A DNA stretch of 64,000 nt from positions 496,001 through 560,000 of the forward strand of contig NZ_AP024714.1 in assembly GCF_033126985.1 (NCBI RefSeq). The letters run 5' to 3'. This stretch comes from Methylomarinovum caldicuralii. Lineage in GTDB: Bacteria > Pseudomonadota > Gammaproteobacteria > Methylococcales > Methylothermaceae. A program made the translations under genes and the position numbers. The notes under the pieces are model-generated. The model saw only the letters and a list, made by a program, of their open reading frames with translations. It searched no databases and had not been told where the DNA came from. Of this stretch, positions 1 to 64,000 are shown one piece after another; the stretch's first letter is position 1; every line of letters starts with the position of its first letter.

Positions 1-279
1 CAGCATGGCGCTGATACGGCCAGCGACATGGACTCGGCCGGTGGTGGGACGGACGGTGCCGGTGATGAGTTTGAGCAAGGTGCTTTTCCCGGCCCCGTTC
101 TGACCAATGAGAGCCAGCGCCTCGCCTGACTTGAGGGAAAAGCTGGCATCCCGAACTGCCCAGTACTCGTTGCGGTGCTTCATCCGCAATCCGAACCATT
201 CAGCGAAGCGGTGCAGGTTGGAAGGATAGGAAACGTAACACTTACCCAATCTTTCGACTGACAGAACGGTTCGTGTCAT
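1..279 (-). CDS. ABC transporter ATP-binding protein, polysaccharide export type (partial)
   Basis: ATPase subunit that would drive export of a lipid-linked glycan through the inner membrane with the permease encoded just upstream. Only the first 93 codons are in the window; the gene runs off the left edge. The Walker A loop GQNGAGKST is at residues 59-67. The N-terminal extension before the ABC fold (FAEWFGLRMKHRNEYWAV) resembles Wzt/TagH-type exporters. The ATG overlaps the permease stop codon in an ATGA, so the two are translationally coupled. Q-loop, signature motif, Walker B and any C-terminal substrate-binding domain lie outside the window, so the exported glycan cannot be inferred. Confidence 0.9.
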   Translation of the reverse strand, partial: MTRTVLSVERLGKCYVSYPSNLHRFAEWFGLRMKHRNEYWAVRDASFSLKSGEALALIGQNGAGKSTLLKLITGTVRPTTGRVHVAGRISAML

Positions 280-1070
280 AAGGCATCCACAAGATCCGCA
301 TTGGCACGAATGAAGACAACGAGCGTCAGCAAACCAAAGCCCAAGGCAAAGAGTGCGGGCACGAACAGGGTGGACCATTCCGGCCACTGGCCATACAGCA
401 TGGCCTGCTGGTAAAGCCTGACCAGAGGAGCCATGGGATTGACCTGTAGCGCCCATTGCATGTGCTTGGGGACCACTTCGGCCGGATAGACGATGGGAGT
501 CAGCCAGAACCAGATCTGCAGGGCCACATTCAATACCTGGGAAACATCCCGATTGAAGACATTGAAAATCCCCAACAACACACCAAGCCCGAAGGCGAAC
601 AGGGTGATCAGCACGATACCCAGCGGCAGCACCAGAACCGCTTTTCCCGGCAGGTGACCGAAAAAAACAAACACGACGAAGATCGCCAGCAGCAGCAACA
701 CATGGTTGAGCAAGGCGCTGCCGCCGACGATCACCGGCAGACAGATCCGCGGAAACGTGATCTTTTTCATCACGTTGGCGTATTCGATGAAAATGTTGGT
801 GCTGCGGGTGACGATTTCGCTGAACAAACCCCATGCGGCCGTCCCCGCCATCAAATAAACCGCATAGGCGGATTTGCTTTCCACGCCAGGCAGTCTCGCC
901 CCGAGCACTTCGGAAAGAATCAAAGCGAAAATGGCCGCCTGAGCCAATGGGTTCAGGATGAACCAGAGCGCCCCGAGTCGGGATCGGGCATAACGGCCTT
1001 TGAGGTCACTCTTGATCGAGGCAAGCACGAAATGGCGAAAGCGCCACAACGCCAGTAGCATTTGCTTCAT
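276..1070 (-). CDS. ABC-2 type transporter permease, polysaccharide export
   Basis: 264-residue integral membrane protein of the ABC-2 (Wzm/TagG/KpsM) family, the channel partner of the adjacent ATPase. It opens with a short cytoplasmic helix and the typical SDLKGRYARSRLGALW motif before the first membrane segment, then about six hydrophobic segments. The reading frame stays open far upstream, but the ATG at 1070 (MKQMLL) gives the family-typical length and follows the preceding gene by 5 nt; I chose it for that reason. Stop and ATPase start overlap (ATGA). Part of a six-gene minus-strand operon starting near 5100. Confidence 0.92.
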   Translation of the reverse strand: MKQMLLALWRFRHFVLASIKSDLKGRYARSRLGALWFILNPLAQAAIFALILSEVLGARLPGVESKSAYAVYLMAGTAAWGLFSEIVTRSTNIFIEYANVMKKITFPRICLPVIVGGSALLNHVLLLLAIFVVFVFFGHLPGKAVLVLPLGIVLITLFAFGLGVLLGIFNVFNRDVSQVLNVALQIWFWLTPIVYPAEVVPKHMQWALQVNPMAPLVRLYQQAMLYGQWPEWSTLFVPALFALGFGLLTLVVFIRANADLVDAL

Positions 1071-1075
1071 GATTC

Positions 1076-1417
1076 CTACTCTCTGGACCTTTTCAATTCC
1101 GCCTCCAACAGGGCCATACGCTGGATCAGCCGCCGCAGAGCCCGTTCCTGGCGCGAGTTTTCGATGTCCATGAGCAGCAGCTTGACCAGCAACACGCCGA
1201 TGGCGGCGACCAGGGCCAGCACCGGGGGATAGGCGACGCCCAGCCGCAGGCCGAGCCAATCGACGAGATTGGGAAAGAAACCAAGCACGAACACGGTCAC
1301 GGCGACCGCCATCCACCAGAAGGCGTGGCGGGTGTGCATATGGTCCTTGTAGATCAGCCACAGGATCACGACAGCCAGGGTGAACCCCAGCAGGGCGGAG
1401 GTCAGTTGATAGGTCAT
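1076..1417 (-). CDS. DUF2304 family small membrane protein
   Basis: 113-residue protein with three hydrophobic segments in the first 80 residues, followed by a charged helix (about 85-113, MDIENSRQERALRRL) likely to be cytoplasmic coiled coil. The size, the pattern and the position directly after a DPM-like GT2 gene match DUF2304 proteins, which commonly accompany polyprenyl-phosphate glycosyltransferases; their role is not firmly established. The ATG at 1417 overlaps the GT2 stop (ATGA). An in-frame extension to 1648 exists but would overlap the GT2 gene heavily. Confidence 0.8.
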   Translation of the reverse strand: MTYQLTSALLGFTLAVVILWLIYKDHMHTRHAFWWMAVAVTVFVLGFFPNLVDWLGLRLGVAYPPVLALVAAIGVLLVKLLLMDIENSRQERALRRLIQRMALLEAELKRSRE

Positions 1418-2169
1418 CCGGATTTGAATCTGCGGCGATGATGGGCGCAGGCAAGCAGCAGCAGCACAGTCTGGGCCATGTACAGTGCCACCCGCCACCA
1501 GCTGCTGAACACCCGTGACTTGCCCGCCAGCCGGGGGCGCATGATTACTGCCGTTTCGACGATTTTCAAGCCGCTGGACCGCATTAGGATGAGTACGCCC
1601 AAGTCTTGGTATTCTAACAAGGTGGCCCGGGGAGAGGCCAGCAGCCACAAGGCCCGGCGGCTGTAAATTCTGAATCCCGAAGTCAGGTCGGCGAGGGAAA
1701 AGCCGCTCAGCCGGCGGAACAGGCTCCAGGCCAGACGCCGCGCCCGGCTGCCGCGCTCGGGATAAGCACCGATGACCACATCGGCTCCATCCTGATCTCG
1801 GATTTTCAACAACTTGGGAATTTCCTCCGCCAGGTGCTGGCCGTCGGCGTCCATGGTCACCACGGCGTCGAAGCCCTGCTTGAGGGCGTAGCGCATCCCG
1901 GTCTGGATCGCCCCCCAGGCCCCCAGGGGAACCGGCAGGCGCAGCACCACAGCGCCGGCCTGTTCCGCCACTGCGGCGGTGCCATCGGCGCTGGCATCAT
2001 CGACCACGATCACCGGGCTTCCGGGCAGATGACGACTGACCGAGGCGATCACTCCGGCGATGACAGCCGCCTCGTCCCGGGCGGGCATGACCACCGCCAG
2101 ATGCCGGTTGGCGGCGGTCTCCCGGACAACACGCCGGATGGTTGCCACCTGCTCGGGCGTCAATCGCAT
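1414..2169 (-). CDS. Glycosyltransferase family 2, polyprenyl-phosphate sugar transferase type
   Basis: 251-residue GT-A fold enzyme that would transfer a sugar from a nucleotide donor, probably to undecaprenyl phosphate or a growing lipid-linked glycan. Visible motifs: VVMPARDEAAVI at the start of the fold (about 26-37), VDDAS near residue 56-60, and the metal-binding DADGQH at 107-112. It has no C-terminal membrane domain, unlike many DPM1/ArnC relatives; the overlapping DUF2304 gene may supply the membrane part (inference). Donor and acceptor cannot be read from sequence. Confidence 0.9.
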   Translation of the reverse strand: MRLTPEQVATIRRVVRETAANRHLAVVMPARDEAAVIAGVIASVSRHLPGSPVIVVDDASADGTAAVAEQAGAVVLRLPVPLGAWGAIQTGMRYALKQGFDAVVTMDADGQHLAEEIPKLLKIRDQDGADVVIGAYPERGSRARRLAWSLFRRLSGFSLADLTSGFRIYSRRALWLLASPRATLLEYQDLGVLILMRSSGLKIVETAVIMRPRLAGKSRVFSSWWRVALYMAQTVLLLLACAHHRRRFKSG

Positions 2170-2200
2170 AATTTACCTTAGGTTTATGGTGCTGTTGCAA

Positions 2201-3343
2201 TCAGCCACGGATCGTTTGGTAGATCCGGGCGAGGTGCCGGGCGCAGGCGCGGATGTGGAATCGCTGCTCCAGCCGTGCTCTGCCCGCTTCCCCCATTTGC
2301 CCCCTCCTGCCCGGATATTCTCTCACAGTATCAAACGCCTGTGCCAATGCCGCCGCATCGTCCGGTTTCACCAGCAGGCCGGTCTCCCCATTTTCCACCA
2401 CCCACCCCATGCCGGATCCCGGCACCCGGGTGGCGATTACTGGCTTGCCGTAGGCCATTGCCTCCAGCAGTACCAGGCCGAAGGCCTCGGTGCGTTCCAC
2501 CGAGGGCAATACTAGGACATCGCAACTGGCCAGGAGGGCGTTGCGTTGCCGCTCCGGCAGTTGTCCCGCCAGCCGCACCCGATCCTGCAGTGATCTTTGC
2601 CTGATTTGGTGTTCCAGTTCCTCCAGCAGTTCTCCGCCACCGACACAGATCAGGTGGATGTCCTTGCACCGCGCCACAGCCTCCAGTAAAACCCGGTGGC
2701 CTTTGTAATAGGTCAGACGGCCGAGGCACAGCGCCCGCAGTATGCCCGACTGCCATTGCGCTTCAGCCCAGGCCAGGTCGGCGGCATCGGGTGGCGGCAG
2801 GCGGCCCGGATCGATCCCCAGCGGCACGACCTCGGTTTTGGCCCGCCAGGTTTTCAGCGGCTCGCTGGAATCCCGGTAAGGCGGCGAGGTGGTAATGATT
2901 TTGGCGCTGTGACGCAACAATGCCTGTTCCAAGGGACGGTACAGTCTATAGGCCAGGGCCAGTCTGGTATCGATCTCAGAGGCCACCACATCGGCGTGCC
3001 AGTGAATGATCCAGGGAATACGCCTGACCGCCGGCAGGGCCAAAGTCCAGAAAGCCGAGGGGTTGGGTAGATGGATGTGGAGCAGGTCGGGATGAAAGCT
3101 TTGGATCATCTTCGCCAGCCACTGGGGATAGGCGGGACTGACCGGAGCATACAGCAGTCTGCCCCAACTGGGCACTCGCCAGAGCGGGAATGGCTTTTCC
3201 CGCCGTTCTGCCTCGTTATGGGCGTGCACTAGAGCCGCCGGCTCGATACCCTCCCGCTGCAATGCCGGCAGCAGGTCACCGAGGAACTGCTCCATGCCCC
3301 CGGCGAAGGGGGGATAGTACTTACCGAGATGGAGAACCCGCAC
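2201..3343 (-). CDS. Glycosyltransferase family 4 (GT-B fold)
   Basis: About 380 residues. The N-terminal glycine-rich acceptor region (LHLGKYYPPFAGGMEQF) and the C-terminal EAFGLVLLEAMAYGKPVIAT segment with the EX7E pair are hallmarks of retaining GT4 enzymes. I prefer the GTG at 3343 (VRVLHLGKYYPP), the usual family N-terminus, over an in-frame TTG at 3367; either start overlaps the end of the upstream TPR gene, implying coupling. Probably acts at the cytoplasmic face in assembly of the glycan exported by the downstream ABC system. Sugar specificity is unknown. Confidence 0.88.
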   Translation of the reverse strand: MRVLHLGKYYPPFAGGMEQFLGDLLPALQREGIEPAALVHAHNEAERREKPFPLWRVPSWGRLLYAPVSPAYPQWLAKMIQSFHPDLLHIHLPNPSAFWTLALPAVRRIPWIIHWHADVVASEIDTRLALAYRLYRPLEQALLRHSAKIITTSPPYRDSSEPLKTWRAKTEVVPLGIDPGRLPPPDAADLAWAEAQWQSGILRALCLGRLTYYKGHRVLLEAVARCKDIHLICVGGGELLEELEHQIRQRSLQDRVRLAGQLPERQRNALLASCDVLVLPSVERTEAFGLVLLEAMAYGKPVIATRVPGSGMGWVVENGETGLLVKPDDAAALAQAFDTVREYPGRRGQMGEAGRARLEQRFHIRACARHLARIYQTIRG

Positions 3344-5099
3344 GGCGTTGCAGCAGATATTCCGCAAGGGCCAGTTTGCGGCGGGCGCGGGCCTGACCGG
3401 GCCAGTGCTTCAGAATGGTGCGGAAAACATCCCGCGCCTCGACCAAGCGGCCCTGGGCGCCGAGCGCTTCTCCCAGCGACAACCAGGCATCCAGGTTCTC
3501 CGGCAAATATTTCAGAGACCGACGGTAATGACGCTCAGCCTTTGAAAAATCCTTCTGTACCATCGCCGCATCACCCAACAGCAAATGGAACATCCCCTGG
3601 GCCCGGGCTACCGGGAAACTGTCGAGATAATGACGGGCCACCCGGGCGGCATCCTCATGCCGGCCCACCAGAGAATAAGCCAGGGCGATGTTGAGCACTT
3701 CACTCCAGGTCAGGTTCTCCTGTCCCGGCTGCCAGCCCTTGTGGTCCAGCAAAGTCACCAACTGTGCCGCCACCTGTTTCGCATCTGCCTCACGACCAGC
3801 ATGGAAATAGACGTAACCCAGTTCCGTCAGCGGCCGATAGCCTTCCGGCGTCAGCGCTGCATTCTCTCGCCAGAAAGCAATGGGATCACGCCACAACTGA
3901 TTCCGCTGCCAGGTGGTCCAGCCAAGCACACACACGAGCAACAGCGCCAGGGCAGGTTGCCAGCGCCTTGCCGCAGGCAGACGCTCAGGCAGCCCGACGA
4001 CCAGTATCCAGGCCGTCAGCAATGCCAGACCGAAATTGGGCAGATAGGTCCGGTGCTCGAAAACCAGGTCCCGAATAGGAATAACTGAGGATTCGATCAC
4101 CTGCGCCGTGTAATAGAACAATACCGAAAAGGCCGGTACAGGATAGCGCCTGAGATACCCCAATGCCGCCCCCAGAACACCGATGTGCCCCAGCGCTGCG
4201 ACGATGACCCCCGCATCCTCCCAAGCGGGCGGCTGGTGCAGAGCATAATCGAAACGTAGCCCGACCGGCCAGAAAAACAGGCGCACGTACCACCACAGCA
4301 CTTTCATCTGTGCCGCCAGATAATCGCCGCGGCCGAACCAAAGGGTTTCCCGGGTCATATGATCGAGCCAGCGCAGCCAGGGATGATCCACCCAGCTCAT
4401 GGCGGCCAGCAGGCCCAGCCCGATCGTCAAACAGCAAACCATGACCATCCCCGCCCAACGGCTCTTGAAAAAGACGATCTCCAGCCATAGCCAGATCAAC
4501 GGGAGGGTGACGGTGTTCTCCTTGGTGTGAAAAGCCAGTCCGGCGGTGACGACAGCAAAGGCCATCCAGAGCCCCTGGCGGACCCTGCCGCTGGCCAGCC
4601 GGGCCTCCAGGTAGGCCCACACCGAGGCCAGGTACCAGAGCGCTGCCAGGGAAGCCATACGCTGGGTGAGATAGGTCACCGCCTGGGTCTGAAGCGGATG
4701 CAATGCAAAAACCAGGGCCGTCACCCATGGCAGCCAAATCCCGAAGTCCGACGGACACCGATCCCGCAGCGCCGGCGTTCTCAGGAGAGCGCGCACGAGC
4801 GCCCAAACCAGCCACGAGACCAGCCCGTGAATGATGATATTGGTGATGTGATACCCGGCCGGGTTCAAGCCATGAAGATGATGATCCAACGCGAAGGTGG
4901 CCGTCGCCACGATGCGCCTGGGGCTGAAGCGCGACCAGTCATGCCAATCCCAGGTACGCAACGCCCCATTGGTTTCGATAGTCAGATAATCATCCAGGTA
5001 AAAAGGCACATCCAGGGTATGGCCATAGGCCGCCGCGACGGCCAAAGCGATTACAGCGAGCTGCGCCACCGGCGAGCGGAAATGATACTGCTGGTTCAT
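3321..5099 (-). CDS. Polytopic membrane glycosyltransferase-like protein with C-terminal TPR repeats (TMTC/PMT-like)
   Basis: 592 residues. The N-terminal 400 residues carry about ten hydrophobic segments with an early acidic motif (LDDYLTIETN) and a conserved-looking HPLQTQAVTYLTQRMASLAA segment, the arrangement of GT-C enzymes that use polyprenyl-phosphate sugars. Residues about 440-590 are helical with TPR character (AERHYRRSLKYLPENLDAW, LGEALGAQGRLVEARDVF). Similar TMTC-like proteins are often annotated only as TPR proteins. ATG at 5099 preferred over TTG at 5108. First gene of the minus-strand glycan operon. A glycosyltransferase role is inferred from fold and neighbours. Confidence 0.75.
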   Translation of the reverse strand: MNQQYHFRSPVAQLAVIALAVAAAYGHTLDVPFYLDDYLTIETNGALRTWDWHDWSRFSPRRIVATATFALDHHLHGLNPAGYHITNIIIHGLVSWLVWALVRALLRTPALRDRCPSDFGIWLPWVTALVFALHPLQTQAVTYLTQRMASLAALWYLASVWAYLEARLASGRVRQGLWMAFAVVTAGLAFHTKENTVTLPLIWLWLEIVFFKSRWAGMVMVCCLTIGLGLLAAMSWVDHPWLRWLDHMTRETLWFGRGDYLAAQMKVLWWYVRLFFWPVGLRFDYALHQPPAWEDAGVIVAALGHIGVLGAALGYLRRYPVPAFSVLFYYTAQVIESSVIPIRDLVFEHRTYLPNFGLALLTAWILVVGLPERLPAARRWQPALALLLVCVLGWTTWQRNQLWRDPIAFWRENAALTPEGYRPLTELGYVYFHAGREADAKQVAAQLVTLLDHKGWQPGQENLTWSEVLNIALAYSLVGRHEDAARVARHYLDSFPVARAQGMFHLLLGDAAMVQKDFSKAERHYRRSLKYLPENLDAWLSLGEALGAQGRLVEARDVFRTILKHWPGQARARRKLALAEYLLQRRAGSPSR

Positions 5100-5173
5100 C
5101 GCCCACAAATCTTGTTAAATCGAAAAGCAAGGTAGAATGGTACATCTAGGTTAACAAATCTTGAGCCGGTCCT

Positions 5174-5548
5174 ATGAAACATCTCATCGTTGCTTTCTGT
5201 CTGCTCCTCCCCCTGTTCGCGCAAGCGGACGAGTCCATTTATCCTGCGCGGACTTACCCACTGGCATCACCCCCGGCCGCCCACCAGCAGGCAGCCCGCC
5301 ACGACACCAACGTCGCCACCGAGCTCCTTGCCGGCTTTGCCAGCTTCCTGGTCACACCGGTCTATGGGGCGTTCAAGCTTACCTTCGCCGGGCTGGGGGC
5401 ATTGACCGGCGGGCTGGCCTGGGCCTTCACCGGCGGGGATGAGCGGGTCGCCCGGGAGATCTGGCAGACCACCATGGGCGGCACCTACGTCATCACGCCT
5501 GACCATTTGGCCGGACGCAAACCGGTACGGTTCACCGGCGATTCCTGA
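5174..5548 (+). CDS. Small secreted or membrane-anchored protein of unknown function
   Basis: 124 residues. A signal peptide is clear: MKHLIVAFCLLLPLFAQA with likely cleavage after AQA. The mature part has one glycine-rich hydrophobic stretch (about 58-90, GFASFLVTPVYGAFKLTFAG), long enough for a membrane helix or hairpin, and ends in a short polar tail. Divergent from the glycan operon with a 65-74 nt gap that must hold both promoters. I do not recognise a family. It could be a periplasmic or inner-membrane accessory protein; function unknown. Confidence 0.7.
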   Translation: MKHLIVAFCLLLPLFAQADESIYPARTYPLASPPAAHQQAARHDTNVATELLAGFASFLVTPVYGAFKLTFAGLGALTGGLAWAFTGGDERVAREIWQTTMGGTYVITPDHLAGRKPVRFTGDS

Positions 5549-5616
5549 GCTCTCCTCCCGCTAAATGGAATGCCAGACTTGCGGTTTTGTGCCCGGCCAG
5601 ACAGGAGCCGTGACCG

Positions 5617-6225
5617 ATGAGCTCATCCGTTCTCGACCTGTATGACAGACTCCGCACCGCTCCCAACGACGAGGCGCGGGCCAGGATCATCGCCGAGGCT
5701 TTCGAGGCGCTGGAGGAGCGTTATCCCCATCTTGGAGACATGGCCACCCGTACCAATCTAGGGGAAACCGAGCTGCGCCTCGTAAGGGAGATTGAACAGG
5801 TGCGCTTGGAAACGGAAACCATCCGCTCCGAGCTGAAGGAAACCGAGCTGCGCCTCGTCAAGGAGATCGAACAGGTACGCTCGGAAACGGAGGCCATCCG
5901 CTCTGAACTGAGGGAAACCGAGCTGCGTCTGCTCAAGGAAATCGAACAGGTGCGCTTGAAAATGGAGACGATCCGCTCCGAGATGAAGGAAACCGAGCTG
6001 CGTCTCCTCAAGGAAATCGAACAGGTGCGCTTGGAAATGGAGACGATCCGCTCCGAAATGAAGGAAACCGAGTTGCGTCTCGTCAAGGCAATCGAGCAGG
6101 TACGCGCAGAGCTGAAGGTGGACATCGCCAACAGTCACACGGCCTGGTTGAAATGGAGTTTCCTGTTCTGGCTGAGCCAGTTCGGCGCCATCGTGTTGCT
6201 GTTGTGGCGGGTATGGCCGCAGTGA
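5617..6225 (+). CDS. Coiled-coil protein with internal 25-residue repeats and C-terminal membrane anchor
   Basis: 202 residues. After a 48-residue head ([20 protein letters not shown]), residues about 50-167 consist of four full copies and one partial copy of a 25-residue unit beginning ETELRL and containing EIEQVR and IRSE, giving a long charged coiled coil. The C-terminus has one hydrophobic helix ([21 protein letters not shown]). The layout resembles bacterial DUF1640/CCDC90-like tail-anchored coiled-coil proteins. The gene at 42669-43013 has a similar architecture. Role unknown; possibly a membrane-tethered oligomer. Confidence 0.8.
5764..6117 (+). repeat. In-frame 75-bp tandem repeat array (4.7 units)
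   Basis: Units start at 5764, 5839, 5914, 5989 and 6064, each with GAAACCGAG(C/T)TGCG, so the period is exactly 75 bp; the last unit is partial. Copies differ at scattered positions, with units three and four most alike. Each unit encodes 25 residues of coiled coil. Exact spacing makes the array prone to copy-number change by slippage or recombination. Confidence 0.95.
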
Positions 6226-6250
6226 GCAGTTATTTTCGCCGCCCGCGCGC

Positions 6251-8827
6251 ATGACCCCGACCCTTCCCCTCGAACACCACACCCCCATGGTGCAGCAGTA
6301 CCTCCGCCTCAAGGCGGAGTACCCCGACACCCTGCTGCTGTACCGCATGGGAGATTTCTACGAGCTGTTTTTCGACGACGCGGTCAAGGCCGCCCGGCTG
6401 CTGGACCTGACCCTCACCTCCCGGGGCGAATCCGGCGGCCAGCGGGTGCCGATGGCCGGGATTCCCTATCACGCCCTGGAGAACTACCTGGCCCGCCTGC
6501 TGAAACTGGGCGAGTCGGCGGCGATCTGCGAACAGATCGGCGATCCGGCCAAATCGAAGGGACCGGTAGAGCGCAAGGTGGTGCGGGTGGTGACGCCGGG
6601 AACCGCCACCGACGAGGCCCTGCTGGAGGAGCGCCGCGACAACCTGCTGCTGGCCGTCGCCCCCGCCGGGACCGGCTTCGGCCTGGCCCACCTGGAGCTG
6701 AGCTGCGCCCGCTTCGCCGTGCAGCAGGTGGAAAATGAGGCGGCCCTGGCGGCGGAACTGGAGCGTCTCGATCCGGCGGAAATCCTGGTGCCGGAGGACT
6801 GGGACCTGCCTGCCTGTCTGGCCGAGCGCAGTGGCATCACCTGCCGCCCGCCGTGGCACTTCGACCCCGCAGGCAGTCGTCGCCTGCTGCTGGCGCAGTT
6901 CAAAACCCGCGATCTGTCCGGCTTCGGCTGCGAAGGGCTGGAGCTGGCGGTGGCCGCCGCCGGCGCCCTGCTCCAGTACGTGCAGGAAACCCAGCGCAGC
7001 GCCCTGCCGCATCTCACCGGACTGCAGGTGGAAAGCGGCGCCGACACCATCGGCCTGGACGCCGCCAGCCGCCGCAACCTGGAACTGGACCGGCACCCCT
7101 CGGGCAAACGCGAGTTCACCCTGCTGGGGGTGCTCGACGCCACCGTCACCGCCGCCGGCGGGCGTTTGCTGAAGCGCTGGCTCCACCGCCCCCTGCGCGA
7201 CCGCGCCGCCATCGAGGCCCGTCTGGATGCGGTCGAGACCCTGATCGAAACCGGGCGCTACGAGACCCTGCGCGAGGCGCTGCGCCGGACCGGCGACATC
7301 GAACGGGCCGCCTCCCGCATCGCCTTAGGGACCGCCCGCCCCCGGGACCTGGCGCTGATCCGCCAGACCCTGGAGACCCTGCCGGACCTGCGCGGATTGC
7401 TGGCCGATTCCGACACCGCCCGCCTGCGCCATCTGCGGGCTGAGTTGGCGGATCTTCCGGAAATTCAGGCGCTGCTGGAACGGGCCCTCGTCGCCGAACC
7501 GCCGGCCCTGATCCGCGACGGCGGCGTCATAGCCCCCGGTTACGATGCCGAGCTGGACGAACTGCGGCGCCTGAGCCAGCACGGCGACGACTGGTTGCTG
7601 GAACTGGAACGGCGCGAACGCGAACGTTCCGGTATCGCCAGTCTCAAGCTGCGCTACAACAAGGTCCACGGCTATTATCTGGAAATTCCCCGCACCCAGA
7701 GCGAGCGGGTGCCGGCCGACTACGTCCGCCGCCAGACCCTCAAGAACGTCGAACGCTTCATCACCCCGGAACTAAAGGCCTTCGAGGACAAGGTCCTGAG
7801 CGCCCGGGAGAAAGCGTTGGCGCTGGAAAAGGCCCTGTACGAGCGGCTGCTGCAGACCCTGGCGCCCCAGGTGCCGGCCATCCAGGCCCGCGCCCGGGCG
7901 CTGGCGGAGCTGGACGTGCTCGCCAACCTCGCCGAACGGGCCGTCGCCTGTGACTGGCGTCGCCCCCAGCTGACGGACACACCGGGCATCCGCATCGAGG
8001 CCGGCCGACATCCGGTGGTGGAACGCCAGGTGGACAACTTCGTGCCCAACGACCTGGAACTGAACCCGCAGCGCCGCCTGCACATCGTCACCGGCCCGAA
8101 CATGGGCGGGAAGTCCACATATATGCGCCAGAACGCCCTCATCGTGCTGATGGCCCACCTCGGCAGCTTCGTCCCCGCCGAGCGGGCGGTCATTGGCCCG
8201 GTGGACCGCATTTTCACCCGCATCGGCGCTTCCGACGACCTGGCCTCAGGGCGGTCCACCTTCATGGTGGAGATGACCGAAACCGCCACCATCCTCCACA
8301 ACGCCACCGAACACAGCCTGGTGCTGCTGGACGAGATCGGCCGCGGCACCAGCACCTTCGACGGCCTGTCGCTGGCGTGGGCGGTGGCCGAAAGGCTCCT
8401 GGGCAGAAACCGGGCCCTGACCCTGTTCGCCACCCATTATTTCGAGCTTACCGCCCTGACCGAGCAGCTGGAAGGGGCCGTCAACGTCCACCTGGAGGCA
8501 GCCGAATACGACGGCCACATCGTGTTTCTCCACAGCGTGCGCGAGGGGCCGGCGAGCCAGAGCTACGGCCTGCAGGTGGCGGCCCTGGCCGGGGTGCCGC
8601 AGGATGTGATCGAGCGGGCGCGGCGCAAACTGGTGGAATTGGAAAACCGGCGTGACAATACGGAAACGCCCCCGCCGCAGCTGGATCTTTTCACCCGGCC
8701 GGCGGGCGCCTGGCTCGACGAGCAGCTGCAGCGGCTCGACCCGGACGGTCTGACCCCGCGCCAGGCCCTGCAGCTGTTGTACGAATGGAAGGAAAGACTG
8801 GAGCAGCACGCCGGCGCCCGTTCCTGA
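6251..8827 (+). CDS. mutS: DNA mismatch repair protein MutS
   Basis: 858-residue, full-length MutS. It recognises mispairs and recruits MutL. The N-terminal mismatch-binding domain contains GDFYELF with the Phe-x-Glu pair that stacks on the mismatch. The ATPase domain has Walker [10 protein letters not shown] (about residues 615-623), then [14 protein letters not shown] (Walker B) and ATHYFELT downstream. The C-terminal end retains the short helical tetramerisation region ([17 protein letters not shown]). Family-typical length; ATG at 6251 precedes the usual [11 protein letters not shown] motif. Confidence 0.98.
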
Positions 8828-8848
8828 CGGACGCCGGGCTCCGGGGGA

Positions 8849-9469
8849 TCAGCGCCGCCGGGTGCGCTTGGTCTTGTTGGCGCGCTGGCGGTTCTGATGG
8901 CGCAATTGCGCTTCGGCATCCTCGGCCAGTTCCTCGATCACTTCTTCTTCCGCCTCGGCTGCGGCGGCTTCCGCCTCCGGATCGGCGGCCGCTTCCGTAT
9001 CGCCTGCTTCAGGCGCTTCTTCCACCTCGACCGCCGCTTCGCCGGCCGGCGCCGCCTCGCGCCGCGACCACCAGAAGGCCAGGGCGATGACCCCCAAGGC
9101 GATCAACAGGGCGGTGTAAGGCGGGGAAACGTCGCCCGGGGTGCCCTGGGGACGGGGCGCGCGCTGCACCGCCGGATTCCCGGAGTCCTTGGGTGGCGCG
9201 GATACCGCCGGCGCCGCCGGGGTTTCCGGCACCGCCTGGGGGCCGACCTTTTCGATCAGCTCCGGGTCCTGATAGATCACCTGCGGTGTGAACGCAGCCG
9301 CCGGATAGTCGGGATCGGTGGCGGTAACAGGCTCAGCTGGGGAGGTGGCGGTTTCCGCCTGGTAGATCACTTCGGGCTCGAAATTGGCCGCCGGGTATTC
9401 CCCCTCGGCGGCCATCGACGGCGAGCCTGCGACGAGCAGGGCCGCCAAACACAGGATCTCGTGACGCAT
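8849..9469 (-). CDS. Signal-peptide protein with duplicated YPAA-F-P-VIYQ motif, one membrane helix and acidic C-terminal region
   Basis: 206 residues. Signal peptide MRHEILCLAALLVAGSPSMA, then two copies of a short motif: YPAANFEPEVIYQ (25-37) and YPAAAFTPQVIYQ (55-67). A proline-rich stretch leads to one membrane helix (TALLIALGVIALAFWWS, about 120-136), followed by a Glu/Ala-rich segment of about 50 residues and a strongly basic tail (RANKTKRTRRR). The duplicated motif would face the periplasm and the acidic region the cytoplasm. I recognise no named family. Convergent with mutS. Confidence 0.75.
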   Translation of the reverse strand: MRHEILCLAALLVAGSPSMAAEGEYPAANFEPEVIYQAETATSPAEPVTATDPDYPAAAFTPQVIYQDPELIEKVGPQAVPETPAAPAVSAPPKDSGNPAVQRAPRPQGTPGDVSPPYTALLIALGVIALAFWWSRREAAPAGEAAVEVEEAPEAGDTEAAADPEAEAAAAEAEEEVIEELAEDAEAQLRHQNRQRANKTKRTRRR

Positions 9470-9612
9470 GAATTGGTTCTCCTTGGGTCTCGGTCTTTAT
9501 CGTTATCGACGCCCCAAGGATAAGCCCCCCAAAGCCCGGACGCAACGCCGGCAGGCGGCCGATTTTGGACTACACTTGCCAGTAAACGCCTTTTCGAGGG
9601 AGAGCAATCACG

Positions 9613-10140
9613 ATGCGCGAGCGACCGACCCCAAAAAACCACGAGATCAAACTCGGAGAAGAGGAATTCATCGTCAGCAAAACCGACACCAGCGGCAAGA
9701 TCACCTACGCCAACCGAGTGTTCATGGAAATCTGCGGCTACAGCGAGCGGGAGCTTTTGGGAGTGCAGCACAACATCATCCGCCACCCCGACATGCCCCG
9801 GGCGGTGTTCCGGCTGCTGTGGGACACCCTCAAGGAGAAGAAGGAATTCTTCGGCTTCGTCAAGAATCTGTGCAAGGACGGCTCCTACTACTGGGTGTTC
9901 GCCAACGTTACCCCGGATATTGACAACGGCGGCCGGGTGGTGGGTTACTACTCGGTGCGGCGTCAGCCGCCGCTTTCCGCCATCCGCACCATTGAGCCCA
10001 TCTACCAGGAAATGCTGCGGATCGAAAAAAGCGCCGGCGGCGTCAAGCAGGGCATCGCCAAGGCCCAAGCTTATCTGCAGGACCTGCTTGCCGGCAAGGG
10101 CACCGATTACGAGAAATTCGCGCTGGAACTCTACGGTTGA
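9613..10140 (+). CDS. PAS domain protein, Aer-type redox sensor domain
   Basis: 175 residues containing one PAS fold (about 20-115) closest in pattern to the N-terminal PAS of the aerotaxis receptor Aer: [18 protein letters not shown], the [13 protein letters not shown] loop and [11 protein letters not shown]. Such domains bind FAD and report redox state. The remaining about 60 residues are helical, with no output domain. The chemoreceptor gene begins 11 nt after the stop, so the two probably form a split Aer-like sensor (inference). Confidence 0.88.
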
Positions 10141-10151
10141 AGGGAAAAGTC

Positions 10152-11663
10152 ATGACCGACAAAAGCCAACGTTACCAATACCAACCGTTTCTGCGGACCA
10201 AGATCAACCTTCTGTGTGCCGCCGTCGTTCTGCTGCCGCTCGCCTTTATGATCTGGCAGGGATTCAGCCGGGGCTGGGACGTGTCGCTGGCGCTGCTGCC
10301 GCTGGCCATGGCGGCCGTCGCCTGGTTCGGCCATCGCACCATCAGCCGCTATCTCGATGCCATCGGCCGGGTTCACCAGGTGTTGAAGCGTTGCCGCCAG
10401 GGTGAGTTCCATCACCGCATCACCCACGTCCATGCCCTGGGAGAAGTGGGGCAGATAGCCTGGGAGCTGAATGAGTTCCTCGACCTGTGCGAGGCCTATT
10501 TCCGCGAGATGACCACCGTGTTCACCCGCGCCGGCAACGGCGATTTCCACCGCCGCGCCTTCGGCCACGGCCTGCCGGGGCGGCTGCGCCAGAGTCTGAA
10601 GTACGCCAACCTTGCGCTGGAGACCATGAAGGAGAACCACGAACACCAGCTGGCCACCCGCCTGTCCCACAATCTCCACGACCTCAACACCGGCAATCTG
10701 GTCAGCAACCTCAAACTGTGCCAGAACGACATGGTCCAGATCACCCAGATCCTCGAAGACGTGGTGAAGATCGCCGACGAGAACGCCACCGCCGCCTCCG
10801 AGAGCAAGGCGGGGGTGGACGAGGTGCGCGAGGCGGTCGGCAACATCGCTGACAAGGTCGCCTCCGCCGCCCGCATCATCAACGATCTGAGCGAGAACAG
10901 CAAACAGGTGATCAATTCCCTGTCGATCATCACCGAAATCGCCGACCAGACCAGCCTGCTGGCCCTCAACGCCTCCATCGAGGCCGCCCGCGCCGGCGAA
11001 TACGGCCGCGGTTTCGCCGTCGTCGCCGACGAGGTCAAGGCCCTGTCCAACCGCACCAAAGAGGCGGCGGTGGAGATTTCCAAGATCCTGCAGAGCTTCG
11101 GCACCAGCGTGGAGGCGATTTCCCGGGAGGCGAGCGAATCGGTCTCCCTGGCCGAGCAGATGCAGCCGCTGGTGCAGGCTTTCAGTATCCGCTTCGGCGA
11201 GTTCGAACAGGCCTCGCACCGCACCATCGTTCAGGCCACCAATGCCCAGGAAACCGCTTTCAGCACCCTGGTGAAGGTGGACCACGTCATCTACAAGCAG
11301 AACGCCTATCTTGCCGTTGCCGATCCGGGAACCAACGTCAACGAGGGCAAGGCCATCGCCGTGGACGATCACTCCTGCCGCCTCGGCAAATGGTACTACG
11401 AGGGGGTCGGCAAGGAGCGTTTCAGCAGCCTGCCGAGTTACAAGAAGCTCGAGGCACCCCACGAGGAGGTGCATACCTCAGCCCACCGGGCGCTGGAACT
11501 GGCCCGCCAGGACTGGAAAGCCAACCAGCACCTCATCGACGAAATCACCGCCGCGATGGAGAAGATGGAAAGGAGCAGTCTGGGCGTGATGGAAGTGCTC
11601 AATCAGATGAACGCGGAGTCCATCGCCCGCCGCGAACAGCAGGAACAACGCCTGCACCAATAG
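10152..11663 (+). CDS. Methyl-accepting chemotaxis protein with C-terminal CZB (zinc-binding) domain
   Basis: 503 residues. Two hydrophobic segments near the N-terminus ([18 protein letters not shown] and [16 protein letters not shown]) are separated by only a few residues, so there is no periplasmic ligand domain. HAMP-like linker and signalling domain follow; the hairpin tip motif [24 protein letters not shown]-type is clear at about 258-285. The C-terminus has a CZB domain ([10 protein letters not shown], with later His residues in [13 protein letters not shown]), known to bind zinc and sense oxidants. ATG at 10152 is preceded by AGGGAAAAG. Cotranscribed with the PAS gene. Confidence 0.93.
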
Positions 11664-11706
11664 GCTGCCTGAAACGCTGGTCGGGTGGGCTGACGCGGGC
11701 GGAACC

Positions 11707-12243
11707 TCAAAACTCGATCCCCTGCTCGGCCTCGATCCCCTGCCGATAAGCGTGCTTGACCAGGCGCATCTCGGTAACGGTATCGGCCGCCTCGATCACC
11801 TCGGGGGGGGCACTGCGGCCGGTGAGGATCAAATGCAGCCAGGCGGGCTTGCGCGTGCGGATGAAGGCGGCGATCTCCCGACCGGAAATCCAGCCGTAAC
11901 CGCAGCAGTAGTTGATCTCGTCGAGGACGACGAGATCGTATTTCTCGCTGAGGATCTTCGCCCGGGCGAAGTCCCAGGCCGCCCGGGCGACGGCCCGGTC
12001 ACGCTGCGGGTTCTTGGTGTCCCAGGTGAATCCCTCGCCCTTGACGTGCCATTCGATGTTGTCGAAGCAGGCCGCGGCGCGCTGTTCGCCGGTCTGCCAG
12101 CGGCCCTTGATGAACTGGATCACGCATACCTGCATCCCCCAGCCTGCGGCGCGGAACGCCACCCCAAAGGCGCTGGAGGATTTGCCCTTGCCCTCGCCGG
12201 TGTGCACCAGCACCCGGCCGTGACGGCGGGAACGGGGTTTCAC
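11707..12243 (-). CDS. cobO: Corrinoid adenosyltransferase (CobO/BtuR type)
   Basis: 178 residues. It transfers adenosyl from ATP to cob(I)alamin or cobinamide. The P-loop GEGKGKSSSAFG at about 17-28 is the CobA/BtuR signature; VVLDEINYCCGYGWI and LHLILTGRSAPPEVIEAAD complete the family pattern. Start GTG at 12243 overlaps the stop of the DUF2442 gene (GTGA), so it ends the dsbC-DUF4160-DUF2442-cobO series. Convergent with the chemoreceptor gene across 43 nt. No other cobalamin genes are in the window. Confidence 0.93.
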   Translation of the reverse strand: MKPRSRRHGRVLVHTGEGKGKSSSAFGVAFRAAGWGMQVCVIQFIKGRWQTGEQRAAACFDNIEWHVKGEGFTWDTKNPQRDRAVARAAWDFARAKILSEKYDLVVLDEINYCCGYGWISGREIAAFIRTRKPAWLHLILTGRSAPPEVIEAADTVTEMRLVKHAYRQGIEAEQGIEF

Positions 12244-12503
12244 GTTGCCAACAGGGGGAAACGCTCCGGATGCTCGATGATTTCCAGGCTCAAATCCACA
12301 TCCAGATCGGGCCAGTACAGATGCCCGGGAGTTATTTCCTGCACATGGCAGATCCTCTCCGACGGCTGATCACGAAACCAGGGGAAATCGTCGTATGCCA
12401 GGAAATACTCCCGGCCATGGAACAGTATCCAGATTCCGTGCTCAGTGATCCCTGTCACTTCGATTCCTGAAGTGTGTTTTCCAGGCGTTGACGAATGTTG
12501 CAT
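12240..12503 (-). CDS. DUF2442 domain protein
   Basis: Up to 87 residues. The core (EVTGITEHGIWILFHGREYFLAYDDFPWF) is the compact beta-strand pattern of DUF2442. It overlaps the upstream DUF4160 gene by 62 nt if the ATG at 12503 is used; a GTG near 12458 would reduce the overlap, so the start is uncertain. DUF4160-DUF2442 pairs recur as adjacent small genes and are suspected toxin-antitoxin-like modules, but no activity can be read here. Tightly coupled to cobO downstream. Confidence 0.8.
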   Translation of the reverse strand: MQHSSTPGKHTSGIEVTGITEHGIWILFHGREYFLAYDDFPWFRDQPSERICHVQEITPGHLYWPDLDVDLSLEIIEHPERFPLLAT

Positions 12504-12699
12504 AGTTGGCCTCGATGACTTGCTCGATATGCTTCAACTGCCGTCGCGATAGGCGGTAATTTTTCGCCAAGTCGATCTGCGGTTCCAGCCAGAATTTGGC
12601 TTCTCCCTCGGCACACACCACATGTACGTGCATTCGGGGTTCTTCCCGGGAAAAGAAGAAATAGCGATAACCGTCTTCCTGGAGGATTGTCGGCGTCAT
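12442..12699 (-). CDS. DUF4160 domain protein
   Basis: 85 residues with the DUF4160 pattern: a short TILQEDGYRYFFFSREE lead, the HVHVVCAEGEAKFWLEP strand motif and a helical end (LSRRQLKHIEQVIEANY). Its ATG at 12699 overlaps the dsbC stop (ATGA), so it sits in the dsbC transcript. Paired with the DUF2442 gene that overlaps its 3' end, which suggests that the two products act together. Function unknown. Confidence 0.82.
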   Translation of the reverse strand: MTPTILQEDGYRYFFFSREEPRMHVHVVCAEGEAKFWLEPQIDLAKNYRLSRRQLKHIEQVIEANYATFVNAWKTHFRNRSDRDH

Positions 12700-13406
12700 T
12701 GCCCTCCGGCTTCCTCCAGATGCCGCGCCAGGGTGTCCGGGGGCACGTAGCCCGGCAGGATCTCGCCGGTTTCGGTGACGATCATCGGCGTGCCGGTGAC
12801 GCCGAACTGCTGGGCCAGCGCCATATGCTGATCCACCGGATGGTCACAGGTCTTCAGTTCGATTTCCTTGCCCTGCTTGGCCTCCGTCAGCGCCTTGCGG
12901 CGGTCCTTGGCGCACCAGACCGCGATGGCCTTGTCGTAGGAATGGGATCCCTTGCCGGCGCGGGGGAAGAACAGGTAGCGCACCCGGATACCCCTGGCCA
13001 GATACTGATCGATCTGGGAATGGAGACGGCGGCAGTAACCGCAGTCGATGTCGGTGAACACGCTGATGGTGTGCTTCGGGTGCTCGGGGGCGAAGATGAT
13101 CATCTTGTCCTCGCCCAACGCTTCCAGTGCCTTCAGGCGGGCCTTGGCCTGCTTGGCCTCGGTCAGGTCGGTGCGGGTCTTGAGATCGATCAGGTGGCCG
13201 CGCAGGAGATAACGGCCGTCTTCGGAAGCGTAATAAATGTGCGGGCCAATGACCACCTCGTACAGGCCGGGCACCGGGGTTTCCCTGATGGCGTCGATGG
13301 TCGCTCCCGGCAGCTGCCGGCTCAAAGCCTGGCGCAGGGCGTCCGGTGGGGTCTCGGCGCCGGCGGTGGCGGTCAACAGAAGCAGGGGCAGGAGGATTTT
13401 CTTCAT
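12696..13406 (-). CDS. dsbC: Thiol:disulfide isomerase DsbC
   Basis: 236 residues. Periplasmic isomerase that reshuffles wrong disulfides. Signal peptide MKKILLPLLLLTATAGA; N-terminal dimerisation domain (about 20-85); thioredoxin-fold catalytic domain with active-site CGYC in TDIDCGYCRRLHSQ (about 111) and the cis-Pro loop GVTGTPMIV near the end. Follows rseP by 7 nt, placing an oxidative-folding enzyme at the end of the envelope-biogenesis operon where bamA is usually found. Confidence 0.95.
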   Translation of the reverse strand: MKKILLPLLLLTATAGAETPPDALRQALSRQLPGATIDAIRETPVPGLYEVVIGPHIYYASEDGRYLLRGHLIDLKTRTDLTEAKQAKARLKALEALGEDKMIIFAPEHPKHTISVFTDIDCGYCRRLHSQIDQYLARGIRVRYLFFPRAGKGSHSYDKAIAVWCAKDRRKALTEAKQGKEIELKTCDHPVDQHMALAQQFGVTGTPMIVTETGEILPGYVPPDTLARHLEEAGGQ

Positions 13407-13413
13407 GGCAACC

Positions 13414-14775
13414 TCAATGGAATAGGCGTTGGATGTCGAGGAAGATCGCCAGGGTCATCAGCGCCAGCAGAATGGCCATGCCGATCTGCTGGGCCAGCGC
13501 CATGGCCTCGTCGGAGAGGGGCCGGCCGCGCACCGCTTCGATCAGGTAGAACAGCAGATGACCGCCGTCGAGCACCGGAATCGGCAGCAGGTTCAACACC
13601 CCCAGGCTGATGCTGACGATGGCGATGAACTTGAGGAAGGCGTCCATCCCCAGGGCCGCCGACTGGCCCGCATACTGGGCGATGCTGATGGGACCGGAAA
13701 GGTTCTTGACCGAAGCCTGGCCCACCAGCATCTTGCCGATCATCTTCAGGGTCAGCCAGGCGTATTCGAAGGTCTTGCCGACGGCGGCCGGAATCGCCTC
13801 CAAAGGTCCCAGACGGTAGCTGACCTTGAGACGCTCGAAGGCTTCAGCGGGGATCCTGACTCCGGCACCGATCCTGCCGCGCGGCTTGCCGTCCGCCCCC
13901 GGCACCGATTCGGGAATGACCGTGACCTCGGCCTCCAGACCGGCACGCTCGAGCGTCAGGGTCAAGGGCTTGCCGGGGCTGTCGCGCACGATCTTGACCA
14001 GCTCGCGCCAGTCGTCGATGGGCCGGCCATCGACCGCCACGATCCGGCCCCCCGGCTGGAGGCCGGCCTGATCCGCCGGGCTGCCCGGCTGAACGGTGGC
14101 GATGACCGGCGGAATCGGCGGCTGCCAGGGGGTAAGGCCGAGCTTGCCGCCGAGCTCATTGGGGTTTTGCGCCAGTGCCTCGGGAATCTCCAGGATGCGG
14201 ATCTCGCGGTCGCCACCGGGACGGCGCACCTCGATGCGCAGCCTGCGCTTTTCCAGCATTTCCGCCGTCAGCTTGCTGATGACCAGGCTCCAGGTGGGCG
14301 TGCGTTCGCCTTCCACGGCGATGATCTCGTCCCCGGGCTCGAAGCCGGCGGCGGCCGCCAGGGTGTCGGGGGGCACCTCGCCCACGACGGGTTTGAGACC
14401 GGTTTCCCCGGTCACCAGCACCACCCAGTAGAGGATCACCGCCAGCAGCAGATTGAACAGGGGTCCGGCGGCGACGATGGCGACCCGCTTGGCGAGCGGC
14501 TGCCGGTTGAAGGCGCGGGGGAGGTCTTCCGGTTTCACCTCCCCCTCACGCTCGTCCACCATCTTGACATACCCCCCCAGGGGCAGGGCGCAGATGACGA
14601 ACTCAGTGTCCTCCGGGGCGCGTTGCCAGCGCCACAGCGGGGGGCCGAAGCCCACGGCGAAGCGGATCACCTTGACCCCCATGCGGCGGGCGACCCAGAA
14701 GTGGCCGAATTCGTGGAAGGTGATCAGGACCCCGATGGCGACGATGAAGAAGAAAATGTTATGGGCGATGTCCAT
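13414..14775 (-). CDS. rseP: Site-2 protease RseP (zinc metalloprotease)
   Basis: 453 residues. Inner-membrane protease that cleaves RseA in the sigma-E envelope-stress pathway. Zinc motif HEFGH at residues 21-25 in the first membrane helix; two PDZ domains (GEVPPDTLAAAAGFEPGDEI and VQPGSPADQAGLQPGGRIVAVDG); C-terminal zinc-coordinating LDGGH in PIPVLDGGHLLFYLIEAV. Length is normal. It follows dxr by 21 nt in the standard gammaproteobacterial order. Confidence 0.97.
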   Translation of the reverse strand: MDIAHNIFFFIVAIGVLITFHEFGHFWVARRMGVKVIRFAVGFGPPLWRWQRAPEDTEFVICALPLGGYVKMVDEREGEVKPEDLPRAFNRQPLAKRVAIVAAGPLFNLLLAVILYWVVLVTGETGLKPVVGEVPPDTLAAAAGFEPGDEIIAVEGERTPTWSLVISKLTAEMLEKRRLRIEVRRPGGDREIRILEIPEALAQNPNELGGKLGLTPWQPPIPPVIATVQPGSPADQAGLQPGGRIVAVDGRPIDDWRELVKIVRDSPGKPLTLTLERAGLEAEVTVIPESVPGADGKPRGRIGAGVRIPAEAFERLKVSYRLGPLEAIPAAVGKTFEYAWLTLKMIGKMLVGQASVKNLSGPISIAQYAGQSAALGMDAFLKFIAIVSISLGVLNLLPIPVLDGGHLLFYLIEAVRGRPLSDEAMALAQQIGMAILLALMTLAIFLDIQRLFH

Positions 14776-14796
14776 GATCCACCTCGGCGGATTGGG

Positions 14797-15969
14797 TTAG
14801 CGGGCAACCAGGCTTTCCGCATGACGGCGCGCCTCGGCGTCGGCCGCCAGGACGCTGTCGAGATCGGCGGCGGTGCTGGCGGGGATGGCGTCCAGGGTGG
14901 CGGCGATGACCTCGGCGATGGCGGTGAAGGGGATGCGGCGTTCCAGGAAGGCAGCCACCGCCACTTCGTTGGCGGCGTTGAGCAGGGCCGGGGCGGTGCC
15001 GCCGGCACGGGCGGCCTCGAAGGCCAGCTTAAGACAGGGGAAACGGTCGAAATCCGGCTCGCGGAAATCCAGCCGCGCCACATCGAACAGATCCAGCGGT
15101 TCCACCCCGGAATCGATCCGCTCAGGCCAGGCCATGCCGTAGGCGATGGGAATGCGCATGTCGGGGTTGCCCAGCTCGGCCAGCACCGAGCCGTCGTCGT
15201 AATCCACCAGGGAGTGGACCACGCTCTGGGGGTGAATCACCACCTGGATGCGCTCCGGGGGCAGATCGAAAAGCAGACAGGCTTCGATGACCTCCAGGCC
15301 CTTGTTCATCATGGTGGCCGAATCCACCGAGATCTTCTTGCCCATGTCCCACTTGGGGTGGGCCACCGCCTGTTCCGGGGTGACGTGGGGAAGGCGCTCC
15401 AGCGGCGTGTCGAGGAACGGCCCGCCCGAGGCGGTCAGCAGGATCCGGCGCACCGCCGCCGGGGGATGCCCGGCGCGGTAGCCGGCGGGCATGCACTGGA
15501 AGATGGCGTTGTGCTCGCTGTCGATGGGCAGCAGTTCCGCGTCCGCCTCCCGCACCGCCTCCATGAACACCGGCCCGGAAACCACCAGCGCCTCCTTGTT
15601 GGCCAGCAGAATGCGCTTGCCGGCCCGGGCCGCCGCCAGCGTCGGCAGCAGGCCGGCGGCGCCGACGATGGCGGCCATGACGTAATCGACCTCAGGCAGG
15701 GTGGCCACGGTGGTCAGCCCTTCTTGGCCGTGCAATACCTGGGTGTCCAGCCCGGCCTCACCCAAGCGCTGCTGCAGCGCGGCGGCATCGCCTTCCTCGC
15801 CCACCACGGCATAGGCGGGGCGGTGGCGCAGGCACTGGCGGTACAGGTCTTCGATACGGCGGTGGCCGGTCAACGCCACCACCCGGTATCGCTCCGGGTG
15901 GCGTGCCACCACATCAAGGGTGCTGACCCCGATCGAGCCGGTGGCGCCGAGGATGCACAACCCTTTCAC
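14797..15969 (-). CDS. dxr: 1-deoxy-D-xylulose 5-phosphate reductoisomerase
   Basis: 390 residues, the second step of the MEP isoprenoid pathway. NADPH-binding GATGSIG at residues 8-14; metal and substrate region [21 protein letters not shown] flexible-loop segment; [17 protein letters not shown] dimer region. The frame is open far upstream, but the GTG at 15969 is the real start: it overlaps the cdsA stop (GTGA) and has GGAGA eight bases upstream. Confidence 0.97.
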
Positions 15970-16880
15970 CAGAAAATCTCCCGTCCGTAGAAGCCGGCAT
16001 AGAGGACACAGCCGGCCGCCAGCAGGCTGTCGATGCGGTCGAGCAGTCCGCCGTGGCCCGGCAGCAGCCGGCCGGAATCCTTGACCCCGGCCCAGCGCTT
16101 GTACAGGCTCACCAGCAGGTCGCCGCAAACGGAAACCAGCACCGCGATCAGCGCCAGCAGGGTAAAGTCGAGCACATCCTTGATGGAAAACTCCAGGAAG
16201 AAATAGCCGATCCCGGCGGCGAACAGGGCGCAGGCCAACAGGGCGCCATAAACGCCCTCCAGGGTCTTGCCCGGACTGATGGCCGGCGCCAGCGGCGTCC
16301 GGCCCCACTTGCGGCCGGCGAAATAGGCGGTGCTGTCGGCGATCCACACCAGCAGCAGCAGGTAGAGGATGGAGGCGTTGCCGAAATTGGCCCGCAGGCG
16401 CGCCATGATCAGCCAGGCGGTACAGAGGACGAACCAGGCGACGAAGACCCGCATCCCGCGGGACCAGACTTGCTTCACCAGCCGCTCCGGCCAGGTGCGC
16501 AGATAGAAACCGAAGCCGAGCCAGAACAGCAGCGCCGGCCAGACAATGTGGTCGAGGGCCAACACCGCCTTCATCAGCCACGACTGCCCCGTGGTCGCCG
16601 CCAGCCAGCCGATCAGCTTGGGCCAGTACCAGGCCAGTATCTGGAACGCCAGCACTAGGGCGACGAAAACGATCCTTCCCGGAACTTTGCGGATCCCCGC
16701 CAGGGCGCTCCATTCCCAGGCGGCGGCGAGGATGACCACACCCCAGGCGATGAGAAAGCCTTTGACCGGCAGATAGTAGGCCGCCCCCAGCACCAGGGGA
16801 ATCAGTACCGCGGCGGTGGCGACCCGCAACATCAGATTGCGGTTCCAGAGGGAAGATGGGGAGGTGGTGGTTTCAGCCAT
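15966..16880 (-). CDS. cdsA: Phosphatidate cytidylyltransferase CdsA
   Basis: 304 residues, about eight membrane segments. It makes CDP-diacylglycerol from phosphatidate and CTP, the branch point for phospholipids; pssA at 58645 uses its product. The C-terminal CDP-DAG synthase signature is recognisable ([26 protein letters not shown]-type, with conserved Asp and Gly residues), as is the [15 protein letters not shown] loop. Sits between uppS and dxr as in most gammaproteobacteria. Confidence 0.96.
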
Positions 16881-16910
16881 GGCTCTTGATCTTCTTTATC
16901 GTTATGAGAT

Positions 16911-17672
16911 TCAGGCGCTCGATGCCGACAGCCTGCGCGCCACCTGCTCGCTGGTATGGCCGAAACGGCGCTCGCGGCGGGCGTATTCGGCCAGGGCCTT
17001 GTCCAGTTCCGCCTCGTCGAAGTCCGGCCACAGCACTCCGGTGAAATACAGTTCGGTGTAGGCCAGCTGCCACAGCAAAAAATTGCTGATCCGCAGCTCG
17101 CCGCCGGTACGGATGAACAGGTCCGGCTCCGGCAGATCGGCAAAGGACAGATGGGCGGCCAGCCTATTCTCGTCGATGTCGTCCGGGCTCAGCCGCCCCT
17201 CCGCCACCTCACGGGCGAGCCTACGGACCGCCTGGGCGATATCCCAGCGGCCGCCGTAGTTGGCGGCGATGAGCAGGGTCATGCGGTCGTTGCCTGCGGT
17301 CAGCGCCTCGGCCTCGGCGATCTTCGCCTGCAGCGCGGGGGAGAAGGCGCTGCGGTCGCCGATGACGCGCAGGCGGATGCCGTTCTCGCCGAGCTTGCGG
17401 GACTCGCGGGCCAGGGCCATTTCGAACAGCCGCATCAGGACGCTGACCTCCTCCGCAGGCCGGCGCCAGTTCTCGCTGCTGAAGGCGAACAGGGTCAGGA
17501 CTTCGATGCCCCGCCTGGCGCAATGCTCCACGGTCTTGCGGACCGCGGTCACCCCCGCCTGGTGGCCGGCGGTCCGGGGCAGATGACGGCGCCGCGCCCA
17601 GCGGCCGTTACCATCCATGATGATGGCAACGTGACGGGGCAACGTGGATTCCTCTGGCAGGGCTTGGGTCAT
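16911..17672 (-). CDS. uppS: Undecaprenyl diphosphate synthase
   Basis: 253 residues, cytosolic cis-prenyltransferase making the C55 carrier for cell-wall and surface-glycan precursors. The catalytic Asp is residue 20 in [10 protein letters not shown]; later signatures [13 protein letters not shown] and [19 protein letters not shown] are present. The C-terminus is slightly longer than average. Thirty nucleotides separate it from cdsA. Confidence 0.97.
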
Positions 17673-17681
17673 GCAGAATGG

Positions 17682-18239
17682 CTACAGCGACAGCAGGTCT
17701 TTTTCCTTCTCCGCCAGGACAGCGTCGATCTTCTTGATGTAGTCGTCGGTCAGCTTCTGGATCTGCTCTTCGGCGCGGCGCTCCTCGTCCTCGGTGATGA
17801 GCTTTTCCTTGAGCGCCTCTTTCAACTCCTGGTTGGCCTCGCGGCGGATGTTGCGGATGGCGATGCGGCCCTGTTCAGCCTCGTGGCGGGCGACCTTGAC
17901 CAGCTCCTTGCGGCGCTCCTCGGTCAGCGCCGGCAGCGGCACCCGGATGACGGTTCCGGCGGTCATGGGGTTGATGCCCAGATCCGATTCCATGATCGCC
18001 TTCTCGATCACCGCCACCATGTTGCGCTCCCACGGGGTGATAGTCAGGGTACGGGCGTCCTCCACGGCGACGTTGGCCACCTGGCTGATTGGCACCTCGC
18101 TGCCGTAGTAGCTCACCCTGATGTGGTCGAGCAGGCTGGGATGGGCGCGGCCGGTGCGGATCTTGGCCAACTCCTGCTTGATGGCCACGACGGTCTTCTC
18201 CATCTTGGCCTTGGCTTCTTTGAGTATGTCCTCAATCAT
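17682..18239 (-). CDS. frr: Ribosome recycling factor
   Basis: 185 residues, family-standard length. It splits post-termination ribosomes together with EF-G. Helical domain I with [21 protein letters not shown], domain [15 protein letters not shown], and the final [20 protein letters not shown] helix all match RRF. Its start overlaps the pyrH stop by 8 nt. Confidence 0.98.
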
Positions 18240-18960
18240 CGTGCCTCCCCGTGTCGATGAGTGAACCGATGTCCTCGCCCTGGACCAGCCGCATAATCGC
18301 CCCCGGTTCGAACACGTTCATCACCCGCAGGGGCAGGTTGTGATCGCGGCACAGCACCAGCGCGGTGGTGTCCATCACCGCCAGCCGGCGCTGGAGGGCC
18401 TCGTCGTAGGTCAGATAGGGAATTTTCTCCGCGGCCGGGTCCTTGAAGGGATCGGCGCTATAGACGCCGTCCACCTTGGTGGCCTTGATCAGCAGATCGG
18501 CGTCGATCTCGATGGCCCGCAGGCTGGCGGCGGAATCGGTGGTGAAGAAGGGATTGCCGAGCCCGGCGGCGAAGATCACCACCCGCCCCTTCTCCAGATG
18601 GCGCACGGCACGGCGGCGGATGTAGTCCTCACACACCTGGTTGACCTTCAGGGCCGACATCACCCGCACCGGCTGCCCCAGGTGCTCGATGGCATCCTGC
18701 ATCGCCAGGGCGTTGATGACCGTGGCCAGCATGCCCATGTGATCGCCGGTGACCCGGTCGAGCCCCTCGGAGGCCAGCTGGGCGCCGCGGATGATGTTGC
18801 CGCCGCCGATCACCAGGCCGACCTCGACCCCGATGCCGCGCAGCTGCACGATTTCCCTGGCCAGACGGCGGACGGGGCCGGCGTCGAGGCCGGACTCCCG
18901 TTCCCCCATCAGCGCTTCGCCGCTGAGCTTCAGTAAGATCCGGCGGTAGCGCGGTTCCAT
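18232..18960 (-). CDS. pyrH: Uridylate kinase (UMP kinase)
   Basis: 242 residues, amino-acid-kinase fold that phosphorylates UMP to UDP. N-terminal phosphate loop [21 protein letters not shown], the [27 protein letters not shown] region and C-terminal [10 protein letters not shown] are typical of bacterial PyrH. Only 1 nt separates it from the tsf stop codon. Confidence 0.98.
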
Positions 18961-18961
18961 G

Positions 18962-19849
18962 TCAGTCGCCGCGGACCTGGGCCATCACTTCCTCGGCGAA
19001 GTCGGCCTGCTGCTTCTCGATGCCTTCCCCGACCTCGAAGCGGACGAAGCGGACCACCCTGGCGCCCTTCTGATCCAGCAGCTGGCCGACGCTCAGATCG
19101 GGATCCTTGACGAAAGGCTGGCCCAGCAAAGTGACCTCCTTGAGGAACTTGCGCAGACGGCCTTCCACCATTTTCTCGACGATGTTGGCCGGCTTGCCGC
19201 TGGCCTCGGCCTGGGCAGTGAAGATTTCCTTTTCCTTTTCCAGGGTTTCGGCCGGCACGTCCTTCTCCTCCACGCACACCGGCTTGCTGGCAGCGATGTG
19301 CATGGCGATGTCCTTGGCCAAGTCATCGTCGCCGCCCTCCATCTCCACCACCACGCCGATGCGGTTGCCGTGGAGATAGCAGGCCAGCTTGCCGGCCTCG
19401 GTCTCGAACTTCATCAGGCGGCGGATGGCGATGTTCTCGCCCAGCTTGGCCACCAGCTCGCGGCGGGCCTCCTCGACGGTGGGACCGCCCTCCTCGATCG
19501 GGGTCTCGAGCAGTTGCTCGACGGTCTCGACGCCGGTTTCCAGGGCGCGCTGGGCGACCTTGTCGACGAACTTGAGGAAGTCCTCGTTCTTGGCGACGAA
19601 GTCGGTCTCGCTGTTGACCTCCAGGATCACGGCGCGCTTGCCGTCGTCGGACACCTTGATGGCGATCTTGCCTTCGGCGGCGGTGCGGCCGGCCTTCTTG
19701 TCGGCCTTGGCCAGCCCGGCCTTGCGCATGTGCTCGATGGCGGCCTCGATGTCGCCGCCGGTTTCCACCAGGGCCTTCTTGCATTCCATCATGCCGGCGC
19801 CGGTGCGCTCACGCAGCGCCTTGACCATGGCAGCGGTAATATTGCTCAT
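18962..19849 (-). CDS. tsf: Elongation factor Ts
   Basis: 295 residues. Nucleotide exchange factor for EF-Tu. N-terminal UBA-like domain ([21 protein letters not shown]) followed by [14 protein letters not shown], the signature that contacts EF-Tu, and the coiled-coil dimerisation region. Near-standard length. Second gene of the rpsB operon. Confidence 0.98.
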
Positions 19850-19874
19850 CTCTCGCTTACCTCTCGCTTGGATT

Positions 19875-20639
19875 TCAGTCCTGGGCGGCGGATTCCGCCG
19901 CGGCGTTTTCTTCCGGCGCCTCGACGAACTCGTCGGCGGCCGCGACCATCTCCACCTGGCTGGCCTTGCCTTCCAGAATCGCCGTCGCCGCCAGGCGGCA
20001 GTACAGCTGAATGGCGCGGATGGAGTCGTCGTTGCCGGGAATGATGTAATCGATGCCGCTGGGATCGTTGTTGGTGTCGACCACGCCGACCACCGGAATG
20101 CCCAGCTTCTTCGCCTCCTTGACGGCGATGTACTCCTGGCCGACGTCGAGGACGAACAGCACGTCAGGCAGGTCGTTCATGTCCTTGATACCGCCGAGGC
20201 TGCGCTCGAGCTTTTCCAGCTCCCGCATCAGCTCCAGGGCCTCGCGCTTGCTGAAGCGCTGCAGGCTGCCGTCGTCACGCATGGCCTCCAGCTCTTTCAG
20301 GCGCTTGACCGACTGGCGGATGGTCTTGAAATTGGTCAGGGTGCCGCCGAGCCAGCGGTGGTTCACGTAGGGCATGCCGCAGCGGGTCGCCTCTTCCTGC
20401 ACCGCCTTCTGGGCGGTCTTCTTGGTGCCCACGAACAGCACCACGCCCTTGTTGGCGGCGGTGTCCTCGAGGAAGTTCATCGCCTGCTTGAGCAGCGGCA
20501 GGGTCTTTTCCAGGTTGATGATGTGGATGCCGGCGCGGACCCCGTAGATGTAGGGGGCCATTTTGGGGTTCCAATAGCGCTTCTGATGGCCGAAATGCAC
20601 GCCCGCCTCGAGCAGCTCGCGCATGGTGACGTCTACCAT
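19875..20639 (-). CDS. rpsB: 30S ribosomal protein S2
   Basis: 254 residues. Begins with the conserved [28 protein letters not shown]-type N-terminus (within residues 3-30) and contains [18 protein letters not shown] and [21 protein letters not shown]. The last about 25 residues are an Ala/Glu-rich acidic tail ([15 protein letters not shown]). First gene of the minus-strand operon; its leader carries a candidate regulatory hairpin. Confidence 0.98.
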
Positions 20640-20696
20640 GGATTCACTCCTGATTGTCGGTTGGGGTTAAGCCTCCACCCATCCCGCCCGGCGACC

Positions 20697-20715
20697 TGTT
20701 CCATCTTCTGGAACA
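20697..20715 (-). promoter_or_regulatory. Leader hairpin upstream of rpsB
   Basis: On the minus strand TGTTCCA-GAAGA-TGGAACA forms a perfect 7-bp stem with a 5-nt loop, about 58 nt before the rpsB start and downstream of the candidate promoter. S2 autoregulation through rpsB leader structures is established in gammaproteobacteria; assigning this hairpin to that role is inference. Confidence 0.45.
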
Positions 20716-20753
20716 AGCACCCCGCCGGCCGTGTCGATAGGTGTGTGGATTGC

Positions 20754-20762
20754 TGTTAAAAT
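20754..20762 (+). promoter_or_regulatory. Candidate extended -10 promoter for map
   Basis: TGT-TAAAAT gives an extended -10 element about 45 nt before the map ATG. No good -35 is seen at the usual spacing. Weak, sequence-only call. Confidence 0.3.
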
Positions 20763-20770
20763 AGCCGAAG

Positions 20771-20800
20771 TTTATACCACGAAACCCCATCTTGCGACAA
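20771..20800 (-). promoter_or_regulatory. Candidate sigma-70 promoter for the rpsB operon
   Basis: TTGTCG (20795-20800) and TATAAA (20771-20776) on the minus strand are separated by 18 bp, about 130 nt before rpsB. The resulting leader includes the hairpin at 20697-20715. Confidence 0.4.
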
Positions 20801-20806
20801 CGCCTT

Positions 20807-21625
20807 ATGCAACACGGACCCCTGCGCCGCCGGCGCCGCGACTTTCACCTCAAGACCCCGGAAGAACTGGAAAAGATGCGCGTCGCGGGCCGACTCGCCG
20901 CCGAGGTGCTCGATTTCATCGCCCCCTACGTCAAACCGGGGGTGACCACGGAGACACTGGACCGGCTGTGCCACGAGTACATCGTCGAGGAGCAGAAAGC
21001 GATTCCGGCACCCCTCAACTACCGCGGCTTTCCCAAGTCCATCTGCACCTCGGTGAACCACCAGGTGTGCCACGGCATCCCCGGCAACAAGCGGCTCAAG
21101 AACGGCGACATCATCAACATCGACATCACCGTCATCAAGGACGGCTGGCACGGGGACACCAGCAAGATGTTCTTCGTCGGTGAGCCCTCGATGAAGGCCA
21201 AGCGCCTGGTGAACGTGGCCCAGGAGGCGCTGTACCGCGGTATCCGCGAAGTCCGTCCCGGGGTGGACCTGGGCCAGATCGGCCACGTGATCCAGAAATA
21301 CGTCGAGTCCCAGGGCTACTCGGTGGTGCGGGAATTCTGCGGCCACGGCATCGGCCGCGAATTCCACGAAGAGCCCCAGGTGCTCCACTACGGCAAGCCG
21401 GACACCGGCGTCATCCTGGAACCGGGCATGACCTTCACCATCGAGCCGATGGTCAACGCCGGCAAACGTCAGGTGAAACTGTTGCCGGACGGCTGGACCG
21501 TCGTCACCAAAGACCGCAGTCTTTCGGCCCAGTGGGAACACACCCTGGCGGTGACCGAAGACGGGGTCGCGGTTCTGACCCTGCGCGACGAGGAAGACTT
21601 CCCCCGTATCCTGCGCAGCGAATGA
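20807..21625 (+). CDS. map: Methionine aminopeptidase type I
   Basis: 272 residues from the ATG at 20807 (a TTG at 20792 is also in frame). It removes N-terminal Met from nascent proteins. Metal ligands appear in order: DITVIKDGWHGDTS (two Asp), GHGIGREFHEEP (His) and FTIEPM plus SAQWEHTL (two Glu). A short basic N-terminal extension (LRRRRRD) precedes the usual KTPEELEKMRVAGRLAAEV. Divergent from rpsB, a common arrangement. The stop overlaps the glnD start (ATGA). Confidence 0.96.
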   Translation: MQHGPLRRRRRDFHLKTPEELEKMRVAGRLAAEVLDFIAPYVKPGVTTETLDRLCHEYIVEEQKAIPAPLNYRGFPKSICTSVNHQVCHGIPGNKRLKNGDIINIDITVIKDGWHGDTSKMFFVGEPSMKAKRLVNVAQEALYRGIREVRPGVDLGQIGHVIQKYVESQGYSVVREFCGHGIGREFHEEPQVLHYGKPDTGVILEPGMTFTIEPMVNAGKRQVKLLPDGWTVVTKDRSLSAQWEHTLAVTEDGVAVLTLRDEEDFPRILRSE

Positions 21626-24198
21626 GCGCCCCGGCCGCGCTGAAACACACCCTGCAGGCCTTTCACGACGAGCTGGCCCGGCGTTTCCGGGCCGGCGCCC
21701 CCATCGAATCCCTGATCCACGCCCGCGCCGATTTTATCGACGCCCTGCTGCGCGGCTGCTGGCGGCGGCACTTGGGCGATCATGCCGCCACCGCTGCCCT
21801 GGTGGCGGTAGGCGGGTATGGGCGCCGGGAGCTCCATCCACATTCGGACATCGACCTGCTGGTGCTGGTTCCGGAAGCGCCGCCGCCGGCGCTGGCGGAA
21901 AAGCTCGGCCGCCTGTTCACTCTGCTATGGGACATCGGCCTCAAACCGGGCCACAGCGTGCGCACCGTACCCCAGTGCCTGGAAGCGGCCGCAGGCGACC
22001 AGACCGTGGTCACCAACCTGATGGACGCCCGCCGTCTCGACGGCGACCCCGACCTGTTCGCCGCCATGAAGGCGGGCATCGCCCCGCAACGCCTGTGGCC
22101 CTCGGAAGACTTCTTCCGTGCCAAGCTCGCCGAACAGCAAGCCCGTTACACCAAGTATCACGACACCGCCTACAACCTGGAACCCAACATCAAGGAAGGG
22201 CCCGGCGGCCTGCGCGACATCCAGACCGTCGCTTGGGTCATCAAGCGCCATTTCGACACCGCCACCCTGCGGGAACTGGTGGCGCGCGGTTTCCTCGACG
22301 AGGCCGAATACGCCGAACTGCAGCGGGACCTGCACTATCTTTGGCAGGTCCGCCTCGCCCTCCATCTGCTCGCCGGCCGCTGCGAGGACCGGCTGCTGTT
22401 CGACTACCAGCGCGATCTGGCCCGCCAGTTCGGCCACCGGGGCGACGGCAACGCCCCGGTGGAAGCGTTCATGCAGGACTACTTCCGCACCGCCCGCAGC
22501 GTCCAGTGCCTCAACGAGATCCTGCTGCAGCGGCTGAGCGAGGCGCTGAATCCCGGTTTCCGGACCGAGGCGCAGATCCTCGACGACCGCTTCCAGGTCG
22601 TCAACGGCTATCTGGAGATCCGCCGTCCCGAGCTTTTCCGGCAAGATCCCCTGGCGCTGCTGGAGGTCTTCCTGCAGCTGCAGCGCCACCCCGAGCTCAA
22701 AGGCATCCGCGCCGATACCGTCCGCGCCATCCGCCGCCACCTGCACCTGATCGACGACCGCTTCCGCGCCGATCCCAAGGCCTGCCGTCTGTTTCTGGAA
22801 ATTTTCCGTCAGCCCGCCGGGGTCACCCACCAGCTGCGGCGTATGAACCGCTACGGCGTGCTGGCGGCCTATCTGCCGGAGTTCGCCCGCATCGTCGGCA
22901 AGATGCAGTACGACCTGTTCCACAGTTACACCGTGGACGAGCATATCCTCTTCACCGTCCGCAATCTGCGCCGCCTGGGGCTGCCCCGGCACCGCGACGA
23001 GGTGCCCTTCGCCGCCGACATATTTCCGCAGCTTCCCAGGCCGGAGATCCTCTACCTGGCCGGACTGTACCACGACATGGGCAAGGGCCAGAGGGGCGAT
23101 CATTCCGTGATCGGCGAGCGGCTGGCGCGCGACTTCTGCCACCGCCACGGGCTGGATCGGCACGGCACGGAGCTGGTCTGCTGGCTGGTGCGCCATCATC
23201 TGCTGATGTCGGTCACCGCCCAGCGCAAGGACATCCAGGATCCGGAAGTGGTGGCGGAATTCGCCCGCCGGCTGGGCAGCGAGGAGCGTCTCAACCATCT
23301 GTATCTGCTGACCGTGGGCGACATCCGCGCCACCAATCCCACCCTGTGGAACTCCTGGCGCGACAGCCTGCTGCAGGAGCTTTATCTGGCCACCCGCCGG
23401 GTCCTGCGCCAGGGAAGACAGCCGCTCGACGCCCAGGCCCGCATCGACGGATGCCGCGAAGCTGCCCTCAAGTGTCTGAGACAGCTGGGGCTGGATACCG
23501 AGGCCGTGCGGCCAGTCTGGAACCGCTTCAGCCACGACTATTTCCTCCGCTGTCACCCGGACGAGTGCGTCTGGCATACCGTCGCCATCGCCGCCACTGC
23601 GGATGACGACCTGCCCCTGGTGATGGTCCGTCCCCACGATCACCGCGGCAGCACTGACGTCTTCGTCTATATGCGCGACCGGGACGGCATCTTCGCCCAC
23701 ACCGTCGCCCTGCTCGACCGTCTGGGGCTCACCATTCTCGCCGCCCGCCTCGACACCACCGACGACGGCTACGCGGTCAACAGCTTCCGGGTGCTGGAAC
23801 GAGACGGCACCCCCATCACCGAGCTGGCGCGGGAACAGCAGATCGTCCAACAGCTGAAACGCTGCCTCAAGACCCCCACCCCGCACTGTTTCCGGATCAC
23901 CCGCAGGCCGGGGCGCCAGTTGCGTCACTTCAGCCTGCCCGTCCAGATCCGCTTCAGCGAGGACGCCAAGGGACACACGGTGATGGAACTGGTCGCCGCC
24001 GACCGCCCCGGCCTGCTGGCAGCGGTGGCCAAAATTTTCGACGAATTCGGCCTGCGCCTGCACGAGGCCCGGATCTCGACCCTGGGACAGCGGGCCGAAG
24101 ACGTCTTCCATCTGACCGACCGCCGCAATCTGCCTCTGACCGAAGACCGCCGCCGGCAACTGGCGGCGCGTCTGAGCACAGCGTTAGGGCGGGGTTGA
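21622..24198 (+). CDS. glnD: Bifunctional uridylyltransferase/uridylyl-removing enzyme GlnD
   Basis: 858 residues. Glutamine sensor that uridylylates and deuridylylates PII proteins. Nucleotidyltransferase domain with GGYGRRELHPHSDIDLLVL (from about residue 63), central helical region, HD domain with GLYHDMGKGQRGDHS (about 482), and two C-terminal ACT domains (about 695 and 805, e.g. MELVAADRPGLLAAVAKIF). I chose the ATG at 21622, coupled to the map stop; the longer frame from 21532 lies inside map. Confidence 0.97.
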   Translation: MSAPAALKHTLQAFHDELARRFRAGAPIESLIHARADFIDALLRGCWRRHLGDHAATAALVAVGGYGRRELHPHSDIDLLVLVPEAPPPALAEKLGRLFTLLWDIGLKPGHSVRTVPQCLEAAAGDQTVVTNLMDARRLDGDPDLFAAMKAGIAPQRLWPSEDFFRAKLAEQQARYTKYHDTAYNLEPNIKEGPGGLRDIQTVAWVIKRHFDTATLRELVARGFLDEAEYAELQRDLHYLWQVRLALHLLAGRCEDRLLFDYQRDLARQFGHRGDGNAPVEAFMQDYFRTARSVQCLNEILLQRLSEALNPGFRTEAQILDDRFQVVNGYLEIRRPELFRQDPLALLEVFLQLQRHPELKGIRADTVRAIRRHLHLIDDRFRADPKACRLFLEIFRQPAGVTHQLRRMNRYGVLAAYLPEFARIVGKMQYDLFHSYTVDEHILFTVRNLRRLGLPRHRDEVPFAADIFPQLPRPEILYLAGLYHDMGKGQRGDHSVIGERLARDFCHRHGLDRHGTELVCWLVRHHLLMSVTAQRKDIQDPEVVAEFARRLGSEERLNHLYLLTVGDIRATNPTLWNSWRDSLLQELYLATRRVLRQGRQPLDAQARIDGCREAALKCLRQLGLDTEAVRPVWNRFSHDYFLRCHPDECVWHTVAIAATADDDLPLVMVRPHDHRGSTDVFVYMRDRDGIFAHTVALLDRLGLTILAARLDTTDDGYAVNSFRVLERDGTPITELAREQQIVQQLKRCLKTPTPHCFRITRRPGRQLRHFSLPVQIRFSEDAKGHTVMELVAADRPGLLAAVAKIFDEFGLRLHEARISTLGQRAEDVFHLTDRRNLPLTEDRRRQLAARLSTALGRG

Positions 24199-24567
24199 GG
24201 GCCTGGTTGCGGTGCTCAGGAGCACGCGCTCGACCTCGATCACGTCGCTTTGCAAGGGATCGGCGTAACTGAGACCGATACAATAGCGGTCGCGCGAGAG
24301 ACGGCGCACGAAGACGATGCGGCAGTGAAGCTGCAGCGGCCGGCTTTCCGGCTGAAAGCAGACATCCACCTCGATCGGACGTCCGTGACGGTCGAGGCAG
24401 TCCCCGCCCGGGGCGATGATCTCGCTGTCCAGAGCGTCGCAGTGGATCTGCAGCCCCCCGCCGGAAACATCGAACACCCGTACCGGCAGCTCCATCCCCG
24501 AGGCCAGCCTGACGGTGCCGGGTAAATCGACGTGAATGCGAAGAAAACGCCTGCGATCCATAACCAT
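24184..24567 (-). CDS. PilZ domain protein
   Basis: 127 residues, single PilZ domain. The c-di-GMP-binding elements are visible: an Arg-rich N-terminal motif (DRRRFLRI) and DVSGGGLQI (D/N-x-S-x-x-G) about 28 residues later. No other domain, so it would act as a diffusible c-di-GMP effector. Its 3' end overlaps the convergent glnD by 15 nt; its start directly follows the LysR stop codon, suggesting cotranscription. Confidence 0.88.
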   Translation of the reverse strand: MVMDRRRFLRIHVDLPGTVRLASGMELPVRVFDVSGGGLQIHCDALDSEIIAPGGDCLDRHGRPIEVDVCFQPESRPLQLHCRIVFVRRLSRDRYCIGLSYADPLQSDVIEVERVLLSTATRPSTPP

Positions 24568-25485
24568 TCAGGCCGCGCGCCACTTTTCCCAATAGGGCAC
24601 AGGGTGCAACCGTTCGGCGAGAAAATCAAGAAACGTGCGCACCTTGGCCGACAGATGACGGCGGTGGGGATAGACCGCATAGATGTCCATCGGCGCCATT
24701 TCGTAATCCTCCAGCACCGGCTCCAGACGCTTCTTCTCCAGATCCTGGCCGGCGATGTAGGTGGGCAGCACCACCAGCCCCAGGCCGTGGATCGCCGCCA
24801 GACGCAGGGGATCGGCGGTGTTGGCCTGGAGATTGCCGGCGACCTTGACGGTGATGGCTTCACCGTCGGGATCGGTGAAACGCCAAAGATCGTGGGGCTC
24901 GAAACCCCAGTTGACGAGGCAGTTGTGTTCTCTGAGATCCTGGGGATGGCGCGGCCGGCCGTATTTTTTGAAGTATTCCGGAGCGCCGCACACCACCCGC
25001 GGCGAACTGGCGAGACGCCGGGCGATGAGGCTGGAGTCGGGCTGCTCCCCCAGCCGGATCGCCAGATCCAGCCCCTCCGCCACCACGTCCACGAGACCGC
25101 CGCGCACCACCAGATCGACCCGCACCTTGGGATACTGCTTCAGGTAGGCAGCGATGGTGGGCGCCAGGTGGAAAGTGCCGAAAAAGGGCGGCGTGGAGAT
25201 CCGCAGCAGCCCCTGGGGCTCGGTTTGGAGCTGGGTCACCGCCAGCTCGGTCTCCTCGATGTCCTCGAGGATCTGCTGACAGCGTTCCAGATAGGCGGCC
25301 CCTGCCTCGGTGAGGCTGATCTTGCGGGTGGTGCGGTTGAGCAGCCGCACCCCGAGGCTGTTTTCCAGGTGCATCACGTGCTTGGTGGCCATCGCCCGGG
25401 AGATGCCCAGTTCCTTGGCAGCGGCGGCAAAGCTGCCGTGTTTGGCCACCCTGGCGAACACCTTCATGCTGGTAAGCTTATCCAT
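24568..25485 (-). CDS. LysR-family transcriptional regulator
   Basis: 305 residues. N-terminal winged HTH (MKVFARVAKHGSFAAAAKELGISRAMATKHV within 7-38), linker helix, then a periplasmic-binding-protein-like effector domain (RISTPPFFGTFHLAPTIAAYL). The subgroup resembles the large CrgA/DsdC-like group of LysR proteins that repress or activate neighbouring oxidoreductases, but no such target is adjacent. Overlaps the end of the uracil-DNA glycosylase gene by 8 nt, so it is read in the same transcript. Effector unknown. Confidence 0.92.
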   Translation of the reverse strand: MDKLTSMKVFARVAKHGSFAAAAKELGISRAMATKHVMHLENSLGVRLLNRTTRKISLTEAGAAYLERCQQILEDIEETELAVTQLQTEPQGLLRISTPPFFGTFHLAPTIAAYLKQYPKVRVDLVVRGGLVDVVAEGLDLAIRLGEQPDSSLIARRLASSPRVVCGAPEYFKKYGRPRHPQDLREHNCLVNWGFEPHDLWRFTDPDGEAITVKVAGNLQANTADPLRLAAIHGLGLVVLPTYIAGQDLEKKRLEPVLEDYEMAPMDIYAVYPHRRHLSAKVRTFLDFLAERLHPVPYWEKWRAA

Positions 25486-26152
25486 CGGCCTCCTGAAGTC
25501 GTTGCTGATAGACCCGCCAGGCGAATTTCAGATCCTCCCACGCCTGACGCTTGGCCGCCGGATTGCGCAGCAGATAGGCCGGATGATAGATCACGATCAG
25601 GGGGATGCCGTCGTAGTCGTGCACCTTGCCCCTGAGGCGCGCCAGCGGCACCTTGGTCCTGAGCAGGGCCTGGGCGGCGATCCGTCCCACCGCCAGGATG
25701 ATTCTGGGCCGGACCAAGGCGATCTGGCGCTGCAGGAACGGCTCGCAGGCCGCCACCTCCTCCGGTTTGGGGTCGCGGTTGCCGGGAGGGCGACATTTGA
25801 CGGCGTTAGTTATGTACACCTGCTCGCGCCGGTAGCCCAAGGCCCGGATCATCTCGTCGAGCAGCTTGCCGGCGCGGCCGACGAAGGGCTCGCCCTTCAG
25901 GTCCTCCTGCTCACCCGGCCCCTCGCCGATGAGCATCCAGTCGGCGTGGTGGTCGCCGGTGCCAGGCACGGTGTGGGTGCGGGTCTGGTGCAGGTCGCAG
26001 GCGGTGCAGTGGGCGATCTCGTCGAGCAAGCGGCGCCACAGTTCGTCCTCGTCCGCCGGGGCGGCGTTCGAATCGGCCTCACCGACGGGCTGGCGCAACA
26101 CCCATGCCTGGATGCCCATCGCCTGCAGGTATCTGAGCCGCACCGGGTCCAC
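25478..26152 (-). CDS. Uracil-DNA glycosylase, family 4 (Fe-S)
   Basis: 224 residues. Removes uracil from DNA. Motif GEGPGEQEDLKGEPFVGRAGKLL carries the catalytic region, and HPAYLLRNP is motif 2. Four Cys typical of the 4Fe-4S group are present: CTACDL near residue 52, CRPPGNRDP and the CEPFL Cys. The N-terminal about 40 residues are non-conserved. Downstream of leuA by 7 nt. Confidence 0.95.
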   Translation of the reverse strand: MDPVRLRYLQAMGIQAWVLRQPVGEADSNAAPADEDELWRRLLDEIAHCTACDLHQTRTHTVPGTGDHHADWMLIGEGPGEQEDLKGEPFVGRAGKLLDEMIRALGYRREQVYITNAVKCRPPGNRDPKPEEVAACEPFLQRQIALVRPRIILAVGRIAAQALLRTKVPLARLRGKVHDYDGIPLIVIYHPAYLLRNPAAKRQAWEDLKFAWRVYQQRLQEADG

Positions 26153-26159
26153 CGCCGTC

Positions 26160-27707
26160 TCAGACGTCCGCCGCCTGCGGATGTTTGCGGGCCTCGGGGC
26201 TCAGCAGACGGTTGACCGCATGGACGTAGGCCTTGGCCGAGGCGATGACGATGTCGGTGTCGGCCCCCTGGCCGTTGACGATGCGGCCGGCCTTCTCCAG
26301 GCGCACGGTCACCTCACCCTGGGCGTCGGTGCCGGTGGTGATAGCGTTGACGGAATACAGCAGCAGGGTCGCGCCGGTGTTCAGAATCGACTCGATCGCC
26401 TTGAAGGTGGCGTCCACCACCCCGCTGCCCTCGGCCTCGCCGGTCTTTTCCTCACTGTCGACCTTGAGGACCACCTTCGCCTTGGGGGTTTCCCCGGTGT
26501 CGGCGCAGACGTGCAGGGCGATCAGCTTCACCCGTTCCGCCTCGGCCTCGAGGATCTGTTCGGAGATCAGCGCCTGCAGGTCTTCGTCGAAGATCTCGTG
26601 TTTCTTGTCCGCCAGCTCTTTGAAACGGGCGAAGGCTTCGTTGAGGGCTTCCTCGGTGTCGAATTCGATGCCCAGTTCCTTCATGCGGGTGCGGAAGGCG
26701 TTGCGCCCCGAATGCTTGCCCAACACCATGCGGTTGGCCTTCCAGCCCACGTCCTCGGCGCGCATGATCTCGTAGGTTTCGCGGTGCTTGAGAACGCCGT
26801 CCTGATGGATGCCGGACTCGTGGGCGAAGGCATTGGCGCCGACGATGGCCTTGTTGGGCTGCACCGGGAAGCCGGTGATCGAGGCCACCAGCTTGGAACA
26901 GGGCACGATTTCGCGGGTGTTGATGCGGGTGTCGCAGGGAAACACGTCCTGGCGGGTACGCACCGCCATCACCACCTCTTCCAGCGCTGCGTTGCCAGCC
27001 CGTTCCCCCAGGCCGTTGATGGTGCATTCCACCTGGCGGGCACCATTCAACACCGCCGCCAGGGAATTGGCCACCGCCAGCCCGAGGTCGTTGTGGCAGT
27101 GGACCGAAAAGACGGCCCGGTCCGCATTGGGGATGCGCTCGATCAGGCGGGCGATCAGGGCGCCGAATTCGTGCGGCAGGGTGTAGCCGACGGTGTCGGG
27201 GATGTTGATGGTGGTGGCCCCGGCGGCGATCACCGCCTCGATGATGCGGCAGAGGAAATCCTCCTCGCTGCGGCCGGCGTCCTCGGGGGAAAATTCCACG
27301 TCGTCGGTGTAGCGGCGGGCGTGTTTGACCGCCGCCACCGCCCGTTCCACCACCTGGTCCGGGGGCATGCGCAGCTTGCGCTCCATGTGGATCGGCGAGG
27401 TGGCGATGAATGTGTGGATGCGCGGCTGCCTGGCGGCCTTCAGGGCTTCGCCGGCACGGTCGATATCCTGCGCCAGCGCCCGGGCCAGACCGCAGACGCG
27501 GCAGTCGTCCACGGCGCTTGCCACTGCCTGCACCGCCTCGAAGTCACCGGGGCTGGCGGCGGGGAAACCGGCTTCGATCACGTCCACCCGCAGGCGCTCG
27601 AGGGCCTTGGCGATACGGACCTTCTCGTCACGGTTCATGGAAGCGCCCGGGCTCTGCTCGCCGTCGCGCAGGGTGGTGTCGAAGATGATCAACGGGTCTT
27701 TGCTCAT
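26160..27707 (-). CDS. leuA: 2-isopropylmalate synthase
   Basis: 515 residues, first committed enzyme of leucine synthesis (acetyl-CoA plus 2-ketoisovalerate). TIM-barrel catalytic domain with [14 protein letters not shown] (metal-binding start) and [15 protein letters not shown] (HxH zinc/manganese ligands); C-terminal regulatory domain from about 390 ([31 protein letters not shown]), which gives leucine feedback inhibition. AGGAG lies 8 nt before the ATG. The gene is preceded by a leader of about 185 nt with its own short ORF. Confidence 0.97.
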
Positions 27708-27771
27708 GCTGCTGGCTCCTGAAAAGTGTCGCGGTGACTGCGGATGCGGAAAGAAAGACGATGGTTCGCTA

Positions 27772-27787
27772 TGCCCCTAACGGGGCA
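27772..27787 (-). promoter_or_regulatory. Hairpin in the leuA leader
   Basis: TGCCCC-GTTA-GGGGCA is a perfect 6-bp stem with a 4-nt loop that contains the stop codon of the upstream ORF. It is followed by pyrimidine-rich sequence without a clean U run, so it does not look like a standard terminator. Confidence 0.55.
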
Positions 27788-27869
27788 GACGCAGTACCGC
27801 CAGCCGGCAGGAACGGAAACCGGGGGACGGGAAGGGAATGGTTTTGAATTTTCTGTCTTGAATGTTCAT
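27777..27869 (-). CDS. Putative leader peptide upstream of leuA
   Basis: 30-codon ORF (MNIQDRKFKTIPFPSPGF, then RSCRLAVLRLPR) between the candidate leuA promoter and leuA. It ends in a Leu/Val/Arg-rich segment whose stop codon lies inside a GC hairpin, the geometry expected for ribosome-position-dependent control. Three of the last eight codons are Leu (CTG). A modest GGAACGGA lies upstream of the ATG. Leader-peptide attenuation of leu operons is established in proteobacteria; its use here is inferred. Confidence 0.55.
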   Translation of the reverse strand: MNIQDRKFKTIPFPSPGFRSCRLAVLRLPR

Positions 27870-27898
27870 GGCTTTGAAACAATCCGTTCCAACCGGGA

Positions 27899-27927
27899 AA
27901 TATACCCCGAGACGGCGCAATTGCCAA
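27899..27927 (-). promoter_or_regulatory. Candidate sigma-70 promoter of leuA
   Basis: TTGGCA (27922-27927) and TATATT (27899-27904) with exactly 17 bp between them. Each hexamer has a single mismatch or two to consensus. It predicts a start near 27892 and a leader of about 185 nt. Confidence 0.6.
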
Positions 27928-27944
27928 GCTGCAGACAAAGACGA

Positions 27945-28364
27945 TCAGCCGCGCCAGGGATCGATCACCGGTACCGGCAATCCCTGGAAGTCTCTGGCAT
28001 TCCGGGTGACGACCGTCAGTCCGTGCACGATGGCGGTGGCGGCGATCAGGGCATCCCGCTCGGGCCTGGGATCGGGGACGTGCAGTCTGACCGCGCACAC
28101 TGCCACCTCGGTATCGATAGGCAGAACCCGGTCGGCAAATTGGGATTTGACCTGATTTTCCAGCCATTGCCGCAACCGCTTTCCCTGAACGCCATCCTTG
28201 CGCTCCATCAGCAGCACACCGTGCTCCAGCTCCAGCAGCGCGATGACCGAAAGGAAGAAATCGGTCACCGGCTGGCGGGAGGCCCATTCGACCACGCGGG
28301 CATCGGCGCGCCCTGAAGGGGCTTTCCGGAGTTCCGAAACCAAGTTGGTGTCCAGCAGATACAT
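27945..28364 (-). CDS. PIN-domain toxin (VapC-like)
   Basis: 139 residues, PIN ribonuclease fold. Acidic active-site residues are visible: Asp in MYLLDTNLVSEL (residue 5), Glu in ALLELEHG, and Asp in PERDALIAATA with TRNARDF near the end. VapC-type toxins cleave tRNA or rRNA and are neutralised by the cognate antitoxin. The ATG at 28364 overlaps the antitoxin stop (ATGA), the classic antitoxin-first layout. Confidence 0.9.
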   Translation of the reverse strand: MYLLDTNLVSELRKAPSGRADARVVEWASRQPVTDFFLSVIALLELEHGVLLMERKDGVQGKRLRQWLENQVKSQFADRVLPIDTEVAVCAVRLHVPDPRPERDALIAATAIVHGLTVVTRNARDFQGLPVPVIDPWRG

Positions 28365-28618
28365 CAATCCTCCAACTCGGGGCAACGGTGGAATCCGGCC
28401 TCGTGTCTCGGCGACTCGAAATCGATCGGCTCCGCTTCCTCCATCCCCAGCGCAGCGGCCAGCCTGGACTGGCGCTGCACAAGACGCCGATAGTCCGCCC
28501 AAGTCAGCAACACGTGGGTCGGGCGGCCCCGGTCGGTGATGACCACGGCCCCCTGGGCCGCGGACTGTTTGGCCTTGCCGGGATTATGATTGAATTCACG
28601 GCTGGACAGCTTTGGCAT
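28364..28618 (-). CDS. Phd/YefM-family antitoxin
   Basis: 84 residues. N-terminal Phd/YefM DNA-binding pattern (SSREFNHNPGKAKQSAAQGAVVIT, with DRGRPTHVLLTWADYRRL), then a C-terminal tail that would bind the toxin. ATG at 28618 has AGGAGG at good spacing. Directly upstream is a strongly AT-rich patch (about 28640-28665) with TATATT, unlike the GC-rich surroundings and a likely autoregulated promoter. Located immediately after the broken cusA-like gene. Confidence 0.88.
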   Translation of the reverse strand: MPKLSSREFNHNPGKAKQSAAQGAVVITDRGRPTHVLLTWADYRRLVQRQSRLAAALGMEEAEPIDFESPRHEAGFHRCPELED

Positions 28619-28659
28619 AGCTTCCGACTCCTCCTGGCTTACAATATAATTATTTTTTA

Positions 28660-31600
28660 CTACATTCGATCGCCTGCCCGCCATCGTTTCCAGACTCCGA
28701 ACCAAACCGGCAACACCAGCAGCACCACGATCAGGGCGGTGGCGATGCCGCCGATCATCGGCGCGGCAATGCGGCGCATGACGTCAGCGCCGGTGCCATC
28801 GCTCCACAGAATTGGCACCAGTCCCAAAAACGAGGCCAGTCCGGTCATCAGCATGGGGCGCAGACGGCAGCCGGCGCCGACCACCACCGCCTGTCCCTGA
28901 CGCCAGGCCTGGTCCAGGTAGACCAGCATCAGCAGCCCCATCTCGGCGCTCAGGCCCGCCAGCGCGATCATCCCCACTCATACGGCCACGCTCAGGTGAT
29001 AGTCCAGCACCCACAGCAGCCACACCGCCCCCACCAGCGAGAACGGAATGGTGGCCAGCACCAGCGCCGCCTCGGCCACCGAGCCGCGGTGGAGATAAAG
29101 CATCAGGAACACGATCACCAGCGTCAACGGCGCGATCCACAGCAACCGGGCGCGGGCGCGTTCGAGATAGCGGAACCGCCCGGCCCAGGCCAGCCGCATC
29201 CCCGGCGGCGGTTTCGCCTGCTCCGCCACCACCGCCTTGGCCCGGGCCACGTAGTCGGCGATACCGATGGTGTCGGCCACGTCCACGAACACGTATCCCA
29301 CCAGCTGGCCGTCCTCGTCGCGCAGCATCGGCGGGCCGGTGCGAAAACGCAGGTCCGCCAGCTGCGCCAGCGGCACTTTCGCCCCATCGGGGGTGTCCAC
29401 CAGCACGGCTTTCAGCGTCTCGGGATCGTCGCGGAAATCACGGGCATAGCGCAGGGTGACGCCGTAACGCTCGCGCCCCTCGACGGTTTCGGTCACCGTC
29501 AGTCCACCCACCGCCGCCTGGATCGCCTCCTCTACGTCAGCCACGGTCAGACCGTAGCGGGCGATACGCGCGCGGTCGATGTCGAAATCGAGGAAATAAC
29601 CGCCTCCGAGACGCTCGGCGAAGGCGCTGCGGGTGAAGGGCACGGTGCGGGAATCCCGCTGCAGGGCCTGTGCGATCTTCAGCCCCAGAGACTCGATGGC
29701 CGCCGGATCGTCACCGAACACCTTGATGCCGAGATTGGAACGAATCCCGGTGGCGAGCATCTCCAGACGGGTCTGGATCGGCATCCACCAGACATTGGGC
29801 ATCCCCGGATAGCGGAGCCGGCGGTCCATTTCGGCGATCAGTCCGTCCCAGGTCATCCCCGGACGCCAGCGGTCGCGGGGCTTGAGGGTGACGACGATCT
29901 CGGCCATCGACAGGGGGGCCGGATCGGTGGCGCTGGTGGAACGGCCCATCTTGCCGAACACCCGCGCCACCTCGGGGAAAGACTTCAGCTCCTTGTCCAT
30001 GGCGTGGACCACCCGCCCCGCCTCGGTGATCGACATCCCCGGCGGCGCCGTGGGCATGTACAGGATGCTGCCTTCGTTGAGGGGCGGCATGAACTCGGTT
30101 CCCAACCGTTCCCACAAGGGCACCGTCGTCAGCAGCGCCAGCCCGGCCAGGCCGCTGACCCAGCCGGGATGGCGCAGCATCCACCCCAGCAGCATCCCGT
30201 AACCCCGCACCAATGGTGCGAACCAGTCCCGGTGCTTGCGCCGGGGGCGACCGACCAGGGCGGCCGCCAGTGCCGGGGTCAGGGTCACCGCCAGCAGGGC
30301 GGCGAAGCCCATGGCGTAGGTCTTGGTCCAGGCCAGGGGCCGGAACAGACGGCCCTCGGTGCCTTCCAGGCTGAACACCGGCAGAAACGACACCGTGATG
30401 ACGAGCAGGGAGAAGAAGATGCTGGGCCCCACCTCCTGCATCGCCGCGATCACCGTCTCCAAGCGCTCGCCCGGGGCTTCCCGCAGGCGGCGGTGAACGT
30501 TCTCCACCATCACGATGGCGGCGTCCACCATCGCCCCCACCGCCACCGCGATGCCGCCCAGAGACATGATGTTGGCGCTCAGGTGCTGCTGCTTCATGGC
30601 GCCGAAGGTCAGCAGAATCGCCACCGGCAGGCCGATCACCGCCACCGCCGCCGCCCGTGCCTGTCCCAAAAACAGGGCGATCACCGCGGTCACCACCAGT
30701 GCCTCCTCCCACAGGGTGGTGCGCAGGGTGGCGATGGCGCGCTGGATCAGGTCGCTGCGGTCATAGACGGTGACGATCTCCACCCCCTCGGGCAGGCCGG
30801 GGCGGATCTCGGCCAGTCGCGCCTTGACCCGGTCGATGACCGCCAGGGCGTCCTCACCGGAGCGCATCACCACGATGCCGCCGACCGTCTCCCCTTCCCC
30901 GTCCAGCTCCGCCAGGCCGCGGCGCTGGGCCGGCCCCAGGGTGATCTCGGCCACGTCCCCGAGACGCACCGGCGTCCCGTCGGCCCCCAGGGTCACCACG
31001 ATTTCGGCCAGATCACCGGTCCCGTGCAGATAACCGCGGCCGCGGATGAAGTGTTCGTGACCGGCGATCTCCAGCACCCGGCCGCCGACGTCGGCATTGG
31101 AGCAGCGCACCGCGCGGATGATCCGGTTGAGGGAGATGCCGTAGCCGTCCAACTTAGCCGGATCAAGATGGATCTGGTATTCCTTCACGAAACCGCCCAC
31201 CGAGGCCACCTCGGCCACCCCCGGCACCGCTTCGAGCCAGTAGCGCAGCTTGAAGTCCTGCAGGCTGCGCAGTTCGGCCAGGTCGTGTTTGCCGCTTTTG
31301 TCCACCAGGGCGTACTGATACACCCAGCCGACGCCGGTGGCATCCGGCCCCAGGGCCGGGTGGACACCCGCCGCCAGGCGGCCCTGGAGGCCGCTGAGGT
31401 ATTCCAGCACCCGCGAGCGGGCCCAGTAGAAATTGGTGCCGTCCTCGAAGATGACGTAGACGAACGACAGCCCCATGTAGCTCTGCCCCCGCACCGAGCG
31501 CACCCCCGGCGCCGCCAGCAGGGCGCTGGCGAGCGGATAGGTGATCTGGTCCTCCACCAGATCGGGGCTGCGCCCCGGCCACCGGGCATGGACGATCACC

Positions 31601-31740
31601 TGCACGTCCGACAGATCCGGCACCGCATCCAGGGGCACCCCCCGCAGTCCCTGAAGCCCCCAGAAGGCCGCCAGCGCGGTCAGCAGCAGGGTCGCCAGGC
31701 GGTGGCGGGCGCACCACGCGATCACCCGTTCAATCACCAT
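28660..31740 (-). pseudogene. CusA-like HME-RND heavy-metal efflux pump, interrupted by an in-frame TGA
   Basis: Read through, the gene encodes about 1025 residues, normal for CusA/CzcA pumps: early [14 protein letters not shown] motif, GGIAVAVGAMVDAAIVMVENVHR in TM4, and a Met-containing TRLEMLATGIRSNLGIKVFGDD segment like the CusA metal site. Codon 921 is TGA (28978-28980), in LSVAV-stop-VGMIALAGLSAEMG within a membrane helix, where relatives usually continue without a break. The remaining 105 codons are in frame and well conserved (RLRPMLMTGLASFLGLVPI). The truncated product lacks the last membrane helices and is probably inactive. Start ATG at 31740 overlaps the adaptor gene. Confidence 0.88.
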
Positions 31741-33038
31741 GCCGCCACCCCCGCTTTCAACTTGCTCTCGGCGGCGATCAGGAACACCCCCGAAACCACC
31801 ACCATCTCCCCTTCCGCCAACCCGGACCGGACTTCGATCCAGTCGCGGTTGCGCCGCCCCGCCTCGATACGGCGAGGCTGCAGGCGGCCGTCCCCCAGAT
31901 CGAGCCGCAAGCGCACGGTCACGTAGTGGCCCGGCAGCAGCCCCCAGGGATTTTCCAGCACCAGACGCATCCGCCCGCTGCGACTCGTCTCCTCTACCCA
32001 CGGATAGACGTAATCCACCCGGGTCTTCCAGCGGCGTTGGGGCGGGCCGGGCAACACGACCTCGGCCGCCATGCCGGCGCGGACCTGATCCAGCCACGGA
32101 GGATAGATCGCCGCCTCCACCCACAACCGGGACAGATCGGCCAGCTGCAGCAGCGTCTGCCCGGCGCGGAAACCGCTGCCGGCCGGCAACGGCTCACCGA
32201 GCACGACCCCGTCAATGGGCGCTTGCAGCCGCACCGTCTCCTGAATCCGCCCGCGCCGCAGCAGGGATCGCACCCAGTCCGCCGGCAACCCCCAGCGTCG
32301 CAGGCGGCTGTGAACGCCGGCCACCAGGGTGGCGCTGCCGCGGGCGGCGAGCAGTTCCTCCTGGGCCGAGATCAGTTCCGGACTGTAAATAGTCATCAGA
32401 GGCTGGCCGCGGCGCACCGGCTGGCCGGCGGTATCGGCAACGAGGGTTTCTATCCAGCCCCCGAAGCGCGGGGCGATGGCGACCACCCGGCCGGGATCGG
32501 GTTTCACCGCCCCGGGCAGACGCAGGGTCACCACCAGCGGGCGGCGTTTCACCGGGGCGCTGCGGATGCCGATGAGCTGGCGCCGCGCCGGGTCCACCCG
32601 GATGGTGCCCACCGGGCTGACCGCCGTGCCGCAACTGCTGCAGCGGATGCCCTTGCGGCCGGTGGCCAAGTCAAAAGTGAGGCGGGCCTTGCCGGCCGGT
32701 CCTGCGATCTCCACCGTCAGGGGCCACTCCCCGGCCATGGAGGGGCGGAACTCTCCCTCGTAGCGCCCCGGCCCGGTTTCGCGCATCTGCGCCGGCGCGT
32801 ACATGGTGGGCATCGCCCCCATGGCCGGCATCACGGCCACTGCCTTGAGACAGGCTCCGGTCACCGGCCGGTCCGCCCGGTCACGAATCCACACCGTCAC
32901 CCGATTGGGTCCGACCCTGGGGGTTTCCGGTTCGACCACCACCTTGACCTGATAGGGTCCGGCAGGCAGAAAGCCCTTGTCCGCCGCCCATCCCGTCCCC
33001 AGCGCAGCGAAAATCAGCAGCCACCAGAGCCCCCTCAT
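31734..33038 (-). CDS. RND efflux periplasmic adaptor (CusB-like) with N-terminal FixH/YtkA-like domain
   Basis: 434 residues. Signal peptide to about residue 18. Residues about 25-125 form an Ig-like domain of FixH/YtkA type with a Met-rich loop (MPAMGAMPTM, 70-79). A Cys pair (CSSC, 133-136) links to the CusB-type adaptor core: barrel-sandwich start (GAVKPDPGRVVAIAPRFGGWIETL), alpha-hairpin (PELISAQEELLAARG) and beta-barrel to the end. Met and Cys residues fit copper or silver. Its ATG overlaps the restored TolC stop (ATGA), its end the cusA start by 7 nt. Confidence 0.9.
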   Translation of the reverse strand: MRGLWWLLIFAALGTGWAADKGFLPAGPYQVKVVVEPETPRVGPNRVTVWIRDRADRPVTGACLKAVAVMPAMGAMPTMYAPAQMRETGPGRYEGEFRPSMAGEWPLTVEIAGPAGKARLTFDLATGRKGIRCSSCGTAVSPVGTIRVDPARRQLIGIRSAPVKRRPLVVTLRLPGAVKPDPGRVVAIAPRFGGWIETLVADTAGQPVRRGQPLMTIYSPELISAQEELLAARGSATLVAGVHSRLRRWGLPADWVRSLLRRGRIQETVRLQAPIDGVVLGEPLPAGSGFRAGQTLLQLADLSRLWVEAAIYPPWLDQVRAGMAAEVVLPGPPQRRWKTRVDYVYPWVEETSRSGRMRLVLENPWGLLPGHYVTVRLRLDLGDGRLQPRRIEAGRRNRDWIEVRSGLAEGEMVVVSGVFLIAAESKLKAGVAAW

Positions 33039-34272
33039 GGCGCCACCTCCCCGCCGCTGACCCGCGCCAGGGCCGCCAGGCGCTGCAGATGGTCACGGCG
33101 GCCCGCGCCAGTTGCAGGCGCACCGCGATCCACTCCTTCTCCGCCGTCAGCAGATCGAGAAAATCACCGCTGCCGGCAACGTAGGCCGACTTCGCCGCCG
33201 CCAGGGACTGGCGCGCCAACGGCAGCAGCCGGGTGCGGTACAGCCGGATCGTGTGCCGGCTTTCCCCGACGCGGTCGTAGACGTCCTGCAGGTCCTCAAG
33301 GACTTGCGCCCGCCGCTGCCGCAGCCGTGCCTCCAAACGCAGGGTCTCGGCCCGGGCCTGATCGAGGCGGGCGCGGCGCCGCCCCGGCAGGGGGATGTTG
33401 ATGCTGGCGCCGAGGGTGAGGCGTTTGTGCGTGTCCGTCCACAGGCTGTTGTAACCGCCCCCCAGGGTGAAATCGGGCCAGAACGCCCGCCGTGCCAGCT
33501 GCACGCGCCGGTGGGCGGCCTCGAGACGGGCGGCCAGCGCCCGCAACCGGGGGTCGGCCGCCAGCGCCCTGGCGCGCAGCTGCGCCAAGGCGGACAGGTC
33601 CTGCGGAGGCGGCAGCTCGCCCGGCGGGGGCAACGGCGCGCGAGGATCGCGCAGCAGCAGAGTGTTGATACGGGTACGCACCTCCCGCCGGCGCCGCTCT
33701 AGAACCAAACGGCGGTGATCCCGCAGCGCCAGTTCCACCCGGGCATGCAGGGCGTCCTGGCGTGAAGCCCTTCCGCTGGCGTAACGGACTTCCGCCAGCT
33801 GCTGCAGACGTTCGAGTCGCTTCCGGTCCTCGCCGTCGAGCGCCAGGGCCCGATGCACGAACACCCAGTCGGCAAAGGCGCGCCGTGCCGCCTCGGTCAG
33901 AGCCAACCGCGCCTCGGCGACCGACTGGCCAACCGCCTCGGCCTCCCGGGCCGCCGCATCCCCGCGCAGGGCGAGCTTGCCGGGCCACGGCAGCTTCACC
34001 GCCAGGCTGGCGGTCTGGCCGAAATCCAGCTGTGGTTCACCGACAGTGCCGGGAGCGAAACCGTAGGACACCACCGGGTCATCGAAGGTGCTTTCCTGGG
34101 CGATGCGTGCCCGGGCGGCGGCCCAGGCGGCGCGCATCGCCGGCAGATCGGGATTGCGGGCCAGCACCTCGCGGACCAGTGCCGCGGGCGTCAGCGGCCC
34201 GTCGAAGGGATCGGCCCAGGCATTGGCACCGGCCAGGGCCAAGAGGAAAAACGGGAACAGGGGATGAAGCAT
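33035..34272 (-). CDS. TolC-family outer-membrane efflux protein with 3' frameshift
   Basis: About 412 residues if corrected. Signal peptide MLHPLFPFFLLALAGANAWA; two repeated TolC/OEP halves of long amphipathic helices (e.g. LALTEAARRAFADWVFVHRAL and LPLARQSLAAAKSAYVAGSGDF). Near 33093-33096 (about residue 392) the frame shifts: as read, it runs on to 32881 in a nonsense tail over the adaptor gene. Adding one G restores DHLQRLAALARVSGGEVAP and a stop that overlaps the adaptor ATG as ATGA. A real deletion or a sequencing error is possible. Confidence 0.85.
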
Positions 34273-34342
34273 GACCTCCTCCTTGCCAGAGAATAAGGGA
34301 CCGCACCCATGCAGGGTGCGCCGGACGGCAGCGGAGGGCGGT

Positions 34343-34744
34343 CTAGATCCGCAGGCGGCGGGAGGTCAGATAGAGGGGAGCGACAGGGAACAGATTTGGC
34401 GGCGGATCGGTGGCGAGACGGCACGCCTGCCGCCGGGAATCATCCGCCGGCAACGACACCGGCGCCGCCAGAGAGACGCTCGCCAGCGGCAAAAAGAGCG
34501 CCGGCCCGTCGCCCTGCCAGGGCAGCAAACCGGCATCGGCGGGTTCGTGATCCACGTCGCAGCAGCCTTTCCCGGGCTTGTAATGGGGGCAACCGCCGCC
34601 GTGACGACAATGGCCGTGATCGTGACAGCAGCAGCGGTAATGGCGCATCCCGTCCAACTGGCAGGCAAACACCGGATGCTGGGGCGCCAGCAGGCTGGCC
34701 AGGAGCAGCAGGACGGTGACGAAGCGGGTGGATGACAAGGTCAT
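34343..34744 (-). CDS. Small Cys/His-rich secreted protein, putative metal binder
   Basis: 133 residues. Signal peptide through about PVFA (residue 27), then a cluster of metal-ligand residues (28-62): C28, H35, C38-C40, H41, H43, H45, C46, H48, C52, H54, C61, C62, with further His at HEPAD. The rest is low-complexity. I know no named family. Position just before the TolC-adaptor-pump genes suggests a periplasmic metal-binding role (inference). Comparable small proteins precede the other two RND cassettes. Confidence 0.65.
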   Translation of the reverse strand: MTLSSTRFVTVLLLLASLLAPQHPVFACQLDGMRHYRCCCHDHGHCRHGGGCPHYKPGKGCCDVDHEPADAGLLPWQGDGPALFLPLASVSLAAPVSLPADDSRRQACRLATDPPPNLFPVAPLYLTSRRLRI

Positions 34745-34775
34745 GGATTCATTATGCCAGATGGCCCGCGGCGCT

Positions 34776-35135
34776 TCACGCCGCAGCGTAATGAGCGATC
34801 ATCCGCACCACCTGTCCCCGCTCATCCAGACGCATGAATTCGGCTGCATGGGCGCCGTCCTGGTTGGCATAGCCGAGCACCAGGCTGGCATCCCCCAAAA
34901 ACACGTGTTCCAGACGGAAATGCAAGTTGGGATAACGCGCCAGCCCTTCCCGGAAATAGGCGGCCAGCGCCGGCTTGCCGTGGACATCCGCCCGCCCGGT
35001 CAGGCGGGCGGCGATCGGGGAGGTAACGTGCACGTCCTCGGCGTAATGGCCCAGGATGCGCACCAGATCGCGGGCGTTCCAGGCGGCGATCCAGTCATGG
35101 GCGAAAGCGGTGGCGGTTTCAGGGGTGAGCGTCAT
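34776..35135 (-). CDS. SnoaL-like / NTF2-fold protein
   Basis: 119 residues, single NTF2-like domain: helical start (ATAFAHDWIAAWNARDLVRILGHYAEDVHVTSP), then beta strands ending VRMIAHYA. Such proteins are small hydrolases, isomerases or ligand binders; there is no clear catalytic residue to choose among them. The start overlaps the end of the CDF transporter gene by 17 nt, so it is cotranscribed with it. Confidence 0.85.
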   Translation of the reverse strand: MTLTPETATAFAHDWIAAWNARDLVRILGHYAEDVHVTSPIAARLTGRADVHGKPALAAYFREGLARYPNLHFRLEHVFLGDASLVLGYANQDGAHAAEFMRLDERGQVVRMIAHYAAA

Positions 35136-36297
35136 GGGTGTGCTTCCTGCCTGTCCACCAGGCGGCCAGAACGGCGACCAAAGCCAGACCGTAGGCCGTC
35201 CATTCGTAATGGGACCAGCGCCGCGGGGTCTTCAGGTCTGACAGCCAGGTCTGCCAGTCGCCGCTGAGATGATAGCGCCAGGCTAGTCCCGCCGTCAGCG
35301 CCAGCAGCGCCAAGGCCCATCCCAGCGCCGCCCAGGGGAAAGGCACCCGAGCGTGGCCGTGATCCTGGGCATGGTTGGGCTGACCGCAGGCTTCGTGATT
35401 GGCCAGACAGGCCGACACCGTTTCCGGCGTCGCCAGCTCGAACTCCAGGGTGGAATGGCCGATGTGGTAACGTTCCTCCAGCCGCCGTTTGAGCCGCTGC
35501 TTGATCGCCTCGATGCGGGAAGCGTCGTCGGGATCGATGACCACGTGGGCCTCCAGGGAGCGGCGGTGCTCGTCGATTTCCCACACGTGGACGTGATGCA
35601 CGCCGCAGACGCCTTCCACGCTCTCCAGGGTATGGATCAGCTCCGCCAAGTTGATGTCGGCCGGAGTGCTCTGCATCAGGATACGGATGGTGTGTTTCAT
35701 CTCCACCCAGCCGTGGCGCAGCACGTAAGCGGCGATCAGCACGGTACAGACGGGATCCGCCAGATGCCAGCCGTAGCGGATGACGAGGGTGCCGGCGACG
35801 ATCACCGCCACCGAGCCCAGCGCGTCGGCGACGTTGTGCAGAAAAGCGGCGCGGATGTTGGCGCTGTGCTTGGAACCCGCATAGGTGAGCAGGGCCGTGG
35901 CCACATCCACCACCAGGGCGAAGGCGCCCACGTACACCACCGTCCATCCCTCAATGGGCTGGGGATTGACGAAGCGCAGCAGCGCCTCGTAGATCAGATA
36001 CAGGCCGATGAGCAGCAACGTGGTCAGATTGATGAGCGCCCCGATCAGCTCGGCGCGCTGATAACCGAAGGTGCGCCACTGGTCCGCCGGCCGCTTGGCG
36101 ATCCACCGCGCCACCAGCGCCACCGCCAGGGAACCGGCGTCCGCCAGGTTGTGCAGGGCGTCGGCCACCAGCGCCAGGCTGCCGGAGAGGATCCCCCCCA
36201 CCATCTGCACCACCGTGAGCAACACGTTGACCAGCAGCGCCCAGATCAGGCGGGTTTCGTGGACGTCGCCGTGGTGGTGATGGTGATGATGCGCCAT
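35119..36297 (-). CDS. Cation diffusion facilitator transporter (CzcD/ZitB-DmeF type)
   Basis: 392 residues, proton-coupled divalent-cation exporter. His-rich N-terminus (seven consecutive His after MA), six-TM core with the two HxxxD metal sites: DALHNLADAGSLAVAL (TM2) and LHNVADALGSVAVIV (TM5). Cytoplasmic ferredoxin-like domain about 210-305 with HVHVWEID and HIGHSTLEFE. Unusually it continues about 80 residues beyond, with two more hydrophobic helices and a final His-containing tail. Substrate Zn, Co or Cd is plausible, not proven. Confidence 0.92.
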   Translation of the reverse strand: MAHHHHHHHGDVHETRLIWALLVNVLLTVVQMVGGILSGSLALVADALHNLADAGSLAVALVARWIAKRPADQWRTFGYQRAELIGALINLTTLLLIGLYLIYEALLRFVNPQPIEGWTVVYVGAFALVVDVATALLTYAGSKHSANIRAAFLHNVADALGSVAVIVAGTLVIRYGWHLADPVCTVLIAAYVLRHGWVEMKHTIRILMQSTPADINLAELIHTLESVEGVCGVHHVHVWEIDEHRRSLEAHVVIDPDDASRIEAIKQRLKRRLEERYHIGHSTLEFELATPETVSACLANHEACGQPNHAQDHGHARVPFPWAALGWALALLALTAGLAWRYHLSGDWQTWLSDLKTPRRWSHYEWTAYGLALVAVLAAWWTGRKHTHDAHP

Positions 36298-36392
36298 GGC
36301 CGTCTCAAAGCAAGATCAGCCGATCACTTTACCACCGCCGGACAAACCCGCAAACTGCCGATTACAGCCACCCGAAGCGGCATCCGCCGCGA

Positions 36393-37961
<1,569 letters not shown>

Positions 37962-37985
37962 GGATGTGAAATCAATTTTCGTTGG

Positions 37986-38004
37986 TTTGAAATCTGATTT
38001 CAAA
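37986..38004. promoter_or_regulatory. Perfect 19-bp palindrome, likely activator-binding site
   Basis: TTTGAAATCTGATTTCAAA: 9-bp arms around a single T, in the divergent region 25 bp before the regulator ATG and about 50 bp before the -24 element. Related half-sites GAATCAAACC (38026-38035) and GATTCAAACC (38092-38101) lie nearby. AT-rich in a GC-rich context. Confidence 0.75.
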
Positions 38005-38054
38005 TCATAGCCCTGCAACGTCGCTGAATCAAACCTTTAGCTGGCATCAGAATC

Positions 38055-38070
38055 TGGCATGGTGGTTGCT
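38055..38070 (+). promoter_or_regulatory. Sigma-54 (-24/-12) promoter
   Basis: TGGCAT-GGTGG-TTGCT matches the TGGCAC-N5-TTGCA/T consensus at all but one base, with a preceding C as usual. Predicts transcription from about 38080, 40 nt before the ATG at 38120. CTGGCAT also occurs as a direct repeat at 38041-38047. Confidence 0.8.
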
Positions 38071-38119
38071 CTATTGTCTTTGCATAACAACGATTCAAAC
38101 CGACTTCCCGGAGGCAACC

Positions 38120-38770
38120 ATGAACGACTACGCAGACCGTCCCCCTCTCGATCCCCATCCTTTGAGCGATTACGTCGCCTGGGCCGGGCGTCGCAACCGC
38201 GACCCCATCCTGGCGACGCTGAAGAGCCTGTTGCCGGCCGACAGCGGCGAGGTGTTGGAGCTGGCCAGCGGCAGCGGGATGCACATCAACTACTTCGCGC
38301 CCCATTTCCCCCATCTGACCTTCCAGCCCTCGGACCGCAACGATGAAACCTTCGACCACATCCGCAAACTGCGCGACGAGCAGGGAAACCGGAACGTGCG
38401 CGATCCGATCGTGCTCGACCTGATGGCGCCGGACACCTGGCCCCGGGAAGGCAGCTACCGGGCCATGTTCTGCATCAACGTGTTCCAGGTGGCACCGGTG
38501 AGCATCGCCGAGGGCATGATGGCCTGCGCCGCCTCGCTGCTCGATGAAGCGGGCTTTTTCATGGTTTACGGCCCCTTCAGCGTGGACGGGCGCTTCACCA
38601 CCCCCTCCAATGAGGAATTCCATTGGATGCTGCGCTCGGCCGGAGTCCCGGAATGGGGCCTCAAGGATGTGGCCGACCTGCGCCTGGCCGCGGAAGCCCA
38701 GGGATTGCGGCTGGCGGAGCAGCTCGACATGCCCGCCAACAATTTCTCCCTGATCTTCCGGCGGGCATGA
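38120..38770 (+). CDS. DUF938 family SAM-dependent methyltransferase-like protein
   Basis: 216 residues. Class I methyltransferase fold with SAM-binding motif VLELASGSGMHINYFAPHFP (about 48-67), an acidic end of strand 2 in QPSDRND, and the DUF938 pattern CINVFQVAPVSIAEGM and PSNEEFHWMLR. Substrate unknown. ATG at 38120 follows GGAGG at good spacing; an upstream in-frame start would lie in the promoter. First gene of the sigma-54 operon; its stop overlaps the SDR start (ATGA). Confidence 0.9.
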   Translation: MNDYADRPPLDPHPLSDYVAWAGRRNRDPILATLKSLLPADSGEVLELASGSGMHINYFAPHFPHLTFQPSDRNDETFDHIRKLRDEQGNRNVRDPIVLDLMAPDTWPREGSYRAMFCINVFQVAPVSIAEGMMACAASLLDEAGFFMVYGPFSVDGRFTTPSNEEFHWMLRSAGVPEWGLKDVADLRLAAEAQGLRLAEQLDMPANNFSLIFRRA

Positions 38771-39495
38771 AGCCGGCTGCCGTGGTGGTGGGCGTCGGCC
38801 CGGTCCAGGGACTGGGAGCCGCCCTCGCCTACCGTTTCGCCCAGGCGGGGCTGACGGTGTTCCCGGTCGGCCGTACCGAGGCCCGGGTGCGCCGGGTGGC
38901 CGGGGACATCGAACAGCTCGGCGGCCGCGCCAAGGCGCTGGTCGCAGACGCCACCGTGCCTGAACAGGTGGAGACACTGTTCACCCAAATTGCGGATCTC
39001 GGATACGTCCCGGAGCTGGTGACCTGCACCGTGGATCTCAACCTGAAGGCTCCGCTGCTGGAGACGGCGCCGGAGGACTTCGAGGCCCTGTGGCGGGCCA
39101 ACTGCTTCGCCGCCTATCTGGTGGCCCGGGAGGCGCTGCGCCGGATGCTGCCGAGGCGGCGGGGCACCCTGATTCTGACCGGCGCCAGCGCCTCGCTGCG
39201 GGCGCGTCCGCCCTTCACCGCTTTCGCCGCCGCCAAGTTCGCCCTCCGGGCCCTGGCCCAGGGGCTGGCGCGGGAATACGGCCCCCGGGGCATCCACGTG
39301 GCCCACGTGATCATCGATGGCGTCCTGGACGGCGAGCGGGCCCGGCGGCGGTTTCCGGAACTGGTGGCGGTCAAGGGTGATTCCGGCCTGACCCGCCCGG
39401 AATCGGTGGCCGAGCTCTACTGGCAGCTGCACTGCCAGCCCGCCGATGCCTGGACCCATGAACTGGACCTGAGACCGGCGACGGAGCATTTCTGA
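38767..39495 (+). CDS. Short-chain dehydrogenase/reductase with Phe at the catalytic Tyr position
   Basis: 242 residues, Rossmann fold. Cofactor region VVVGVGPVQGLGAALAYRFA (5-24) followed by VGRTEAR, suggesting NADP. The catalytic segment reads GASASLRARPPFTAFAAAKFAL: Ser and Lys are recognisable but the YxxxK Tyr is Phe. I recall SDR subgroups with this FAAAK form and IHVAHVIIDG; they are poorly characterised. May bind rather than reduce its substrate. Coupled to DUF938 upstream; DUF1326 starts 1 nt after the stop. Confidence 0.88.
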   Translation: MKPAAVVVGVGPVQGLGAALAYRFAQAGLTVFPVGRTEARVRRVAGDIEQLGGRAKALVADATVPEQVETLFTQIADLGYVPELVTCTVDLNLKAPLLETAPEDFEALWRANCFAAYLVAREALRRMLPRRRGTLILTGASASLRARPPFTAFAAAKFALRALAQGLAREYGPRGIHVAHVIIDGVLDGERARRRFPELVAVKGDSGLTRPESVAELYWQLHCQPADAWTHELDLRPATEHF

Positions 39496-39496
39496 C

Positions 39497-40105
39497 ATGA
39501 GCGAAACCATCGACTGGTACCTGGAAGGCGAATACCTGGAAAGCTGCAACTGCACCACCGTCTGCCCCTGCATCTGGCTGCAGCCCCCCAGCGAGGGAGA
39601 ATGCAAGCTGCTGGTGGGCTGGCACATCCGCAAGGGCCGTTACGGAGCCACCGACCTGGCGGACCGCAACGTCGCCCTCGCCTGCTATGCCGACGGCCCC
39701 ATGCACGAGGGCGGCTGGCAGGTGGCGCTGTACCTGGACCAGCGCGTCGATGCCGACCAGTGGCTGGCGCTGGAAAAGATCTTCGGCGGCCAGGCAGGCG
39801 GCCAGCCCGCCCTGCTGATGGGGCTGGTGGACAAGGTGCTGGGCATCCACCTGGCCGACATCCGCATCGACGGCGAGGGCCGGCGCCGCCGCCTGACGGT
39901 GGCCGGGGTGGCCGAAACCGAGATCGAGGCGCTCGAAGGCATCCGCGGCGGTCCGCCCACCATCGACAACCCGCCCCTGTGCGTGGTATCCAGCCATCCG
40001 TCGGTGGTGGCCCGTTCGCAACGCTATCGTTACGAAGATGCCCACTTCAGCTGGCAGTTCTCGGGGCGCAACGCCTTCTATTCCCCCTTCATCTACCGGC
40101 CATGA
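39497..40105 (+). CDS. DUF1326 domain protein with CxCx3CPC motif
   Basis: 202 residues, no signal peptide. The N-terminus carries the family Cys motif, C17-x-C19-x3-C23-P-C25 (SCNCTTVCPC), suited to metal or Fe-S/thiol chemistry. The remaining sequence is mixed alpha/beta with LYLDQRVDADQWLALEKIFGG and ends YRYEDAHFSWQFSGRNAFY. Function unknown. Overlaps the DUF2182 gene (ATGA); this pair is frequently adjacent in genomes, arguing for a soluble-membrane partnership. Confidence 0.9.
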   Translation: MSETIDWYLEGEYLESCNCTTVCPCIWLQPPSEGECKLLVGWHIRKGRYGATDLADRNVALACYADGPMHEGGWQVALYLDQRVDADQWLALEKIFGGQAGGQPALLMGLVDKVLGIHLADIRIDGEGRRRRLTVAGVAETEIEALEGIRGGPPTIDNPPLCVVSSHPSVVARSQRYRYEDAHFSWQFSGRNAFYSPFIYRP

Positions 40106-40671
40106 ATGGGTCATTCATCCAGACCGCAGGGCTCTGGCTGGCGGCCATGGCGCTGATGATGCCACCGATGGCGCTGCCGACCCTGACCCTGCTGCGGCGC
40201 GCCTGCCGCAGTCCGGCGCTGGCCTGGGGATTCGCCGGGGGTTATGCTGGCGTTTGCCTGGGCTTCGGCCTGCTGCTGGCAGGGGTACAACCGGCATTGC
40301 GTTCGGCGGGCTGGCCGCAGCCAGCGGCGGCGATCCTGCTGCTGACCTCCGGGCTGTATCAGTTTTCCGCCTGGAAGGCGGCCTGTCTGCAGCGCTGCCG
40401 CTCCCCCCTGAGGCAGCTGCTGGCGCTGCGGCAACCCGGCTGGCAGGGCGGCCTGGAACTGGGGTGGCGGTATGGCGCCCATTGCCTCGGCTGCTGCTGG
40501 GCGCTGATGCTGACGATGCTGGGGGCGGGAATGATGACGCCGGCGGCCATGCTGGCCATCACCCTGCTGCTGGCCGGCGAGCGGCTGCTGGCTTTCGATC
40601 CCCGAACTGTGGCCCACGCCAACGGCATCCTTCTGGTAATCTGGGCGCTGTTGACGGGAACACCCCCCTAG
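40102..40671 (+). CDS. DUF2182 integral membrane protein
   Basis: 189 residues, five or so membrane helices. Shows DUF2182 hallmarks: [15 protein letters not shown] in the first helix, Met-rich, and [19 protein letters not shown] in the fourth, with paired Cys and Met residues likely to coordinate a metal. Described in databases only as a predicted metal-binding membrane protein. ATG at 40102 overlaps the DUF1326 stop. Could transport or insert copper or another soft metal (inference). Confidence 0.9.
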
Positions 40672-40682
40672 AGGAGAACCCC

Positions 40683-41093
40683 ATGATGAAACGCATACTG
40701 ACACTGGCCAGTCTGGCGCTGCTGATCGCCACGACGGCGTGGGCGGCCGGCATGCCCCAACGGGACGTGCTGCTGGCCCGCCCCGTGACCCTGCCGGACA
40801 CCCATATCGTCACCCGGGTGATCCGGGTCACCTTCCCGCCCGGATTCCGCACCCCGGAGCACATTCACAAGGGCCCCGGGCCCCGTTATGTGCTCTCGGG
40901 AGAAATCCGCATCATCGACAAGGAAGGCACCAAAATCTACCGCCAGGGACAGGTGTTCTGGGAAACCGGCAAGCCGATGGTGGCGGAAAACGCCGCCGGC
41001 GAGACGGTTCTGTTGATCTTCGAGATGGCGCCCGAAAAGCAGGCAGAATCCACGCCGCGCCGTCGCAAGATCGTCATCCGACCACAACGATAA
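40683..41093 (+). CDS. Secreted cupin-domain protein
   Basis: 136 residues. Signal peptide [21 protein letters not shown]; the mature part is a single small cupin barrel with [25 protein letters not shown] (two His of cupin motif 1) and [11 protein letters not shown] before motif 2, whose usual His is not obvious. Basic C-terminal tail ([12 protein letters not shown]). GAGGAG 8 nt before the ATG. Periplasmic, in an operon with two Cys-rich putative metal proteins. Ligand unknown. Confidence 0.88.
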
Positions 41094-41113
41094 CTCACCA
41101 GAGGAGAACCGAC

Positions 41114-41692
41114 ATGAGCAAGATCGTCGAAGAAGTCCTGAAAGCCAACGAACAGTATGCCGCCCCCTTCGACAAGGGCGACCTGCCGATGCCGCCGGCG
41201 CGGCACTTCGCCATTCTCACCTGCATGGACGCCCGCCTCGACCCGGCCAAGTACGCCGGCCTGTCCGAGGGCGATGCCCACGTGATCCGCAACGCCGGCG
41301 GACGGGCCAGCGACGACGCCATCCGCTCCCTGGTGATCTCCTACAAGCTGCTGGGCACCCGGGAATGGTTCGTAATCCATCACACCGACTGCGGCATGGA
41401 GACTTTCACCGACCAGATCATGGAGAACCTGCTCGCCAGCAGCCTCAAGACCGCCCAGCTGACCGAGGAGGGCTGGAAGGACGTGGGCGAAGGCCCCGGC
41501 TCGCCCTGGGGCAAGTACATCCGCTGGCTCACCATCGAAAACCAGAAACAGAGCGTGGTCGATGACGTGGTGCGGATCAAGTCCCACCCGTTGGTGCCGG
41601 CGGAAATTCCGGTCTACGGTTACATCTACGACTGCAAGACCGGACGCCTGATCGAAGTGCCCGAAGCCACCGAGGCCGGCCGGGCCCGGTAA
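41114..41692 (+). CDS. Beta-class carbonic anhydrase
   Basis: 192 residues, cytoplasmic. Interconverts CO2 and bicarbonate. Zinc ligands C37 (TCMDARLDP, with the D39/R41 dyad), H90 and C93 (VIHHTDCG) are all present; IRNAGGR follows the family pattern. It belongs to the short beta-CA group. GAGGAG precedes the ATG. Last gene of the sigma-54 operon, followed 23 nt later by a strong terminator. Why a carbonic anhydrase is tied to DUF1326/DUF2182 is unclear. Confidence 0.93.
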
Positions 41693-41714
41693 GCCGCAAG
41701 GCACCATAAGACGG

Positions 41715-41742
41715 AAAAGGCCGGGAAACACCCGGCCTTTTT
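41715..41742 (+). terminator. Rho-independent terminator after the sigma-54 operon
   Basis: AAAAGGCCGGG-AAACA-CCCGGCCTTTTT: an 11-bp perfect stem, 5-nt loop and T-run. The strongest terminator seen in the window. Confidence 0.93.
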
Positions 41743-41767
41743 CCTTTCCGCCGCCGGTTGTCGCAAA

Positions 41768-42685
41768 ATGACCGGGTTTTCACCCAACCGCGAGATGCCA
41801 ATGCTGGACTGGCAACACGAACTTCTGGTCCATGAGATCCCCATCCGGCTGGCGGCCTTCACGGCGGTGCTGACCCTGATGGCCCTGTGGGAAACCCTGG
41901 CCCCGAGGCGGCACTGGCATCATCCCCGTCCGCTGCGCTGGCTTAACAATCTGGGACTGGCGCTGCTCAACAATCTGCTGGCGCGGGCGCTGTTTCCGAT
42001 GGCGGCGGTGGGGGTGGCCGCCTTCACCGAACGTCACGGCTGGGGGATGCTCGCCCTGACGTCCCTGCCGGCCTGGGGGCGGGTGATCCTGTCCGTGGTG
42101 GCGCTGGACCTGGTCATCTACCTGCAGCACGTGATGTTCCACGCCCTGCCGACACTGTGGCGCCTGCACCGGGTCCATCATGCCGACGTGGATTTCGACG
42201 TCACCACCGGCATCCGCTTCCATCCGCTGGAAATCCTGCTGTCGCTGGGAATCAAAGCGGCAGCCGTCCTGCTGCTGGGAGCGCCGGTGGCGGCGGTGAT
42301 CGTATTCGAGGTGCTGCTCAACGCCACCGCGATGTTCAATCACGGCAACGTCCGCCTGCCCCGGAAGCTGGACCGGATACTGCGCTGGTGGGTGGTCACC
42401 CCGGACATGCACCGCGTCCACCATTCGGTGGCCGATGACGAGGCCAACTGCAACTTCGGCTTCAACCTCCCCTGGTGGGACCGGCTGCTGGGCACCTACC
42501 GCGACCAGCCCCGCCGCGGTCACGAGGTCATGACCCTCGGGATCCACGGCATCCGCCGCCGGCGCCATATCCTGTGGCTGCCGGGGATGCTGCTGTTGCC
42601 TTTCAACGCGCCGGTGGGTGGCTATGTCATCAACCGCCGGGCTGGGAACCCGTCCGGACGGCGGAAACTCAAGGCAGATATTTGA
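41768..42685 (+). CDS. Fatty acid hydroxylase / sterol desaturase superfamily membrane protein
   Basis: About 305 residues, di-iron integral membrane hydroxylase. Four to five hydrophobic segments and the His clusters expected of the family: HVMFH and HRVHH (about 119-140), RFHPLE, FNHGN and MHRVHHS. Substrate (fatty acid, sterol, hopanoid or carotenoid) cannot be told. Start uncertain between ATG at 41768, 41798 and 41801. Lies after the terminator, so it is probably transcribed separately. Confidence 0.9.
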   Translation: MTGFSPNREMPMLDWQHELLVHEIPIRLAAFTAVLTLMALWETLAPRRHWHHPRPLRWLNNLGLALLNNLLARALFPMAAVGVAAFTERHGWGMLALTSLPAWGRVILSVVALDLVIYLQHVMFHALPTLWRLHRVHHADVDFDVTTGIRFHPLEILLSLGIKAAAVLLLGAPVAAVIVFEVLLNATAMFNHGNVRLPRKLDRILRWWVVTPDMHRVHHSVADDEANCNFGFNLPWWDRLLGTYRDQPRRGHEVMTLGIHGIRRRRHILWLPGMLLLPFNAPVGGYVINRRAGNPSGRRKLKADI

Positions 42686-43013
42686 TGGCGGCCACCACCA
42701 GACCGCCGACGGTGAGGGTGAGGGCGAAGGACCAGCGCATGAAGCGATCGATACGCTCGGTCAGTCGTTCGAAGCGGGTATCGATCTGGGCGAAACGCTT
42801 CTGGCTGTACTCGATTATCTGCTCGAAGCGCTTGTCCATTTGCTCGAAACGTTTGTTCGTGTCCTCACGCATCTCTTCGAAGCGCTTGTCCATCAGGCGG
42901 AACCCTTGCTCCATCAGCTCCCGCTGGTGCTTGAGTTCTTCCTCCACGCGGACGATTCGATCCCGCAATTCCAGATCGTAACGGACCGTTCCGGCCGGAA
43001 GGCGGGCATCCAC
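42669..43013 (-). CDS. Short coiled-coil protein with C-terminal membrane anchor
   Basis: 114 residues from a GTG at 43013. A charged coiled coil with repeated MDKRFE/QMDKRFEQ/IDTRFERL heptads (about 30-90) ends in one membrane helix (ALTLTVGGLVVAAIKYL). Same architecture as the 5617-6225 gene without its perfect repeats. In the same frame, upstream codons encode EDLEQLRRLIREEV and are preceded by MPFA and a TAG stop (43053-43055), so the original N-terminus may have been cut. Convergent with and overlapping the hydroxylase by 17 nt. Confidence 0.7.
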   Translation of the reverse strand: MDARLPAGTVRYDLELRDRIVRVEEELKHQRELMEQGFRLMDKRFEEMREDTNKRFEQMDKRFEQIIEYSQKRFAQIDTRFERLTERIDRFMRWSFALTLTVGGLVVAAIKYLP

Positions 43014-43228
43014 TTCCTCGCGGATCAGGCGGCGAAGCTGTTCGAGGTCTTCCTAGGCAAAGGGCATGGCAGGCCAAATATCAGGTTAAATGCTTGAGGT
43101 TGAAAGTATATCAGAACCAAAATCCATCCGGCGTTCGGGATTTCTCCTCCAGACAGGATGTCCGCACCGCTGGTTTTCAAGATGCCACTGCGCTATGATT
43201 CAGGCATCCGGAACCAAGATCCAGTACG
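43014..43228. other. Divergent intergenic region
   Basis: 215 bp between the coiled-coil gene and the second metal-efflux cassette. It holds the in-frame upstream codons of the coiled-coil gene (to about 43067), relatively AT-rich sequence around 43080-43110, and a TATGAT at 43194-43199 that could be the -10 of the cassette. No clear repeat or metal-regulator dyad seen. Confidence 0.35.
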
Positions 43229-43570
43229 GTGATTTCAAGGACGCTGTTCTATCTGCTGTTGGTTTGCTCCGCCCTCCTGGCCTGGGCCGGAGAGGGGGAG
43301 CGCCCTGTGGCCGCGTCCGCCGAAATCGCCGCCACCCGCCCGGTCAGCGTGACCGCAGCAATCCAAGAACCTGCCGGACACTGCCCTCACCACTGTCAGC
43401 GCTGCCGCACGGGCCTGTCCACCTGCGGCTGCGGGGTCGCGGCATTGCCGGTAAAAGCAGGCTTCGTCATCACCGACGGGGTCGAATCCCTACCCGGGAT
43501 CGATTCCTTCCCGGCGTTCCCCGGTCACACCACCCCGCCCCCCGGCAAACCACCCCGAACCCTCGCTTGA
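43229..43570 (+). CDS. Small Cys/His-containing secreted protein
   Basis: 113 residues from a GTG at 43229. Signal peptide MISRTLFYLLLVCSALLAWA, then a compact ligand cluster H51, C52, H54, H55, C56, C59, C66, C68 (HCPHHCQRC, TCGCG), and a proline-rich end. I recognise no family. Its place directly before tolC-adaptor-pump mirrors the 34343-34744 gene, although sequence similarity is limited to the ligand cluster. A periplasmic metal-binding role is inferred. Confidence 0.6.
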   Translation: MISRTLFYLLLVCSALLAWAGEGERPVAASAEIAATRPVSVTAAIQEPAGHCPHHCQRCRTGLSTCGCGVAALPVKAGFVITDGVESLPGIDSFPAFPGHTTPPPGKPPRTLA

Positions 43571-43650
43571 CAACGACACCGGCCCTGCGCCGGTGACAAG
43601 CCGGTTCGCGCCTGCGAACCCCGATTTCGTTCCCCAAGCGAGGAAACCGC

Positions 43651-44934
43651 ATGAAACCCCATTGGTGGCTCGGCCTGATACTGATCTTCGGTATCGCCCG
43701 GGCCGACACGACCGACGCGCTGAGCCTGGAACAGGCCCTGGCACAGGCAGAGCGCCGCAATCCGTCCCTGGCGGCGATCCGCGCCCGCTATGAGGCGCTC
43801 AGGGCGGTACCGGACCAGGCCGGTTCCCTGCCGGATCCGGAGATCAGCCTCAACGCCCTGAACCTGCCGGTCGATACCTTCGACATCCCCCAGGAGGCCA
43901 TGACCCAGTTGCAGCTGGGAATCAGCCAGAAATTCCCCTTCCCCGGCAAACTGAAACTCAAGGCCGAGGCGGCCGAATGGGAGGCCCGGGCCGCCGGCGA
44001 CGACGTGGAGGAATGGCGGCTGCGCCTGCGGCGCGACGTGGAAAGCCTGTGGTGGCGGCTGTTCTATCTCGACCGCGCCCTGGAAATCATTTCCCTCAAC
44101 CAGGATCTGCTGCGCCAGTTCGTCGAGATCGCCCAGACCAAATACAAAGTGGGACAGGGACTGCAGCAGGATGTGCTGCTGGCCCAGCTGGAACTGTCGC
44201 GGCTGCTCGACCGGGAACTGCAACTGCAGGGGCTGCGGGCGCAGGAAGCAGCCCGGATCAACGCCCTCATCGACCGCCCGGCTAATTCCCCGGTGCAACT
44301 ACCCCCCAGCGCTCCCCGGCAGCTGCCGGAAGCGGCCGCGGAAGCCCGGCTGTTCACTTTGGCGGAGCACACCCGCCCCCTGTTGGCGCGGGTGCGCAAA
44401 CAGATCAAAGCCGCCAAGACCCGGGTCGCGCTCGCCAAGAAAGACTTCCTCCCGGATTTCAAACTGGGGGCCACCCACGGTTTCCGCAGCGGCCGAAATC
44501 CGGACGGCTCCAGCCGTACCGATTTTCTGAGCCTGAGGCTGAGCATGAGCGTGCCGCTGTATTTCGCCACCAAGCAGGCCAGGGCGGTGGACCAGCGCCA
44601 GAGCGAACTGATCCGCGAGCGGTTCCAGTGGCAGGACACCTGGAACCGGGTCCGCGCCGTAATCTCGGCGGCCCTGGCCGATTACCGCCGCGCCCGCGAC
44701 CAGGTGGCGCTGTTCGACCGGGGCATCATCCCCCAAGCCCGCCAGACGGTGGCCTCGATGCTGGCCGGCTATCAGGTGGGCAAGGTGGATTTCCTCAATC
44801 TGGTCAGTGCCCAAATCACGCTCTACAACTACGAGATCCAGTACTGGAAGACCCTGGCCGAAGCACGCCAGGCGCTGGCGGATCTGGAAGCCGCCGTCGG
44901 CAAACCTGTCACAAGCCAAGAAGGAGACAAATGA
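43651..44934 (+). CDS. TolC-family outer-membrane efflux protein (CusC/CzcC-like)
   Basis: 427 residues. Signal peptide to about residue 18; OEP repeats with LSLEQALAQAERRNPSLAAI at the N-terminus and long coiled helices (LLRQFVEIAQTKYKVGQGL; IIPQARQTVASMLAGYQVGK). Forms the outer-membrane duct for the adaptor and pump encoded next. Stop overlaps the adaptor start (ATGATG). Confidence 0.93.
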   Translation: MKPHWWLGLILIFGIARADTTDALSLEQALAQAERRNPSLAAIRARYEALRAVPDQAGSLPDPEISLNALNLPVDTFDIPQEAMTQLQLGISQKFPFPGKLKLKAEAAEWEARAAGDDVEEWRLRLRRDVESLWWRLFYLDRALEIISLNQDLLRQFVEIAQTKYKVGQGLQQDVLLAQLELSRLLDRELQLQGLRAQEAARINALIDRPANSPVQLPPSAPRQLPEAAAEARLFTLAEHTRPLLARVRKQIKAAKTRVALAKKDFLPDFKLGATHGFRSGRNPDGSSRTDFLSLRLSMSVPLYFATKQARAVDQRQSELIRERFQWQDTWNRVRAVISAALADYRRARDQVALFDRGIIPQARQTVASMLAGYQVGKVDFLNLVSAQITLYNYEIQYWKTLAEARQALADLEAAVGKPVTSQEGDK

Positions 44935-46271
44935 TGCCGTGGAAATGGATCGCGATCGTGCTGATCGCCTTGAGCGTGGGGCTGGGTTCCGGCTACCGGC
45001 TGGCTTCCCGCCAACCCGAAACGGCAACGTCCGTCAGCGCCGGAGGCTGTGAGCCCATGTTCTACCGCCACCCCATGAACCCGGCCATTACCTCCAAGAC
45101 CCCCGCCAAGGATGAGATGGGCATGGACTACATTCCCGTCTATCCGCCCGGCTGTCCCGGTGCTGCGGCCGAAGCCAGCGGCCCGCCGGGCACCGTCGTC
45201 ATCGACCCCACCGTGGTCCAGACCATTGGCGTACGCACCGCCAAGGTGGTCCGCCGCGACTTCTCCCACCCCATCCACACCGTCGGCCGGGTCAGCTACG
45301 ACGAAGACCTGCTCGCCCGCCTCCATCCCAAGACCGAGGGCTGGATCGAAAAACTCTACGTCAGTGACACCGGCGCCTTCGTCGCCCGCGACGCCATGCT
45401 CCTGAGCCTCTATTCCCCGCAACTGGTGGCCAGCGAACAGGAATATCTGCTGGCCTTAAAGAGCCTGCGGCTGCTGAAAGACAGCCCCTTCAAGGACATC
45501 AGTCGCGGGGCCCGTCAACTGGTGAAAAGCGCCCGCGAGCGGCTGGAGCTGCTGGACGTGCCCGAGCACCAGATCCTCGAACTGGAGCGAAGCGGCCGGA
45601 TCATGAAAAGCCTCCACATCCATTCGCCTTTCGACGGCTACGTGGTCCACATAGGGGTGCGCGAGGGCCAGTACGTCACCCCCCAGACCGAGCTGTATCT
45701 GATCGCGGATCTGAGCAAGGTCTGGGTCTATGCCGACATCTACGAATACGAACTGCCCTGGGTGCGGGTGGGCGATCCGGCGGAGATCACCCTGACCGCC
45801 GTCCCCGGACGGGTGTTCCACGGGCAGGTGGTCTACGTCTACCCTTACGCCGATCCCAAGACCCGCACCATCAAGGTTCGCCTTGAGTTCGACAATCCCG
45901 ACCTGACTCTGAAGCCGGAACTGTTCGCCAACGCCACCCTCCACACCCGCCCCAAAACCGGCGTGCTGGCCATCTCCAGCGAGGCGGTGGTGCGCACCGG
46001 CCTCAGGGATCATGTCTTCGTGGTCAAGGGTCCGGGCCGGTTCGAACCGCGCATCGTCGAGCTGGGCGTTCCCGCCGACGGCTGGGTCGAGGTCCTGGCG
46101 GGGCTTTCCGAGGGCGAGGAGGTGGTGGTCTCCAGCCAGTTCCTGATCGACTCCGAATCCAGACTGCAGGAGGCGCTGTCCAAGTTCACCGAGCCGGCGC
46201 GGCAGAAGATGGAGAAGATGCCGGGAATGAAGGGCATGGACGGCATGCAGCATGGAGGCAGCCATGATTGA
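44931..46271 (+). CDS. RND periplasmic adaptor with N-terminal heavy-metal-binding domain (CusB-like)
   Basis: 446 residues. N-terminal membrane anchor or signal (WIAIVLIALSVGLGSGY), a heavy-metal-binding domain at about 42-72 (MFYRHPMNPAITSKTPAKDEMGMDYIPVY pattern, Met/His-rich), then the CusB adaptor core with VVIDPTVVQTIGVRTAKVVRRDF, alpha-hairpin PQLVASEQEYLLALKSLRLL and beta-barrel. Met-rich C-terminus (MEKMPGMKGMDGMQHGG). Points to Cu(I)/Ag(I). AAGGAG lies upstream; start at 44931 or 44934. Confidence 0.94.
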   Translation: MMPWKWIAIVLIALSVGLGSGYRLASRQPETATSVSAGGCEPMFYRHPMNPAITSKTPAKDEMGMDYIPVYPPGCPGAAAEASGPPGTVVIDPTVVQTIGVRTAKVVRRDFSHPIHTVGRVSYDEDLLARLHPKTEGWIEKLYVSDTGAFVARDAMLLSLYSPQLVASEQEYLLALKSLRLLKDSPFKDISRGARQLVKSARERLELLDVPEHQILELERSGRIMKSLHIHSPFDGYVVHIGVREGQYVTPQTELYLIADLSKVWVYADIYEYELPWVRVGDPAEITLTAVPGRVFHGQVVYVYPYADPKTRTIKVRLEFDNPDLTLKPELFANATLHTRPKTGVLAISSEAVVRTGLRDHVFVVKGPGRFEPRIVELGVPADGWVEVLAGLSEGEEVVVSSQFLIDSESRLQEALSKFTEPARQKMEKMPGMKGMDGMQHGGSHD

Positions 46272-49200
46272 GAAAATCATTTCCCTCTCCCTGCGCGAGC
46301 GCTTCCTGGTGCTGCTGGCAACCGGGCTTCTCCTGGGGGCCGGGATTTGGGCGCTCAGGACCATCCTCCTGGACGCCATCCCCGACCTTTCCGACGTCCA
46401 GGTGATCATCTTCACCGAGTATCCGGGCCAGGCGCCCCAGATGGTGGATGACCAGGTCACCTATCCCCTGACCACGGCGATGCTGGCAGTGCCCAAAGCC
46501 AAGGTGGTGCGCGGCTATTCCTTCTTCGGCTACTCCTTCGTCTACATCATCTTCGAGGACGGCACCGATCTGTACTGGGCCCGCTCGCGAGTACTGGAAT
46601 ATCTCAACTATGCCAGCAAGCGACTGCCCCCGGGCGTGACGCCCTCCCTGGGGCCGGACGCCACCGGGGTCGGGTGGATCTACGAGTACGCCCTGGTGGA
46701 CAAAAGCGGCAAACACGATCTGGCAGACCTCCGCTCGCTCCAGGACTGGACCCTGCGCTATCCCCTCCAGACCGTCCCCGGGGTGTCCGAGGTGGCCTCC
46801 ATCGGCGGCCACGTCAAGCAGTACCAGGTGGAGGTCGATCCCAACGCCCTGTTGGCTTATCGTCTACCCCTGGCCAAGGTCAAACAGGCCATTGCCCGCT
46901 CCAACAACGACGTCGGCGGCAGGCTGATCGAGATGTCCGAGACCGAGTACATGGTGCGCGGCCTGGGTTACATCAAGACCCTGGATGATCTGAAAAGCGT
47001 CCCGGTGGGGGTGGACGAGAACGGCACCCCGATCCGCCTCAAGGATGTGGCCGACGTCCATCTCGGGCCGGAGCTGCGGCGGGGACTGGCGGAGCTGAAC
47101 GGCGAGGGGGAGGTGGCCGGCGGCATCGTGGTGATACGCTTCGGCGAGAACGCTCTGGAGACCATCCGCAAGGTGCGGGAAAAGCTCGAGGAACTCAAAG
47201 CTGCCCTGCCGGAGGGGGTGGAGATCGTGCCGGTGTACGACCGTGGCGATCTGATCGAGCGGGCGGTGGCCACCCTCGAAACCGCGGTGGGCCAGCAGCT
47301 GGTCATCGTTAGCCTGGTCATCGGCCTGTTCCTGCTCCACGCCCGCTCCACCCTGGTGGCGGCCATCAGTCTGCCCCTGGGCGTCCTGGGGGCGTTCGTG
47401 CTGATGCGCTGGCAGGGGATCAGCGCCAACATCATGTCCCTGGGGGGAATCGCCGTGGCCATCGGCGACATGGTGGACGGCGCCATCGTCATGGTGGAAA
47501 ACGCCCACAAGCATCTGGAACGGGCCGAACGGGAAAAGGGCGCGCCCCTGGCCGCCGCCGAGCGCTGGCAGGCGATCGGAGCGGCAGCGCGCGAGGTGGG
47601 GCCGGCGTTGTTCTTTTCCCTGCTGGTGATCATGGTGGCGTTTCTGCCGATCCTGGCGCTCCAGGCCCAGGAGGGGCGGCTGTTCCGACCGCTGGCCTTC
47701 ACCAAGTCCTACGCCATGCTGGCGGCGGCGGTCCTGACCGTGACGGTGGTGCCGGTGCTGCTCGGCTATTTCGTCCGCGGCCGCATTCTGCCGGAGGCGC
47801 AAAACCCGGTGGCCCGCGCGCTCCATGCTCTCCACCGGCCGCTGCTGCGCGGGGCGATGCGCTGGCGGGACCTCACCCTGGCGCTGCTCGCTCTGGTGCT
47901 GGCCTCCACCCTGTATCCCTTCTCCCGGCTGGGGAGCGAGTTCATGCCGCCTTTGGACGAGGGGGACATTCTCTACATGCCCACCACCTTCCCCGGCATT
48001 TCCATCACCAAGGCCCGTGAACTCCTGCAGCAGACCGACAAGATCCTCAAAACCTTTCCCGAAGTCCATCACGTCTTCGGCAAGGTGGGGCGGGCCGAAA
48101 CCGCCACCGATCCGGCCCCCCTGTCGATGATCGAGACCACGGTCAGGCTCCAACCCCGGGACCAATGGCCCGATCCGGCCAAGACTACCCGGGAGCTGAT
48201 GGCGGAGATGGACAGGGCGATCCGCTTTCCCGGCCTGGCCAACGCCTGGACCATGCCGATCAAAACCCGTATCGACATGCTTTCGACCGGGATCAAGACA
48301 CCGGTCGGCATCAAAGTATCCGGCCCGGATCTGAACGAACTGCAGCGGCTTTCCGAGGCCATCGAGCAGGCCATGAAGACGATGCCGGAGACCCTGTCGG
48401 CCTTCGGCGACCGGGCCGTGGGCGGCTACTACGTGGATTTCGACATCGACCGCTTCGAGGCGGCCCGCTACGGCCTTACCGTCGGCGACGTCCAGGACGT
48501 GATCCAGAGCGCCATCGGCGGCATGAACATCACCTGGACCGTGGAGGGACTGGAGCGCTATCCGGTCAACTTGCGCTACCCCAGAGCCTTCCGCGACAAC
48601 CTGGAGATACTCAAGCGGGTGCTGATTCCCACTCCCACCGGCGCCCAGATCCCGCTGTCCCAGGTGGCGGACCTGAAACTGCGGCGCGGCCCGCCGTCGA
48701 TCAAGAGCGAGGACTCGCGTCCCAACGCCTGGATCTACGTGGACATCAAGACCTCGGACATCGGCGGGTTCGTGGCCAAGGCCAAACGGGTGCTGGCCGA
48801 ACAGGTCAAAATCCCCCCGGGCTATACGGTGAGTTGGTCGGGCCAGTTCGAGTACATGGAGCGGGCCGCCAAAAGGCTTAGGGTCATCATTCCGGTCACC
48901 CTGGGGCTGATCTTCCTGCTGCTTTATTTCACCTTCGGCAACTTCATCGAACCGCTGCTGGTGATGCTGACCGTTCCCGTCGGTCTGGTGGGCGGCATCT
49001 GGCTGTGCTGGGGGTACGACTTCAACCTGTCGGTGGCGGTGGTGGCGGGTTTCATCGCCCTGGCCGGAACCGCCGCCGAAACCGGTGCGGTCCTGCTCAA
49101 ATACATCGACGTGGAGGTGGAATCCCGCCGCCGGGCCAAGGGAGCGCCCCTGGATCGGGAGGAAATCCTGGCGGCGGTGGAGGAGGCTACGTCGCTCCGG

Positions 49201-49419
49201 GTGCGGCCGGTGGTCATGACCGCCGTCACCACCATTCTGGGACTGGCGCCAATCTTCTGGAGCACCGGCACCGGAAGCGACGTGGCCCGCCCCATCGCCG
49301 TGCCGGTCTTCGGCGGCATGACCACGGTCATGATCGCCACCCTGCTGGTGTTTCCGGTGCTCTACAGCCTGGTGTTGCAGTGGCAGGAACGGCGTCAGAG
49401 GGAAGCGACGACGCCCTGA
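46264..49419 (+). CDS. CusA-like HME-RND heavy-metal efflux pump
   Basis: 1051 residues, intact. Proton-driven inner-membrane pump. Motifs: [24 protein letters not shown]4 [20 protein letters not shown], and the CusA-type site [22 protein letters not shown] with the conserved Met in IDML. The C-terminus contains [21 protein letters not shown], the segment in which the 28660-31740 copy has its stop codon. ATG at 46264 overlaps the adaptor end by 8 nt. Probably exports Cu(I)/Ag(I). Confidence 0.95.
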
Positions 49420-49486
49420 GGAACGCTGGGCGGATCAGGGAAGCGGGGGCAGGGTCCATTCATTCAATCAGGAGAAGCGGCAGAAG

Positions 49487-51844
<2,358 letters not shown>

Positions 51845-51919
51845 TCGGATCACCGTCGTCTTGTTCCCACCTCCAGGCGATGCTAAGCTTCCCGGACGCA
51901 ATCTTGACCGGCCCGTAAA

Positions 51920-52282
51920 TTGAACCTGCTGCGCCTTCACGTCACCCTGTTTTTCTGCCTGCTGCAGGTGTTCGCGCCCCTGCTGCACGCCCACGTGGGG
52001 GCGGAGGCTTCGCCGACGGTGGTTCACCTGCCCGGCCTCGAGCATATCGCTACTTACGGACAGTCGGCCGCCCCGGCCGAAGGGGTGCTGGTGTGCGCTG
52101 CTAAAGGCGTATGCCCAAGAACAGTGGTCTTCCCCTCCGAATCGGCTGTCGTCCTCGGCAGGCGCCCCTCCCATCCTCCACCGATCCGCACGAACCCGCT
52201 GCCCATCCGGAGACTAAGCCTCTATTCCATCTTCCATCCGCCTTCCCCCCCGAGTCGCGCCCCGCCCACACGGGCGTCCTGA
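51920..52282 (+). CDS. Putative small secreted protein preceding third RND cassette
   Basis: Up to 120 residues from a TTG. A hydrophobic N-terminus (LHVTLFFCLLQVFAPLLHAH) suits a signal peptide; it then contains HVGAEA and VVHLPGLEHI and two Cys, and ends proline-rich. Sequences of the type LHAHVG...HLPGLE occur as short ORFs before tolC-like genes of metal pumps. No ribosome-binding site is evident, so the start and the gene itself are uncertain. Confidence 0.45.
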   Translation: MNLLRLHVTLFFCLLQVFAPLLHAHVGAEASPTVVHLPGLEHIATYGQSAAPAEGVLVCAAKGVCPRTVVFPSESAVVLGRRPSHPPPIRTNPLPIRRLSLYSIFHPPSPPSRAPPTRAS

Positions 52283-52345
52283 TACCCTTGCGGCTTTCCG
52301 GCCCGCTTTGCCGGAAGCGATTCAACTTCCCGACAGGTAAGAACC

Positions 52346-53620
52346 GTGCGCAAACTGTGTCACTGGCTGTTTTGCGCCTGTCTGCTGGTCCAGGCGGCCG
52401 GCGGACGGGCCCAGGAGGATCTGCTGGTCCCCCACCGGGACGAACTCCATTACGATTCCGAACTGACCTTGGCCCAGGTGGTGGAAACCGCCCTGGCCAA
52501 CTTCCCCCGCAGCCGTCTGGCGGCCGCCTTCCGCGAGGAGGCGCGGGCCTGGCGGCGGCGCGCTGGCGGGATTCTGGCAGGCCCCGTGATGTTCGGCACC
52601 ACCTACAGCGGCGACCAGGTGGGCGAGGACAGCGGCGCCTGGGAAATCGACAATGACCTCACCTTCATGCTGTGGAAGTGGGGCCAGCGCAGCGCCGCCC
52701 GCGAGGTGGCAGACCACGCCGCCAAACACGCCGCTTCCTACCGGCGGGCCCTGGCGCTGCAGGTGGCGGGGCTGGTGCGCAAAGCCCTGTGGGACCTGCG
52801 CCTCAAGCGCAGCGCCTACGAAACCGCGCGCCAGCTGCTGGCGGTGGACGAGAAACTGGTGGGGGCCGTGCGCAAACGGGTCGAGGCCGGTGATCTGGCC
52901 CGCGCCGATCTGTTGCTGGCCCAGACCGAGCTGCTCAACCGCCGGGCCGAGGCCATGACCGCCGAGGCCGAATGGATGCACGCCCGCCGCCGTTATCTGA
53001 ATCTGGTGCGCCTGGACCGGGTGCCCCAGAACTTCCGGGAAACCCGGGCGCCTGTCACCGCCATTCCGGCCGACCACCCCCTGCTGGCCGCCGCCGGCGC
53101 CCGCATCGCCGAACTCAAGGCCAAGGTGCGCTGGACCCGCTTTGAGTCCGACACCGGCAACCAGCAGGTCTATCTCACCGTGGGCGGCACCCACGCCAAG
53201 GCGGCACGGGGCGGCCCCACCACCCACGGACTGATGGCCAACCTCACGATCCCCTTCGGTGGCGGCCGCTATCAGGCCCCCAACGTCGCCGCCGAAGCCA
53301 TCACCCTGGCGGAGGCGGAAAGCCAGCGGGGCGAGCTGCAGCGACGCCTGGAGCGGGACCTGCACGAAGCCGAACACGCGCTCCAAGTGGACCGGCTCCA
53401 GCTGGAAGCCGCCGAATCCCGCCACCGGCTGGCCCGGGAGCACCTGCAGCTGGCCCGCCAGGCCTTCGCCGCCGGGGAGATGGACCTGCTCGACCTGCTG
53501 CGCATTCAGAAACTGGCCCAGGAGGCCCTGCGCGACGCCCGCCAATGGCGCCTCCGCCGGGACCGCGCTATCGCCCGTTACAACCAGGTCGTGGGAGTCT
53601 TGCCATGCGACGCTTGCTGA
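52346..53620 (+). CDS. TolC-family outer-membrane efflux protein
   Basis: 424 residues from a GTG. Signal peptide ending about GGRA; two OEP repeats (ELTLAQVVETALANFPRSRLAAAF; LRIQKLAQEALRDARQWRLRRD). Divergent in sequence from the other two TolC proteins in the window, e.g. the TFMLWKWGQR segment. Its end overlaps the adaptor start by 16 nt. Confidence 0.92.
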   Translation: MRKLCHWLFCACLLVQAAGGRAQEDLLVPHRDELHYDSELTLAQVVETALANFPRSRLAAAFREEARAWRRRAGGILAGPVMFGTTYSGDQVGEDSGAWEIDNDLTFMLWKWGQRSAAREVADHAAKHAASYRRALALQVAGLVRKALWDLRLKRSAYETARQLLAVDEKLVGAVRKRVEAGDLARADLLLAQTELLNRRAEAMTAEAEWMHARRRYLNLVRLDRVPQNFRETRAPVTAIPADHPLLAAAGARIAELKAKVRWTRFESDTGNQQVYLTVGGTHAKAARGGPTTHGLMANLTIPFGGGRYQAPNVAAEAITLAEAESQRGELQRRLERDLHEAEHALQVDRLQLEAAESRHRLAREHLQLARQAFAAGEMDLLDLLRIQKLAQEALRDARQWRLRRDRAIARYNQVVGVLPCDAC

Positions 53621-54681
53621 TTCCATTGCTGTTTCTGACCACCGCGGCATTCGCCGAGGAAGTGCACCTCTCCACCGACCAATGGCAGCGTCTGGGCCTG
53701 AAAGTCGCCTCCGTGCGCAAGGCGGAACGGGTGCCCCTGGGCCGGGTGCCGGCGCAGGTGACGGTGCCGCCGGAGAACGACCGCCTCGTCACCGCCCCCC
53801 TGGGCGGGCGGATCGTGGCAGTGACGGTGGACCGGGGCGATGCAGTACGGGCCGGCCAGGTGCTGGCGGTCCTGGAGAGTCCAGAACTGCTTCAGCACCA
53901 GCAGCACCTGCTGGATGCCTGGCACGAGCTCAAGGTGGCCCAGTCCCGCCGGCAGCGGGAAAAACCGCTCTACGCGGCCGGCGTCATTCCCAAAAGCCGT
54001 TGGCAGGAGACGGAGAAACGCTGGCAGCTGGCCCGCACCGCCTACCGTCAGGCGCGTCTCGAACTGGAAGTGATGGGGCTGACGACCGCCGCCATCGACC
54101 GCCTGCTGTCCGGCGGCCGCCTCGACAGCCGCCTGCAACTGCGCGCCCCGGCGGCGGCGGTGGTGCGTGAACGCCGCGTCAAGGTGGGACAGCGGGTTAC
54201 CCGTGCCGATCCCCTGCTGCATCTGATCGTTCCCGATCCCCTGTGGCTGGAACTGGCGGTGCCGGTGACCCTGGCCGACCGCCTCGGCGGGCAGATCGAG
54301 GTGGAGATCCCCGGGCGCGGCGCCCACGGTCAGGTGATCCGCATCGGCACCCTGGTGGACCCGGCCAACCAGACCATCCCGGTACGGGCGCTGCTCGACC
54401 GCCCCGCGGATCTGCGACCGGGGCGCAGGCTCGAAGCGCGCCTGACGGCCCCGGCCCACGGCGCGGTGAAACTGCCGCGGGCCGCGGTGATCGAACATCA
54501 GAGCCGCCATTTCGTCTTCGTCCGCACCCCCCAAGGCTTCGAGGTGCGGCCGGTGACGCCGCTGTGGCTGGGGACCGAGACGGCCTATGTGAAGGCGGGG
54601 CTGCGTCCCGGCGAGGAGGTGGCGGTGCGCGCCACCGCCGCCCTCAAGGCCGCCTGGCTCGGCGTCGGGGAGGAGGAATGA
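53605..54681 (+). CDS. RND efflux periplasmic adaptor (HlyD/CzcB-like)
   Basis: 358 residues. Signal peptide MRRLLIPLLFLTTAAFA; lipoyl-like half motifs (APLGGRIVAVTVDRGDAVRAGQVLAVLESPE), alpha-hairpin (HQQHLLDAWHELKVAQSRRQRE) and barrel. It is shorter than the other two adaptors and has no extra metal-binding domain or Met-rich segment. ATG at 53605. Followed by the pump gene 1 nt later. Confidence 0.92.
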   Translation: MRRLLIPLLFLTTAAFAEEVHLSTDQWQRLGLKVASVRKAERVPLGRVPAQVTVPPENDRLVTAPLGGRIVAVTVDRGDAVRAGQVLAVLESPELLQHQQHLLDAWHELKVAQSRRQREKPLYAAGVIPKSRWQETEKRWQLARTAYRQARLELEVMGLTTAAIDRLLSGGRLDSRLQLRAPAAAVVRERRVKVGQRVTRADPLLHLIVPDPLWLELAVPVTLADRLGGQIEVEIPGRGAHGQVIRIGTLVDPANQTIPVRALLDRPADLRPGRRLEARLTAPAHGAVKLPRAAVIEHQSRHFVFVRTPQGFEVRPVTPLWLGTETAYVKAGLRPGEEVAVRATAALKAAWLGVGEEE

Positions 54682-54682
54682 C

Positions 54683-57600
54683 GTGGCTGCCTTGATCCGC
54701 TTCGCCCTCACCCAGCGCCTGCTGATGCTGCTGGCCGCCGTGGTGCTCGCCGGCCTGGGCTGGAACGCCGCCCGCCGCCTCCCCATCGACGCCTTCCCCG
54801 ACGTCTCCGTGCCCCAGGTCAAGGTGATCGTCAAGGCCCCGGGGATGACCCCGGAGGAAGTGGAGTCCCGCATCACCCTGCCCCTGGAAATGGAGCTTCT
54901 GGGGATTCCCCACCAGAGGATGCTGCGTTCCATCGCCAAGTACGCCCTCACCGATATCACTATCGACTTCGAGGAGGGCACCGACGTCTATTGGGCCCGC
55001 CAGCAGGTGGCCGAGCGCCTCGGCAACGTCTGGGGCGACCTGCCGGCGGGGGTCCAGGGCGGCATCGCCCCCCTGACCACGCCGCTGGGGGAGATGTTCA
55101 TGTTCACCCTCGACGGCGAATCCCTGAGCCTGATGGAACGGCGCCGCCTGCTCGACTGGGTCATCCGCCCGGCCCTGCGCACGGTGCCGGGGGTCGCCGA
55201 TGTCAACGTCCTCGGCGGCTACGTGCGCAGCTTCGAGGTCAAACCCGATCCCGCCAAACTGGCCGCCGCCGGCATCACCCTGGACCGGCTGGCCGCCGCC
55301 CTGGCAAGCAACAACCGCAACGACGGCGCCGGGCGCCTGGAAACCGGGGAGGAATCCCTGATCGTCCGCAGCCGCGGCCGCATCCAGACCCTGGAGGACG
55401 TGCGCCGCATCGTGGTGGCCGAACGCGGCGGGGCGCCGGTACGCGTCGGTGACGTGGCCGAGGTCCGCATCGGCGCCCTGACCCGCTACGGCGCCCTGAG
55501 TGCCGATGGCGAGGGCGAGACGGTCGAGGGCCTGGTGCTGAGCCTGCGGGGCGCCAACGCCGGCCAGGTGGTGGAAGCGGTGCGGGCCAAGCTTGAGCAG
55601 CTGGAGGCCGGCCTGCCGCCGGGGGTGCGCATCCGGGTGCTGTACGACCGCGGCAAGCTGGTGGACCGCGCGGTGCACACCGTCACCAAGGCGCTGGTGG
55701 AGGCGGTGGTGCTGGTGCTGATCCTGCTGGTGCTGTTCCTCGGCGATCTGCGCGCCGCTCTCACCGTGGCCCTGATCCTGCCCCTGGCGGCGCTGTTCAC
55801 CTTTCTGCTGATGCGCTTCTTCGGCCTCTCTGCCAACCTCATGAGCCTGGGCGGGCTGGCGATCGCCATCGGGATGCTGGTGGACGCCGCCGTGGTGGTG
55901 GTGGAGAACATCGCCACCCAGCTGGGGGATGAAACCCGCACCGCGCGCCTGCCGCGCCTGCACCTCATCTACCGGGCGGTGCGGGAGGTGGCCGCGCCCG
56001 TCACCGCCGGCATTCTCATCATCGTCATCGTCTTTTTGCCGCTGCTGACCCTGCAGGGGCTGGAAGGCAAACTGTTCACGCCGGTGGCCCTGACCATCGT
56101 CTTCGCCCTCAGCGGCTCCTTGCTCCTGTCGCTGACGGTGATCCCGGTGCTGGCCTCCTATCTGCTCAAGGCGCTGCCCCACCGGGAACCGTGGCTGCCG
56201 CGCTGGCTTCACCAGCGCTACCGCCCCATCCTGCACTGGAGCCTGGCCCATCCCCGCTGGGTGCTGGGGGGCGCGGCGGCGGCCCTGCTGGTGGCAGTCG
56301 GCCTGTATCTGCAGCTGGGCAAGACCTTCATGCCGGTCATGGACGAAGGCGACATCGTCATCCAGACCGAAAAGCTACCCTCCATCAATCTGACCGAAAG
56401 CGTGCGCCTGGACCTGGCGATCCAGAAGGCGCTGTGGGAACAGGTGCCCGAGGTCGAGCGCGTGGTCAGCCGGGTCGGTTCCGACGAGATCGGCCTCGAC
56501 CCCATGGGGCTCAACGAAACCGACCACTTCCTGGTGCTCAAGCCGCGGGCGGAATGGAGCGTGCCCGACAAGGCGGCCCTGATCGACAAACTGCGCGGGG
56601 TGATGGAGCAGTTCCCCGGCATCGCCTACGGCTTCACCCAGCCGATCCAGATGCGGGTGACGGAGATGCTCACCGGGGTGCGGGGGGACGTGGCCATCAA
56701 GCTGTTCGGGGATGACCTGCAGCGGCTCAACCGCACCGCCGAGCGCATCGTCGAAGTGGTCAGCCGGGTGCCGGGGGCGGTGGACGTGATGACCCGGCGC
56801 AACGAGGGGATGCGGTTCCTGGAGGTGGCCATCGACCGCAGCGCCGCCGGCCGTTTCGGCCTCGACGCCGACACCCTGGCCCGCCTGCTACGGAGCCAGA
56901 TCGAGGGGCTGCGCCTGGGAGTGGTGCAGGAGGGCATCCAGCGCACCCCGCTGCTGCTGCGGGGCCCCGGCGATCCCGAGCGCCTCCGCGCCCTGACCGT
57001 GGCGCTGCCCGACGGCCGCACGGTGCCCCTGACTGAAGTGGCCCGCCTCGAACCCCGGGAGGGGGTGGTGGCGGTGGAGCGGGAACGGGGGCTGCGCTAT
57101 GCGGTGGTGCGCGCCAACGTCAAAGGCCGGGATCTGGTAGGCTTCGTGGAGGAAGCCAAACGCCGCGTCGCCGAGGAAATCGAGCTGCCCACCGGTTATT
57201 TCCTCGAGTGGGGCGGCCAGTTCGAGAACCAGCAGCGCGCCGCCCGCCGCCTGGCACTGGTGGTGCCGGCGGCCATCGGCCTGATCTTCCTGCTGCTGTT
57301 TTCCACCTTCGCCTCGGTGCGTCAGGCGCTGCTGGTGCTGGGAAACATCCCCCTGGCCCTGATCGGCGGTGTGGTGGGACTGTGGATGTCGGGGGAATAC
57401 CTGTCGGTGCCGGCCTCGGTGGGTTTCATCGCCCTGCTGGGGATCGCGGTGCTCAACGGGGTGGTGCTGGTGACCCATTTCAACCAGCTCAGGGCGCTGG
57501 GCAAGCCGCTGGAGACGGTGGTGGTGCAGGGGGCGATGCGGCGGCTGCGGCCGGTGCTGATGACCGCCAGCATCGCCGCCTTGGGGCTGGTACCGCTGCT

Positions 57601-57730
57601 GTTCGCCACCGGCCCCGGTTCGGAGATCCAGCGCCCCCTGGCGATCGTGGTTATCGGCGGCCTGGTATCGTCCACCGCCCTGACCCTGATCGTGCTGCCG
57701 ATTCTGTACCGGCGGTTTGGGGATGCATGA
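54683..57730 (+). CDS. HME-RND heavy-metal efflux pump (CzcA/CnrA-like)
   Basis: 1015 residues from GTG at 54683 with AGGAGGA upstream. Family motifs RRLPIDAFPDVSVPQVKV, TM4 GGLAIAIGMLVDAAVVVVENI (one Asp where CzcA proteins usually have two), and the substrate segment GFTQPIQMRVTEMLTGVRGDVAIKLFGDD, closer to divalent-cation pumps than to CusA. Likely exports Zn, Co, Ni or Cd; the exact ion is not readable. Accompanied by a DUF3240 gene, as in czc/cnr-type loci. Confidence 0.94.
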   Translation: MAALIRFALTQRLLMLLAAVVLAGLGWNAARRLPIDAFPDVSVPQVKVIVKAPGMTPEEVESRITLPLEMELLGIPHQRMLRSIAKYALTDITIDFEEGTDVYWARQQVAERLGNVWGDLPAGVQGGIAPLTTPLGEMFMFTLDGESLSLMERRRLLDWVIRPALRTVPGVADVNVLGGYVRSFEVKPDPAKLAAAGITLDRLAAALASNNRNDGAGRLETGEESLIVRSRGRIQTLEDVRRIVVAERGGAPVRVGDVAEVRIGALTRYGALSADGEGETVEGLVLSLRGANAGQVVEAVRAKLEQLEAGLPPGVRIRVLYDRGKLVDRAVHTVTKALVEAVVLVLILLVLFLGDLRAALTVALILPLAALFTFLLMRFFGLSANLMSLGGLAIAIGMLVDAAVVVVENIATQLGDETRTARLPRLHLIYRAVREVAAPVTAGILIIVIVFLPLLTLQGLEGKLFTPVALTIVFALSGSLLLSLTVIPVLASYLLKALPHREPWLPRWLHQRYRPILHWSLAHPRWVLGGAAAALLVAVGLYLQLGKTFMPVMDEGDIVIQTEKLPSINLTESVRLDLAIQKALWEQVPEVERVVSRVGSDEIGLDPMGLNETDHFLVLKPRAEWSVPDKAALIDKLRGVMEQFPGIAYGFTQPIQMRVTEMLTGVRGDVAIKLFGDDLQRLNRTAERIVEVVSRVPGAVDVMTRRNEGMRFLEVAIDRSAAGRFGLDADTLARLLRSQIEGLRLGVVQEGIQRTPLLLRGPGDPERLRALTVALPDGRTVPLTEVARLEPREGVVAVERERGLRYAVVRANVKGRDLVGFVEEAKRRVAEEIELPTGYFLEWGGQFENQQRAARRLALVVPAAIGLIFLLLFSTFASVRQALLVLGNIPLALIGGVVGLWMSGEYLSVPASVGFIALLGIAVLNGVVLVTHFNQLRALGKPLETVVVQGAMRRLRPVLMTASIAALGLVPLLFATGPGSEIQRPLAIVVIGGLVSSTALTLIVLPILYRRFGDA

Positions 57731-57733
57731 ACC

Positions 57734-57836
57734 AGGAGGCGGGTATGGCCCTTCGGGGACGCCGTGAATCCTTCCCTGGAGGCTTGAACGCGGCCGTCCG
57801 GGCCGCGTACACCCCGAAGGGCCACACCTGCCTCCT
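57734..57836. repeat. Long palindromic interspersed element, copy 1
   Basis: Arms 57734-57758 and 57812-57836 are 25-nt inverted repeats with two mismatches (left AGGAGGCGGGTATGGCCCTT..., right the complement). The 53-bp core includes TCCCTGGA and CGGCCGTCC, shared with the element at 59456. Lies between the pump and DUF3240 genes. Could act as a terminator, RNA processing site or mobile REP/MITE-like unit. Confidence 0.85.
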
Positions 57837-57863
57837 CATCCATTCCAACGAGAGGTTTTTTTG

Positions 57864-58166
57864 ATGAGCGAGCTATACCAATTGACGCTGGTGGCCGACC
57901 CAGGCCTGGAAGAGCCGGTGGTGGATTGGCTGCTGGAACACGAACCCCGCTATGGCTTCACCAGCAGCCACCTTTTCGGCCACTCCCGCGCCCTGGAAAA
58001 CCTGAGCCTGGCCGAGCAGGTGGCCGGCCGCAAGCACCAGGTGCGGTTTCAGCTGTGCGTGGACCAGGCGCGCCTTGATGAGCTGCTGGCAGATCTGGCG
58101 CGCCATTTCGGTGGCAGCGGAATTCGTTATTGGGTGGTACCGGTGATGCGGGAGGGAGAGGTTTAA
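57864..58166 (+). CDS. DUF3240 family protein
   Basis: 100 residues, cytoplasmic, with a ferredoxin-like/PII-like beta-alpha-beta pattern: YQLTLVADPGLEEPVVDWLLEHEPRYGFT and RFQLCVDQARLDELLADL, ending YWVVPVMREGEV. DUF3240 proteins typically follow HME-RND pump genes; their role is unproven, perhaps as small regulators of the pump. Separated from the pump by the palindromic element. ATG at 57864 (an upstream TTG is also in frame). Confidence 0.88.
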   Translation: MSELYQLTLVADPGLEEPVVDWLLEHEPRYGFTSSHLFGHSRALENLSLAEQVAGRKHQVRFQLCVDQARLDELLADLARHFGGSGIRYWVVPVMREGEV

Positions 58167-58175
58167 GATAACCGC

Positions 58176-58394
58176 TCAGGCAGCTTGCTGGGGCTGGGCG
58201 CGGGGCGCTGGGATGGGCTCTCCGGATTTCCGGCATGCCTCGATCCAGGCTTCCATTGCATCCTGGATTTCCCGCAATGCTGTTTCCGGCGTCTCGCCAA
58301 AAGCGGAGCACCCCGGTAAATCGGGAACCACAGCGATATACCCTTGATCCTCCTCGTTCCAAAATATTTCAATCAAATAGCGGCAGGAAGGCAT
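58176..58394 (-). CDS. hicB: HicB-family antitoxin
   Basis: 72 residues. Partial RNase H-like HicB fold: RYLIEIFWNEEDQGYIAVVPDLPGCSAFGETPETALREIQDAMEAW within 5-51, followed by a short tail without a full HTH domain. Antitoxin of the adjacent HicA. The ATG at 58394 overlaps the hicA stop (ATGA), the usual toxin-first order for hicAB. Confidence 0.92.
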   Translation of the reverse strand: MPSCRYLIEIFWNEEDQGYIAVVPDLPGCSAFGETPETALREIQDAMEAWIEACRKSGEPIPAPRAQPQQAA

Positions 58395-58636
58395 CACTTG
58401 GCTCCATACTTTTCTATCATTGCGATTAGCTGACGCGCTTGGTAGACAGGAATATAACCACCACGGTTCTGAAAGTTCAACTGAACTAACTCGCCTCGAC
58501 GTTTGAACACACGGTGGGAGCCTTTCCCGCCCTCATAGGTAAACCCCAGTATTTCAGCGGCTCGACAGGCATCGGTGAACCGAACCGTTCTTGGATTGCG
58601 CCGTATTGCTTCAAGCAATTTTTCCTTTTGTGTCAT
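58394..58636 (-). CDS. hicA: HicA-family mRNA interferase toxin
   Basis: 80 residues. dsRBD-like HicA fold with catalytic His in GGKGSHRVFKRRGE and the ending VYQARQLIAMIEKYG. Slightly longer N-terminus than most HicA, with a helical MTQKEKLLEAIRRNPRTV-type segment. Follows pssA by 8 nt on the same strand and may be read from its transcript. Confidence 0.92.
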   Translation of the reverse strand: MTQKEKLLEAIRRNPRTVRFTDACRAAEILGFTYEGGKGSHRVFKRRGELVQLNFQNRGGYIPVYQARQLIAMIEKYGAK

Positions 58637-58644
58637 GCGGAATG

Positions 58645-59412
58645 CTATATCCGCTCCCGACGCCGCTTGAGACGCTGACGGACAACACTGCGGCGGCGGC
58701 GCAGTTCGATGAAGGTCCACACCGGCCCTGAGGCCGCGTAAATCGCAAACGCGAGGAACAGCACCAGCTGGGGCTGGGTGGCGACCACCGCCAGCGCCAG
58801 AACGATGGCGATGATGACCACGAAGGGCACCCGGCGGCGGATGTCGAACTCCTTGAAGCTGTAGTAGCGGAAATTGCTGACCATCAGCAGGCCGGCGGCC
58901 AGAGTGATGAGCGTCGCCACGTAGCGCATCGCCTCTCCCTGCAGGCCGTAGGTCTCCCCGACCCAGATGAACCCGGTGACGATGGCGGCTCCCGAGGGGC
59001 TGGGCAGTCCCTGGAAGTAGCGCTTGTCCTCGACCCCGATCTGGGTGTTGAAGCGCGCCAGCCGCAGCGCGGTGGCGGCGGCATAGACGAAGGCGGCGAA
59101 CCAGCCGAGCTTGGCCAGGCTCGACAGGGACCACAGGTACATCACCAAGGCCGGCGCCACGCCGAAGGACACCATGTCCGACAGGCTGTCGTATTCAGCG
59201 CCGAACGCGGTCTGGGTGTGGGTGAGGCGCGCGACCCGGCCGTCGAGCCCGTCCATGATCATGGCGGCGAAGATGGCCGTCGCCGCCAGTGCAAAATGAC
59301 CGTTCATGGCCGCGGTGATGCCGTAGAAGCCGCAGAACAGGCAGCCGGTGGTGAACAGGTTCGGCAGCAGGTAGATGCCGCGGCGGCGTTTGCCGGAATG
59401 GGAAGCGGCCAT
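58645..59412 (-). CDS. pssA: CDP-diacylglycerol--serine O-phosphatidyltransferase
   Basis: 255 residues from ATG at 59412 (a GTG at 59427 is in frame). Makes phosphatidylserine, precursor of phosphatidylethanolamine. The CDP-alcohol phosphotransferase signature is complete: MDGLDGRVARLTHTQTAFGAEYDSLSD (D-G-x2-A-R-x8-G-x3-D-x3-D). About eight membrane helices; basic C-terminal tail. Lies after ilvC with the second palindromic element between. Confidence 0.95.
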   Translation of the reverse strand: MAASHSGKRRRGIYLLPNLFTTGCLFCGFYGITAAMNGHFALAATAIFAAMIMDGLDGRVARLTHTQTAFGAEYDSLSDMVSFGVAPALVMYLWSLSSLAKLGWFAAFVYAAATALRLARFNTQIGVEDKRYFQGLPSPSGAAIVTGFIWVGETYGLQGEAMRYVATLITLAAGLLMVSNFRYYSFKEFDIRRRVPFVVIIAIVLALAVVATQPQLVLFLAFAIYAASGPVWTFIELRRRRSVVRQRLKRRRERI

Positions 59413-59455
59413 AGCCTCTACCACCACTTCATCGGTCGCTCATCCTGCAAGGCGC

Positions 59456-59551
59456 GGCGGGGACGAACCTGTGGGGACGCGGTACATCCATCCCTGGACG
59501 CTCGATATCCGGCCGTCCAGGCCGGGTACGCCCCACAGGTCCGTCCCCGCC
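59456..59551. repeat. Long palindromic interspersed element, copy 2
   Basis: Arms 59456-59476 and 59531-59551 are 21-nt inverted repeats with one mismatch (GGCGGGGACG(A/G)ACCTGTGGGG). The 54-bp core aligns with copy 1 (ATCC-TCCCTGGA, CGGCCGTCC-GGCCG, GTAC). The arms differ in sequence from copy 1 but are again self-complementary. Located between ilvC and pssA. Confidence 0.85.
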
Positions 59552-59578
59552 ACCCAGGCACCGCCACTGCCGCCGCAA

Positions 59579-60619
<1,041 letters not shown>

Positions 60620-60623
60620 TTAT

Positions 60624-61118
60624 TTATAGATGTAAGCCGCGCTCGCCGCGCAGGATGCCCGTCGGCCCCGAGCGCACCACCTCGATGATCTGACTCGGCG
60701 ACAAGTTGCCTAGGAAGGCGTCGAGCTTGGCGCTGTCGCCGGTCATTTCGACGACGTAGGAACGGGGGGTGACGTCGATGATGCGGGCACGGAAAATGTC
60801 GGCGAGGCGTTTGAGCTCTTCGCGGTCGTGGCCGTTGTGGGTGCGGACCTTGAGCAGCATCAGCTCGCGCTCGATATGGCCGGATTCGGAGATGTCGAGC
60901 AGCTTGATGACGTCGATGAGCTTGTTGAGCTGTTTGGTGATCTGCTCGATGATGCGCTCGTCGCCGCGGGTGACGATGGTCATGCGTGACACCGTGGGGT
61001 CCTCGGTGGGGGCCACGGTGAGGGCCTCGATGTTGTAGCCGCGGGCGGCGAACAGCCCGGCGACCCGGGCCAGGGCGCCGGCTTCGTTTTCCAACAGCAG
61101 GGAAATGATGTGACGCAT
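60624..61118 (-). CDS. ilvH: Acetolactate synthase small (regulatory) subunit
   Basis: 164 residues. N-terminal ACT domain (HIISLLLENEAGALARVAGLF, RGYNIEALTVAPTED) binds valine for feedback control; C-terminal ALS_ss domain (MLLKVRTHNGHDREELKRLA, SYVVEMTGDSAKLDAFL). The ATG at 61118 overlaps the large-subunit stop (ATGA). Confidence 0.97.
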   Translation of the reverse strand: MRHIISLLLENEAGALARVAGLFAARGYNIEALTVAPTEDPTVSRMTIVTRGDERIIEQITKQLNKLIDVIKLLDISESGHIERELMLLKVRTHNGHDREELKRLADIFRARIIDVTPRSYVVEMTGDSAKLDAFLGNLSPSQIIEVVRSGPTGILRGERGLHL

Positions 61119-62848
61119 CAGGCCAGCTCCCGGTCCACGTTGATCCACGGCGGCAGGCGCATCTGGTGCTGGGCCTTGCCGGCCTCCACCATCGGATAGA
61201 CGTTCTCGGTGCGGTCGGTGATGAAGTCCAGGAACACCAGCCGGTCGCGGTGGCGCATCGCCTCCTCCAGCGCCGGGCGCACGTCCTCGGGCTTCTCGAT
61301 CCGCATACCCACGTGGCCGTAGGCCTCGGCCAGGCGCACGAAGTCGGGGATGGTGTCCATGTAGGAATGGGAATAACGGCTCTCGTAGCTGAATTCCTGC
61401 CACTGCCGCACCATGCCCATGTAACGGTTGTTGAGATTGACGATCTTGATCGGGGTCTTGTACTGGAGGGCGGTGGACAGCTCCTGGATGCACATCTGGA
61501 TGCTGGCCTCGCCGGTGACGCAGACCACGTCGCTGTCGGGGTGGGCCAGCTTGACCCCGATGGCCGCCGGCATTCCGAAACCCATCGTTCCCAGGCCGCC
61601 GGAATTGATCCAGCGGCGCGGCTTGTCGAATTTGTAGTACTGGGCCGTCCACATCTGGTGCTGGCCCACGTCGGAGGTGACATAGGCCTCGCCCCGGGTC
61701 ACCTCCCACAGTTGTTCGATGACGTACTGGGGTTTGATCAGCGGGCTTTCGCGGTCGTAACGCAGGCAATCGACGGCGCGCCAGCGTTCGATCTTCTCCC
61801 ACCAGGCCGCCAGGGCTTCTGCATCCGGCTGTTTGCCGCTGGCCCGCAGCGCGGCGATCAGGTCGGCCAGGACCGGTTTCACGTGACCGACGATGGGAAT
61901 GTCCACCGGCACGTTCTTGGCGATGGAGGCCGGATCCACGTCGATGTGGATGATCTTGGCGTAGGGACAGAATTCGTCCAGCTTGCCGGTGACGCGGTCG
62001 TCGAAACGGGCGCCGATGGCGATGAGCACGTCGCACTCGTGCATGGCCATGTTGGCCTCGTAGGTGCCGTGCATCCCCAGCATCCCGAGGAACTGGCGGT
62101 CGGTGCCCGGATAGGCGCCCAGCCCCATCAGCGTCAGAGTGATGGGGAAACCCAGCAGGCGGGTGAATTCGGTCAGCTCCGCCGATGCCTCGCCCAGAAC
62201 CACGCCCCCGCCGGCATAGATCATGGGGCGTTTGGCCTCGAGGATCAGCTCCGCCGCCTTCTTGATCTGGCGCGGATTACCGTGCAGTTTCGGCTTGTAG
62301 GAGCGCAGCGAGACGGACTCCGGATAATGATACGGAATCTTGATGTTCGGGTCGGTGATGTCCTTGGGAATGTCCACCAGCACCGGGCCGGGACGGCCGG
62401 TGGTGGCGATGTGGAACGCCTTTTTGATGGTCTCGGCCAGCTTGCGGCGGTCCTTCACCAGGAAGTTGTGCTTGACGCAGGGACGGGTGATGCCGACGGT
62501 GTCGCATTCCTGGAAGGCGTCGCTGCCGATCACCGGCGTCGGCACCTGGCCGGTGAGCACCACCATCGGGATCGAGTCCATGTAGGCGGTGGCGATCCCG
62601 GTCACCAGGTTGGTGGCCCCGGGACCGGAAGTGGCCAGCACCACGCCGGGCTTGCCGGTGGCGCGGGCGTAACCGTCGGCCATGTGGGTGGCGCCCTGCT
62701 CGTGGCGCACCAGCACGTGCCTGACGTCTTCCTGGCCGAAAAGGGCGTCGTAGATGTGCAATACCGCCCCGCCGGGATAGCCGAAGATGTATTCGACCCC
62801 CTCGTCCTTCAAGGCCTGGACCACGATTTGCGCGCCGCTCAGTTCCAC
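61118..62848 (-). CDS. ilvB: Acetolactate synthase large (catalytic) subunit
   Basis: 576 residues. Thiamine-diphosphate enzyme condensing pyruvate to acetolactate. N-terminal GYPGGAVLHIYDAL with the catalytic Glu in RHEQGATHMADGYAR; FAD-region middle domain; ThDP motif TGEASIQMCIQELST...NLNN, where the usual GDG start reads GEA. First gene of ilvB-ilvH-ilvC. The leader is short, so no attenuator of the ilvGMEDA type is evident. Confidence 0.97.
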   Translation of the reverse strand: MELSGAQIVVQALKDEGVEYIFGYPGGAVLHIYDALFGQEDVRHVLVRHEQGATHMADGYARATGKPGVVLATSGPGATNLVTGIATAYMDSIPMVVLTGQVPTPVIGSDAFQECDTVGITRPCVKHNFLVKDRRKLAETIKKAFHIATTGRPGPVLVDIPKDITDPNIKIPYHYPESVSLRSYKPKLHGNPRQIKKAAELILEAKRPMIYAGGGVVLGEASAELTEFTRLLGFPITLTLMGLGAYPGTDRQFLGMLGMHGTYEANMAMHECDVLIAIGARFDDRVTGKLDEFCPYAKIIHIDVDPASIAKNVPVDIPIVGHVKPVLADLIAALRASGKQPDAEALAAWWEKIERWRAVDCLRYDRESPLIKPQYVIEQLWEVTRGEAYVTSDVGQHQMWTAQYYKFDKPRRWINSGGLGTMGFGMPAAIGVKLAHPDSDVVCVTGEASIQMCIQELSTALQYKTPIKIVNLNNRYMGMVRQWQEFSYESRYSHSYMDTIPDFVRLAEAYGHVGMRIEKPEDVRPALEEAMRHRDRLVFLDFITDRTENVYPMVEAGKAQHQMRLPPWINVDRELA

Positions 62849-62885
62849 CGCTGATACCTGGTTTCCTATGGAGAAATAGCCCAGT

Positions 62886-62915
62886 AATCTACTGTATTGA
62901 TTGGCTTGCCGTCAA
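62886..62915 (-). promoter_or_regulatory. Candidate sigma-70 promoter of ilvBHC
   Basis: TTGACG (62910-62915) and TAGATT (62886-62891) with an 18-bp spacer, about 40 nt before the ilvB ATG, overlapping the 3' end of the upstream gene. Confidence 0.5.
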
Positions 62916-64000
62916 GGCGGCGCCTCGAACAGGCGCGCCAGGGGGACGTCGAAGCTGCGCTCGAGCGTATCGCCCACCGGCGTCAGCAACGGCCGCAGTT
63001 CGGCCTGCGCCCGGATCGGTGATGGCAGGATGTAAGGATGGCTGTGGTAGAGGTCCGCCAGGGAATGGAGATGGGGATCGCGCCGCAGCAGCCAGGCGCC
63101 ACCTTCGTCGCGGGCGAGCCAGCCATTAGCCTGGAGAATCTGCAGGATCCGGTCCAGCGCCGCCGGATTCAGGGCCGGCCAGTGGCGGGCCAGATCCGCC
63201 TCGGTCGGCAAGCGGTCGTCGCGCTGGCCCCGCCAGATCCGCTTGAGCAGGCCGTAGGCCAGATCGAGATCGTGCTCAGGCACGGGAACGGCGTTCTCCT
63301 CCGCGCCGTCCCGGAAGGTGTGCAGGCAGAAGGTGAACTGGGCCCCTGCCAGGGTCACCATCCACGACAGGTACAGCCACACCAGAAAGATCGGCACCGC
63401 CGCCAGCGCCCCGTAAATGGCCTCGTAGGTGGGGAAGCGGGTGATGTAGGCGGTGAATCCGGCCTTGGCCAGCTCGAACAGGGCGGCGCTCAGGGCGCCG
63501 CCGGCGACGGCCAGCCTGACCTTGACCCGGGCATTGGGCACCACCAGATACAACAGGGTGAAGGCGACGGCCTCAAACAGGAAGGGCAGCAGTTTCAGCA
63601 GCCCGAAGGCCGGCCCAACCATCCCCCAATGGGCCTGGGCCATCAGCCTGGAAGTGACCGCCACCGCCGCCCCCAGCAGTAGCGGCCCCAGGGTCAGCAC
63701 CGACCAGTACACCAGCAGCCGGCGGTGAATCGCCCGGTAAGGCGGCGCCCGCCAGATTTCGTTGAGCGACTTTTCGATGGTGATCATCAGCATCAGGGCG
63801 GTGACGATCAGGAACAGGATACCGGGGCCGGTGAGCTTCTTGGCCTTGTCGGCAAAGGTGTAAACATACTGCTGGATCGTCTCCCGCGCCGCCGGCACCA
63901 GCTGCTCGAACAGGGCGTCCATCAGCCGGTCGCTGATCTCGTGGAAGGCGGGGAAGGCGGTGAAGATCGCCAGGGACAGCGCCAGCAGCGGCACCAGCGC
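62912..64000 (-). CDS. YihY/UPF0761 family inner-membrane protein (partial)
   Basis: At least 362 residues; the N-terminus lies beyond the right edge. About five to six membrane helices with family motifs GILFLIVTALMLMITIEKSLNEIWRAP-type and SAALFELAKAGFTAYITRFPTYEAIYGALAAVPIFLVWLYLSW-type (YihY/BrkB). The C-terminal about 130 residues form a soluble winged-helix-like region (LPTEADLARHWPALNPAALDRILQILQANGWL) seen in many gammaproteobacterial YihY proteins. Function poorly known; sometimes called ribonuclease BN by mistake. Confidence 0.92.
   Translation of the reverse strand, partial: ALVPLLALSLAIFTAFPAFHEISDRLMDALFEQLVPAARETIQQYVYTFADKAKKLTGPGILFLIVTALMLMITIEKSLNEIWRAPPYRAIHRRLLVYWSVLTLGPLLLGAAVAVTSRLMAQAHWGMVGPAFGLLKLLPFLFEAVAFTLLYLVVPNARVKVRLAVAGGALSAALFELAKAGFTAYITRFPTYEAIYGALAAVPIFLVWLYLSWMVTLAGAQFTFCLHTFRDGAEENAVPVPEHDLDLAYGLLKRIWRGQRDDRLPTEADLARHWPALNPAALDRILQILQANGWLARDEGGAWLLRRDPHLHSLADLYHSHPYILPSPIRAQAELRPLLTPVGDTLERSFDVPLARLFEAPP

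Follow-up and report, generated by a model that had tools for sequence, protein, structure and literature searches.

A recurrent DUF938-SDR-DUF1326-PpoB2 operon with a predicted sigma-54 control layer in methane- and ammonia-oxidizing bacteria

An operon built on a core of DUF938, SDR, DUF1326 and PpoB2 (DUF2182) genes recurs, often with its own sensor and promoter, in methane- and ammonia-oxidizing bacteria with copper enzymes. We describe it from a 64-kb stretch of the Methylomarinovum caldicuralii genome (the window) and from its relatives. The operon resembles an inducible response to an inhibitor of low molecular size.

Organization of the operon and its control elements

The six open reading frames placed and named by an earlier sequence-only reading are all present in the window with the domains first assigned (Pfam scan), as are the motifs CNCTTVCPC in DUF1326 and HCLGCCW in PpoB2. 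On the plus strand they encode a DUF938 SAM-methyltransferase-like protein (38120-38770; PF06080, E 1.4e-55), an atypical SDR in which Phe takes the place of the catalytic Tyr (38767-39495; adh_short, 1.1e-28), a DUF1326 protein with CxCx3CPC and further invariant Cys/His residues (39497-40105; PF07040, 2.9e-49), the membrane protein PpoB2 of a copper-chaperone family, with a CxGCCW motif (40102-40671; PF09948, 1.3e-38), a small cupin (40683-41093; Cupin_2, 3.3e-06, its 27.2 bits lying exactly at the Pfam cut-off) and a clade-D-type beta-carbonic anhydrase (CA) of subtype A (41114-41692; Pro_CA, 1.9e-11). Start-stop overlaps had been described as joining the first four genes; ATGA overlaps occur at two of these three junctions (38767-38770 and 40102-40105), but the SDR and DUF1326 genes lie 1 nt apart. 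The PpoB2/cupin and cupin/CA gaps are 11 and 20 nt.

The first reading did not mention the control layer, which comprises a divergent sigma-54 activator (36393-37961, minus strand), a promoter, palindromic sites and a terminator. The -24/-12 promoter TGGCATGGTGGTTGCT (38055-38070, plus strand) is a perfect sequence match, the only one in the 64 kb with 0.08 expected, and is also conserved at orthologous loci. Between promoter and activator lie two predicted upstream activator sites, the palindrome TGAAATCTGATTTCA (37988-38002), of the conserved form TGAAR-N5-YTTCA, and, 21 bp away, an imperfect copy read directly from the sequence, TGAA-N7-TTCG (37967-37981). The operon is followed by an intrinsic terminator, a hairpin with a T-run (41713-41743, plus strand; -23.1 kcal/mol, z -5.4), which is absent from the list of a simple scan. 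FA_hydroxylase (41768) was considered as a further member and rejected because it sits beyond this terminator. The gene rpoN is present. The earlier proposal of a single unit is supported, and the six genes very probably form one sigma-54 operon under the divergent activator.

Conservation of the control elements was assessed at loci with DUF938 and at least 150 nt of upstream sequence, giving 65 regions of 81, window included. TGAAR-N5-YTTCA was found in 32 of 37 regions with a linked activator (from the best 80 of 178 DUF1326 matches, plus the window) and in 5 of 28 that lack a complete activator next to them (from the same best 80 of 178), the latter group including three loci whose activator is cut by a contig end (L052, L070 and L099); shuffled sequences gave a mean of 0.13 and a maximum of 2. 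Paired TGAA-N7-TTCA sites 20 bp apart are present in 14 of the 37 orthologous regions (from the best 80 of 178 matches). Its sequence places the operon among sigma-54 operons of a ligand-responsive type. The activator would bind palindromes approximately 70-100 bp upstream of the -24/-12 promoter and thereby drive the six genes; sites, promoter and genes are drawn from sequence and conservation, while binding and activation are predicted from the activator family.

Recurrence and carriers

The best 80 of 178 DUF1326 matches correspond to 80 named loci, 72 module-type and eight non-module. All four core genes occur together at 64 of the 80, which is 64 of the 72 module-type loci, so the neighborhood check proposed with the sequence-only reading makes a one-off assembly of unrelated genes scarcely credible. 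The cupin and CA are variable members of the module. All-four loci in this sample lie in methanotrophs or ammonia oxidizers, by record title or by inference. Five were placed by inference: L057 (titled 'Betaproteobacteria') falls in a clade of ammonia-oxidizing bacteria (AOB) only; L055 (titled Methyloversatilis) belongs to a genome, G264, whose activator matches fall at contig coordinates identical to those in G078 from the window's order; the PmoA matches of L039 and L094 agree with order genomes G166 and G044; and L099 has a PmoA-type match. The AOB group is defined as 30 loci by record title, with L057 included by clade, and the search for an AMO match covered 30 genomes out of the 72 with a module. 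Among 369 genomes sampled from the class, DUF1326 at module-level score was found only in two Methylococcales and in one genome with three AmoA-type genes.

A full-length activator orthologue adjoins the operon at 37 of the 80 loci, and in AOB operons a full linked activator is seen at only 6 of 30 (both among the best 80 of 178 matches); in 8 of 16 AOB genomes searched the activator match is absent altogether. All 55 genomes with this DUF1326, among 251 of the window's order, also have the activator. These distributions bear on whether the operon, as a copper-status regulon, provides pMMO/AMO or some other copper enzyme with its metal. The PpoB2 family, the Cys-rich DUF1326 and the copper-monooxygenase carriers all speak for such delivery, but a PmoA match is present in 207 of the 251 order genomes against DUF1326 in 55, so DUF1326 is not required by PmoA carriers, and 46 genomes possess the activator but no DUF1326. 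DUF1326-PpoB2 is moreover found at seven of the eight non-module loci (best 80 of 178 matches), and none of those eight genomes has an AMO match. We regard copper delivery as distinctly unlikely.

The activator and its sensor domain

The activator matches MetOD1 (1.8e-09), Sigma54_activat (4.1e-69) and HTH_8 (1.1e-07) in Pfam, and GAFTGA is read in its translation, identifying a sigma-54 AAA+ domain and a Fis-type HTH behind the sensor. Searches of the PDB with the single sensor sequence and with DUF1326 gave no relative, and models of both were therefore built. The sensor model (pLDDT 77) has a V4R-like fold and aligns with MopR, PoxR and DmpR at Z 10.3-10.8 (rmsd 3.9-4.8, 135-158 residues aligned). 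A cluster of C100, C113 and C146 is present in 38 of 40 aligned rows, the remaining two, second copies in L072 and L065 among the 39 collected proteins, being without this sensor. MetOD1 has been likened to V4R, and a three-Cys sensor cluster has been described (PMC5847659).

The window activator thus resembles MopR, PoxR and DmpR in being a single-component activator with a V4R-type sensor, three-Cys cluster, GAFTGA AAA+ domain and Fis HTH, acting with a -24/-12 promoter plus upstream sites. It differs in that its sensor matches Pfam MetOD1 and has no PDB match by single-sequence search, and in that activators of its type adjoin beta-CA/CS2-hydrolase-like enzymes and DUF938-SDR-DUF1326-PpoB2, whereas theirs adjoin a phenol hydroxylase operon. 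The likeness raises the idea that copper monooxygenases, being promiscuous, make phenols and quinones, which the MopR-like sensor would detect and the operon would methylate or remove in another way; DUF938 is methyltransferase-like and the studied member of PpoB2 serves a tyrosinase. However, Bet3 ties with the MopR-type proteins on the sensor model (Z up to 11.2), V4R and H-NOX proteins match only slightly less well, and Foldseek with the model placed Bet3/TRAPP and H-NOX, and not MopR, among the 50 matches listed. No aromatic-degradation gene was recognized by eye in the recurring clusters. A phenol or aromatic response is unlikely on this evidence. A literature search for a sentinel gene pair for phenol and toluene in N. 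europaea gave no lead. From the similar fold, the sensor may perform H-NOX-type haem sensing. The copper enzyme cluster of thiocyanate dehydrogenase is likewise described with a sigma-54 regulator, and that description names none of the genes found here.

The conserved core proteins

DUF938 gives, beside its own family, a weak match to Methyltransf_25 (0.0011). Classical SDRs carry a catalytic YxxxK and a Ser 13 residues before the Tyr. The SDR here had been called reductase-like, and the adh_short match stands, but Phe replaces the catalytic Tyr in 71 of 71 aligned sequences, the Lys being retained in all 71; the position 13 residues ahead of it is Ala in 70 of 71, next to a Thr or Ser, so that the classical YxxxK plus Ser arrangement is absent.

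Invariant residues of DUF1326 are C17, C19, C23, C25, C36 and H43 (48 rows). Its model (pLDDT 90.5) has an acetoacetate-decarboxylase (ADC)-like fold, with Foldseek E values of 3e-5 to 4e-4 and probabilities of 0.99-1.00 at a TM of only 0.40-0.44, and with Z 10.2-12.2 in VIA (rmsd 3.3-4.3, 155-164 aligned), the next fold scoring Z 8.8. Catalysis in the ADC superfamily uses a Schiff-base Lys. No Lys occupies an invariant or nearly invariant column among the 48 DUF1326 sequences, and a working acetoacetate decarboxylase was rejected for that reason. DUF1326 therefore has the fold of MppR, Swit_4259 and ADC but differs from them in this missing Lys and in its Cys-rich N-terminal segment. No relatives in viral contigs were confirmed.

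Three of the six genes had been counted as domains of unknown function, but DUF2182 (133.3 bits against a cut-off of 28.7) is now named PpoB2 'Copper chaperone', a family with one studied member; C.GCCW stands in its 78-row consensus. None of the names DUF1326, DUF2182 and DUF938 turned up in a paper of the literature searched. The studied PpoB2, from the PpoB1-PpoB2 operon of Marinomonas mediterranea, is reported to transfer copper to the tyrosinase of the same operon (PMC2855505). The window operon has a membrane protein of the same family, but its neighbor is DUF1326 and not a tyrosinase, it is under predicted sigma-54 control and it holds extra genes; no tyrosinase domain was found among ten scanned proteins of the operon and its neighbors. 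The Cys-rich DUF1326 and the copper-chaperone family of PpoB2 fit the earlier suggestion of a metal pair, and the two plausibly form a soluble/membrane pair handling a metal.

The cupin and the carbonic anhydrase-like enzymes

The cupin has a signal-like N-terminal segment (by eye). Of the 42 module loci outside the AOB group (within the best 80 of 178 matches), seven have a relative. In beta-CAs the zinc ligands are Cys-His-Cys, accompanied by an Asp-Arg dyad. The window CA conserves CMDAR and HHTDC, which supply these residues, and carries Leu-Leu, as do all 30 subtype-A copies that a pattern search picked up. It shares its enzyme family with the clade D CS2 hydrolase of Acidianus and COS hydrolase of Thiobacillus but lies closer to clade-D-type carbonic anhydrases: identity is 44-49% to carbonic anhydrases versus 30% to CS2 hydrolase, its nearest PDB relatives are deposited as CAs, and it does not have the Phe-Phe pair called characteristic of CS2 hydrolase (PMC6382920, citing Smeulders 2011).

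The activator's neighbors in other bacteria resemble CS2 hydrolase. In the class sample a beta-CA-like gene lies within 5 kb of 14 of 14 full-length activators; ten are of the CS2 hydrolase type (subtype B) and four, the window's included, of the carbonic anhydrase type. Eight of the ten were compared and show 50-58% identity to the Acidianus CS2 hydrolase and 28-40% to carbonic anhydrases, and Phe-Phe is present in all 12 subtype-B genes beside related activators (the ten included). Outside the window's order such an enzyme stands beside the activator in 11 of 11 cases (class sample), and there the constant partner of the control system is the beta-CA/CS2-hydrolase-like enzyme, not the metal pair. 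Its standing as universal partner was rejected on the order sample, in which a beta-CA is present at 13 of 20 activator-only loci examined, of 46 such genomes. Two of the seven others are cut by contig ends (L170, L175) and five are intact, L168 holding only an SDR remnant and L167, L171, L172 and L174 having DUF938 and SDR.

The main rival interpretation is an inorganic-carbon regulon whose working core is the beta-CA, adding or withdrawing CO2/bicarbonate; carbon or nutrient status would be what the sensor detects, and the remaining genes would play accessory parts. It accords with the window CA's closeness to deposited CAs, with G012, a genome of the order carrying activator-DUF938-CA-cupin in the same arrangement, and with the clade-D beta-CA1 of Methylococcus capsulatus Bath (MCA0910). 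The latter, its only clade-D CA, is reported as conserved in methanotrophs and CO2-responsive; no other CA is expressed as highly in a gas reactor, its expression increases 2.6-fold when CO2 is withdrawn, and its loss by deletion severely impairs growth (PMC11423575). CA1 is, however, not alone in this response, since all five M. capsulatus CAs show increases of 2.0- to 3.8-fold, and the deletion was not complemented, the authors allowing for neighbor-gene effects (PMC11423575). CA1 was studied apart from the operon, and its orthology with the window CA is presumed. A carbon role also sits poorly with the AOB operons, 0 of 30 of which have a beta-CA (best 80 of 178 matches), and would not account for the partners of CS2-hydrolase type or for the copper-chaperone relative. 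We consider it possible but doubtful.

Proposed function

CS2 is reported to inhibit AMO. One paper names it, in a single sentence, among possible toxicants. We tentatively favor, as a reading that could well be wrong, an inducible protection program against a carbon-sulfur compound (CS2/COS-like) that inhibits copper monooxygenases, with a putative chemistry in which hydrolysis is joined to copper re-supply. The sensor would recognize an inhibitor that is small and hydrophobic, CS2/COS-like carbon-sulfur compounds being the likeliest; hydrolysis of this inhibitor or of its product would fall to the clade-D enzyme or, in relatives, to the CS2-hydrolase-type enzyme; DUF938 and the SDR-like protein would modify or bind a derivative; and DUF1326 and PpoB2 would bind and re-supply copper stripped or blocked by such compounds. 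The carbon-sulfur part draws on the likeness of the sensor model to MopR, PoxR and DmpR, the activator-linked CS2-hydrolase-type genes, their Phe-Phe pair and the COS and CS2 hydrolases of clade D, some of which are described as having negligible CO2 hydration; the copper part draws on copper transfer by the studied PpoB2 and from the methanotroph and ammonia-oxidizer carriers. Against the carbon-sulfur part stand the absence of CA and the scarcity of linked activators in AOB operons, the identities and Leu-Leu pair of the window CA and the five intact loci without beta-CA. Phenols are the ligands of the sensor's studied relatives, and the induction and deletion defect of CA1 fit a carbon role; both also count against it.

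A broader proposal, more speculative still, is a new family of CS2/COS-like-sensing sigma-54 regulators that would drive CS2-hydrolase-type enzymes across diverse Gammaproteobacteria. In methane and ammonia oxidizers the system would have grown into an operon that protects copper monooxygenases and includes DUF1326-PpoB2 as a new soluble/membrane copper pair, with gene transfer carrying it between the guilds.

Methanotrophs and ammonia oxidizers set methane and nitrification fluxes and depend on copper monooxygenases that small molecules can poison, and a conserved, switchable operon common to both guilds would offer a handle on how they cope. It provides a place to probe the function of DUF1326, DUF938 and DUF2182 and of a clade-D CA type for which deletion of the probable M. 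capsulatus counterpart severely impairs growth. A regulator tied to CS2-hydrolase-type enzymes would be a candidate sulfur-gas sensor.

Layout of the operon and its surroundings

Six genes lie on the plus strand at 38120-41692, in the order DUF938, SDR, DUF1326, PpoB2 (formerly DUF2182), cupin and beta-carbonic anhydrase (beta-CA), with successive intergenic spacings of -4, +1, -4, +11 and +20 nt; the first four are referred to here as the module. The 3' end is marked by a strong hairpin with a T-run (41713-41743; -23.1 kcal/mol, z -5.4), absent from the list of a simple terminator scan. The Methylomarinovum caldicuralii genome is a single contig of 2.69 Mb. Translations show metal-transport genes on both flanks (28978-34272 and 35119-36297, minus strand; 43651-57730, plus strand), comprising RND-type metal efflux sets, a CDF transporter and a copper-type P-ATPase (49487-51844), which places the operon in a metal-handling region. 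Short proteins encoded at 42669-43013 (minus) and 5617-6225 (plus) contain MDKRFEQ and KEIEQVR repeats that resemble coiled-coil units.

An ordinary reductase role for the SDR protein is unlikely because Phe occupies the catalytic Tyr position in 71/71 sequences, with the Lys retained. DUF1326 is predicted to adopt an acetoacetate-decarboxylase-like fold (model pLDDT 90.5), and no Lys is conserved in a 48-row alignment. Because the CxCx3CPC motif, C36 and H43 are invariant in these rows, non-module members among them, the protein likely carries a metal site, in keeping with the metal handling that the sequence-only reading supposed. The studied PpoB2 member is reported to pass copper to the tyrosinase PpoB1 (PMC2855505). 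The nearest solved relatives of the window beta-CA are carbonic anhydrases (5ztp, 6jqc, 3las, 1ylk), followed by COS hydrolase and CS2 hydrolase.

Sigma-54 control

The divergent gene at 36393-37961 (minus strand) encodes an activator that combines a MetOD1 domain with a sigma-54 AAA+ domain and a Fis-type HTH, and rpoN is present in the genome. Between the divergent genes, at 38055-38070, is the sole TGGCAY-N5-TTGCW site of the 64-kb window (0.08 expected by chance; 8 of 100 shuffled sequences contained one or more). Among 65 upstream regions compared, the 37 that have a full activator next to them, that of the window being one, all score at least 13 of 15 for the promoter, and 29 score 14 or 15; in the 28 regions lacking a full adjacent activator, scores of at least 14 and at least 13 occur in 6 and 10, and the corresponding fractions of shuffled regions are 0.005 and 0.035. 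By these scores, the sigma-54 promoter is conserved across orthologous loci. The palindrome TGAAR-N5-YTTCA is present in 32/37 activator-linked regions versus 5/28 of the others (shuffles average 0.13/37), and 14/37 of the former have paired TGAA-N7-TTCA sites at 20 bp spacing; in the window, a single such site is accompanied by an imperfect copy at a distance of 21 bp.

Three Cys residues of the activator sensor are kept in 38/40 aligned rows, the remaining two rows being without the sensor. The sensor model (pLDDT 77) resembles Bet3, MopR, PoxR, DmpR, V4R and H-NOX folds, with Z up to 11.2 for Bet3 and 10.3-10.8 for MopR, PoxR and DmpR; MetOD1 has been likened to HNOB, V4R and ATC hydrolase domains, with a 3-Cys cluster in common with PoxR and MopR (PMC5847659). 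The type of control is known, MopR-like. The modelled fold would allow a response of the operon to phenols, which we regard as improbable. MetOD1-like sensors also occur as stand-alone proteins (L156-L158), which, in L157 and L158 at least, adjoin PAS-type signalling-like genes, as judged by eye.

Recurrence of the module

Scanning a genome collection with 13 DUF1326 proteins yielded 178 loci, of which the best 80 were analyzed. Module-type DUF1326 is found in 72 of these 80, and 64 of the 72 have all four module genes, so the arrangement that the sequence-only reading left unexplained is a recurrent one. The other eight are L040, L054, L074, L080, L093, L095, L096 and L100; several are matches at contig ends, though L080, where no DUF938 was seen, is not cut. 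The closest named DUF1326 relative among the matches listed is a Methylothermaceae MAG (L031), identical to the window at 83% in the activator, 85% in DUF938, 84% in SDR, 87% in DUF1326, 74% in PpoB2 and 77% in the cupin, its beta-CA being cut by the contig end.

Within the best 80, the 42 methanotroph-type loci include 31 with a full activator, 22 with beta-CA and 7 with a cupin. The 30 loci of ammonia-oxidising bacteria (AOB) have DUF938 in 30, SDR in 30, PpoB2 in 29, a full activator in 6, and beta-CA and cupin in 0/30 each. DUF1326 is present in all eight non-module loci (Burkholderiaceae, Rhodanobacteraceae, Anaeromyxobacter and others), PpoB2 in seven of them and the other operon genes in none, and no activator was found in their eight genomes. 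In each of the DUF1326, DUF938 and SDR trees (FastTree, simple rooting) the AOB split into two clades of 26 and 4 loci, which suggests that the module was transferred more than once. An activator search of 16 AOB genomes gave a module-level match in 7, a distant match in 1 and none in 8, so the operon can persist there without it.

Individual loci vary: in L071 a second DUF938 lies with the activator ~5 kb upstream of the principal gene set, in L102 a tandem pair of DUF1326 genes precedes PpoB2, and in 13 AOB loci (L034, L057, L065 and others) genes of one family follow PpoB2, that of L034 being DUF3422 (PF11902, 1.4e-155).

Neighbours of the activator and the carbonic anhydrase subtypes

In the class (Gammaproteobacteria) sample, a beta-CA-like gene lies within 5 kb of 14/14 full-length activators; four are of the carbonic anhydrase type (subtype A, as in the window) and ten of the CS2 hydrolase type (subtype B). 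A Phe-Phe pair, described as characteristic of CS2 hydrolase (PMC6382920), is present in 12/12 subtype-B genes, and Leu-Leu in all 30 subtype-A copies that the pattern picked up. Ten subtype-B sequences were compared with Acidianus CS2 hydrolase, eight from among the ten of the class sample and two from the methanotroph loci L038 and L089; they share 48-58% identity with this enzyme and cluster with it (support 0.957). It is also the top PDB relative of one subtype-B protein, that of L150 (163.6 bits; runner-up 76.1). Phe-Phe genes adjoin sigma-54/MetOD1 activators in various Gammaproteobacteria (L144-L151, L153, L154, L038, L089), and L089 has both subtypes. A sigma-54-like site (shuffle p <=0.05) precedes beta-CA in 11/14 loci examined and is missing in L143, whose operon starts with DUF938, L153 and L154.

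Twenty activator-only loci of the order Methylococcales, drawn from 46 genomes, have DUF938, CA and SDR (8), DUF938 and SDR without CA (4), CA, alone or beside remnants of the other genes (5) or an SDR remnant alone (1), and two are cut by contig ends. From this gene content, DUF1326-PpoB2 looks like an addition to a sensor/enzyme core.

That the operon serves CO2 or inorganic carbon is in our estimate somewhat less likely than a carbon-sulfur role, itself tentative; this reading draws on the Leu-Leu pair of the window enzyme and on Methylococcus capsulatus CA1. This single clade-D CA is reported to rise 2.6-fold on CO2 withdrawal, when all five CAs rise 2.0- to 3.8-fold, and its deletion severely impaired growth, uncomplemented and with an influence on neighbouring genes considered possible by the authors (PMC11423575). 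Both CA1 and the window enzyme are of clade D type and are probably orthologous.

Carriers and proposed function

AmoA/PmoA matches were found in 19/30 module genomes tested (30 of 72), the 11 without being bins or MAGs by record title, and in 0/8 non-module genomes. Across 251 genomes of the order, PmoA is matched in 207, the activator in 101 and module DUF1326 in 55. An activator match accompanies DUF1326 in all 55 and occurs without it in 46 genomes; PmoA is matched in 48/55, the other seven being multi-contig drafts. A MAG titled Methyloversatilis universalis (L055/G264) appears to be a Methylococcales genome despite its title, with activator matches at contig coordinates identical to those of G078. 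DUF1326 is matched in 32 of 369 genomes of the class, but a module-level score (356 bits or more) is reached only by the window's genome, a second Methylococcales genome and G609. Three AmoA-type genes are present in G609 and none in the nine DUF1326 carriers that rank next; the activator and subtype-B gene of G609 lie far from its DUF938-SDR-DUF1326-PpoB2 set.

No description of the regulon or its parts list was found in the literature searched, nor any paper with DUF1326, DUF2182 or DUF938; PpoB2 is covered under its own name and COG5486 (PMC2855505). The regulon of activator, sigma-54 promoter and operon is well supported, and its distribution in the order and class indicates that copper-monooxygenase bacteria carry the module patchily, as an accessory trait, and do not require it. 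As to purpose, we rank a carbon-sulfur inhibitor first, CO2 second and phenols third. The association of this activator family with CS2-hydrolase-type enzymes, the presence of a clade-D enzyme and of a copper-chaperone relative, and the nature of the carriers together point, tentatively, to an operon that may respond to a carbon-sulfur-type inhibitor of copper enzymes.
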